The position numbers and the translations under genes are program-made. From a virus, in IMG/VR virus record IMGVR_UViG_3300013132_000107, positions 1 to 38,413 of that record: a stretch of DNA of 38,413 nucleotides; one strand, 5' to 3'. This document shows, one piece after another, positions 1-38,413 of the stretch; position 1 is the first letter of the stretch; each line of letters opens with the position of its first letter. The notes under the pieces are model-generated. The model had not been told where the DNA came from and did no database searches. It saw only the letters and a program-made list of their open reading frames with translations.

Positions 1-632
1 ATCTTAAAACTGTAACAAGTACTACTTCTTTTACCCCTAGTGATTCTGAATCTTGGGCAAAATATGGAGTAGAGCAACTTGTAGCAATTCCATCTTGGGC
101 AAATAAAGTAATATACGGAGTAGAGTATCTTGGAATAAGTGGTGATTTATTTAGACCTATCAATTTTGGTGGGTTGAAATTAAATTTTTATTTAGGTACA
201 AACAGAAATTATGTCAATATTCATTTAATAAGAAGATCTACAATTACTACCGCCGGGGTCATCGTTACAGCTGCAGTAGATGCTTTGGAATCACTTTATG
301 GAGCTCCCTCAAATGTTTATTTATATTTTAATGCTAATTCTGGGTCAAACGCAATGGGCCAATGGCTAGGGCCATCTACTACTAGAGTTAAGGTAAGAAA
401 AAGATCTTCAACAAATATAGATAGTAATGCAGATAAATTTGTCAAAATATACGATCAAATTGATATTCCTACTTTTTCTAGCTCAGGCCCGTTGGCAGAT
501 TCTGGAGATGGTCGTCCAGATACTGTTTCACTTGAAATGTTTTTTGCAGAATCGGTAGCTTATTTGAATGACTCAGGACTTCCAAGTGGAGCAATTTATT
601 TTTATCGGCCATTTCTTTATTTTGCGCCATGA
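1..632 (+). CDS. C-terminal part of an AT-rich virion/tail-type protein (5' partial)
   Basis: The reading frame is open from position 3 to the TGA at 630-632, so the true start lies left of the window; the first internal start (TTG 174) is probably not used. About 209 residues are visible. They are rich in Ser, Asn, Tyr and Gly with alternating hydrophobic residues, the look of a beta-structured tail fibre or receptor-binding domain, but no family is recognised. A short repeat is visible: an SWAK...YGVEQL unit is followed by an SWANKV-IYGVEYL unit (bases about 51-74 and 93-125). Base composition is clearly AT-rich against the GC-richer DNA after position 620, with many TTT, TTA and AAT codons, which suggests recent acquisition. 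The stop overlaps the next ATG as ATGA, so the genes are translationally linked. Confidence 0.6.
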   Translation, partial: LKTVTSTTSFTPSDSESWAKYGVEQLVAIPSWANKVIYGVEYLGISGDLFRPINFGGLKLNFYLGTNRNYVNIHLIRRSTITTAGVIVTAAVDALESLYGAPSNVYLYFNANSGSNAMGQWLGPSTTRVKVRKRSSTNIDSNADKFVKIYDQIDIPTFSSSGPLADSGDGRPDTVSLEMFFAESVAYLNDSGLPSGAIYFYRPFLYFAP

Positions 633-826
633 GCCGCGAAGACCGCTGTATTCAGGTGATGCAATACCTTTGGGACGAGGGATTTATCCATCTCTACACA
701 TCTCCGTCCGGCGAGCCGATGATACGGCTGACTACCGAGCTATCCCAAGTCCACGATGCCATCAAGGTAAAGTTTAGGCATAGGCAAGACCCGGCTGATT
801 GGTGGAAACATGAAGCGCAAAAATAA
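629..826 (+). CDS. Small hypothetical protein (65 aa)
   Basis: The start ATG overlaps the stop of the preceding gene (ATGA), which supports the start and coupled translation. The product has 65 residues: a charged, probably helical N-terminus followed by a short IHLYTSPSGEPMIRL segment that could form a beta hairpin, and a tail ending DPADWWKHEAQK. No family is recognised. Base composition already matches the GC-richer phage backbone, unlike the gene before it. Its position two genes before the large terminase would fit a packaging accessory role, but nothing in the sequence proves it. Confidence 0.6.
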   Translation: MSREDRCIQVMQYLWDEGFIHLYTSPSGEPMIRLTTELSQVHDAIKVKFRHRQDPADWWKHEAQK

Positions 827-935
827 AGCCAAATCTTTGTCTGAAAAACGCAGGCTCAACCCAAGCTTTGGCATGTGGAAAACAGCCCCATACGGAGCTC
901 CTGTTGACCATAAAAAATGGCCGAAAAAGAAATAA
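810..935 (+). CDS. Very small basic protein (41 aa) upstream of terminase
   Basis: An ATG at 810 opens a 41-codon frame ending with TAA at 933-935. It overlaps the previous gene by 17 bases and the terminase start (917) by 19 bases. The product is strongly basic: it begins MKRKNKAKSLSEKRR and ends DHKKWPKKK, with an NPSFGMWKTAPYGAP core. Nested overlaps on both sides fit the compact operon style seen elsewhere here. A nucleic-acid-binding or packaging role is possible, but this is inference from charge and position only. It could also be a non-coding overlap. Confidence 0.45.
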   Translation: MKRKNKAKSLSEKRRLNPSFGMWKTAPYGAPVDHKKWPKKK

Positions 936-2653
936 CCCTAGAAACAGTTCAGGCCATAGCCAGAAAGGACTTTCTTGTCTGGTGGGAGGCATGCACAAAA
1001 ATCATCAACAAGGACGCGAAGCTAATTACGCCTAGGGCCAACTATCTTCAGCGCAGAGTATCGGAAATAGTCAAATGGCTTCAAAGGAACAAGCACCCAG
1101 TAAGGCTGGTTATTCTGAAGCCTAGGCAGATGGGGTCTTCAACAATCACTTCTGCAATTGTCGCCCACTTCCTTCGGTCAAACCCAAACACCACGGCATG
1201 CCTTCTAGGTGATGAGCTAGACACATCGCAAAACCTTTTAAACATGGTAAATCGGTACGTTGAGAATGACATCCTCGACTGGGGGCAGACATACTCTCAA
1301 AGCCGTGGCGAATTCAGCAACGGAAGCCGTCTTGTAAAAGAGACTGCCAACGACCCCGGTGCCGGCCGGTCCATGACCCTGCAGGCCCTTCTGTGCTCCG
1401 AGGTTGCTCACTACCGAAGGGCCGGAGAAAGATCCGGGGAAAAGGTTCTCTTAGCCATCCGCAACTGCGTCCCCTCCTCTCCAAACACCATTGTCATTGA
1501 GGAATCCACGCCCAACGGCGCCGGAGGAGCTTTCTACAACACTTGGCAGTCGGCCGTTGAATTTGAAGATTTTAAGAAGGGAATTACGGGCAACGGCTAT
1601 ATCCGCGTGTTTGCGGCTTGGCACGATTTTGACGAGAACGTCGCCCCGGCGGATGAATTGACCCCAACCTTCCGCGAGCAGGAATTGAAAGAAAGATTCG
1701 ATTTAGACGACAATCAAATTGCATGGAGAAGGTCAGTTGTGAAACTTAAGTGCGGCGGGGACGGCAAGCAGTTTGACCAAGAATACCCCTCCGATCCGGT
1801 GTCGTGCTTTCTCACCTCTGGAAGGCCTAGGTTCGATCAGGATGGACTTGCATTTCAGGAGAAGAACACCAAAGAGCCAGTCCACGGGGTCATTGATGTC
1901 CCCATGCAGATGACTCGCCCAATCTTTCGCGTCACGGAACCACAGGAAGCTTGGGTATGGCTATGGGAAATGCCACAGGAAAACGGGTGCTACCTTGTGT
2001 CGGTTGACTGCATGACGGGAAGCTCGCAAACGTCCGGCAAGGATCCGGACGCTCATTCGGTTCTTGTGATGAAGTCCGGGTTTCATGACGCAGCCGGAAA
2101 CTATCAAAAGCCAAGGGTTGTTGCCAGAGTCAGGCCCCCATGCCGCGTGGACATAGACGTTCTTGCGGATTTTGTTCTGCGCCTCTCTTCTTTTTACGGG
2201 GGGTGCCTGATTGTTCCAGAGGTTAACGGCCCCGGGCTTGCGCTAATTGAGCTCCTCAAGGAGGACGGGGCGAACATTTACCAGCGGGAAATCTTCAATC
2301 TCCGCGAATCAAAAAGATCCAAAGCGCTGGGCTGGCAAACAACCGACAAGACAAGGCGAATGATTGTTGAGGAACTGGCTTCGCAAATAAGGGACCACAA
2401 TGAAAAAGACAGCGGAATATTTGTAATGTGTAAAACAATAATTGACCAGCTTAGAAGTTTTGTTGTTTCCGAAAGCGGAAGGCCGGAAGCCTCGTCCGGC
2501 AAGCACGATGACGATGTCCTTTCCTTAGCCATTGGCAACGCAACCCTTATGGGGGCAACCAGATACATAGCCCCCAAGGCGATAAGGGAAATGCCGAAAG
2601 ATTTAAGAGACATATTCCAATCAAAAAAGACAGCGGTAAGTAGCTTCAGCTAG
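917..2653 (+). CDS. terL: Terminase large subunit (packaging ATPase and nuclease)
   Basis: This is the DNA-packaging motor ATPase and headful/concatemer nuclease that docks on the portal. The 578-aa length is normal for TerL. An N-terminal ATPase carries a Walker A-like loop KPRQMGSST (residues 68-76), a Walker B hydrophobic strand ending ALLCSE (S161-E162) and the coupling motif EESTPNG (195-201). The C-terminal RNase H-fold nuclease shows the first acidic strand VSVDC (D364), a middle IVPEVNGPG strand and the terminal acidic motif HDDDVLSLA (D531-D533), the expected metal ligands. The ATG at 917 lies inside the preceding small gene and has no obvious Shine-Dalgarno, so coupling is likely. 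Family assignment is confident; the packaging type (cos, pac or terminal repeat) cannot be read from sequence alone. Confidence 0.95.
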   Translation: MAEKEITLETVQAIARKDFLVWWEACTKIINKDAKLITPRANYLQRRVSEIVKWLQRNKHPVRLVILKPRQMGSSTITSAIVAHFLRSNPNTTACLLGDELDTSQNLLNMVNRYVENDILDWGQTYSQSRGEFSNGSRLVKETANDPGAGRSMTLQALLCSEVAHYRRAGERSGEKVLLAIRNCVPSSPNTIVIEESTPNGAGGAFYNTWQSAVEFEDFKKGITGNGYIRVFAAWHDFDENVAPADELTPTFREQELKERFDLDDNQIAWRRSVVKLKCGGDGKQFDQEYPSDPVSCFLTSGRPRFDQDGLAFQEKNTKEPVHGVIDVPMQMTRPIFRVTEPQEAWVWLWEMPQENGCYLVSVDCMTGSSQTSGKDPDAHSVLVMKSGFHDAAGNYQKPRVVARVRPPCRVDIDVLADFVLRLSSFYGGCLIVPEVNGPGLALIELLKEDGANIYQREIFNLRESKRSKALGWQTTDKTRRMIVEELASQIRDHNEKDSGIFVMCKTIIDQLRSFVVSESGRPEASSGKHDDDVLSLAIGNATLMGATRYIAPKAIREMPKDLRDIFQSKKTAVSSFS

Positions 2654-2713
2654 ATGTGCGTCGCCTTGTGCGACAAAGATTTGAGATCCGGCCTAGGAGT
2701 GAAAAATTAAGGC
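2654..2713 (+). promoter_or_regulatory. Intergenic gap with small hairpin and shared GCGTCGC motif
   Basis: This is one of only a few real gaps between plus-strand genes. It holds a 5-bp inverted repeat GTCGC/GCGAC (2660-2664 and 2670-2674) with a 5-base loop, and an AGGAG at 2695-2699 about 14 bases before the next ATG. The sequence ATGTGCGTCGC just after the terminase stop matches ATGCGCGTCGC at 25828-25838 before the scaffold gene in 10 of 11 bases. The stem is too short and lacks a T-run, so it is not a convincing terminator. A phage promoter or processing element is possible but unproven. Confidence 0.3.
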
Positions 2714-4405
2714 ATGGCGCGCACCCCCCTTAATACAAGAGAGGCCCCCGTTGAACGCCGAGCCATTGCGAATGGCCTAATTGAATCCCGGCCGGGGGCG
2801 GGAGACCCATTTGGTTATGCTGGCCCGGGAATTTACCCAACAGCCGAAGGCGATCAGCTTATGGGTCGCGTTGCCGAGGCCCGAGCAAAAGCGATTTACG
2901 AGGCTCACGGGAGAAATGCAAATGCAGTCGCAAGAATGAAGCTTGATCCAAGTTATGCCTACGCAAGGGCGGCCGGCATCCAGCTTCCCGGTGACGGAAT
3001 GAAGGGAACATCCAAAACAGCCTCTTTGGCAGAAGGCCAGTCAGACGAGCTGATTGGGGGTGGCAGCCGAAGCACTCGCTATAAGGACGCCGGCGCGGCC
3101 ATGCGCGGAGGGGGTGATGCAAAGCCAATTGTTGAAGGCGTGTACGCGGGGCCAAGCGTAAACAACACAACCAAGGGGCCAAGACTAGACACGCAAAAAG
3201 GCTCAGGTTCGCAAACGCTTGATTCTTTGCCGGTAACCCAGCCCACGCCAGCAACTGGAGAAGGCGACAAGCCCAAGCCCCCTGCGCCAATGGCGGACCC
3301 GACATCCCCTCCTCCGCCAACTCCCACGCAACCCCAAGAGCAAAAGACCCCCACGGTTGAGAGCACCAAGGGACCGAGGCTTACCACCAATAGATCCCAA
3401 CCAAGTCGCGACGAAGACCTTGGAACAACCCGTGGCGCAACCCGAGACGAGGATGCCCGAGTTGCGGAGATTGCGATGAGTCCGGATGCCAACCTCCCTT
3501 ATGACGGGAAAGAGGGGCCGGGATCAAATCAGGCAAGACGCGAGGCCGCCAAAAAGGATTACGACTCAAAGGTTCAATCGGAAGCAAGGAAAGACCCATT
3601 CGCAAAATACAGAACCGAAGCCGGCGACACAGAAATATCCCAGCGAACTGGAGAGGTTCAGGACCGCTCTCGCTACGGCGGAGACAGGGTTGTCGACCGC
3701 AAGACATACACAAACAAGGATGGGCGAGAGATGGTTGGGAACACAATGCAACGCCCAGACGGAAGCACTTACTATGTTGGATTGGATTCGGCCGATCAGA
3801 ATAAGGCAAACACATTTAACGAAAACACAAAGGGAAGCTCATTCAACCAATACAACAACTACGCCCGAAAGCCGAAGGACTACAAGGCAAGCGCTGAGGA
3901 CGTGAGGGCCAATTACTCGTTTGGAGCTCCGGCCGGACAGCAGGGACAGCTAACAGCCGCTCCGGATGATGCGTTTGGCCGTGGGAACAGGAGACAGCTG
4001 GACGCAGACACGGCGAAGGCCAGCGCCGGATCGAATTACTCTGGAATTGATAGCCGTGGGCAGCAATCACAATCGCTAACCGCAGAGAGCAAAAGGCCTA
4101 TCAATGAAAACGAAACAAATCCGGTTCAGGCCAGCACATTTGCCGGAACAGGGGCAAGCCCAATTAACCCAGATCCCGGAGCAATGGGTGGCGGGGGAAG
4201 GAGTTTTGGCGTTGAGGCAACTATGCCATTTTCGATGAATGAAAACACGAAAGCACCGTCAAAATACAAAGGCCCGGAAACCATAAGCAACGTCAGTGGA
4301 CCCGGGGCAACTCCGGGCAACCAGACAACCGAATCCAAGGAAAAAGCGAAAGAGGGGAATAGACAGGCGGCAAAGAAGTCCGGAGAAAGACTCAACTTCG
4401 CTTAA
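2714..4405 (+). CDS. Disordered Pro/Gly/Asn-rich hypothetical virion protein (563 aa)
   Basis: The 563-residue product begins MARTPLNTREAP and is mostly low complexity: rich in Gly, Pro, Thr, Asn, Lys and Asp, with few long hydrophobic stretches, no signal peptide and no membrane segment. A proline tract lies near residues 180-210 (TPATGEGDKPKPPAPMADP and following). Short motifs recur: TKGPRL near residues 152 and 217, and NENTK near 370 and 508. I recognise no family. It sits between the terminase and the giant multidomain gene, whose ATG begins 3 bases after its stop, so they are very probably co-translated. An internal-core, chaperone or ejection-associated role is an inference from position and disorder. 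The start is preceded by AGGAG (2695-2699). Confidence 0.75.
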   Translation: MARTPLNTREAPVERRAIANGLIESRPGAGDPFGYAGPGIYPTAEGDQLMGRVAEARAKAIYEAHGRNANAVARMKLDPSYAYARAAGIQLPGDGMKGTSKTASLAEGQSDELIGGGSRSTRYKDAGAAMRGGGDAKPIVEGVYAGPSVNNTTKGPRLDTQKGSGSQTLDSLPVTQPTPATGEGDKPKPPAPMADPTSPPPPTPTQPQEQKTPTVESTKGPRLTTNRSQPSRDEDLGTTRGATRDEDARVAEIAMSPDANLPYDGKEGPGSNQARREAAKKDYDSKVQSEARKDPFAKYRTEAGDTEISQRTGEVQDRSRYGGDRVVDRKTYTNKDGREMVGNTMQRPDGSTYYVGLDSADQNKANTFNENTKGSSFNQYNNYARKPKDYKASAEDVRANYSFGAPAGQQGQLTAAPDDAFGRGNRRQLDADTAKASAGSNYSGIDSRGQQSQSLTAESKRPINENETNPVQASTFAGTGASPINPDPGAMGGGGRSFGVEATMPFSMNENTKAPSKYKGPETISNVSGPGATPGNQTTESKEKAKEGNRQAAKKSGERLNFA

Positions 4406-4408
4406 GAC

Positions 4409-7400
4409 ATGGGCTTGGACTCCATCACGGGCGGTAGCCCAAGGAACAAGGGCGAGGCCTATGAGGGCCCGATTGCGGCAGGATCTCCTTCTGGTTTACG
4501 CAAGTTTATTTCTGAGACAAAACAAGACGACAGGGATATTCAGGCAGAGGAGAAGAGCGCAACAAGGGCATTCGAAGGAGGGAAAAAAGAGGTTTTTGAA
4601 AGCGCCGGAATATCCACGTATACAGACCCGCAGGAAGGGCTTCAGCCAAAAGTATCCCTAGACCCAAGCACCGGAATCAGCCGGCTTGAAAGGCCCGAAG
4701 CGGAATTTTCAGTTCAGCGAAGGCTCCCAACCGGCGAGCTCGTTGACGACACGCTAAAAACAGACAAGTACGGCGGAGCCAAGGATCGGTCGGCAAAACG
4801 CCGGTCTCTAATTGTTGGAAAAGATGCCTCGTCAGACCCCAGAACCCCAAAAAGCGGAATTTACGAGGAGTTTGAAGATCCAAGACAGCCGGACGCCAAA
4901 AACTATAAATTTATCGGCGGCTACGAGGAGTTGGCTAACTCGCAGGATCTGGGGGTTCGGGATGTCGCCAGAAAGGGGCTTCTTGAGCAAAATCAAAAAG
5001 CCTCCTCCCTGCTTTCTTCCGAGCTTCAGACTCAAATCGACGAGGTTGAGCTTAAGGAGCGCGAATTGCGGGACATGGAAGCCGCATCAAAAACAACCGG
5101 CGAACTCCCCATTTTTGACGGCAAACAACTTCAGCCAGAGGAATCAGCCAAAACAAGACTTGGGCTACAACAGCAAGTCACGGACCTAAAAAAACAAAGG
5201 GTCGCACTTAAGCAAATTGAGAAGCAGGGCGTTGCCATGGACTTGCTTCGTCAGGCCAAGGAAAGGGCTCTTCGTGAAGGCAAAAATCCCTCCGACGATC
5301 CGGTGGTGCGTAGCCTTGAGGAGACCTACAGAACTCTAGGACGCGAAACCCCAGAAGAGGCATTTATGGCCAAGCCGGACCAAGTGGCCGTCGCCGGCGG
5401 AAGGGGGACAGTGATGGTCGAGGGCGCCACGCCAGACGTCCCGGCACAGCAAAATTCTGCGTTCTTTAGGACGGCCGGGAATGACCTCAGATCCAAGCTC
5501 AAGATTGAGCAAGAGGCCGGAAGCTCCGCAGTTGAGAAGGCCAAGCTCTCCATCAAGGCCCAAGAAGATTACAACCAAGCCAGCAAGGAAATCCTGCCTG
5601 CGGCAATTCGCAAGCAGACCATCAAACAGCTGGTGGACATATCCAACAGGGAGCTTGAGGAGGCCACGTCAAAATGGGATGAAATGACTCCTCAGGAGCA
5701 GGCCGAGTTTAATTCTCGGTTTGAAGGCCGTCGGCAGGCGATTCAGAGGCTTGGCGAAGAATACAAGTCCCTTGAGCCGGCGGCCAATGCCGCGTCCGAC
5801 AGAGTCGGAAACATTTTCAAAACATCGTCCGAGGCCGAAAAAGCCATCAACGATTCGTTTCAAAAAAAAACTGAAGAAATAACCAACGAAGCCAATGCCT
5901 TTGCCAAGGCGCAGTCAGAGAGGGCTTCAGCCGGAATTCGCGATGAGTATCTAAAAAGACAGGCAAACTTTAATGCAATGGGCCAAAGGTTCGGCCAGCT
6001 GGCCCAAGCCGGTGACGACACGGGGGTTGTTAAGCTTGCCCAAGATTACGTGGCCAACGGCGGAAGTCAGCAAGACGCCGACCGCATGCTCTCGGATTAC
6101 GGGAAATACAAAAAATCCAAGGACGGCCAAGGCTGGTTAGCCAACTCAATCGCCTCGTTCATGAGGGCTCCGCTCGTTGCCAGCCAAGAATCGGCGGCAG
6201 GCCTGTTCAAGATATCCGCAAGCGGACTTAGGGCCAAGGCGGCCGGAGGGGATGACGTAATGGACGCAATCGGCCCAGCCGGCTGGCTGGCCAAGGTGTT
6301 GCCAAGCTTGGAGGGCAACCCAGCCCTAGCCCCAGTCAGGGTCGCCTCCGACATGGCCGGGCAGGCCATTTTGGATAAGATTTACCAAACCAAGGCCGCC
6401 AAGCCGTTTGTTGAATACATAGCCGACTGGATGGACGAATCGGCCTCTTCGGCCAAGGGGAATATAGAGTCCCTGAAAAAGGGTTTTTACGTTGACCCGC
6501 AGTTCGAGGCCTCAACGGCCGGAAACTTTCTTAAGGGTATCGGCGATTACGCTTGGACAGCCCTTCCCTACATCGCGCTGAGGAGCAAGGGAATACCGGT
6601 CGGTATGGCGATGAACACCGGCCGGCTCTACACGGAAGCCCGAGAAGATCAGGAGCAAACCTATCAGGCCAAACTGGCCGAGTTTAAGGCTGGTAAAATC
6701 AAGGACGAACCAAAGCCACTCAATGAAGCAGACGCCCATATTGCCGCCCTAAGGTACGCAGGACTTGGCGGGTTTATCGACACCGTATCCGACGCCATCG
6801 GCATGAAACTTGCCTTTGGAATGCTTAAAGGCGCGGCCGCCGTAACCCCCAAGACATTGGGAAGCTTTTTCAAAAGAACCGCTGTTCAAGTCGGGGAGAA
6901 GAAAGTTCCGATGTGGCTGACGCCCCCCCTTGCCGGCGCAACCGAGTTTGGGGCAGAAGGATCCCAAAAACTTCTTTTGAACGCCTTGGCTGAAAAATAC
7001 GAAAACTGGGATCCCAGCAGGCCTTGGAACGAGGGCGCATTCCAAGAAGCGATGATGGGCTTCATGCTTGGCTTTACCCTTCCGATTATTGGTGGCGTCG
7101 GTGGGTCAATTTACAAAAAAACAGTGGTCATTCCATCCATGCTCATGGAGAACGAGGGACTGGACAATGTTTCCGGGCAATATCAAAACCTTTCTATCGA
7201 CGTTCCGATGGGCGGCTGGCGCCAGTACGCTGATACGGTCACGCCGGCCCAAGGTCAGGAAAACCCGCAATTCGAGCTTGCCGCAAGACAACCCTTTTCG
7301 GTTCAAAACGAGCTTCGCGGCACCGGGATTACATGGGCAATCGCAGTGGGACAGCGAATTGACTCCCAGCTTGTCGCGATCAACTCTCAGATTCAGCAGA

Positions 7401-10400
7401 CCAAAGATCCCGCGCAAGGCAAAATCCTTCGCCTAAAAAGAAACGACCTCCTTCTCCAGCGGTACAACCTCATTCAAGCCATGCAGGGGGACGCGGCCCT
7501 TCGCTTCTCGCTTCAGAACGAAATCGGATCCCTCCCCGACCAGCCGCTGGCCAAGGGTGATGCCAGCTTCCAGCAGGCCGCGCTTGCGGCCGCCAAACAC
7601 TCGGTGGGAGCCCCGCTGACCAAGCAGGATCTAAAGCTTAAGGTCGGAGGAACCCAGCTTTTCCAACAAACAGAAGACGGGAAGACAATTGTATCCCCTT
7701 CCTTCATGCGGTTTCTTTCCGGGAAGGCTCCAACTCTGGAGTCCGTTGTCGCCAACAATCAGAATTTATTGGATTCGGCTCCCCCGACCACGCTGGCCGA
7801 CCAGCCCCCCGTCCTTTCCGAGGCTCCAGCCCAAGAGGATGTCAGGGCGGAAAGAGATCAAGCCGCCAGACAAAAGCTTGAGGCGGAGCAACAGCAACCC
7901 CCGGAGCCAGCCCCCACGACAGACCAAGCCAAGCCGCAAACCGGCCAAACTTGGGCGGTCCCATACACAAAAAATGGGAAAATTAAGGGAACCCTGACAA
8001 TACAGGCCGAAAACGAAAACAAGGCCAAACAGCTTGCCCTAAAACAACTCAAGGAGGACGGGGCCAAAACAATCGCTTTTGGGGATGTTCGGCTGGCCGA
8101 ACAGCAGGAATTGGTCGGGCAGGAGCCATCCGCGCTCCTAACAGGGCCAGACACGCAAAGAAAGAGGGTTGGTGGGGCAATTAACCCCTACATGCGCCGG
8201 CTTGAAGGCAAAAACTCAAAGGAGAGATACATCAATGCTCGCCGTCGTTTGGAAAGATTTGCTGGAGAGGCCAGATCCATTTTCAAGGCATCCATAGGAA
8301 TCAGGGAGGACTCGGAGTCCAAGGCGGCGATAAAGGCCAGCCTAGCGGAGGACGGCACGATCAGCCTTGTCGTTAACCCAAGGCTATTCACTCGGCTGGA
8401 TGAAAAAGCGCCCGAATGGTCAAACAGGGCCTTTGGCGAGGAATTTCGACACATGGCTGACTTTATTGCCAGCAACCTCAAGGCCAATGAATCCGGCAGG
8501 TCCGACTACAAGCAGTTTTATCAGGAAGAACGCTCAAGGCTCTATCAAAACATTTTTGAGTCAGCCAAACAGGATCAAAGAATCCTTAACGCCCTCATGT
8601 CCTCGGCCTCCGTTTATTTCGGCAAGGATGGTCCGCCCATAAAGGAGGGCGGATATACGGCTGAGGAGTTTATGGAGTGGGCCGAAAGCTCCGGAATTAG
8701 CGATGTTACCCTGATGGGGGAACTTCTTCAGCAACTTAACTCCAAGCGAAGGACAGAGGTAGCGGCAGAGGTAGCGGAAGCTTCGGCAAGGGGCGGAGGA
8801 TCTGTAACGGCCAGCCTGATGGAGACCATCAAGGATTACCTGAAGTACATCCTCAGGGCCATTAACGGCCTTCGCCGGTCGCTATCTGAAACAAATCCGG
8901 AAGTTGCGGCGGATCTGGATTCGCTTATTCAGTCGATCAACGACGTTTTGGATATGAAGGCCGGACAGCAGGAAGCTTCCGGGCCATCAATTGATTCGGG
9001 AACCCAAAGAAGGCTTCGGGACATGGGGCTTACGCCGGCGGAGATATCCAACCTAACCCCGGATCAGGCCAAGCAGCGACTTCAAGGGCAAGTTCAGGTT
9101 TCTGGGCCAGCCCAAACGCAGGGACTAAAGTCCACAAATACCAGAAAGACGGAGTATGGCGTGGTGCGTTATGACTTGGACGTTGTTCCAATTAATGAGC
9201 TCAACAATATGGCAGGAACCGAGCTCCAGCTTCGAGATCGCACCGGGGACGAGGGGTACGCCTCAAAGGTTGCCGTTATTGCCCGGGATTGGGATAAGGA
9301 CGAAGCCGCGTCAAGGGACACCGGCGAGCTTGATACCGGCCCAGCAACCGTAATTGAGGCAAAGAACAACCCCTACGGCGTCAATCAGGCCGGCTTTGAC
9401 ATTATTGCCGGGCACGGAAGAACCGAGGGGTACTCGTCCGCTCCGGACGAAAGGGTCGCAGACTATGTCGCAAAACTGAAGGCCAAGTACCCCGAGCTAG
9501 CCGGGAAAATAGACGCAATATTGGCATCAGGCCAAAGGCCCATGCTGGTCAGGAAGATCGACTGGCAAAACACTTTCAATAGTTCGCTGGGAACCGAGAA
9601 ACAGCACTTACGGAGAATTGCGAGGGACGCCAATCTCGGCACGGGGAACGAAAACGATGCGGAAATTGCCCTAGCCGACGCCTTGGAAATCTCTGATGAC
9701 ATAGACCTTAGCCTTCCGCAGGAGGTCATGGTCAATGGGCAGCCAAGTCTCCTGAATCAGGATGGAACACCAGCCGGCAACAACGACGACATTTTGGCTA
9801 GGTGGCTACGCATATTCAGCAACGATAGCGACAGACGATACTATCAAAACGGCGTCTACACGCCCGATTTTGAAGCCAGAATCCGCAGGGCAATTCTTGG
9901 GTACGTGTTCGCCCCGACCAACGAGAAGGGTGAAATGGCCCTCACCAAGCAGACTTTCGACACAATCAACATGCTTGTTTCGCCAACGATTGCCCGAAAC
10001 AACGGAATCGCAACGCTTCAGCAAGGATTGGAGAAAGCCTCCCCTTCCCTGTTCCGGGTAAAACAGGATTTCCAGAAATACGAAGACCTTTTGGGTCAGG
10101 ATGCAAAAGACGCCAACCCCATAGTCGCCATCCAGAAATCCCTTTCGGATTATTTGGCCTACAGGGCCGAGCGGGAGCAGGCCGCCAGAAAGAGCGGAGA
10201 CAACAGGGCCATCGCCATGGTCGGGCTGGCCGAATACGAGGATTATATCAACCAGTCAGGCCTCTTTGGAACCATCAGCCCACAACAGGCCATGGTCCTT
10301 GTGCCTATCGTAAGGGACGGAAAGCTGGACGGCATTCAAGGCGTTGCCTCCCCGCTGGCTAAAATCCCGAACGCGCGAGGAATTAAGGGATCCCCGGAAA

Positions 10401-13400
10401 GAATCGCCTCTTATATCGCCAATTACTCAGACATGGTGGCAAGCATCTATCGGGAGGCCTCCGAAGCCATGTTGCCCGGGCTTGAGACCAAGCTTACGCC
10501 CGACCTCAATCTTAACATGATTCGCATCGCCCTTGATAGGGCCGGCGCAATCTACCCAGACAACTCCAAGCCGCAGGCGCCCATCTTCCCTGCCAAAAAA
10601 GACCCGCTTGAGCTTGCGGCCAGACAGCCAGACCTATTCGGCTCAACCATTGGAGAGACAAAAGGAAGCGTGGAAATACGGCCAGAAATCAATTACTCGC
10701 GCATCCTGAACCTCCTTGGGCCCAAAATGTATGAAAAGAACCTAGTTGAAGTTTCCGTCAAGGAACTCCTCCAGAACTCGTTTGATGCCGCTCGGGCCGC
10801 CGGCGCAACCAACGAAAATCCCGGAGAGGTTTTTATAAGGCTAGATCCAGACAAGAGAACGGTATCGGTGACGGACAACGGGGTCGGCATGACACCGGAA
10901 ATCATCCAAAAAGCCTTTTTCACGATTGCCGGAACCCACAAGGAGCAGAGCGCCGAAAACACCTCCGGCGGCCTAGGGCTCGCCAAAATGGCCTTCTTGT
11001 ATGGATCCGACAGCGTCAAGGTCGTCAGCGTTAGGGACGGGGTAAAGTCCACCGTTTTAACGGACCGGAAGACCCTTCTTAATCGAGACCCCATCAATGT
11101 GGTCACGGAAAAGACGTCTGAGCCGTCCGGAACAAGCGTTGAGGTTGTCATTCCTCAAACAATTGAGGACTCAGAGGGAAATACGAAGACACTATACTTT
11201 CCGCAAGAACCGGCATTTCTGAGCAAGCCGCTGATTGGCCCAATTAAAGTAACACTCGCCTATCCACCCAACCCGTATACAGGAGCAGTAAACAAAATTC
11301 TAAACCTAGGGGTAAACCAACAAGACTATCAGAAGGAAACTCGGTTCGGATTTTCTTGGGGAAATATTGATGTCTACATCAACCCGGAAAGGCAGAAGTA
11401 TCCAACGATTGAGATATTGTCTGCCGGCCTGCACCAGTTCGGACTTAGTCGCTATGACGTATTCGGCTGGCAGGAGGAGGGCGTCCTTCCATACAACATA
11501 GTTCTCGACGTCAGGCCGTCGGTTAAGCCAGAAAACGCCGCCTACCCATTCAACAACTCCAGAGAGGGATGGCGCGGAACCATCAAAGAGGACGTGGGCG
11601 CCATGTATGGGTACCTCAGGCGCATGGCAACCGAGCAAAACCTCCTTGAGGCCAAAGAATCGTTTTCAAACTTGGAAAAAATGCCTCAGTTCGACCCGCA
11701 GAAGGATCTTACTTCGGATGAGCTGGCTGACATAGCAGCCGCACGGCCCAAGCCACGGCCCACGGTTCCAATTGAGAAGCCGGAATTCGTTGATTTTTCT
11801 GGTGATAATGTGGTTATCAGGTACTCGGACCAATCGGGAATAAAGCCAAAGGAGATCCCCAAAGAGGAGTACGTTAAGCAGTCATTCAAGCCCGAAAAGG
11901 ACATTAATTTCCAGTCGGCGGCACTTGATGTCAGCGGAATGGATCCCCGCGTACCCCTGTTTCACAACAACACCAACATCGATCTTTCGGCTCAAGCGGA
12001 CGGAGGAAGGGCCAAAAAGATGTTTGCAAGCCTTGGAAACGCCCTTTCCGGCTTCATGCGGGAGTTTGGAGCAAAGGTGGGGCCGAATATGGAGCCTTAC
12101 GCAGCCTTGGCGTCCGATGGAGCGCAGGGGTGGTTTTCCGGCATATCCATAGACAAGGAATACAGGGGCCTGAACATGGTTAAGCCATTCAAGTCCATTT
12201 GGTTCAACCCTGCCGGCCTTTCCGAGGATGCCATGGTCAGCCCCGAAGCCGCCGCGTTAGAGACCATACACGTTTTCATCCATGAAATAACCCACGTTAA
12301 CGCAAGGAATGAGGGCTCTCAGTTTACCTCCGAGCTCGCAAACAACTATGCAAGGATCCGTGCCTTTGGCGTTGACGACATAGCAACAGAACGGATACTT
12401 GCTAGTATATATGCAAGACATTGGAAGGACATCAATGACCTCAGAACAAAATACATCAGCTACAACACAAAGAATAGTGCAAGAGGTTTTCAGTCGTCAT
12501 CAGAATCTCTCAGAACCGGCACAGAAGGAGGCCAATCTAATCAGCCTCAAGACAATCCATCGCAACCTGTCGGAAATGAAGGACAGGGACGAGGGGGCGA
12601 TAGCCGAACTGGAGAAGCAGATAGCGGCGCTAGCCTAGGCGAAATTATCGCATCCCGCGCCCGGGCGGAGCGCAAGTTACTAAGATATCCGAATAGGTAT
12701 TCCCTCTCCCTACGGGCTAGGGCTCCCGACCTATTCGAGTCCTCCGAGGAACCCGACAGCGAGCAGGATGCCGAGACTGGCGCAACCGAGGAGTCCGCAA
12801 GGAACGCCTACCTAGTCATACAGGAAATAGCCCCAATGGAGGGGCTCACCAGAACCGACCAAGGCATGAAGGAGGGCAGAATCAGGCCCGGGGGTAAGAT
12901 CATAACTTACTTGGTCAACAAGTCGGACGCCGGCGGAATGTCGGTAGCAGACAGATTCTATGCTCGCGGGTACGGAGAGGAGCAACTTCGGGAGGTAATT
13001 TATGACAAGATGGTCGACGTTCTCTCAAAGTCGGCCAGCGGCAAGCAGATTGCCAAGGACTTTTTGGCGACTCGCGTAAACGCAACTTCGAGCGATCTAA
13101 ATCTTTACACAGAGGCAAGAAAGGCCTTTGTCCAAAGGATTATTAGGAAGCTCCTTGTTTCCGGAAACAAGAATCCCTCAGTCGAGGACATTGTGGCAGA
13201 GATGAGCGACAAGGACCGAGCCCTTGGATTTGAAATGAGGCATATCGTCGGGGCAAGAGAAGAGATCAGGCTCAATAACTTTGTCATGAGGTCCGTTGAG
13301 AATCATGTCCGAAAACTGGTTGGGAACTACGATCAGGAGGGGAAGTCTCTTATTGTCACATCAGCAGAGGCTCGCGAAAGACGCCCAACTGAAATAGCCG

Positions 13401-16400
13401 ACGAAGACACGGAGAGCATGGTTGAGCGCAAATTTGTTAATCCAGAAACGGGCAATGAGTTGGACCAGAGGGCAGATGAGTCTGCAAACCTACAGGAAAC
13501 GCTACTTGCGGAGTCAGGAACTGCGGCGGAAGTAATGGCAAGATATCTTGGCCCGGACAGCTTGCGAATTATCGAAATGAAAGTTCGCGGAATGAGCTTC
13601 CAAGCAATTGCGGAAGAGGAACAGCTTTCCGGACACCGCCCCGACAACATCGCAAGATCAAGGTTCGAGGAAGCCTACTCAAAGGTTCTGAACGCCATCG
13701 ATGCAATCTACTCGGCAAAAAAAGCATTAGAATCCAAGCAGATTTTGACCCAAGAGGAAGAGTCGAAGCTGGACGATTTTGACGTGTTCCTGTCCGGAAG
13801 GCTTGGTCGCGGGGAAACATTTGAGTCAATTGCCTCGGCAAGGTCCGACGCCCAACGGGCAATTAAAGAATCCGGCGCAGGCGGTGGCCAGCTTGAGCTT
13901 GAGCTTGGGGCTAGGACGCCAGAAATTCTGGAGCCAAGATCATTTGAGTCTCTTGACTATGAAGAGGCTTATAAGGATTCATTCAAAAGGCCGGTTTTTG
14001 CAGTTCAGCTAAATGACGGAACAGTTATAGCTGACTCGGCGTGGAGAATCCACGCGAATGCCGTAGAGGGCTACCTAAAGCTGCCTGAAGATCTTGTTCA
14101 GAAAATAGTTGAGTCCGGGTTTATAAGAAACGGAGAGTGGACGACCAAGGTAAATGAGGGCGGCAGCAGGGGCGGTTCTCTTAGTTTCTACTACAAGCAG
14201 AATCCCCTACCTCCTCCTCGCCTTCTGGCAAAATACTTTGAGCTTCGAGACAAAATTAAGTCCGGAGAGTTTGCTCCGAAAGATGTCGACATGTTTGAGC
14301 GGATCGAGTCGATGGCCATCAGGTTTGGGTGGCCCATTCCGGTTCAGTTAAGGCTCTTCGACATTCCCAACATCACCAGAAGGTTGTCGGCCGAAGGCCA
14401 GCAAGCGTCGCAAGCCTTGCAGGACGAGTTTGATTTTGGCCCAACAGAGCTTCTCTCGAGAACTCCAGACCTGATGAGCCCAGACGAGCTTCAAGAAGCC
14501 CTAGACGGCGATTGGATCACAAGTGATGAAATTCAGGCCGCCCTTCGTGACGAGTCTGCCGGGGACCGGCGCGGCCTTGTTGATTACGGGAAAGGCTCTG
14601 AGGCCAGCGCAGTCATCCGGGCCGGAAGAGAGGCGACCCCAAGCCCGGAGCCATACACAAACGAAGAAGCGATGGCAAAAGCAGACACAATTTCAAGAAG
14701 CCAGATTCTCGGTCGTCTTGCCGGGCTTGAGGCGGGAGAGGTTTTATCCAAGGACGAGGACTATGCGGCCCAGAGGGAGCTAAATCAGCTGGCCCTAGAG
14801 GCCTTCGCCTCGGAAGACGAGAAGCAGATCAACGATTTCCTCTATTTGCAGAGGCAATACGACAAATCCGGGACTGAGGCCGCCCGGTCCCTTCAAGGCA
14901 GAAAGCCCTTCAATCCCGACGACAGGAGAAGAAAGGCCGTTTATACGCCAATCACGGCAATTGATCGGCGCGACCTTCAAAAAGAAGCCATCAACCAGAC
15001 TGCAAAGCTGAAGGCGGACTTATCTATCGCGGAAGATTCGCTGAACGAGCAAAAGACCCGAGCAAGAGCCCAGTTTGGCGCAAATCTTCCGCAAGAATGG
15101 ATTGATTATATTAGCCAGCAGGAGGCCGCCATAGCCCAAATGAAGGCCGACATTGAGGACGGAGGAGTCCGAGTGGCGGAACGCGAAATCCTCTCCCGGA
15201 ACGCACAAAAAGCAGATCAGGCCCTAGGCAAGGTCGGCAAAAGCCTGAAGGGGCTGGAAGAGGATAACATGAAGAAGAAGCTTCGGACCGGTCAAACAGC
15301 CGGCCAGATCCTTGAGTCTATAAAAGACACACAGCTTCGCGATGCGGTGCAATTATACCTTTTGGGCTATTCAGTCAAAGACATTGAACTTCAGACAGGA
15401 ATCAAAAACGGAAGAAACAAAATCAAGCTGGCTATCCTAAAGGGGCTACGGCCAGAGGCAGACAGGCGATTTAGCAGGGTTCTCGAAATGGTTAAGGCCG
15501 GGAAGATGACCCGCAAGCAACTCATGAAGGCCCTTAAAAAGCACTCCGAGGGTCAAGGCCTGCTTGCCAGAGCTCCGGAAGATCCGGATCAGGACAATTT
15601 CACCGTGGATGAGGCCAGAAAGATGCTTTACGACGCCTTCGGCCTAAACACGGAAAACCTAGAGAATAAGGAGAGCGATCCCCTGTTCGGGTACGACGAT
15701 CCCCATGCGGCCAACAGGATCTCGAGCATTATCTCCGAGGGCATCAACGGGCCGGCCTCTTGGGGCAAGATTGCCTCCGACGTTTTCTCATCCTTCATCT
15801 TTACGGGATCCCCTTCCCTCGTGGCCAACGTCTCCACCATTCCATTCGCCAAGCTTACCGTCCCTGCCCACCTATTTGTGGAAGCGCTGACCACCTACTA
15901 CAGGGGCGCAATTCGTGGCGTAAAGATGACCGAAACAGTTTACGACAAAGTTCCGACTTTCGACGAGGAGGGCAATCCTTCCGGATCCCGCATAGCCCCC
16001 AAAGAGGTGGAAATTGGCTCCCCATACCAGACCCTAGGTCAGGCAATCAGCGGAGGATTGTCGGAGGCGTTCAGGGCCTACAAGGAGCTTGGATGGCTTG
16101 GTAGGGATGCCGAGGCATGGCAAAAAGCCATGACTGCGTTCACCACGGAAAGAATCCAGTTTGGGGTCGAGCAGGGCATCGTAAATGTCTCCGATATTAG
16201 GCTCAGGGAATCCGGGGTTCTGGACAAATCCATCCCCGGGCTTGCAGGGAAATTAGTAAGGCTGGGCGTTAACACCCTTCTCGCCGGCGACGAATATAAC
16301 AAAACAATGCGAGCAAGGGCTTACGTGGGGGCATTTGCCTACAGGCTCGCAAAGGCTCGTGGGCTCTCGGGCGAGGCACTTGACCAATATGTGGAAAGCG

Positions 16401-17986
16401 AGCTCTCGGACAAGGGGTCTTTGGCTTGGCGGCTTGCCGTGGACAGAACCCTACGCGACACCTTTACCCAACGGCTCTCCATCCGTGGGGACGAGGAGCT
16501 ACTCACCCCGGAGCCGCTATGGGAAAAGGCCAAGGGGCTCGGGAGATCCTTAAGGGACTATCAGTCGATTGGCGAGCTTCTCGGGCTGGCCCCCGAGGCT
16601 CTTACCATGATTAATATGGAGCTCGGCAAGGCCGCAACGCGAGTTGGGCGCGGCTCTAGCATCAAGGTTTTTGGAAGATCCCTTTCCCCGGCCGAGCTTG
16701 CCCTCCGCTTTGTCCAGAGCTTCCTGATTTTGATTAGAAGCCCATACAACATCGCGCGAGCCTCTGCCGCCTACTCACCTCTGGCGATGGCCAATGTGGC
16801 CCTCCGGGCCTCCCGTGGGCGTGTTGCTAACACCATGAATGTTTTTGACTATAATGCCCTCGCCCAAAGGCATTCAGAGGCTTTGCTCGGAATTGCCGGC
16901 CTAGCATCGCTGTTTGCGTTTGCGGAGGGGGACGACGATGACGACAAAAAGCCAATTTTAATCACTGGGTCAGGGGCGGTCCGAACCAAGTACGGGAATC
17001 CATCGACATCCGTAATCATAAGGACTCCGCTCGGCAACTATGTCATTCCCTACGGGCGATATGAGCCGGTCAGCGCCCTCGCCTACGTGGCCGACGCGGC
17101 AAGATCCACAAAGCAGGTCGTCAAGGGCAGGCAACCAGCCCCGGAAGCTCTTGGGGACTATGTTAAGGAGTTTTTGCGGTATCCATTTACAAAGACATTC
17201 TCCAAGGCCATCAGGGACTTTGGGAAGCTAACCGGCTTCGATAACCCGTCAGACACCGGCAAATACAAGGGCTACGACGTTCTAAGGGAAAGGGCCTCAT
17301 CAATTCTTATCCCTAATTTCTTCAAGAGGTTGTTTGAGCCGGGTGCGGTCACCTTTGGTGACGAGTCGTGGGATGTGGACAGAATGACTGGGTGGGGGCC
17401 AGCGGAAATGGCCGGATGGGTCAACTCCTTCATGCCCGGCCTGCCTGCCCTTACCGGAAATGAGGACTCGGCCCTTCCGCCTCGGTATGGAGCAGACCTC
17501 AAGGTCAGGGATCGTGAAATAACCGGAGCCGAGGTCATCGCAAAATCCGCCGGCATCCCGGACAGAGCCTCAAGAATGATCGGGGGACTTACCAAGGGGC
17601 TTGTCCCGGATGGGCTTGCCTACGTCGAATCAAAGAAGGGCCACTTGGAAAGGTTTGTTGCGGCATACAACTCACGCTTCCCGCAGACCAGATACCAGCC
17701 GAAAGCCCCAAACAGGTTCATTCAGGTAAAGGACAGGGACGGAATCTCCTCAAACGAGGAAATGACTCCGGCCGAATACAAAACAATGCTGGCCCTTGCC
17801 TCCAAGTACGCCGGCGACCGGATAGACAATGTCCTTACCGAGGAAAGAATTTCCAATCCAACCGAAAACACCAGAAAGCTTGTGGACTCAATCCGCGAGG
17901 ACGCAGTAAGCCGCGCCAGACAGGCAATCAGGAACGCGCGACGCGCAAAAGAGAAAATGGCTGTTGAGCCGGCCGGCGTCAGGTAG
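4409..17986 (+). CDS. Giant multidomain polyvalent protein (4,525 aa), candidate polyprotein
   Basis: One uninterrupted frame encodes 4,525 residues, more than a third of the window. In order: a coiled-coil-rich region (about 1-600); hydrophobic segments near 712-735, 788-812 and 881-902; a region with a degenerate zincin-like EEFRH (1344-1348); a ParB/DdrB-like domain (about 1580-1720); a GHKL ATPase (about 2085-2400); a HEITH zincin (2625-2629); a sigma-70-like segment (about 2900-3100); an unassigned domain (about 3170-3345); a coiled-coil/HTH part (about 3350-3715); and a C-terminal LPD38-like region with hydrophobic helices (about 3790-4250). Such architectures are known as phage 'polyvalent proteins', thought to be delivered with the DNA to counter or reprogram the host. 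Six copies of an L-x-[A/S]-R-x-P motif lie between the domains. No T7-like RNA polymerase motifs are visible. The portal gene follows 11 bases downstream. Virion packaging is inferred. Confidence 0.9.
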   Translation: MGLDSITGGSPRNKGEAYEGPIAAGSPSGLRKFISETKQDDRDIQAEEKSATRAFEGGKKEVFESAGISTYTDPQEGLQPKVSLDPSTGISRLERPEAEFSVQRRLPTGELVDDTLKTDKYGGAKDRSAKRRSLIVGKDASSDPRTPKSGIYEEFEDPRQPDAKNYKFIGGYEELANSQDLGVRDVARKGLLEQNQKASSLLSSELQTQIDEVELKERELRDMEAASKTTGELPIFDGKQLQPEESAKTRLGLQQQVTDLKKQRVALKQIEKQGVAMDLLRQAKERALREGKNPSDDPVVRSLEETYRTLGRETPEEAFMAKPDQVAVAGGRGTVMVEGATPDVPAQQNSAFFRTAGNDLRSKLKIEQEAGSSAVEKAKLSIKAQEDYNQASKEILPAAIRKQTIKQLVDISNRELEEATSKWDEMTPQEQAEFNSRFEGRRQAIQRLGEEYKSLEPAANAASDRVGNIFKTSSEAEKAINDSFQKKTEEITNEANAFAKAQSERASAGIRDEYLKRQANFNAMGQRFGQLAQAGDDTGVVKLAQDYVANGGSQQDADRMLSDYGKYKKSKDGQGWLANSIASFMRAPLVASQESAAGLFKISASGLRAKAAGGDDVMDAIGPAGWLAKVLPSLEGNPALAPVRVASDMAGQAILDKIYQTKAAKPFVEYIADWMDESASSAKGNIESLKKGFYVDPQFEASTAGNFLKGIGDYAWTALPYIALRSKGIPVGMAMNTGRLYTEAREDQEQTYQAKLAEFKAGKIKDEPKPLNEADAHIAALRYAGLGGFIDTVSDAIGMKLAFGMLKGAAAVTPKTLGSFFKRTAVQVGEKKVPMWLTPPLAGATEFGAEGSQKLLLNALAEKYENWDPSRPWNEGAFQEAMMGFMLGFTLPIIGGVGGSIYKKTVVIPSMLMENEGLDNVSGQYQNLSIDVPMGGWRQYADTVTPAQGQENPQFELAARQPFSVQNELRGTGITWAIAVGQRIDSQLVAINSQIQQTKDPAQGKILRLKRNDLLLQRYNLIQAMQGDAALRFSLQNEIGSLPDQPLAKGDASFQQAALAAAKHSVGAPLTKQDLKLKVGGTQLFQQTEDGKTIVSPSFMRFLSGKAPTLESVVANNQNLLDSAPPTTLADQPPVLSEAPAQEDVRAERDQAARQKLEAEQQQPPEPAPTTDQAKPQTGQTWAVPYTKNGKIKGTLTIQAENENKAKQLALKQLKEDGAKTIAFGDVRLAEQQELVGQEPSALLTGPDTQRKRVGGAINPYMRRLEGKNSKERYINARRRLERFAGEARSIFKASIGIREDSESKAAIKASLAEDGTISLVVNPRLFTRLDEKAPEWSNRAFGEEFRHMADFIASNLKANESGRSDYKQFYQEERSRLYQNIFESAKQDQRILNALMSSASVYFGKDGPPIKEGGYTAEEFMEWAESSGISDVTLMGELLQQLNSKRRTEVAAEVAEASARGGGSVTASLMETIKDYLKYILRAINGLRRSLSETNPEVAADLDSLIQSINDVLDMKAGQQEASGPSIDSGTQRRLRDMGLTPAEISNLTPDQAKQRLQGQVQVSGPAQTQGLKSTNTRKTEYGVVRYDLDVVPINELNNMAGTELQLRDRTGDEGYASKVAVIARDWDKDEAASRDTGELDTGPATVIEAKNNPYGVNQAGFDIIAGHGRTEGYSSAPDERVADYVAKLKAKYPELAGKIDAILASGQRPMLVRKIDWQNTFNSSLGTEKQHLRRIARDANLGTGNENDAEIALADALEISDDIDLSLPQEVMVNGQPSLLNQDGTPAGNNDDILARWLRIFSNDSDRRYYQNGVYTPDFEARIRRAILGYVFAPTNEKGEMALTKQTFDTINMLVSPTIARNNGIATLQQGLEKASPSLFRVKQDFQKYEDLLGQDAKDANPIVAIQKSLSDYLAYRAEREQAARKSGDNRAIAMVGLAEYEDYINQSGLFGTISPQQAMVLVPIVRDGKLDGIQGVASPLAKIPNARGIKGSPERIASYIANYSDMVASIYREASEAMLPGLETKLTPDLNLNMIRIALDRAGAIYPDNSKPQAPIFPAKKDPLELAARQPDLFGSTIGETKGSVEIRPEINYSRILNLLGPKMYEKNLVEVSVKELLQNSFDAARAAGATNENPGEVFIRLDPDKRTVSVTDNGVGMTPEIIQKAFFTIAGTHKEQSAENTSGGLGLAKMAFLYGSDSVKVVSVRDGVKSTVLTDRKTLLNRDPINVVTEKTSEPSGTSVEVVIPQTIEDSEGNTKTLYFPQEPAFLSKPLIGPIKVTLAYPPNPYTGAVNKILNLGVNQQDYQKETRFGFSWGNIDVYINPERQKYPTIEILSAGLHQFGLSRYDVFGWQEEGVLPYNIVLDVRPSVKPENAAYPFNNSREGWRGTIKEDVGAMYGYLRRMATEQNLLEAKESFSNLEKMPQFDPQKDLTSDELADIAAARPKPRPTVPIEKPEFVDFSGDNVVIRYSDQSGIKPKEIPKEEYVKQSFKPEKDINFQSAALDVSGMDPRVPLFHNNTNIDLSAQADGGRAKKMFASLGNALSGFMREFGAKVGPNMEPYAALASDGAQGWFSGISIDKEYRGLNMVKPFKSIWFNPAGLSEDAMVSPEAAALETIHVFIHEITHVNARNEGSQFTSELANNYARIRAFGVDDIATERILASIYARHWKDINDLRTKYISYNTKNSARGFQSSSESLRTGTEGGQSNQPQDNPSQPVGNEGQGRGGDSRTGEADSGASLGEIIASRARAERKLLRYPNRYSLSLRARAPDLFESSEEPDSEQDAETGATEESARNAYLVIQEIAPMEGLTRTDQGMKEGRIRPGGKIITYLVNKSDAGGMSVADRFYARGYGEEQLREVIYDKMVDVLSKSASGKQIAKDFLATRVNATSSDLNLYTEARKAFVQRIIRKLLVSGNKNPSVEDIVAEMSDKDRALGFEMRHIVGAREEIRLNNFVMRSVENHVRKLVGNYDQEGKSLIVTSAEARERRPTEIADEDTESMVERKFVNPETGNELDQRADESANLQETLLAESGTAAEVMARYLGPDSLRIIEMKVRGMSFQAIAEEEQLSGHRPDNIARSRFEEAYSKVLNAIDAIYSAKKALESKQILTQEEESKLDDFDVFLSGRLGRGETFESIASARSDAQRAIKESGAGGGQLELELGARTPEILEPRSFESLDYEEAYKDSFKRPVFAVQLNDGTVIADSAWRIHANAVEGYLKLPEDLVQKIVESGFIRNGEWTTKVNEGGSRGGSLSFYYKQNPLPPPRLLAKYFELRDKIKSGEFAPKDVDMFERIESMAIRFGWPIPVQLRLFDIPNITRRLSAEGQQASQALQDEFDFGPTELLSRTPDLMSPDELQEALDGDWITSDEIQAALRDESAGDRRGLVDYGKGSEASAVIRAGREATPSPEPYTNEEAMAKADTISRSQILGRLAGLEAGEVLSKDEDYAAQRELNQLALEAFASEDEKQINDFLYLQRQYDKSGTEAARSLQGRKPFNPDDRRRKAVYTPITAIDRRDLQKEAINQTAKLKADLSIAEDSLNEQKTRARAQFGANLPQEWIDYISQQEAAIAQMKADIEDGGVRVAEREILSRNAQKADQALGKVGKSLKGLEEDNMKKKLRTGQTAGQILESIKDTQLRDAVQLYLLGYSVKDIELQTGIKNGRNKIKLAILKGLRPEADRRFSRVLEMVKAGKMTRKQLMKALKKHSEGQGLLARAPEDPDQDNFTVDEARKMLYDAFGLNTENLENKESDPLFGYDDPHAANRISSIISEGINGPASWGKIASDVFSSFIFTGSPSLVANVSTIPFAKLTVPAHLFVEALTTYYRGAIRGVKMTETVYDKVPTFDEEGNPSGSRIAPKEVEIGSPYQTLGQAISGGLSEAFRAYKELGWLGRDAEAWQKAMTAFTTERIQFGVEQGIVNVSDIRLRESGVLDKSIPGLAGKLVRLGVNTLLAGDEYNKTMRARAYVGAFAYRLAKARGLSGEALDQYVESELSDKGSLAWRLAVDRTLRDTFTQRLSIRGDEELLTPEPLWEKAKGLGRSLRDYQSIGELLGLAPEALTMINMELGKAATRVGRGSSIKVFGRSLSPAELALRFVQSFLILIRSPYNIARASAAYSPLAMANVALRASRGRVANTMNVFDYNALAQRHSEALLGIAGLASLFAFAEGDDDDDKKPILITGSGAVRTKYGNPSTSVIIRTPLGNYVIPYGRYEPVSALAYVADAARSTKQVVKGRQPAPEALGDYVKEFLRYPFTKTFSKAIRDFGKLTGFDNPSDTGKYKGYDVLRERASSILIPNFFKRLFEPGAVTFGDESWDVDRMTGWGPAEMAGWVNSFMPGLPALTGNEDSALPPRYGADLKVRDREITGAEVIAKSAGIPDRASRMIGGLTKGLVPDGLAYVESKKGHLERFVAAYNSRFPQTRYQPKAPNRFIQVKDRDGISSNEEMTPAEYKTMLALASKYAGDRIDNVLTEERISNPTENTRKLVDSIREDAVSRARQAIRNARRAKEKMAVEPAGVR
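9145..9570 (+). other. ParB/DdrB-like domain within the giant protein
   Basis: Residues about 1580-1720 contain a segment VVRYDLDVVPINELN, then GTELQLRDRTGDE, and the core IIAGHGRTEG (1665-1674), which resembles the GxGR signature of ParB/sulfiredoxin-fold domains of the DdrB type found in phage polyvalent proteins. In those proteins the domain is thought to bind nucleic acid or hydrolyse nucleotides. It sits between linker motifs 1 and 2. The assignment rests on motif resemblance only. Confidence 0.6.
10685..11650 (+). other. GHKL-type ATPase domain within the giant protein
   Basis: Classic GHKL (Hsp90/MutL/histidine-kinase) ATP-binding motifs are visible in order: the N box KELLQNSFDAA (about 2117-2127, with the Mg-chelating Asn), the G1 box VTDNGVGM (about 2154-2161) and the G2 box SGGLGLAK (about 2186-2193). 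The domain starts about 15-20 residues after linker motif 2. GHKL domains in polyvalent proteins are thought to act as ATP-driven switches. There is no histidine-phosphorylation domain, so this is not a canonical sensor kinase. Confidence 0.85.
12020..12480 (+). other. Zincin metallopeptidase domain (HEITH) within the giant protein
   Basis: A canonical zincin HExxH motif reads HEITH at residues 2625-2629, on a hydrophobic helix beginning ALETIHVFI and followed by VNARNEGSQFTSELANNYAR. An acidic residue downstream may be the third zinc ligand. The domain lies between the GHKL ATPase and linker motif 3. It is the only intact protease-like motif seen in the chain, so it is a candidate for self-processing or for attacking a host protein. 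Which of these is true cannot be read from sequence. Confidence 0.7.
12435..12638 (+). CDS. Candidate out-of-frame nested gene (67 aa helical protein)
   Basis: In the +1 frame relative to the giant gene, an ATG at 12435 opens 67 codons ending at TAG 12636-12638. GGAAGGA at 12423-12429 lies 5 bases upstream, a good Shine-Dalgarno. The product looks like a real helical protein: MTSEQNTSATTQRIVQEVF, then SEPAQKEANLISLKTIHRN, ending in heptad-like EGAIAELEKQIAALA. Over the same bases the giant frame is low complexity (Ser, Gly, Gln, Asn), as expected where a linker tolerates overprinting. Alternatives are a programmed +1 frameshift giving a shorter giant product, or chance. Confidence 0.4.
   Translation: MTSEQNTSATTQRIVQEVFSRHQNLSEPAQKEANLISLKTIHRNLSEMKDRDEGAIAELEKQIAALA
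12960..13725 (+). other. Sigma-70-like segment within the giant protein
   Basis: Residues about 2860-3100 are helical. The end reads LRIIEMKVRGMSFQAIAEEE (about 3051-3070), which resembles the helix-turn-helix of sigma-70 region 4 ('...vl.l...eglsy.eIAe.l...'). An upstream helical segment EARKAFVQRIIRKLL with NPSVEDIVAEM could correspond to a region-2-like part. The segment is bounded by linker motifs 3 and 4. An injected sigma-like or anti-sigma factor would fit early takeover, but only the region 4 resemblance is visible. Confidence 0.4.
15780..17300 (+). other. C-terminal LPD38-like membrane-associated region of the giant protein
   Basis: After linker motif 6 the chain contains hydrophobic segments: FSSFIFTGSPSLVANVS (from about 3792), FVQSFLILIRSPYNIARASA (about 4101-4120) and ALLGIAGLASLFAFAEG just before an acidic DDDDDKK (about 4173). 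A following RTPLGNYVIPYGRYEPVSAL stretch also resembles the large polyvalent-protein-associated family LPD38. These segments suggest membrane contact, possibly during DNA ejection. Assignment is by recollection of family appearance and is moderate. Confidence 0.5.
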
Positions 17987-17990
17987 GAGG
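17985..17990 (+). promoter_or_regulatory. Strong Shine-Dalgarno fixing the GTG start of the portal gene
   Basis: AGGAGG overlaps the stop codon of the giant gene and lies 7 bases before GTG 17998. It supports the GTG start and would let the portal be translated well regardless of ribosomes reaching the end of the giant gene. Confidence 0.8.
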
Positions 17991-17997
17991 TTTACCC

Positions 17998-20217
17998 GTG
18001 GCTTCACCCCAAATAGAAAACCTTGTCAATCAGGCAGAAGAACTCGAAAAGGCGCTTGAGAGCGCGAAGCCCGAGCAGAACGAGACTGCCCTAGGCGGAG
18101 GAGTCCCGGCCGAAACCGGCTTTTCGTCTCCCTATAAGCTTACCGAGCAACAGGAAGCCATTCTGGTCGAATATGCAGTCGAAAGGCTCAGAAAGACCGA
18201 AACCGAGATGGGCCGGTCCCTTATTCGCGGGGTTGCTTGGGCCAGCCAAACCGGAACCATGGCGGCCCACGAATCGTTTTTAGGCCGCCGGCAGGTTTAC
18301 GAATGGCTCTACGAGAACAATGTCGAATGGCGCCCTACGGTCATGGGTGGAATTTTCGAGCACAGCAATCTGATCGTTCCGGTGACCCGCCGTATTGTCC
18401 GACAAATGATTGCAAGGGCTCAGAAATATTTTATCGGTACAGAGCCTTGGTTTAACACCTTTCCGCAGGGGCCGGCAGACCGAAATGTGTCCGAAAGGGT
18501 CGAGAAATACGCCCGGTGGAAATTCGACAAGACCAAGCTCAAAGAAGCCGTGGCAATGATCCTGCAAATGGCCTTTGTTCGCGGAGAGTGCGTGGTCAAG
18601 ACAACCCACCAAAAGAAGGAATCAATCTTTCAGCGTAAAGCCAAGGTGTTGGTTGATGTTAATGGAAACGACATCCTTGCCTCGGACGGGGACATCATCA
18701 CCGACATGGATTCATTCATCCCCGGGCCGGATGGCATCACGATGATCCTGCAAAGAGACGGAGTCACCCAACAGCCCATCGTCCCGATTTTCATCGAGAA
18801 GACCATCACCCGAAAGATTGTCCTGCATGAAGGCCCAACAGCAGAGCCGGTCTACTATCAGGACTTCATCTGCCCCTTGAACGCCACCAGCGTGGATGAT
18901 GCTGATTTTTGCGCCCACCTTTACGACGCTCCGGTCATGGAGCTTGCCGACTTCTACTCAAAGTCAAAAAGCGAGGAAACTCCGGAAGCCGAGCTCCTGC
19001 GGATTCAGGCCGCCATCGAGCAGATCCGCCTGTCCGCCGGCGAAAGCAGTAACCCCAAGACAGCCGCCAAACAGGCCAGAAGCGAGCGCGGGGAGGCCGA
19101 AGTAACCAACGATCAGGAGAACCCAACGATTGAGATCGCAGAATGCTATCTCAGATACGACGCCAACGGGGACGGCATTACCGAGGAAATCATGCTCATG
19201 CTGGATGTCCGCAACCGCAAGGCCATCTACTACGACTACCTCGCCAATGTGACACCAGACGGCAAAAGGCCGTTTACAGTGGTTCGGATTAACCCTGTTG
19301 ACGGACGCTGGTACGGGCTTGGCGGCGTCGAACAATTCAAAACATCACAGGATTTTATCGATCTTACCATTAACCGCTTAAACTTTTCCCAGAGTGCCTC
19401 AGGAAGGGTCACCTTCTGGCGTCCTGACGCTACTTTTGAGGGGTCGGCCAACCCAAACCTGATATTAAACACAGGTGGGACGTATACTCTGCGTCCGGGC
19501 TTCAACGCGGCCGATGCCCTCACTTATGTCACCCTGCCGGAAACCAAGAACCAAGACCTAAACTTCATGCTAAACTACTTCACTCAGCTTGTTCAGCTTG
19601 AGTCTGGCGTGATTCATGGTGGGGATCAGGAGTTTTCCGGACTCCCAAGCTCCAAGCTTGCCACAGGGATCCGCTCCATCGATCAGGCCGGGAACGAGAT
19701 GTTCAGCCAGTACCTCCTCAGCTTGGAGAGCGGGTTAAACCAAATTCTGAGCCGGCTGATGCACATCCTTTTGGACAACTTAGACAGAGTTGAAGCATTT
19801 ACATACCTAGAGGGAGATGCCATCAGCCTGATCTCGGTAAATCCCGAAGAGGTCAAGGACTTCAATCTAAACGTCAAAATCCTTCTTACCCGCTACCATG
19901 GGGAGCAACAGCTCCAGAGCAACGCCCAAGCCGCCAACATGGTGGCCCAGTTCTACGGACTTCCTCCGGAGGTTCAGCAGAAGGTCGCCCTGTTCTACAG
20001 GCAGAGCCTCAAGGCTCTTGGGATTATGGAGGCAGACTCCATCATTGTCGCTTTTGAGCCGCCCCCTGCCCCGGGCGGAATCACTCCAGACGGGCGTGTT
20101 TTTGGTCAGGCCGGATCACCGGGGTCGCCGACAAGCTCGGTCGGGAATGCCCGTCAAGTTCCCTTGGACGCCGGACCAGCCGGAGGAGCAAGCCCAGAAA
20201 CCGGGACAGCGGTTTAG
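17998..20217 (+). CDS. Portal protein
   Basis: This is the head-tail portal that forms the ring for packaging and ejection. Its 739 residues fit large podoviral (P22/N4-like) portals. Visible features are an N-terminal helical region (YKLTEQQEAILVEYAVERL), a wing region with YLRYDANGDGITEEIMLML and PFTVVRINPVDGRWYGLG, and a helical stem/crown region with LNFMLNYFTQLVQLESGVI, GLPSSKLATGIRSIDQAGNE and LNQILSRLMHILLDNL. This arrangement is typical of portal families. The C-terminus is Pro/Gly-rich and disordered. GTG is the start, supported by the AGGAGG at 17985-17990. It lies between the giant gene and several virion genes and upstream of scaffold and capsid, as expected of a head module. Confidence 0.9.
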   Translation: MASPQIENLVNQAEELEKALESAKPEQNETALGGGVPAETGFSSPYKLTEQQEAILVEYAVERLRKTETEMGRSLIRGVAWASQTGTMAAHESFLGRRQVYEWLYENNVEWRPTVMGGIFEHSNLIVPVTRRIVRQMIARAQKYFIGTEPWFNTFPQGPADRNVSERVEKYARWKFDKTKLKEAVAMILQMAFVRGECVVKTTHQKKESIFQRKAKVLVDVNGNDILASDGDIITDMDSFIPGPDGITMILQRDGVTQQPIVPIFIEKTITRKIVLHEGPTAEPVYYQDFICPLNATSVDDADFCAHLYDAPVMELADFYSKSKSEETPEAELLRIQAAIEQIRLSAGESSNPKTAAKQARSERGEAEVTNDQENPTIEIAECYLRYDANGDGITEEIMLMLDVRNRKAIYYDYLANVTPDGKRPFTVVRINPVDGRWYGLGGVEQFKTSQDFIDLTINRLNFSQSASGRVTFWRPDATFEGSANPNLILNTGGTYTLRPGFNAADALTYVTLPETKNQDLNFMLNYFTQLVQLESGVIHGGDQEFSGLPSSKLATGIRSIDQAGNEMFSQYLLSLESGLNQILSRLMHILLDNLDRVEAFTYLEGDAISLISVNPEEVKDFNLNVKILLTRYHGEQQLQSNAQAANMVAQFYGLPPEVQQKVALFYRQSLKALGIMEADSIIVAFEPPPAPGGITPDGRVFGQAGSPGSPTSSVGNARQVPLDAGPAGGASPETGTAV

Positions 20218-20220
20218 TTT

Positions 20221-20892
20221 ATGCCGATTTCAATAGCGCCGTATTCGGCAAATTTGTCATATTCAAACGGAGGGCCATCCGACTCGGCCGTGTTCACAAT
20301 AACCGCTTCTGGACTGACACCAGCCACCGGCTCGCTGAGCGTAACATTAAGCAACAGCACAAACTTTGAAGTCTCCCAAACAAGCGCAGCAGCCGGGTTT
20401 TCCGCTTCGCAGTCAATATCCTACACCGGATCTGCATATACTGGGAATATCTACGTAAGACTTAAATCGGGCCTCCCTAGTTCCGATAGTTATTATACCG
20501 ATGTTTCTGTTTCTGGGGGGGGCGCGGCCACAGAGGTTTCGGATGTTTATGGCGCGGTTTCAACTCCGCTTGACGCCGCCTTTGGATCTGGAAATGTCTC
20601 AATCTCGACCGTATCTGGCAAGACACGGGTTCAGATTAAAAGGGGCATTTTGCCGCTAGTGTCTGCCGCCGAGGCGCATGCATCCACGGGGGACATAAGA
20701 AAGCTTATGTATGGTCTAATGAGCAAGTTTCATTCGACAATAAACCTCCTCAAGTCGCAGGATACAACCCTGACAAGCGTGTCCACAAGGGAGAATTTTG
20801 AAAACGTGTATCCGCCGGAAGACATCAAGTATTCCACGGTTTTTACATTTGAAATCCAGCCAGCGATTGATGACGTAAAGCCGGAGCCCTAA
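20221..20892 (+). CDS. Beta-rich hypothetical virion protein (223 aa)
   Basis: The ATG follows the portal stop by 3 bases. Residues 1-120 are Ser/Thr/Gly-rich with alternating strands (SDSAVFTITASGLTPATGSL, NFEVSQTSAAAGFSASQSI, YTGNIYVRLKSGLP), which looks like an Ig-like or lectin-like beta sandwich of the kind seen in surface proteins. Residues 130-223 change character, with a helical stretch (AAEAHASTGDIRKLMYGLMS), possibly an attachment domain. No signal peptide is present, so a cytoplasmically assembled virion protein is likely. A head decoration or neck/tail appendage fits the position; I do not recognise the family. Confidence 0.75.
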   Translation: MPISIAPYSANLSYSNGGPSDSAVFTITASGLTPATGSLSVTLSNSTNFEVSQTSAAAGFSASQSISYTGSAYTGNIYVRLKSGLPSSDSYYTDVSVSGGGAATEVSDVYGAVSTPLDAAFGSGNVSISTVSGKTRVQIKRGILPLVSAAEAHASTGDIRKLMYGLMSKFHSTINLLKSQDTTLTSVSTRENFENVYPPEDIKYSTVFTFEIQPAIDDVKPEP

Positions 20893-20893
20893 T

Positions 20894-23800
20894 ATGCCAT
20901 TCAATCCATCACCTCAAAGCTGGCTCACGAATTACACCTTCTCAAGCGACACAATCTCGTTTGACTTGGCATCAAACTATACGTCCTCAATGGCTGACCC
21001 GGTAAAATTCATGTTTAGGATTACCGATGATATCCTTGCAAAGTATTTGGCAAAAGCGTCTGCCGACAGGCCGTACCACTGGGAATCCTCAGCAAGCTAT
21101 ATTCAGCCTGTTCTAACAAGCCCAAACACCCTACAAAACGTAACCAACACCTTCGTTTTGGACGCAACCCTGTTCTCCGATTTGCTCACCCCAAGCATTC
21201 CGGTAACCGTAGTGGCCCAAGACTTGGTTTATACCGGATACGCCTACGCGGCCTTTTCGTATACGGCCCCATCCGGAAGCGTCATAACCATAGAGTATAG
21301 TTCGGATGGTGGGCTTACTTGGCTTTCCAATGCCCCAACGGCGAGAGGCTCCTATTATATCCGGGTAACTGCCGTAAAGGACGGAAGAACCGGATCCGCA
21401 ACAGACTCTTTTGCAATAACAAAAAATACGCCGGAGGTTAGTGCGCCGTCAGACGTGAATCAGGTGTATTCAGCCGGAACAACTACGCTTGCTTTCACCG
21501 CCCCAGCTGGGGTGCAGTTTACATCCATTTCCTCGAGCAACCCTGCTGCCGTGTCCGTTGTTTCTTTTACCCAGTCGGGATCCGTTACCCTTCAAAGAAA
21601 TGCCCCGGGAGAAGCTGTGATTACCGGATCAACCGGAGAGACGAGCGACTATTTTGCCATAGAGGCCTCGCTTACATTTACGCTAACAAAAATACCGGCC
21701 GTAATCACGGCCCCAGCCACCCTTGCCCTCAATGCGTCAGGAGGGCTTTCACAGACATTCGCATTTACAACAAACTTCACAATGACCACGGCAAGGTGGA
21801 ATTTAATTACATTCGAATCGAGCAATACAAGCATTGCAACAATCACCAAGGGTGCGAGCTATCCAGCAACCATTAACATTCTTCAGGCCGGCTCATTTAC
21901 CCTGACAATAGCCTTCCCGGGAGACAGCGAATACGGGGACACCTCTGAGGGGATAAGCGTCGCAATTACGGGCATCCAGCCCTCGATGAGGCCCACCATC
22001 ACCTTCCCCGGGCAGTCCGCCATTGTAACCGGAGAGCCGCTCAACACGAACTGGGTCCCGGGCAAACAGGCGCAAATTCTTGCTGCGCTAGATGCCGACT
22101 CCGACGGAGAGGGTGACGGCGAGATAACCCTGCCGTTCTCATTTACAATTAACATCAACCAGCCGACATCTGGGACGGGATCAAGCGGCGCGCTGACCTA
22201 CAGCTTCAACAACTTTTTCTCTGGAAACATAAGCTGGATAACCTTCACGCAAGGGGCAAATTCTGTCGGGGTTACAATTAACTCGCTTCCGGGAACAACA
22301 AATGGGGAGGTAAATGGCGGGTCACTTGCAATATCCAAGGAGCCGAGCGCCGGAGTGCTGGGGTGGACCGGAACTTTTGATATTAACTTTTATAAGGCAG
22401 GACCACGGCTGGCCCTGATGCAGTCCGGGTTCTACGGAGCGGCCGGGAGCACCTTTACAGAGGTCACCCAATCCACTGTCGTCCTGAATGCCGCCGGAGA
22501 GTATTCCTCGGATTGGATTGTTTCGGAGGAGTGCTGCCCACATATCGCATACCTCAAGGTTCTCGGACTGGATGGCGCCCCGACAACCGGGAACGTGAAT
22601 CTTGCCCTAAATGGCGCTACCTACAACGAAGAGCCTGCCACTTTTGAGTATGGGGTCATCTCCAAAACAGTCGCACTAAACACGCAAGTTGGGATTTATT
22701 TTGAGTATGGCGGCCTCACAACTTTGTCTCTCTCTATTGCCGGGACAAGCGTATACAACAAAAACATAACATTGGATATAAGAAAAATCCCATCAAGCCT
22801 TTCAGTCTCCGACAAGCCAAACAACTCCCTTAATCCAAATTGCGGAATCAGCACGGAAGATCAAACGGCATACACATTCACGGATGCAAATCCGGGCTAT
22901 GTCATAGACACAACACCGCCAAACATTGGGTGGGACGGCCTTACGACATCCAGAATTGCGACATCTTTTTCAAACGCAAGAATGTCGGTGACGGGCAAAG
23001 CTCAGGGGAACGGCGGGTCCACACTTCTTAATACTGTCCCGAACGAAGACGACCTTGGAGAGTCCCTTTTTACGGCCGCGCTAGCCGCGACAACGAAATT
23101 TGATTCATTTACAATCACAAAATCGTTCAGGGCCGCAAAACCGCTTTTGACCATTGGGGCCAACACAATGAATTTCATAGGCGGCACCCTCAACGCCCCG
23201 CATAGCCGAGTTCACACCCCAGTTGTGTACCCGCCGTGTGCCCCGCCGCCTCCGGCAGGAAATCCTGCGGCCACAGGCTTCAATCCATACAACCCACATA
23301 ACCACGCCCCCATGTATTTCAAGCAGGGTGGAACGAATTGGTGGGACGTGACCGAATGGAGTATTCCGGTTCTCGTGACAAGCACGGTATACAACGGAAT
23401 TGTTTGGGAGCTTTCGGACTACTCCCCGAGCACCAGCACACCACACAACCAGCTTGGCAACTCCGGCTACGACATTTTTATCAATGATGCTTCGACATAT
23501 ACAGGAACTTATGTTAACCCGGTATGGGCAAATGGAAGGTATTCTAAGGGTCGGCTTGTCCTAATGTCATCAAGAATGAACAGGGGGCTTGCTGTCAGCA
23601 TTGAGTCAAAAAGGGTTGCAGATCCAGCCCATCCTTCTTATCCCCAAACACCATACCAAGACAGCAGCCTTACCAATGGGTATGCCTTCGCCAATCGTGA
23701 CCCAAATTTTCTTGCTCTCACAGATGGGACGGTGGTGCAGTCGTGGAATTGGCAGACGAGAAGCGATTACTACGGAAGCTCTTATCTGGACACGACATTC

Positions 23801-24157
23801 TACGGATACAACTCGGCAAAAGGCTTTGGGGCCGGATTAACCCAAGTTCCACACAATCCGGCTGACTCGCCCTTCCCGGATTATTCGATCTGGACATCCC
23901 CGGACCTGCCATTTTTAAGCGGGTATGTTGGCGACTATTTCGAGCTTCCCACCTCGCCACAGGTAAGCCTGACGTATGGAGCAGGAGCAGCCGACGATTT
24001 CACGGGTGGGCAGTGGCTTGGTGGGGATTATTTCACATACAACCCGACCATGAGCTTTGTTCGCCTCTACAACAACCAGTATACCTATCCGACCACCAGC
24101 CTGCCGAGCAACAGAGTCCCAATGGACGGCATCGTAACCCACTCACAATTTCCATGA
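20894..24157 (+). CDS. Large Ig-like repeat virion protein (1,087 aa), candidate receptor-binding or decoration protein
   Basis: The ATG overlaps the previous gene's end region (TAA, one base, ATG). The 1,087-aa product has several bacterial Ig-like segments: about residues 110-175 (YTAPSGSVITIEYSSDGGLTW), 178-255 (VNQVYSAGTTTLAFTAPAGV) and 265-365 (ITAPATLALNASGGLSQTFA). Each is a run of alternating beta strands ending in a TFTLTKI- or FAITKN-type strand. Further beta-rich domains follow, including one with adjacent cysteines (SEECCPHIAYLKV). The C-terminal 300 residues are Tyr/Asn/Pro-rich, with YPPCAPPPPAGNPAATG and many aromatic residues, like carbohydrate-binding tips. No signal peptide is present. 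Ig-like domains are common in phage adhesins and capsid decorations; which applies here is uncertain. A position between portal and scaffold is unusual for a tail spike. Confidence 0.8.
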   Translation: MPFNPSPQSWLTNYTFSSDTISFDLASNYTSSMADPVKFMFRITDDILAKYLAKASADRPYHWESSASYIQPVLTSPNTLQNVTNTFVLDATLFSDLLTPSIPVTVVAQDLVYTGYAYAAFSYTAPSGSVITIEYSSDGGLTWLSNAPTARGSYYIRVTAVKDGRTGSATDSFAITKNTPEVSAPSDVNQVYSAGTTTLAFTAPAGVQFTSISSSNPAAVSVVSFTQSGSVTLQRNAPGEAVITGSTGETSDYFAIEASLTFTLTKIPAVITAPATLALNASGGLSQTFAFTTNFTMTTARWNLITFESSNTSIATITKGASYPATINILQAGSFTLTIAFPGDSEYGDTSEGISVAITGIQPSMRPTITFPGQSAIVTGEPLNTNWVPGKQAQILAALDADSDGEGDGEITLPFSFTININQPTSGTGSSGALTYSFNNFFSGNISWITFTQGANSVGVTINSLPGTTNGEVNGGSLAISKEPSAGVLGWTGTFDINFYKAGPRLALMQSGFYGAAGSTFTEVTQSTVVLNAAGEYSSDWIVSEECCPHIAYLKVLGLDGAPTTGNVNLALNGATYNEEPATFEYGVISKTVALNTQVGIYFEYGGLTTLSLSIAGTSVYNKNITLDIRKIPSSLSVSDKPNNSLNPNCGISTEDQTAYTFTDANPGYVIDTTPPNIGWDGLTTSRIATSFSNARMSVTGKAQGNGGSTLLNTVPNEDDLGESLFTAALAATTKFDSFTITKSFRAAKPLLTIGANTMNFIGGTLNAPHSRVHTPVVYPPCAPPPPAGNPAATGFNPYNPHNHAPMYFKQGGTNWWDVTEWSIPVLVTSTVYNGIVWELSDYSPSTSTPHNQLGNSGYDIFINDASTYTGTYVNPVWANGRYSKGRLVLMSSRMNRGLAVSIESKRVADPAHPSYPQTPYQDSSLTNGYAFANRDPNFLALTDGTVVQSWNWQTRSDYYGSSYLDTTFYGYNSAKGFGAGLTQVPHNPADSPFPDYSIWTSPDLPFLSGYVGDYFELPTSPQVSLTYGAGAADDFTGGQWLGGDYFTYNPTMSFVRLYNNQYTYPTTSLPSNRVPMDGIVTHSQFP

Positions 24158-24720
24158 GCAAATTTGAGAAAAAGTTTAGCGGGGCCGTAAATGCTCAGGA
24201 CATCGAGGGCCTTGGCGTAAGCCCAGCCAAGGGGTACGGCCATGTTCTTGGAACTGACGCAAGATTCTTTGGCGGCGGGATGATCAAGCTACCAAGGCTT
24301 ATCAGCAACCACCCGTTCAAGGTTTACCTCAGAAAGACTCAGGCCGGAGGATATGAGTTTAAAATCAGGAAGGGTTATATAGACGGGAAAAAGGTTGATG
24401 GAACTGGAGATAACTCATGGCAAAGACTACCGAGCTCCAACCATTCGGTTGTTGTTGAGGCAACCATAAATAATGACCTGCAAATACAGGAAGCAAGAAT
24501 CAAAACCGAGACAGTCACGCAAAGCGGGAGCAACAACTGGAGAATTACAGTTTCCGGAGGAAGGCAGACAAAAGGCAAAATAATTGTCGCCCAGTTTGAG
24601 AACGAAAATAATTCTGTTGTTGTGGTACAAAATGTTAAGTCAAATCTTGTGGCGCCTTTAATTTGTTACGAAGGCTACGCGGCAAAGCTTCTTGGGCCCG
24701 AGCCCGGTTGCTATGAGTAG
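24154..24720 (+). CDS. Small beta-rich hypothetical virion protein (188 aa)
   Basis: The start is ATG 24154, which overlaps the previous stop as ATGA. A longer in-frame start further upstream would run deep into the 1,087-aa gene and gives non-homologous-looking sequence, so I reject it. The product begins MSKFEKKFSGAVNAQDIEG, has a basic strand-rich middle (PFKVYLRKTQAGGYEFKIRK) and a C-terminal half of alternating strands (VVVEATINNDLQIQEARIKT, GKIIVAQFENENNSVVVVQN). It ends LLGPEPGCYE. No family is recognised. It belongs to the four-gene virion block between portal and scaffold. Confidence 0.75.
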   Translation: MSKFEKKFSGAVNAQDIEGLGVSPAKGYGHVLGTDARFFGGGMIKLPRLISNHPFKVYLRKTQAGGYEFKIRKGYIDGKKVDGTGDNSWQRLPSSNHSVVVEATINNDLQIQEARIKTETVTQSGSNNWRITVSGGRQTKGKIIVAQFENENNSVVVVQNVKSNLVAPLICYEGYAAKLLGPEPGCYE

Positions 24721-24722
24721 TT

Positions 24723-25826
24723 ATGGCCGGGGGATATTACTGGTGCCTCGAGCAATGCCCGTTTACGCTTTTGCCTAACGAAAAGCCCGAAGGGATGGAT
24801 CAGAAGTATTGGGAGGCCAGAAAAAAGGTAAAGATCAAGAGGGACAAGCTCTTTAAGTGGATGAACGGCCTTTGGGAGGGCAGGCGCACAATGTCGGGCT
24901 ACTACAGGCAAAAGACCCCGTGCGACGAGCCAAAGACATGTCCATGTGCAAATAACTGCCTCTCGCCCGGGCAATCGTGCAATGGATGCATCTGCTGCCA
25001 AAGATCCGAGGAGACAACCCAATCAAATATCCAGCATATCTTTGATCAGCAGGGGGAGTCAAGTCAGCCACCGATTCCGGGTTACTCGTATGGCGAAAAC
25101 AGGGAAAACAAATGCCCCAAATTAAGGGATCCATATTTTCCCCCGGGACTTCCTTGGGTCCCCGGAACATACGAGCAGGGTGAATGCAATAACTTCAACA
25201 ATCAGCCATCGCAATACGGAAGAAGACCGGATTCGGATTTAATCAAAACATTCTATAACGTGTGTTTTGATAACCACTCCACCGCTTGGCACGAGACGAC
25301 GTATCAAAGAAGAAATATTGGTCCAGTCGAAAGACATTGCGATGCGCCAGCCCCAGACACGGACTGGATTCAGTATACCAACAACGCGACAGACAGGGTT
25401 TTGCAGGCGTCCACATGCACAAGTTCATGTTGCCCACCTCCGGGCTCAGATTGCAATTGCCCGGGCCCGGGAGCCCAGTCCCCGCTCTGTCCCACAAAGC
25501 CAATACGATGCTATTATGGGAATTGCAGGGTTAGATTTTTTTCCGTCACAGCTATTCATATACCCAAGACAGGACACTGGTATGACCCAGAAAGAGACGA
25601 TGTTTATCCAGATATCGTCTTCACAAGCACATACCCAACCGTGGGGTGGCAAAGCGAATATATGACTCAGGGCAGTAAAGAGGGAGCATATAAGAAGCAC
25701 TCAACAAAAGTAACCATTTTGGTGGACGGGGTCACAATCCCATCCGGAAGCAGCTGGGGCAGGCCCCACTACGAAGGCAATCTTGCATTAACAGACACTT
25801 GGACCCTAAAGGAAAGAGACAAATAG
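24723..25826 (+). CDS. Cysteine-rich hypothetical protein (367 aa)
   Basis: The ATG lies 3 bases after the previous stop. I count 22 cysteines in 367 residues, mostly in two clusters: residues about 60-101 (CDEPKTCPCANNC, then CNGCICC) and about 218-270 (CTSSCCPPPGSDCNCPGPG). The rest is Pro/Tyr/Asn/Trp-rich, and the final 100 residues look like beta strands (VRFFSVTAIHIPKTGHWY). No signal peptide or membrane segment is seen. The CxxxxC/CxC/CC spacing could bind metals or form many disulfides once the virion leaves the cytoplasm. No family is recognised. It follows the Ig-like gene in the same operon, so a virion surface or tip role is plausible. Confidence 0.75.
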   Translation: MAGGYYWCLEQCPFTLLPNEKPEGMDQKYWEARKKVKIKRDKLFKWMNGLWEGRRTMSGYYRQKTPCDEPKTCPCANNCLSPGQSCNGCICCQRSEETTQSNIQHIFDQQGESSQPPIPGYSYGENRENKCPKLRDPYFPPGLPWVPGTYEQGECNNFNNQPSQYGRRPDSDLIKTFYNVCFDNHSTAWHETTYQRRNIGPVERHCDAPAPDTDWIQYTNNATDRVLQASTCTSSCCPPPGSDCNCPGPGAQSPLCPTKPIRCYYGNCRVRFFSVTAIHIPKTGHWYDPERDDVYPDIVFTSTYPTVGWQSEYMTQGSKEGAYKKHSTKVTILVDGVTIPSGSSWGRPHYEGNLALTDTWTLKERDK

Positions 25827-25888
25827 GATGCGCGTCGCAAGCTCATAATGTTTTTGCGAGCTACGCCATGTAGCCCAAAAGAATATGT
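25827..25888 (+). promoter_or_regulatory. Intergenic gap with two small hairpins before the scaffold gene
   Basis: A TCGCAA/TTGCGA pair (25835-25840 and 25854-25859) and a GCTAC/GTAGC pair (25860-25864 and 25870-25874, 5-base loop) are visible. The sequence ATGCGCGTCGC at 25828-25838 nearly repeats the one after the terminase stop. It also opens a six-codon frame (MRVASS, then TAA). This may be a promoter, mRNA-processing or leader element controlling scaffold and capsid expression; no confident consensus promoter is seen. Confidence 0.3.
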
Positions 25889-26929
25889 ATGAGCGAAAAC
25901 ACTCCGGCGCAAGCCGAGACAAACACTCAGACGGGCGTTTCTAACGAAACGCAGAACAAGACTGTGGATGTGGCGGCGCTTGATGAGCGCGCCTATCACG
26001 AGTTAATCCAGACCTTGGATCCCAAGGCCATCGAAGCTAAACAGGCAGAACAGGTTGCGGGGGAAACTTCGCAACCCGAAACCCCTGCCGAACAGCCTGC
26101 TGAAGCGGCGGAAGCCCCAGAGCCGGCAAAAGCCGAAGAGGCCGAAAAGACCGAGGAAAAGGAGCAGGAAAAACCCAAGGCCGAGGAAGCCGACGAAGCC
26201 GATCCGGAGGGTCTCCCAGAGAGAATCCGCATCGGAAGCTGGTCAGAGGTCGAGCGAAAGGCCCTGCAAATCAGGGCCCGGAACCCAGACCTCTCGCTGG
26301 AACAGGCGATGGAAATGGCCAAAGGAAAGGATCAGGCGGAGCCAGCCCAACAGCTGCCCAACCTTACCGAAATCGAAAACGAGCTAGACGCCAAGGCAGC
26401 ACAAAAAGCCGAAGCATTAAAAGCCCTCGAATTCGACAAGGCGGCGGCACTGGAGCTTGAAATCGCCAAACTGCAAAAGGAGTTTCGCAAGGCCGAAAAG
26501 CTTGCGGAGCGACAGGAGGAGGCCGAAAAGGTCACCCGTCAGGAAAGCCTGAATTCCGCCAAACAAAAGGCGGTGGAATTCTACCCCGACACGGCCAGCA
26601 AGGACTCCGCCCTGACAAAGAAGATGTTCGAAATCTTCGATGTCTTGCAGGACACCCGGAACCCCCTCATCAGCGACCCCCAAATGCCGTTCAAGCTGGC
26701 CCAGATGGCCGCCAACGAACTTGGAATCGCCCCGAGGGACCCGAAAGCCCCCAAGGCCTCTCCAGCCAAGGTTGCCGCGCCCTCACCAAGCGCCGCCCGA
26801 CGCAGTCCCACCATTCAACCCGCAAGCGGTAACGCTCGCACCAATACACCCCAACAACCAACCGCCTCTGATGTTTTGTCCAAGATTGAGGACGTGGACC
26901 AATTCCGCGAACTCATGGCCAAGCTCTGA
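25889..26929 (+). CDS. Capsid scaffolding protein
   Basis: The 346-aa product is acidic and rich in Glu, Ala, Lys and Pro, with an E/A/P tract (about 60-108), a helical RIGSWSEVERKALQIRARNP segment (about 114-133), a long coiled coil (about 155-215, including AKLQKEFRKAEKLAERQEEA) and a Pro/Ala-rich linker before a C-terminal helix DVLSKIEDVDQFRELMAKL. It ends in a short charged helix, typical of scaffolds that bind the inner coat surface. Its place immediately before the major capsid gene is classic. The motif ARNPDL (130-135) resembles the inter-domain motif of the giant protein but also commonly occurs in scaffold helices. No protease domain is fused to it. Confidence 0.85.
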   Translation: MSENTPAQAETNTQTGVSNETQNKTVDVAALDERAYHELIQTLDPKAIEAKQAEQVAGETSQPETPAEQPAEAAEAPEPAKAEEAEKTEEKEQEKPKAEEADEADPEGLPERIRIGSWSEVERKALQIRARNPDLSLEQAMEMAKGKDQAEPAQQLPNLTEIENELDAKAAQKAEALKALEFDKAAALELEIAKLQKEFRKAEKLAERQEEAEKVTRQESLNSAKQKAVEFYPDTASKDSALTKKMFEIFDVLQDTRNPLISDPQMPFKLAQMAANELGIAPRDPKAPKASPAKVAAPSPSAARRSPTIQPASGNARTNTPQQPTASDVLSKIEDVDQFRELMAKL

Positions 26930-26939
26930 GGCTAAATTG

Positions 26940-26947
26940 AAAGGAGG
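26940..26947 (+). promoter_or_regulatory. Near-perfect Shine-Dalgarno of the major capsid gene
   Basis: AAAGGAGG lies 8 bases before ATG 26956. It is the strongest ribosome-binding site in the window and fits the high copy number needed for the coat protein. Confidence 0.85.
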
Positions 26948-26955
26948 ATGATAAC

Positions 26956-28479
26956 ATGCCTACGGCATTAAACATCCCTACCAACAATTCGACGACTGAC
27001 TTTACCAGTCAGGCGTCCTCGTTTCTTCCCGAGCTGTGGAAGAAAGGGGTACAACTCTCCGAAGCCGCTGAGAACTTCTTCAACCAGTTCGAAGGGCCGA
27101 CTGAGAGCTACCCTGTTATGTCCATCCGTGACCTGAGTCGCGGCGCTGGATCCAAGATCACGTTCCGCACGATGGCCCAACTCTACGGAGAGGGCGTCAC
27201 CGGCGACACGCTGGTCAACGACAACACGGAAGATTTCCGCGTTGGCGCGTACAACCTGTCCGTTGACTTCCTTCGGCATGCGGTTTCCTACAACCGCCGG
27301 CTTGAGGAAAAGACGGCTCTGGCCTCCGAGCTCAAGTCCAACGTCCCCGTGATGCTGGGCAACTGGCTTGGCCGCATCAAGACCGAGAAGCTGATGAAAC
27401 TGTTCCTGCACAAAGGCGGGAGCAAGAATTACATCTATGCCGGCAACAAGACCGGTGTGAGCGCCCTGCGTTCCGCCGACGTTGTCAGCTATGATGGCAT
27501 CATCGCTGCCGGTCAACAGCTTCGCACTCGCGGAGCCCGTCCGGCCACGGTCGCCACGATCAACAAGAACAAAATCAACCGCTACGTGGTGGTCTCCACC
27601 GGTGAAGGCTTGCTCTCGCTCAAAAGCGAGTCCAAGTACCTCGCCGCTGTTCAGGCCGCCGCCGCGTCCGAAGGCTACAATGGCGTTCAGTTCACCGGCG
27701 GATTCGTTGACCTCGATGGTCATGCGATCCGTCAGTTCAACCCGACCGACCACGACGGCTTCGGCGCGATCGGCTCGCCCCTCAACTCGAAGGCCTCTGC
27801 GGCCACCGCAGTTGACAGCACCACCGGAAGTTCCGCCATCGCCCTCAAAGGCGGCGGTGCCGCTTCCGCCATCGACAAGGCCGCGTACTTCAAGTTCTTC
27901 TCAGGCTATGCCTATAAGTTCATTGAAGGCGACACCCTGTCGACCGGCGCAGGCTTCGGCCCGACTCAGCAGGATGATGGCTTCGTTCTGTTGATTAACC
28001 CGACCAATGGGAAATACAACATTTTCCACTACTCGGCCAACGACGGAAAGACCCTGACGCTGGATCGCACCCTCTTCTCGGGAACTACCGAGACCACGGG
28101 CGCGTTCCGCCGCCTCGCGTCTACCGATTGGAACAGCACGTACTCCGCCAACGTTTCGACGGCCAGCGGAGCCGCGTTCCACTCCAATAACACCACCACC
28201 ACGTTCCCTGTGGGTTCGCTCATCATTGAGACCAACTCCAGCGGTGTGGCGATTGGTCGCTCCGTCATCCTTGGTGCCATGGCCGCCGTGCGCGGTTACG
28301 GCTCCCTCGACGGCGAGCGTTCCGAGGAAAATCACGACGGCGAATTCGTGCGTAAGACCTACATTACGTCGATCTTCGGCCAGAGCCCGTATGTCCGCCC
28401 CGATGGCGAACAGCCCAACTACTTGGTGCTGACCCACGCGGTGAACTACGCTGGCCTGACCCTGCCGACCATTAGCTAA
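26956..28479 (+). CDS. Major capsid protein (N4-gp56/P22-like group)
   Basis: This is the coat subunit of the icosahedral head. The 507-aa product begins MPTALNIPTNNSTTDFTSQ, then FLPELWKKGVQLSEAAENFF. The segment KITFRTMAQLYGEGVTGDT followed by EDFRVGAYNLSVDFLRHAVS matches the look of N4-gp56/Phage_capsid_3 coat proteins (a beta strand with a G-x-G-V-x-G-D turn, then a strand ending in R-x-A-V). A Gly/Ser/Thr/Ala-rich insertion lies around 270-310, possibly a surface loop. Codon use differs from all its neighbours: arginines are CGC/CGT and not AGA/AGG, and the third position is GC-rich, as in highly expressed genes. It has the best Shine-Dalgarno in the window and is followed directly by a terminator. 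Confidence 0.88.
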   Translation: MPTALNIPTNNSTTDFTSQASSFLPELWKKGVQLSEAAENFFNQFEGPTESYPVMSIRDLSRGAGSKITFRTMAQLYGEGVTGDTLVNDNTEDFRVGAYNLSVDFLRHAVSYNRRLEEKTALASELKSNVPVMLGNWLGRIKTEKLMKLFLHKGGSKNYIYAGNKTGVSALRSADVVSYDGIIAAGQQLRTRGARPATVATINKNKINRYVVVSTGEGLLSLKSESKYLAAVQAAAASEGYNGVQFTGGFVDLDGHAIRQFNPTDHDGFGAIGSPLNSKASAATAVDSTTGSSAIALKGGGAASAIDKAAYFKFFSGYAYKFIEGDTLSTGAGFGPTQQDDGFVLLINPTNGKYNIFHYSANDGKTLTLDRTLFSGTTETTGAFRRLASTDWNSTYSANVSTASGAAFHSNNTTTTFPVGSLIIETNSSGVAIGRSVILGAMAAVRGYGSLDGERSEENHDGEFVRKTYITSIFGQSPYVRPDGEQPNYLVLTHAVNYAGLTLPTIS

Positions 28480-28492
28480 ATGGTATTGGACT

Positions 28493-28534
28493 GGGTGGGG
28501 GAGCCTAAAAAACTCCCCCACCCTATCCTTTTCT
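28493..28534 (+). terminator. Rho-independent terminator after the major capsid gene
   Basis: A perfect 11-bp inverted repeat GGGTGGGGGAG (28493-28503) and CTCCCCCACCC (28513-28523) encloses a 9-base A-rich loop and is followed by a T-rich tail TATCCTTTTCT. The stem is GC-rich and very stable. It lies 14 bases after the capsid stop and almost touches the next ATG (28536), so the downstream genes probably depend on read-through. Confidence 0.9.
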
Positions 28535-28535
28535 G

Positions 28536-28928
28536 ATGAGAGCCATTTGCATCATTTTGGGGGGATCCGCACATCTCCCGTATCTGCGCATTCAGGACGC
28601 CAAAGGCGCCAACAGAACTTTCGTATACTCGCCCATTCATCGCGCCCACCTCTGGGATCGTGGCGAACTGGGCCCGGAAGACTCCGCCGACTTGGAGTCC
28701 ATTCTTTCCGTTCCGAACAAAATTTACATTCCAATCGTAAGACTTGCGAAGGATCCGGTTTCCGAAACCGAGACGTTGGGATCCTCGCTCCCCGCCATTG
28801 AGGCCTATATGACCGCCGAAAAGGTGTTCTCTAGGGACCCGGAAGACTTCAAAGACGAGAACCAAAACAGGATTGACGACAGGGTTGAGAAGCCCCGCAA
28901 GCGCGGACGCCCACGGAAAAACTCGTGA
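28536..28928 (+). CDS. Hypothetical virion-associated protein with basic RGRP tail (130 aa)
   Basis: The ATG lies immediately after the terminator and has no clear Shine-Dalgarno. The product begins MRAICIILGGSAHLPYLRI and ends in a basic tail KPRKRGRPRKNS, which contains the GRP core of AT-hook DNA-binding tails. In between are mixed helix and strand with SPIHRAHLWDRGELG and SLPAIEAYMTAEKVFSRDP. Its place between capsid and adaptor suggests a head-completion or decoration role, and the RGRP tail suggests nucleic-acid contact. No family is recognised. The GTG of the next gene overlaps its stop (GTGA). Confidence 0.7.
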   Translation: MRAICIILGGSAHLPYLRIQDAKGANRTFVYSPIHRAHLWDRGELGPEDSADLESILSVPNKIYIPIVRLAKDPVSETETLGSSLPAIEAYMTAEKVFSRDPEDFKDENQNRIDDRVEKPRKRGRPRKNS

Positions 28929-29593
28929 AAGTAAACGAAGCCATCGACTCAATGTATGAGGTGTTCGGCATCCCGAACAATGCGGCCGCTCCGGACATTA
29001 TGCGCCGAAGGATTTTTAACGACCTCAACTCAGCCATGCAGTTGCTTTGGACAAAGGGCCATCGCCTCCTTGACTACTACACCAGAAGCGAAGAGTCGGT
29101 AACCATCCCGCCCAATCAAAAGGAAACCCCCCTTAATGAAAGCATTCAGTCCGTTCTCGGTCCTGTGCGTCGTGTAGACGGCATGTTGCTTCGCCCAATC
29201 AAGACAAGGGGGGAATATGACAACTATGCATCCATTTATGCGGGAAGCATCACGGCTCTCGCGGGGGCTCCCCCTCAGGCCTATTACATCGACCAGAGTC
29301 GCGGAACGGCGCCCGATGCAGCTTCCCTCTCAATTTTCGTTATCCCTGTCCCGACTGTTAGCACGGTTCTTGCCCTTGAAGCCTCCCTTCGAGCGCCGGC
29401 GTTCACAACTGCTGATTACACGGCTCAAACACAAATCCCCATACCCCACAATTACGCCGAAACCCTTCTTCTCCCGATTGCTCGGTACCTTGTATGCTCT
29501 TCTCTGTTCTTTGCCGATAAATCGAAGCAGAGGGAACCACTCTTGAAGGCCGAGTATGACAGGGCAATGCAAACCCTATCGGAGGCCGCATGA
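28925..29593 (+). CDS. Head-tail adaptor-like protein (222 aa)
   Basis: GTG start overlapping the previous stop (GTGA). The product has an N-terminal helical part (VNEAIDSMYEVFGIPNNAAA, then RRRIFNDLNSAMQLLW), a strand region with LGPVRRVDGMLLRP, and a C-terminal helix ending KAEYDRAMQTLSEAA. This helical-strand-helical arrangement, with a final short helix, is typical of head completion/adaptor proteins that dock on the portal. The position after capsid genes agrees. The specific family is not identified from motifs. Confidence 0.7.
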   Translation: MKVNEAIDSMYEVFGIPNNAAAPDIMRRRIFNDLNSAMQLLWTKGHRLLDYYTRSEESVTIPPNQKETPLNESIQSVLGPVRRVDGMLLRPIKTRGEYDNYASIYAGSITALAGAPPQAYYIDQSRGTAPDAASLSIFVIPVPTVSTVLALEASLRAPAFTTADYTAQTQIPIPHNYAETLLLPIARYLVCSSLFFADKSKQREPLLKAEYDRAMQTLSEAA

Positions 29594-30459
29594 CCACATT
29601 CCAGCTAGCCCAAAGGGTTCTTTCCTCGACCCCGCTACCGCAGGACCCATCCACCATTCCGGCCGACTTGGCCTCAGTTATTGTCGGAGCGATGAACGCC
29701 GGCATGGCCCGGTATCATCTTAACGCTCCTAGCGGGAGAAAGGTAACTCCCGTGACGGCCTACATAAAGCCGCCAAGGAATTATAGCTCAATATCCCTGA
29801 CCCAAGGGTCGTATGATTTCACGGGAATTAACGATCTTTCCGCCGATGACATTGGGGACACGCTCCGAGTTGGGAATAGGAGCTGTCCGCTCGGAATCGG
29901 ATCCAAGCTGCGCGAGCCTTGGACCGGGCAAACTGGAACATATCAGGCCGTTCTCTTTGACGATGTTGTCCCGGTCTACTCGCCCATCCGCAGAATCGAG
30001 GGATCCGTAATTTATGACGAAAGATACAGGCTTTCTTACCTCTCCAGCCTTCCCCTTGAAGAGGATGAGGTTCTTATCCCGAGAAGGTCAAATGTTCCGC
30101 AGTATTACTCAATTGAGCATCTTGGAGACGCCATTGGGGGTCCAGTAAGGGCGTTTGTCAGGGTATATCCGTTCCCGAACGAGCCAGCCACAATAAGGTT
30201 TTCCGCAAGCCTAGAGCCCCAGCAATTTTCACTTCAGTCCATATCAACGCCAGCCGACGTTTATGTCGGGACATTCGATTTGGAGGCATTTGTGATACCC
30301 CTGATCCTTTCCGAGTTGGCACAGACAGTCGCTTGGAATCCCAGCCTTGACAGGGCACTCGCCATCACGAAGGGGAAGGAAGTTGAGGGATACCTCAGGA
30401 CCTACCATGAGCCAACCGGGTCAAACATAAGTAAAGTGCTAACCCCTGCGGGATACTAA
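29590..30459 (+). CDS. Neck/tail-tube-type structural protein (289 aa)
   Basis: ATGA overlap with the previous gene. The product has an N-terminal helix (STIPADLASVIVGAMNAGMA), a beta-rich body (APSGRKVTPVTAYIKPPRNY, then SLTQGSYDFTGINDL), a PVYSPIRRIEGSVIYDERYR stretch and a C-terminal helix (EAFVIPLILSELAQTVAWNP, then RALAITKGKEVEGYLRTY). The helix/beta/helix layout and position directly after the adaptor suggest a second connector (stopper or tail-tubular-like protein) of a short tail. No exact family is recognised. Confidence 0.65.
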   Translation: MTTFQLAQRVLSSTPLPQDPSTIPADLASVIVGAMNAGMARYHLNAPSGRKVTPVTAYIKPPRNYSSISLTQGSYDFTGINDLSADDIGDTLRVGNRSCPLGIGSKLREPWTGQTGTYQAVLFDDVVPVYSPIRRIEGSVIYDERYRLSYLSSLPLEEDEVLIPRRSNVPQYYSIEHLGDAIGGPVRAFVRVYPFPNEPATIRFSASLEPQQFSLQSISTPADVYVGTFDLEAFVIPLILSELAQTVAWNPSLDRALAITKGKEVEGYLRTYHEPTGSNISKVLTPAGY

Positions 30460-30460
30460 A

Positions 30461-31246
30461 ATGGCAGTAATATCCCCCATCCTACTAACCTCAGGGCTTG
30501 TCACCGATGTCTTGACCAAGATTCGGCGCGGGGTTGCCTTGGCAAGAATGGACAATACTGCGGACTTTGCCGCCGGCGTGATGTGCGATCTTCCCGAGAG
30601 AATTGATTTTGAGTTAAATCTAGTATCGAAGCATCAGTTTCTAACGAGAGAAATGGGCATCACGCAAAGCGAAAGCTCCGGAGACAGCGATACCACGGCA
30701 GAAGCAGAGGTTTCCCTGCAAAGAGAGTCCGATCTTAGCGTTGGAACAAAAAGGCGAGGAACAGGATCCGTTACTGCGGACCTGTCCGGCTCTGGAGTCG
30801 GATCGTCTGACGGCGAGACTCAGCTGGATTCATCAAGCCAATCCGGAACACAAACGAGCAGGGATGGGGGCCTTGTCTCGGACCGAGACTCCGACGCGTC
30901 GATTCAGGGGCAGCGCGAATCAGAGTCAGGGACATCTGGCGGAAGATCCGGATCATCTTCCGGTGGGACTGACTCTGAGTCTGAAAGTAGCTCAGCATCC
31001 GGAACCGGTTCCGAATTAGACGTCAATACCGAAACCGGAAGCGGGACAGACCTTGAGACCACCAATGAAACGAGAACTAGCACCGGAACCACATCAAACA
31101 CCCAATCAGACAACGAGAGCGATACTGGCACAAAATCGGACTCATCTCTGGAGTCGGAATGTTCCGACAAATGTCAGACCATGGCAATCAGCAGAAGGTA
31201 TTGGCGTCTTGATGAGGAGACGGGGGCTCTTAATCAGGCGTCATGA
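30461..31246 (+). CDS. Serine-rich protein A with conserved N-terminal domain (261 aa)
   Basis: ATG one base after the previous stop. Residues 1-62 form a compact domain containing VLTKIRRGVALARMDN and VMCDLPERIDFELNLVS, which matches the N-terminus of the protein at 32156 (paralogue). It loosely resembles trypco2 (trypsin-co-occurring domain 2), with an N-terminal helix and an x-F-E-L-x-V strand. Residues about 68-235 are Ser/Gly/Asp/Glu/Thr-rich low complexity (SGTSGGRSGSSSGGTDSESE). The C-terminus KCQTMAISRRYWRLDEETG resumes a folded look. No signal peptide is present. A flexible virion appendage is a possibility; function is unknown. Confidence 0.75.
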   Translation: MAVISPILLTSGLVTDVLTKIRRGVALARMDNTADFAAGVMCDLPERIDFELNLVSKHQFLTREMGITQSESSGDSDTTAEAEVSLQRESDLSVGTKRRGTGSVTADLSGSGVGSSDGETQLDSSSQSGTQTSRDGGLVSDRDSDASIQGQRESESGTSGGRSGSSSGGTDSESESSSASGTGSELDVNTETGSGTDLETTNETRTSTGTTSNTQSDNESDTGTKSDSSLESECSDKCQTMAISRRYWRLDEETGALNQAS

Positions 31247-31887
31247 GTTACACCCTAGCAGACTACAATAATCAGCAGACCGGAAATTCCGTAAACTCCG
31301 GCTCTGGAAGCTCGTCTAATTCCGGATCGACCTCAAGCTCTGGATCCACAAGCTCATCCACATCCGGATCCACATCCTCATCCAATTCGGGCTCCACCTC
31401 GCGAAGTTCAAGCACGTCAAATTCGTCCTCAAGGAGCGTTAGCTCAAGCACAAGCAACTCCTCCTCTACCTCAAGAAGCCTAAGCAAATCGACTTCTTCG
31501 TCCGGATCCTCGTCAACATCAAGGAGCGAATCCTCTTCTGGCAGCAGGTCGACAAGCACAAGCGGATCCAGTTCCAAGTCGACAAGCACAAGCTCTTCTG
31601 GCTCTAGGTCGTCTAGCTCAAGCACTAGCTCAAGCTCAAGCAAGTCCGGATCAGGCTCTAGGTCGACAAGCTCGAGCAATAGCTCAAGTACAAGCTCCTC
31701 CTCAAGCGGGTCTTCGTCAGGAAGTCGGTCTGGGTCAACAAGCTCTTCTTCGTCGCGCTCAACAAGCACCTCCAGATCAACAAGCGGATTGACCACCAGA
31801 ACCGAAACAGAGAAGGATGACGTGGGATGCGTTGTTAAGTTCAGCGTCCCAATCGTCGTTCAATTCCCCGGAGACGTTCTCCCGTGA
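31243..31887 (+). CDS. Extremely serine-rich protein B (214 aa)
   Basis: ATGA overlap with protein A. After MSYTLADYNNQQTGNSVNSG the chain is almost only Ser with Gly, Thr, Arg, Lys and Asn, including SR dipeptides, to residue about 184. A short C-terminal strand VGCVVKFSVPIVVQFPG follows. More than half the residues are serine. It is the central member of three serine-rich neighbours. Such tails can be flexible spacers or targets of O-glycosylation. I recognise no family. The complementary strand also has a long open frame, but that is a composition artefact. Confidence 0.65.
   Translation: MSYTLADYNNQQTGNSVNSGSGSSSNSGSTSSSGSTSSSTSGSTSSSNSGSTSRSSSTSNSSSRSVSSSTSNSSSTSRSLSKSTSSSGSSSTSRSESSSGSRSTSTSGSSSKSTSTSSSGSRSSSSSTSSSSSKSGSGSRSTSSSNSSSTSSSSSGSSSGSRSGSTSSSSSRSTSTSRSTSGLTTRTETEKDDVGCVVKFSVPIVVQFPGDVLP
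31290..31790 (+). repeat. Low-complexity serine-codon repeat tract
   Basis: The DNA is a degenerate array of Ser codons (TCA, TCC, AGC, AGT, TCG) with interspersed GGA and ACA/AGG codons. Units such as TCCGGATCCACA and AGCTCAAGCAC recur without fixed period. Such tracts are prone to slippage and length change between relatives. Confidence 0.7.
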
Positions 31888-32159
31888 ACATTGACATAGA
31901 GATATCAGACATAAGGGACCGGCTTCAAACCCAAGGAGAGCGCCTTGCCCGAATGGAGCAGAGGCAGATTCAAATCCACGACTGGCTTCATGGCCACGTT
32001 CAAAAACTTGATGAATGTGACATGAGGATTACAGAATTGGAGCGGCAGTCCCACGGCCTGAGGGCCAAGCTTTGGCTTGTCGGAGTTGTGGCAGGCGCCG
32101 TCGTTTCCGCTATCTGGCAAATCCTCTCTATTAAATTTCAAATTCTTTTTGGAAAATGA
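31884..32159 (+). CDS. Coiled-coil plus single TM protein (XhlA-like, possible holin accessory)
   Basis: GTG start in a GTGA overlap with the serine-rich gene. The 91-aa product has an N-terminal amphipathic coiled coil (DIRDRLQTQGERLARMEQRQ, then DMRITELERQ) and one C-terminal membrane segment (LWLVGVVAGAVVSAIWQIL) with a short cytoplasmic-looking tail. This layout is that of haemolysin XhlA-type lysis accessory proteins. It lies about 800 bases before the spanin-holin-endolysin genes, in the same operon, which supports a lysis role. It could also be a membrane anchor of the virion assembly site. Confidence 0.6.
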   Translation: MNIDIEISDIRDRLQTQGERLARMEQRQIQIHDWLHGHVQKLDECDMRITELERQSHGLRAKLWLVGVVAGAVVSAIWQILSIKFQILFGK

Positions 32160-32977
32160 ACATAGTTCCACTTGCAGAAGTTGATGGGTTCATAAGGACG
32201 GCGCTTACGGAGGTGCGAAAGGGCGTTGCCACGGCAAGAAACAACAATCAGGCGAACCCACTTAACGGGATTATGGTGGACCTTCCGGAGAAAATTGATT
32301 TCGAGATGATGGTTGTGACTGCGTACCAAACGCTCCTTAAGTCGTCCTCGACAACTGAGACTGTTGCCAACGGAGACAGGATGTCTGTCGCGGCCGTGGA
32401 TATTGCCGGTTCCGGGCTTTCCGAGACATCCGGAGACCTAGAATCAGATGTTGAAACATCTTCCAAGAGAAGCGGGGAGCTGGAAACGGAGGCAAGCTCA
32501 AACCGCGAATCAGTTCAGGGTTCGGAATCGGATCGCTCCGGAGAGGCAGATGGAGAAGTCGGGTCATCGTCAGAGGCCGGAACGTCCGGACAATCCTCCC
32601 TTGAGGCAAGTGTAAATTCAGGATCATCGTCTCAATCAGATGTTGAATCAAAAAGAGACTCAGAAGGCGGAGGTGGTCCGGGGATGGAGAATGAGTCAAA
32701 AAGATCCTCAGGCGGCGGAGGCGGAGTCGACACATATCGCGCGAGTGGGACCGGGACCGTAGGCGGGTCCGAATCGTCCAACGAACGGAAAAGTGGAACA
32801 GGCACAAAAAGATCGACTAGGTCCGAGCGAACAAACGGAACAAACCGAACCGCCCAATCCGGTCAGGTTTGGGAGCAGAATACTAGGTTTGCAAGGACAT
32901 TCGACCAAAGCACGGGAAGGTGGGGTACGCAGGCATTTTCAACCCCGATAACGCCATGCAGACTCAAATGCTCTTAA
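32156..32977 (+). CDS. Serine-rich protein C, paralogue of protein A (273 aa)
   Basis: ATGA overlap with the coiled-coil/TM gene. Residues 1-62 (ALTEVRKGVATARNNN, then IMVDLPEKIDFEMMVVTAY) align without gaps in the core with protein A at 30461 (R-K/R-G-V-A-x-A-R; DLPE-K/R-IDFE). The middle is Ser/Gly/Glu-rich, with a glycine-rich GGGGPG/SGGGGGVDT stretch. The C-terminus NTRFARTFDQSTGRWGTQAF resembles the tail of protein A (YWRLDEETGALNQA), so both ends are conserved and only the linker diverged. A duplication is implied. Function unknown; a virion fibre/tail appendage is a guess. Confidence 0.75.
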   Translation: MNIVPLAEVDGFIRTALTEVRKGVATARNNNQANPLNGIMVDLPEKIDFEMMVVTAYQTLLKSSSTTETVANGDRMSVAAVDIAGSGLSETSGDLESDVETSSKRSGELETEASSNRESVQGSESDRSGEADGEVGSSSEAGTSGQSSLEASVNSGSSSQSDVESKRDSEGGGGPGMENESKRSSGGGGGVDTYRASGTGTVGGSESSNERKSGTGTKRSTRSERTNGTNRTAQSGQVWEQNTRFARTFDQSTGRWGTQAFSTPITPCRLKCS

Positions 32978-33348
32978 TTCTCGCCCTAATCGGGCTTTCC
33001 GGATGCAGCTCGGTATCACACCGGTCTGCCCCTGACTTTAGCGTCGCTGAAACCCGCCTCGAGCAAGCCTACAAGACGGCTGACCCCGAAACAAGAAAAC
33101 ACCTAGACGAGGCAAGAAAGCAAATAGCATCCGCCAAAGAACTTTGCCTTACCAATACCGAACAATTGGAACAGGCCGTCAAGGAGCGTAACGATGCGCT
33201 CTCCAAGGCCTTATACTGGAAAGAGAAGCAAAGGAAGGCCCTGAAGGAGCTCTGGATTTGGCGCGGGGCTCTAATTGTGGCTGTTCTGTTCTCGCTTAGG
33301 GGCCCCCTGCTCTGGCTGGCCCGAAAATTTGTGGGGATACCTTGGTGA
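32956..33348 (+). CDS. Candidate unimolecular spanin (lipoprotein with C-terminal TM)
   Basis: ATG 32956 is chosen because it gives a lipoprotein signal: MQTQMLLILALIGLSGCSS, lipobox LSGC with Cys17. GTG 32920 in the same frame would add a 12-residue N-terminus that spoils it. The 130-aa product continues as a charged helical periplasmic part (AETRLEQAYKTADPETRKHL, then NTEQLEQAVKERNDALSKAL) and ends with a hydrophobic segment (about 103-122, GALIVAVLFSL) and a basic tail. An outer-membrane lipid anchor plus an inner-membrane TM is the u-spanin layout, fusing the membranes after holin and endolysin act. It overlaps serine-rich protein C by 22 bases, out of frame. A Gram-negative host is implied. 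Alternatively it may be another phage lipoprotein. Confidence 0.65.
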   Translation: MQTQMLLILALIGLSGCSSVSHRSAPDFSVAETRLEQAYKTADPETRKHLDEARKQIASAKELCLTNTEQLEQAVKERNDALSKALYWKEKQRKALKELWIWRGALIVAVLFSLRGPLLWLARKFVGIPW

Positions 33349-33692
33349 AACGATTTTTTTCAACGCTTCAGGGGTTTTGGGCTTTCCTAATAGCCGGCAT
33401 GGTCTTTTGGTTTTCAGGGCCAATTTTCCAGCAGGCTGACCCAACGGCCGGCGTGTGGGACAGGGGATCAATTCATGGGCTTGCCATCGGGGCCGCAACA
33501 TATTTCTTGGCTGTATGGCTTGCTTGGCTGGCATTTCAAATCGAGTGGCCCTCGCTGGACAACCACATCGACGAGAATCGCTGGACTCAGGACTGGCGGT
33601 CGGCAACGCCACAGGCGAGGCTTTGGTATTCAATCGCCGTGTGGTCGGTTCTTTTCTTGGGGGCAATTTCATGCCTTCTCTCATGGAGATAG
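33345..33692 (+). CDS. Holin (class I-like, three membrane segments)
   Basis: GTG 33345 overlaps the previous stop (GTGA). TTG 33342 in the same frame is less likely. The 115-aa product shows three hydrophobic segments: LIAGMVFWFSGPIF (about 12-27), LAIGAATYFLAVWLAWLAF (about 45-63) and IAVWSVLFLGAISCLLSW near the C-terminus. A basic N-terminus MKRFFS is present. The size, three TMs and position directly before the endolysin fit a class I holin that permeabilises the inner membrane at a set time. No holin family signature beyond topology is seen. Confidence 0.65.
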   Translation: MKRFFSTLQGFWAFLIAGMVFWFSGPIFQQADPTAGVWDRGSIHGLAIGAATYFLAVWLAWLAFQIEWPSLDNHIDENRWTQDWRSATPQARLWYSIAVWSVLFLGAISCLLSWR

Positions 33693-33696
33693 CCAA

Positions 33697-34209
33697 GTGC
33701 ATTATTGTGTTGCCTTGGCTGTTCTTGCGATGCCTTTTCTCTCGCTCGCAGGACCGCGAGATGACGTCGTCTGGGTCGCCTCAGCCCTACTGGAGACAAA
33801 GGAAGAAGGAGGCGCAAACACCGGGCCCGTGGTGGACAAGATCCTTGCTTCCGTGGGCCTTGCTCCCGGCCACCCTTGGTGTGCTGCCTTCAACTACTAT
33901 GTCTTCAGAGAAGCCGGCCTTTCGGATCGAGTGCCGAGAACGGGTTGGTCTCCGGCATGGTTATCAGGAAAAAGAAAGCCAACCGAAAAGGCAGAGCGTG
34001 GTGACGTCTTCGGAATCTATTTTAGCAGTCTACGCAGAATCGGGCACACCGGGATCATAGAAGACCCGAAGCCAAGGTACTGCATAACCATAGAGGGGAA
34101 CACCAATGGATCAGGATCAAGAGACGGAGACGGTGTCTACAGAAAGCGCCGCTCAAGCCAAACGATCGTCGTTAAAGACTGGATCGAAGCCGACTCTTCG
34201 GGAAATTAA
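33697..34209 (+). CDS. Endolysin with CHAP/NlpC-P60-type cysteine peptidase domain and signal sequence
   Basis: GTG 33697 is chosen: it lies 8 bases after GGAG (33685-33688) and gives an N-terminal hydrophobic segment (fMHYCVALAVLAMPFLSLA), a signal or signal-anchor sequence. The domain has a WCAAFNYYVFREAG motif with catalytic Cys62, a downstream GHTGII with His117 and an EGN (Asn135) as the likely third residue, which is the cysteine-His-Asn pattern of CHAP/TIGR02594-type peptidoglycan peptidases or amidases. The 170-aa product cleaves host cell-wall peptide cross-links or stem peptides. It follows the holin by 4 bases. A secreted endolysin would make the holin a trigger rather than a pore for export. 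Its 3' end overlaps the next gene by 104 bases. Confidence 0.8.
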   Translation: MHYCVALAVLAMPFLSLAGPRDDVVWVASALLETKEEGGANTGPVVDKILASVGLAPGHPWCAAFNYYVFREAGLSDRVPRTGWSPAWLSGKRKPTEKAERGDVFGIYFSSLRRIGHTGIIEDPKPRYCITIEGNTNGSGSRDGDGVYRKRRSSQTIVVKDWIEADSSGN

Positions 34210-34549
34210 GAAGGACATCAAGCCGGCCGAGTGGCTTGAAAAGGCCCTCTCCGAGCCGTCAATCCAGCAATCCATCGTAAGGGCAATTGCCGACTCCCTT
34301 TCGGCCGTGAAGCATCAGTGGGACGGGAAGAGACAGCAGGCAGATGAGGTTCCGGATTACGCGACGCGCATTAAGGCCGCCGAACTGGCTCTTTCCTATA
34401 TCGTTGGTAGACCGGTAGAAAGACAACAAATTATGGTTGCTCATCAAAAAATGGATGACCCTGTCCAGCTTGTTAAATCCAGCCCAGCCCTGCGGGTCGC
34501 ACTAAAGGAGCTTCTGGAGGAAGGTGGAGATGAAAAACGGGACAACTAA
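34106..34549 (+). CDS. Candidate terminase small subunit (147 aa)
   Basis: The ATG, with GAGGGGA 6 bases upstream, lies 104 bases inside the endolysin gene in another frame. The product is helical: a Ser/Thr-rich N-terminus, KPAEWLEKALSEPSIQQSIV, then PDYATRIKAAELALSYIVGR and VERQQIM, then a C-terminal helix. The P-x-x-A-T-R-x-x-A-A-E-x-x-L pattern is common in phage small terminases and related DNA-binding accessory proteins. The size fits TerS. It is far from the large terminase in this window (the genome could be circularly permuted). Not confirmed; could be an unrelated helical protein. Confidence 0.5.
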   Translation: MDQDQETETVSTESAAQAKRSSLKTGSKPTLREIKKDIKPAEWLEKALSEPSIQQSIVRAIADSLSAVKHQWDGKRQQADEVPDYATRIKAAELALSYIVGRPVERQQIMVAHQKMDDPVQLVKSSPALRVALKELLEEGGDEKRDN

Positions 34550-34850
34550 GGATTACGAGGCTGACGGACATTCCATCTGGTCCTGCGCCTATGTGGATGG
34601 CCGGAGGAAATATGAAAGCGGACATGAGGAGCATAAATCCAAGTTTTGGACGGCTGGGGCGCTTTGGTACGCAAATAACCTAAGAAGCGAAGCCTTGGAT
34701 GCGGTGGCCTACTCTCACCATCTTATTATTTGCCTAAACAGAATCCTTAATACCGCCATGAAGCTTGAGGCTGGCGAAATAAACGGAATCGAGGGCGGTG
34801 CAAACATAAGAAACATTCTTGAGAATTTTCCGATAACGGAGGACTCGTGA
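34530..34850 (+). CDS. Small helical protein, distantly MazG-like (106 aa)
   Basis: ATG 34530 is preferred over GTG 34524; both follow GGAGG (34516-34520) and AAGGTGG. It overlaps the preceding stop region. The product begins MKNGTTKDYEADGHSIWSC and has helices YANNLRSEALDAVAYSHHLI and CLNRILNTAMKLEAGEI. The E-A-x-D-A-x-x-Y-x-x-x-L pattern faintly recalls MazG-type or DUF5664 nucleotide pyrophosphohydrolase helices, but the acidic metal cluster is not complete. Function uncertain. Confidence 0.55.
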   Translation: MKNGTTKDYEADGHSIWSCAYVDGRRKYESGHEEHKSKFWTAGALWYANNLRSEALDAVAYSHHLIICLNRILNTAMKLEAGEINGIEGGANIRNILENFPITEDS

Positions 34851-35179
34851 GCGAAAATAGGTTCAATGTCGACGTAGCCGATGAGATGTTTGGATCCCCG
34901 CCGGGAGGACCGGCCGAAATCCATACGCCCGGGGTCGTCAACGAGCAAATTGTCGGCACCCCTCCTCCAGCGATAGATATGGCAAAAAGCCTCTATCGCG
35001 ACACAATTGTTTGGGCAAAATCAGGTTTTGAGTTATCTGAAAAAGACGAAATAGACAAGCGTCTTGAAATCTGTCAGCAGTGCGAGTTTTTTAAGGACGG
35101 GCGTTGCACTATTTGTGGGTGCTTCATGGCGCTTAAGGCAAGGCTGGCAACCGGAAAATGTCCAAAGGGGAAATGGTAA
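34847..35179 (+). CDS. Small zinc-ribbon-like protein (DUF6171-like, 110 aa)
   Basis: GTGA overlap at the start. The C-terminal half reads RLEICQQCEFFKDGRCTICG then CFMALKARLATGKCPKGKW: CxxC, then CxxCxC, then C before a final PxxxW. This Cys pattern is typical of DUF6171-like proteins, probably zinc-binding. The N-terminal 50 residues are Pro/Gly-rich and unstructured. Such proteins occur in phage genomes next to glycosyltransferases and metallophosphatases. Function is unknown. Confidence 0.75.
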   Translation: MSENRFNVDVADEMFGSPPGGPAEIHTPGVVNEQIVGTPPPAIDMAKSLYRDTIVWAKSGFELSEKDEIDKRLEICQQCEFFKDGRCTICGCFMALKARLATGKCPKGKW

Positions 35180-35926
35180 ATGCCAAGCCCAATCAAGTTT
35201 GTTGCCGCAGGCGACGTCCATGGGGATGAACAGGACAAGTCATCCGTAAGGGCCCTCCTATCATTCATGTCTGACTACAAGCCCGACTTGGTTGTCATGA
35301 TTGGAGACCTATGGGACTTTAAGGCTATCCGGAGGGGCGCCGGCGACGAGGATCAGGCCTCGTCCTTAGAAAAAGACTGGCAAGCCGGAGAGGAGTTTTT
35401 AAGGAAGTTCTTCTCTTTTGGAGACGAAAGGATTTTTTTAAGAGGAAATCATGACGAAAGAATTTATGACCTTGCCCAAAATTCAAGGTCAGGCGTTGCG
35501 AGAGACTATGCAAACGATGGGATCGAAAACATCGAGGCCTTGGTAAAAGAACTACGGGGGAGAATGTTCCCCTACGACTCGGTTGGGGGCGTCTATGCCT
35601 GCGGAACTCTTAAATTTGTGCATGGCTACGGCCACGCTATCCATTCCGCCAAGCAGCATGCCGATGCCTACGGGAACGTGCTCTTTGGGCATACTCACGC
35701 AATCGACTATTTTAAGTCTGTCTCAATCGACGCAAGGGAGGCTTGGAACATTGGATGTCTGTCCAATCTGGCCCCCGCCTACAACAGGAATCAGATGCGA
35801 AGAATGCGCTGGCAACACGGCTTTGCCTACGGCCTGATCCACCGCGAAGACAAAAGCCACGATGTTTTTCTTGCAAGACAAAGAGGCGGAAAATTCACAA
35901 TTCCAACAGGAGTTAAATCATTCTAA
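35180..35926 (+). CDS. Calcineurin-like metallophosphoesterase
   Basis: The ATG directly follows the previous TAA. The 248-aa product has all main phosphoesterase motifs: GDVHG (G11-D12-V13-H14), GDLWD (G42-D43), GNHDE (G89-N90-H91-D92), a late FVHGYGHAIH and GHTH (170-173). These bind two metal ions and hydrolyse phosphomono- or diesters. In phages such enzymes may process DNA ends, nucleotides or host signals; the substrate cannot be told. Length fits the family. Confidence 0.9.
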   Translation: MPSPIKFVAAGDVHGDEQDKSSVRALLSFMSDYKPDLVVMIGDLWDFKAIRRGAGDEDQASSLEKDWQAGEEFLRKFFSFGDERIFLRGNHDERIYDLAQNSRSGVARDYANDGIENIEALVKELRGRMFPYDSVGGVYACGTLKFVHGYGHAIHSAKQHADAYGNVLFGHTHAIDYFKSVSIDAREAWNIGCLSNLAPAYNRNQMRRMRWQHGFAYGLIHREDKSHDVFLARQRGGKFTIPTGVKSF

Positions 35927-36219
35927 TGCTTCACAGGCTACCAAAAACAAAAAATGCTTGGACAAGGGTACTTTATTCAGCCCTTTCAAACGAGGCCGAA
36001 AAGGTCCCCAAGGACTGGCTTAACTCAGATCAGGTTGCCGAACAACTTGGCGTAAACAGGACTCAGGCGCTTAAGTTCCTTAAAAGGCTCAAATTAAAGA
36101 ACCTTGTTGAAATTGCATACTTCAAGGTTTGCGTAAATGACGAATTTGGATTGGTAAGAAAGGTCCCGCACTACAGGCTTCCCAAGAAAACAAGGCTTAC
36201 AAGAAATCCGCAAACCTAG
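35926..36219 (+). CDS. Winged-helix/HTH DNA-binding protein (97 aa)
   Basis: TAATG overlap with the phosphoesterase. Residues 28-60 (WLNSDQVAEQLGVNRTQALK, then FLKRLKLKNLVE) form a clear winged helix-turn-helix: a helix, a turn, and a recognition helix NRTQALKFLKRL, followed by strands. A basic tail PKKTRLTRN follows. A transcriptional regulator of phage genes is likely; the target is unknown. Its 3' end overlaps the convergent glycosyltransferase gene by 23 bases, so transcription from both strands collides here. Confidence 0.75.
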   Translation: MLHRLPKTKNAWTRVLYSALSNEAEKVPKDWLNSDQVAEQLGVNRTQALKFLKRLKLKNLVEIAYFKVCVNDEFGLVRKVPHYRLPKKTRLTRNPQT

Positions 36220-37246
36220 TCATCGCGGCCTGACCATTTCCAATGCCAAGCCTGAGCGACTCAAAAGCCCCCTGAACCAAGGATTCTCTCGCATCTGCAT
36301 CAAACGCCAGCATTCCCAGCCGATGAATGACCTGCTCGTCATTGTCGCACAATAAGCCGTTCTCTCCGTCAGCGATAAACTCCGGCATCCCCCCGGTATT
36401 TGATCCGACAACCACAGATCCGCTTGCCATCGACTCAAAGGCAACCCTCGGGGCATTTTCAAGCCAAGGATAGTACATCAGGGTGACATGGCTGGCCGCC
36501 ATCATGTCAGAAAGAAGCAGGGGCTCATAAACATGGCCCAAAATGGTCCCCTTGATTTTCCCATTGTATGGATGATCCTCGTTCCTGTGGTCGCCGAGCT
36601 TGGCCTCTCCATTGGGCCCCCAACCAACAACATGGAACCCCTTTATTTTGGGGGCGGCATGCCTATAGGCGATATCCCACATATTATCCGGATATTTTAG
36701 CGGATCATCACGACCTATCCGAATGACATCAAACCTTGACCTGTCCTTCTGGTTGAGCCTGAATCTGCTCCAAGGAGAATAAATATTAAAGTATGTCCCA
36801 CAAATTCTTACCGTATTTTTTATTCCGTACCCGGATAATATCGGGGCAAGCCTTGAATGCTGAAACCTCGACTGGCATAGAACAGCCGCATTCGGAACAA
36901 GCGACAGGCCGACAAGCTCCTTCTCGGAAAGCGTATTCATGCATGGCCAGTACGCGAAAATGGCCGGCTTCTCATTGTTTGTCACAAGATGGGAAAACAC
37001 CTCGTCCTGACACCAGCACCAAAGTATTTTTCCCTCAAACATTCCGGGGCGGTACTCCTCGGTCTTTACACCTATCCCGTCAAAATACTTCCGCCGTGGC
37101 TCTCCGGCGCTGAGAACGTCTGTCCCCGGCATCAGGACGCACGTTACCTCATATTGGTTGAATCTAAGCAACTCTATGATGTGTCCGGCCTCGGGTCCGG
37201 CCCCTCCGCATTGATGAAGATAGCCCCAAACGTAAATATGCTTCAT
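36197..37246 (-). CDS. GT-B glycosyltransferase (GT1/GT4-like)
   Basis: The 349-aa product is a GT-B glycosyltransferase: the N-terminal half (HIYVWGYLHQCGGAGPEAGH) resembles an acceptor domain, and the C-terminal donor domain contains the EX7E motif ENAPRVAFE (E263 and E271) followed by GSVVVGSNTGGMPEFIADG and ENGLLC, typical of family GT4. It transfers a sugar from an activated donor. In phages it may modify DNA bases, the capsid or the host surface. The start ATG overlaps the upstream stop (ATGA). It is the 3'-most gene of the minus-strand module and converges on the plus-strand operon. No signal peptide or TM, so cytoplasmic. Confidence 0.85.
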   Translation of the reverse strand: MKHIYVWGYLHQCGGAGPEAGHIIELLRFNQYEVTCVLMPGTDVLSAGEPRRKYFDGIGVKTEEYRPGMFEGKILWCWCQDEVFSHLVTNNEKPAIFAYWPCMNTLSEKELVGLSLVPNAAVLCQSRFQHSRLAPILSGYGIKNTVRICGTYFNIYSPWSRFRLNQKDRSRFDVIRIGRDDPLKYPDNMWDIAYRHAAPKIKGFHVVGWGPNGEAKLGDHRNEDHPYNGKIKGTILGHVYEPLLLSDMMAASHVTLMYYPWLENAPRVAFESMASGSVVVGSNTGGMPEFIADGENGLLCDNDEQVIHRLGMLAFDADARESLVQGAFESLRLGIGNGQAAMTRFADFL

Positions 37247-37563
37247 ATCATCCTCTGTATCGACCGACAGCTTCTCCGCATGATTCTGGATATCTCGCGG
37301 ACGGTCAGGCCACCCCTTACAAGAATTCTGGCAATTTGGTATCTGGCATCCTGAAGTTCCCCGGTTCTGTCGTGGCTAAGAATTTGCTTCTCGGAATACC
37401 CCACTGAACCGCAGGCTTTTTTGAAGTCGGTGTCCCCCTCAATGGCATCATCCGTATTGGACGGAGCCTGAACTCGCACCTCAATGGCGTCCACGCGCTT
37501 CTCAAGGTTGCCTATTCTCAGGGAAAGCGCCTGAGCCACGGCCTTGTCTACGTCAACATACAT
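37243..37563 (-). CDS. Helix-turn-helix protein (106 aa, start uncertain)
   Basis: I prefer ATG at 37563 (protein MYVDVDKAVAQALSLRIGNL), which overlaps the upstream gene by 11 bases and has an AAGGGTGG-type site upstream. An alternative ATG at 37602 adds 13 residues and lacks a good site. The C-terminus DARYQIARILVRGGLTVREI then SRIMRRSCRSIQRM is a helix-turn-helix of the type that binds DNA. The N-terminal part contains a short coiled-coil (RIGNLEKRVDAIEVRVQ). It is likely a regulator or replication accessory protein of the minus-strand module. Confidence 0.7.
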   Translation of the reverse strand: MYVDVDKAVAQALSLRIGNLEKRVDAIEVRVQAPSNTDDAIEGDTDFKKACGSVGYSEKQILSHDRTGELQDARYQIARILVRGGLTVREISRIMRRSCRSIQRMI

Positions 37564-37939
37564 TGGGAATGCCCACCCTTCTGCCGTGCCTTTTCTCAGC
37601 ATCGGCTATCAGCTCATCCGTTCGCCGCTTAAACTCCTCACCGGACATGAGGAACATCTCCCTAGCCTTGTCGTACTGCTCTCCGTTGAGCATTCTTTTG
37701 AGCCAGTTCCATCCGTCCGCCGGAAGCCGGATACAAGCAAACCGAATTGAGTAGCATATCCCGTTGTCGGCGCAGAAGTTTTTGACCGGCTGACCAACCC
37801 TAACCCACTCCTCGTTGCCAAATCTTCCGGCCCGAGCCTCACCACCAAGCTCGCCAATGATCGATACGGCGTCAAGGTACCAATACTGGCTTTTGGCATC
37901 CATGACCTGAGGCTGGTATGTCTGGGTCTCCAAGTTCAC
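37553..37939 (-). CDS. Hypothetical early-module protein (128 aa)
   Basis: The gene starts at 37939, overlapping the upstream stop by ATGA. The product reads MNLETQTYQPQVMDAKSQYW, an RFGNEEWVRVGQPVKNFC stretch, then a helical C-terminus (FLMSGEEFKRRTDELIADAE). No family is recognised. It contains scattered Cys (NFCADNGICYSIRFACIRL) but no clear metal motif. Position between a replication-type gene and an HTH gene suggests an early function. Confidence 0.65.
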   Translation of the reverse strand: MNLETQTYQPQVMDAKSQYWYLDAVSIIGELGGEARAGRFGNEEWVRVGQPVKNFCADNGICYSIRFACIRLPADGWNWLKRMLNGEQYDKAREMFLMSGEEFKRRTDELIADAEKRHGRRVGIPNVC

Positions 37940-38413
37940 GCCGGCACCCCCTCAAGCTCCCGCTTCCTTAAAATCAAATCCTCCTCGGACGGCTTCCCTG
38001 CCGCCTCCCAAGCCTCTTTTGAGCCTAGTCCACACCAAGGACGGCTTGTGGGTGGGCTGTAGCAATGAAAATTATTAACCCTTTCCCTTCGCTTCGGTGG
38101 GAGCGTCGGCTTTGCCGTGTCCATCCATCTGACAACAAACTTGAGGCAATACCGCTTGTCGGGATGGGAAAGCAGATAGGCCTGCATTTTTTTCATTTCC
38201 ATGGCCGTATCGATGCCCCTCTCGCGTGAAAGCTTTAGGACCTGCTCTATTTTCGCCGCCTCATCCTCCCCACGAGCCTCGTTGACCTCTTTTTCTATCT
38301 TCGCCTGCTCCCTGACCATTCTCCGCGAGTAAATGATGCCATCGGAGTTTCGGCTAAATATCCCCGAGTTCTCAAGTTCGTTGCATATCGAAATGGCGTG
38401 TTTCTTTTCTATC
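37936..38413 (-). CDS. Replication-initiator-like protein, N-terminally partial (DUF1376/DnaD-like)
   Basis: The frame continues open to the right edge of the window, so the start is outside; the ATG at 38319 is internal. The visible N-terminal part reads CNELENSGIFSRNSDGIIYS then RRMVREQAKIEKEVNEARG, the pattern of phage YdaU/DUF1376 and DnaD-like replication proteins, where a winged helix 'elesgif...dg.iysrRmv' is followed by a charged linker. The C-terminus has KRYCLKFVVRWMDT, then an unstructured tail ending KPSEEDLILRKRELEGVPA. The likely role is loading of replication proteins at the phage origin. Assignment rests on motif appearance. Confidence 0.6.
   Translation of the reverse strand, partial: IEKKHAISICNELENSGIFSRNSDGIIYSRRMVREQAKIEKEVNEARGEDEAAKIEQVLKLSRERGIDTAMEMKKMQAYLLSHPDKRYCLKFVVRWMDTAKPTLPPKRRERVNNFHCYSPPTSRPWCGLGSKEAWEAAGKPSEEDLILRKRELEGVPA

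Follow-up and report, generated by a model that had tools for sequence, protein, structure and literature searches.

A GHKL-zincin cassette within a giant polyvalent-type phage protein encoded between terminase and portal genes

The virus record analyzed here (38,413 bases, hereafter the window) contains one uninterrupted ATG frame of 4,525 codons (4409-17986, + strand), whose product carries a GHKL ATPase joined to a zincin-type metallopeptidase site. The two occur as one cassette in a series of phage giants, and the giant of a close relative is built without it. These comparisons show a predicted clamp-metalloprotease which behaves as a cassette moving in and out of such giants. The best overall explanation is a packaged and ejected giant, in which a chassis bears payload cassettes and one payload would be a host-directed clamp-protease; as a whole, this explanation is considered somewhat more probable than not.

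The giant gene, its neighbors and its close relatives

The giant gene lies in the head operon. Upstream are the terminase large subunit (917-2653, +; phrog_24361 terminase, 2e-11) and a disordered 563-aa ORF (2714-4405, +), which has no family match and is 58% identical to its counterpart in the relative G001; the giant starts 3 bp past the end of this ORF. The portal gene (17998-20217, +; PF23899, SU10_portal, 2.4e-26; phrog_1216) follows 11 bp past the end of the giant, and the gene for the major capsid protein (26956-28479, +; PF13252, 1.4e-13; phrog_334) is located further downstream. The order terminase, 563-aa ORF, giant and portal is common to the window and G001, such that in both the giant is encoded together with virion and portal-terminase genes, as polyvalent proteins are. 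The earlier note had taken the placement beside the portal as a pointer to an internal core protein or ejected effector, yet placement by itself proves nothing, and it is found only in the lineage of the window, G001 and G014.

G001 is a closed 64.8-kb relative bearing a repeat of about 145 bp at its ends, and its giant of 4,428 aa is 86-88% identical to that of the window. Because dN/dS between the two is 0.045, indicative of purifying selection, the window frame is coding and constrained, and the single 13.6-kb gene described in the earlier note is real. The second relative, G014 (a 64.9-kb circle with 127 bp of overlap), codes for a giant of 4,772 aa when the frame is read across the origin of the record. 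Its identity to the window giant is 67% over window aa 1-2077, 50% over aa 2760-3355 and 76% over aa 3348-4525. The intervening aa 2078-2759, which correspond exactly to the GHKL-zincin cassette, are missing from the G014 giant, and the remainder of the window protein is matched; G014 also carries an 858-aa insertion at a site other than that of the cassette.

Several other genes of these genomes may be recorded here. A 214-aa ORF of the window (31243-31887) consists almost entirely of Ser/Thr/Gly/Arg repeats, and is flanked by two paralogues (30461-31246 and 32156-32977; 36% identity across some 100 aa), both with tails rich in Ser, Gly and Asp. A 349-aa ORF (36197-37246, - strand) has a G001 orthologue which is a group 1 glycosyltransferase (PF00534, 8e-11). 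G001 further codes for a 193-aa protein (L009, 7251-7832, - strand) in which the C-terminal DNA-binding domain of DnaA is recognized (PF08299, 2e-18).

The GHKL ATPase and the zincin site

Within the cassette, the GHKL ATPase and its transducer-like domain extend over aa 2093-2419 (10685-11665; all parts of the giant are on the + strand). The GHKL signature recognized in the earlier note was confirmed by a Pfam search with the whole protein, in which HATPase_c_3 (PF13589) matched at E=1e-11, over the curated cut-off. The N-box, G1 and G2 motifs and the Bergerat fold that define GHKL ATPases are all present, and the nearest NCBIfam models are HSP90 (1e-10) and TopoVI-B (3e-7). A structure model of aa 2060-2720, built from 12 aligned sequences (pLDDT 73), resembles Hsp90, TopoVI-B and GyrB (VIA Z ~19, rmsd 3.9-4.7 Å, 290-305 residues), these matches being filled by the ATPase part. 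As judged from the model, the GHKL portion consists of an ATPase and a transducer rather than representing a histidine kinase. The succession of ATPase motifs and a transducer-like domain is shared with Hsp90, topoisomerase VI-B, GyrB and MORC, yet those proteins have partner domains of their own, and the window protein has a zincin in that place.

The GHKL domain also matches RIIA families (phrog_24904, 6e-6; tblastn matches to rIIA genes). T4 RIIA is a phage counter-defense protein with an N-terminal GHKL ATPase (PMC7824862), and the likeness favors an alternative in which the giant would be made late, stay inside the cell and not enter virions at all, for instance as an RIIA-like anti-exclusion factor. 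The similarity is limited to the ATPase domain, however; T4 RIIA stands as a protein of its own whose C-terminus varies, whereas the GHKL domain of the window is an internal cassette of a head-operon giant, and the chassis of its relatives are virion-type polyvalent proteins. The intracellular alternative is thus regarded as very improbable, and a packaged protein is preferred.

The HEITH signature, also reported in the earlier note, was likewise confirmed. The zincin-like domain (aa 2578-2704; 12140-12520) was aligned with 11 relatives, in which the H-E-H residues are invariant, and the predicted zinc site HEITHVNARNE (12281-12313; HExxHx5E) lies about 450 residues C-terminal of the GHKL motifs. 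The pattern HExxHx5[H/E] is conserved in 14 giants and appears in none of 300 shuffles of the protein; by sequence, HExxH and a third ligand are present in all 14 complete cassettes, the third ligand being Glu in the window, G001, L016, L027 and L028, and His in the remaining ones. Weak metallopeptidase matches are obtained with the relatives (WLM, 5e-4; YgjP-like, 2e-4), all of them below the curated cut-offs. Since the relatives carry HExxHx5[H/E] at this position together with these weak matches, the domain around HEITH is a predicted zincin. WLM and YgjP-like metallopeptidases exhibit the same HExxHx5H spacing as the relatives, but the window zincin differs from them in its third-ligand Glu and its fusion to GHKL. 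The polyvalent zincins described by Iyer et al. (PMC5512222), in turn, have a helix-borne glutamate, whereas the cassette spaces its third ligand as HExxHx5[H/E]. A still larger polyvalent giant, of at least 5,410 aa, is encoded by L027 (1-16234, 5' end open); it carries the cassette and has two HExxHx5[H/E] sites.

Distribution of the cassette and the linkers at its borders

Profile scans recovered relatives of the cassette in 12 IMG/VR records besides G001, and in the Acidobacteria MAG contig L028. The 14 complete cassettes comprise that of the window, those of 12 other IMG/VR records (G001 included) and that of L028; L026, which ends inside the cassette, is excluded. GHKL and zincin always form one unit of about 600-700 aa (about 680 aa in the window; aa 2078-2759, 10640-12685), and the N-box, DxGxGMT, SG[GS]xGxAKM and HExxHx5[H/E] motifs are intact in every complete cassette (14/14). 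The giants around these cassettes otherwise have little in common. Those of G002, L020 and L025, and of the close relatives L017 and L021, are of the PLxRFG/LPD39 type, those of L018 and L019 have LPD38, that of L023 has LPD22, and those of the window and L016 are devoid of any known domain of this kind. The window and L016 are 48% identical within the cassette and do not align anywhere else, and the cassette tree intermixes the PLxRFG, LPD38 and LPD22 chassis. Between the window and G001, synonymous divergence (pS) is 0.53 in the cassette and 0.64-0.76 in all 477 equal-sized overlapping windows outside it, which would fit later acquisition or exchange of the cassette.

Among the queries used, no cultured-phage homologue of the whole cassette was found, the matches being either to RIIA-type ATPases or to C-terminal PLxRFG regions. 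PADLOC models gave zero matches, and in the literature searched the terms 'polyvalent protein' and 'GHKL' co-occurred in a single paper, where they stand in separate contexts. It is tentatively proposed, with the balance of probability leaning slightly against it, that the cassette is an undescribed, horizontally mobile clamp-protease payload of the ejected giants of many uncultured phages, which is swapped between unrelated chassis at linkers.

Other features were observed in or beside the giants of these records. A convergent gene of 951-958 aa, on the opposite strand, comes after the giant in L017, L018, L020, L021 and L003. The L018 polyvalent giant contains MORN repeats (aa 570-640; PF02493, 2e-17). 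Two paralogues in tandem, each of about 137 aa and with 50% identity to one another (L003, 2221-3044; G002, 56992-57815), look like putative acetyltransferases; they immediately precede a Gln/Ala-rich ORF of 1202 aa and the giant.

The borders of the cassette are marked by a short motif, LxARxPD. Copies are found at its left edge (LAARQPD, aa 2069; 10613-10633), at its right edge (LRARAPD, aa 2768; 12710-12730), at the edge of the second indel site along the protein (LGARTPE, aa 3166; 13904-13924), at the site of the 858-aa insertion of G014 (LLSRTPD, aa 3348; 14450-14470) and at aa 3718 (LLARAPE; 15560-15580), with a degenerate copy, LAARQPF, at 7277-7297. Besides the cassette and the G014 insertion, the third of the large indels is a module of about 97 aa in the window (aa 3173-3271; 13925-14221), which is missing in G001 and is replaced in G014 by a second HTH copy. 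Copies of the motif abut all three. For three points placed at random, the probability that every one lies no more than 12 aa from a copy is 3e-5, a value to be read as a guide only, as the motif was picked post hoc; an unbiased pattern count gave 5 copies in the window protein versus 4-5 in shuffles, which is marginal, and a slightly clearer 6 versus 4-5 in G014. An origin of the motif as a DNA-level repeat was rejected, codon identity (26 of 68, with 19.5 expected) being slightly over expectation. The idea that polyvalent giants in general carry the motif was likewise discarded, for PEp14, LASTA, Parlo and douglas 12A4 lack it. A 346-aa ORF preceding the capsid gene (25889-26929) contains a copy as well, which was set aside, since a single copy outside the giant is, by our own estimate, at about the level of chance. 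In the L019 giant, an FSRxQ-like motif analogous to LxARxPD appears between domains (aa 517, 1203, 1426, 1558, 1575, 1683 and 2418); FSR occurs eight times, and FSR.Q six times versus at most four for any pattern in shuffles.

The linkers bear upon the main rival to a host-directed protease, in which the zincin would cut the giant at LxARxPD into separate effectors, either before packaging or after ejection. Autoprocessing has been proposed for polyvalent metallopeptidases (MPTases) in general, and P1 DdrB is processed, with its MPTase proposed as the processing enzyme (Iyer et al. 2017, PMC5512222). The position of the motifs at module borders and their conservation mainly at the protein level would agree with such a role, as would the six FSRxQ copies between the domains of the L019 giant. 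However, G014 retains the linkers, and even has extra copies, in a giant lacking any GHKL-zincin cassette; because of this, a zincin of the window type cannot be the required linker-cutting enzyme in G014. In addition, N4 vRNAP, likewise equipped with an MPTase domain, enters the virion without being processed (PMC5512222). Self-processing is therefore judged unlikely, and a host or defense protein is more likely as the predicted substrate than the giant itself.

Polyvalent identity, packaging and possible function

The remaining regions of the giant gave less distinct assignments. A helical region (aa 2793-3165; 12785-13903) contains an HTH, with its core at aa 3041-3110 (13529-13738), which is duplicated in G014, and a second HTH-like segment is located at aa 3626-3680 (15284-15448; HTH_7, E=0.012, below cut-off). 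The earlier note had called this part sigma-like, a designation which was not supported: the region has no above-cut-off match in any library, its structure model is poor (pLDDT 55; 74-82 in the HTH part) and shows no sigma fold, and no sigma region is matched in the window protein. The best sigma score, Sigma70_r4_2 at 7.7e-4 in the extra HTH copy of G014, is below cut-off. As Pfam, PDB sequence, profile and fold searches yielded no solid support for a sigma factor, the part is callable as HTH only. The ParB/DdrB-like signature survived in a weak form, at aa 1587-1717 (9167-9559), where the ddrB-ParB family (PF18763) gave E=0.0056 with the whole protein and 2.6e-4 with a fragment (17.3 and 21.6 bits), on both occasions below the gathering score of 27.6 bits.

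The hydrophobic ends were upheld in part, as two segments. One, near aa 881-903, belongs to a hydrophobic, membrane-like N-terminal region (aa 570-905; 6116-7123) with low dN/dS; the other, at aa 4155-4180 (16871-16948), precedes an acidic DDDDD cluster and is separated from the C-terminus by 371 aa. A hydrophobic segment with an acidic cluster after it is likewise located 148-371 aa before the end of all examined giants whose C-terminus is intact, apart from that of L028. The C-terminal region itself (aa 3722-4525; 15572-17983) has no family match and is 87% identical in G001. Pattern scans with the C-terminal and HTH regions returned G001 alone or nothing, although with few short patterns relatives can be missed. 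Profile comparison did not demonstrate homology of the N- and C-terminal regions with the ends of other giants; in hhalign, the window ends were collinear with the LPD38, PLxRFG and LPD22 chassis, without significance.

Of the domain families named in the earlier note for a profile search, GHKL was thus recovered above cut-off and ddrB-ParB below it, and no LPD was found in the window protein. Nor did the protein yield any polyvalent-specific Pfam domain above cut-off, any LPD, PLxRFG or DarB family match, the PLxRFG C-terminal domain (NF032893) at E<=1, or a Pfam match for DNA methylase and SNF2-type helicase at E<=0.1. The polyvalent reading of the earlier note stands instead by linkage, as the cassette resides in giants with LPD39, LPD38, LPD22 or a PLxRFG C-terminus; the G002 giant, for example, has a PLxRFG/DarB-like chassis (phrog_10089, 4e-71; NF032893, 1e-116). 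The polypeptide combines domains of disparate activity, namely GHKL above cut-off, the zincin site and the HTH, with the ParB-like domain weak. It resembles the polyvalent proteins of Iyer et al. (2017, PMC5512222) in its great size, its many domains and its adjoining virion genes, as well as in the zincin, the weak DdrB-ParB and the LPD22, LPD38 and LPD39 giants of its cassette relatives, yet the words GHKL, HATPase, histidine kinase and sigma are absent from the main text of that paper. By size, operon and linkage, the window giant is best filed as a putative phage polyvalent protein, and its modular polyvalent nature is considered likely.

The length, which the earlier note had called exceptional, is not so: the giant gp69 of podovirus JC1 has 4,515 aa (PMC9144972), and those of PEp14, LASTA and Parlo have 4,914, 4,433 and 3,764 aa. 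These DarB-like/PLxRFG giants of Bcep22-like podoviruses share with the window giant the size class, the late operon and the hydrophobic and acidic C-terminal segment, and in G002 a PLxRFG chassis bears the cassette. They differ in content, with a HepA-type helicase match in JC1 gp69 and DNA methylase in annotated relatives, as opposed to GHKL-zincin and no detectable PLxRFG sequence in the window. For JC1 gp69, of the DarB-like/PLxRFG type, 51 unique peptides were recovered from purified virions of the podovirus, which shows it to be a virion protein (PMC9144972). In L018 and L020, a homologue of a DNA-ejection protein is encoded two genes ahead of the giant, which would accord with an ejected product. 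On the grounds of homology and gene context, the window giant is probably carried in the phage head and introduced into the bacterium along with the DNA.

A different role in the head may also be considered, in which the protein serves as a structural core or ejection conduit and its enzyme-like domains act mechanically in head assembly, portal docking or DNA translocation. The operon position with terminase and portal in the window and G001, the hydrophobic segments towards both ends and the ejection-protein neighbors in the relatives are all in keeping with it. The cassette is nevertheless dispensable, as seen from G014, and is found in giants with differing neighbors, and its catalytic motifs, intact in all 14 cases, would not be needed for pure structure; such a role is deemed quite unlikely.

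In the preferred explanation of a packaged giant with payloads, the gene would code for a late polyvalent protein which enters the virion and is ejected with the phage DNA. The hydrophobic N-terminal region and the C-terminal region with its hydrophobic/acidic segment would constitute the chassis, into which payload cassettes would be plugged at the short LxARxPD linkers. One payload would be an ATP-dependent GHKL clamp (ATPase and transducer) fused to the zincin protease. Early in infection, the clamp would close on ATP and capture a host protein or protein-DNA complex, and the captured target, for example one involved in defense or host takeover, would be handed to the zincin. The enzymatic activity of the cassette and its host target are inferred, and the host-directed clamp-protease step is put forward as a possibility towards which we remain rather skeptical.

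Polyvalent proteins are regarded as the weapons that a phage delivers first, yet few have been tied to a function. The linkers and the clean indel borders suggest a route by which payloads may be exchanged, and if the mobile clamp-protease payload proposed here is real, phages would equip a single delivery protein with different effectors for a first strike. The window or G001, set against G014, forms a natural pair with and without the cassette, whereby the function of one payload is directly testable, and G014, with its linkers and no protease of this type, makes autoproteolytic processing of such giants testable as well.
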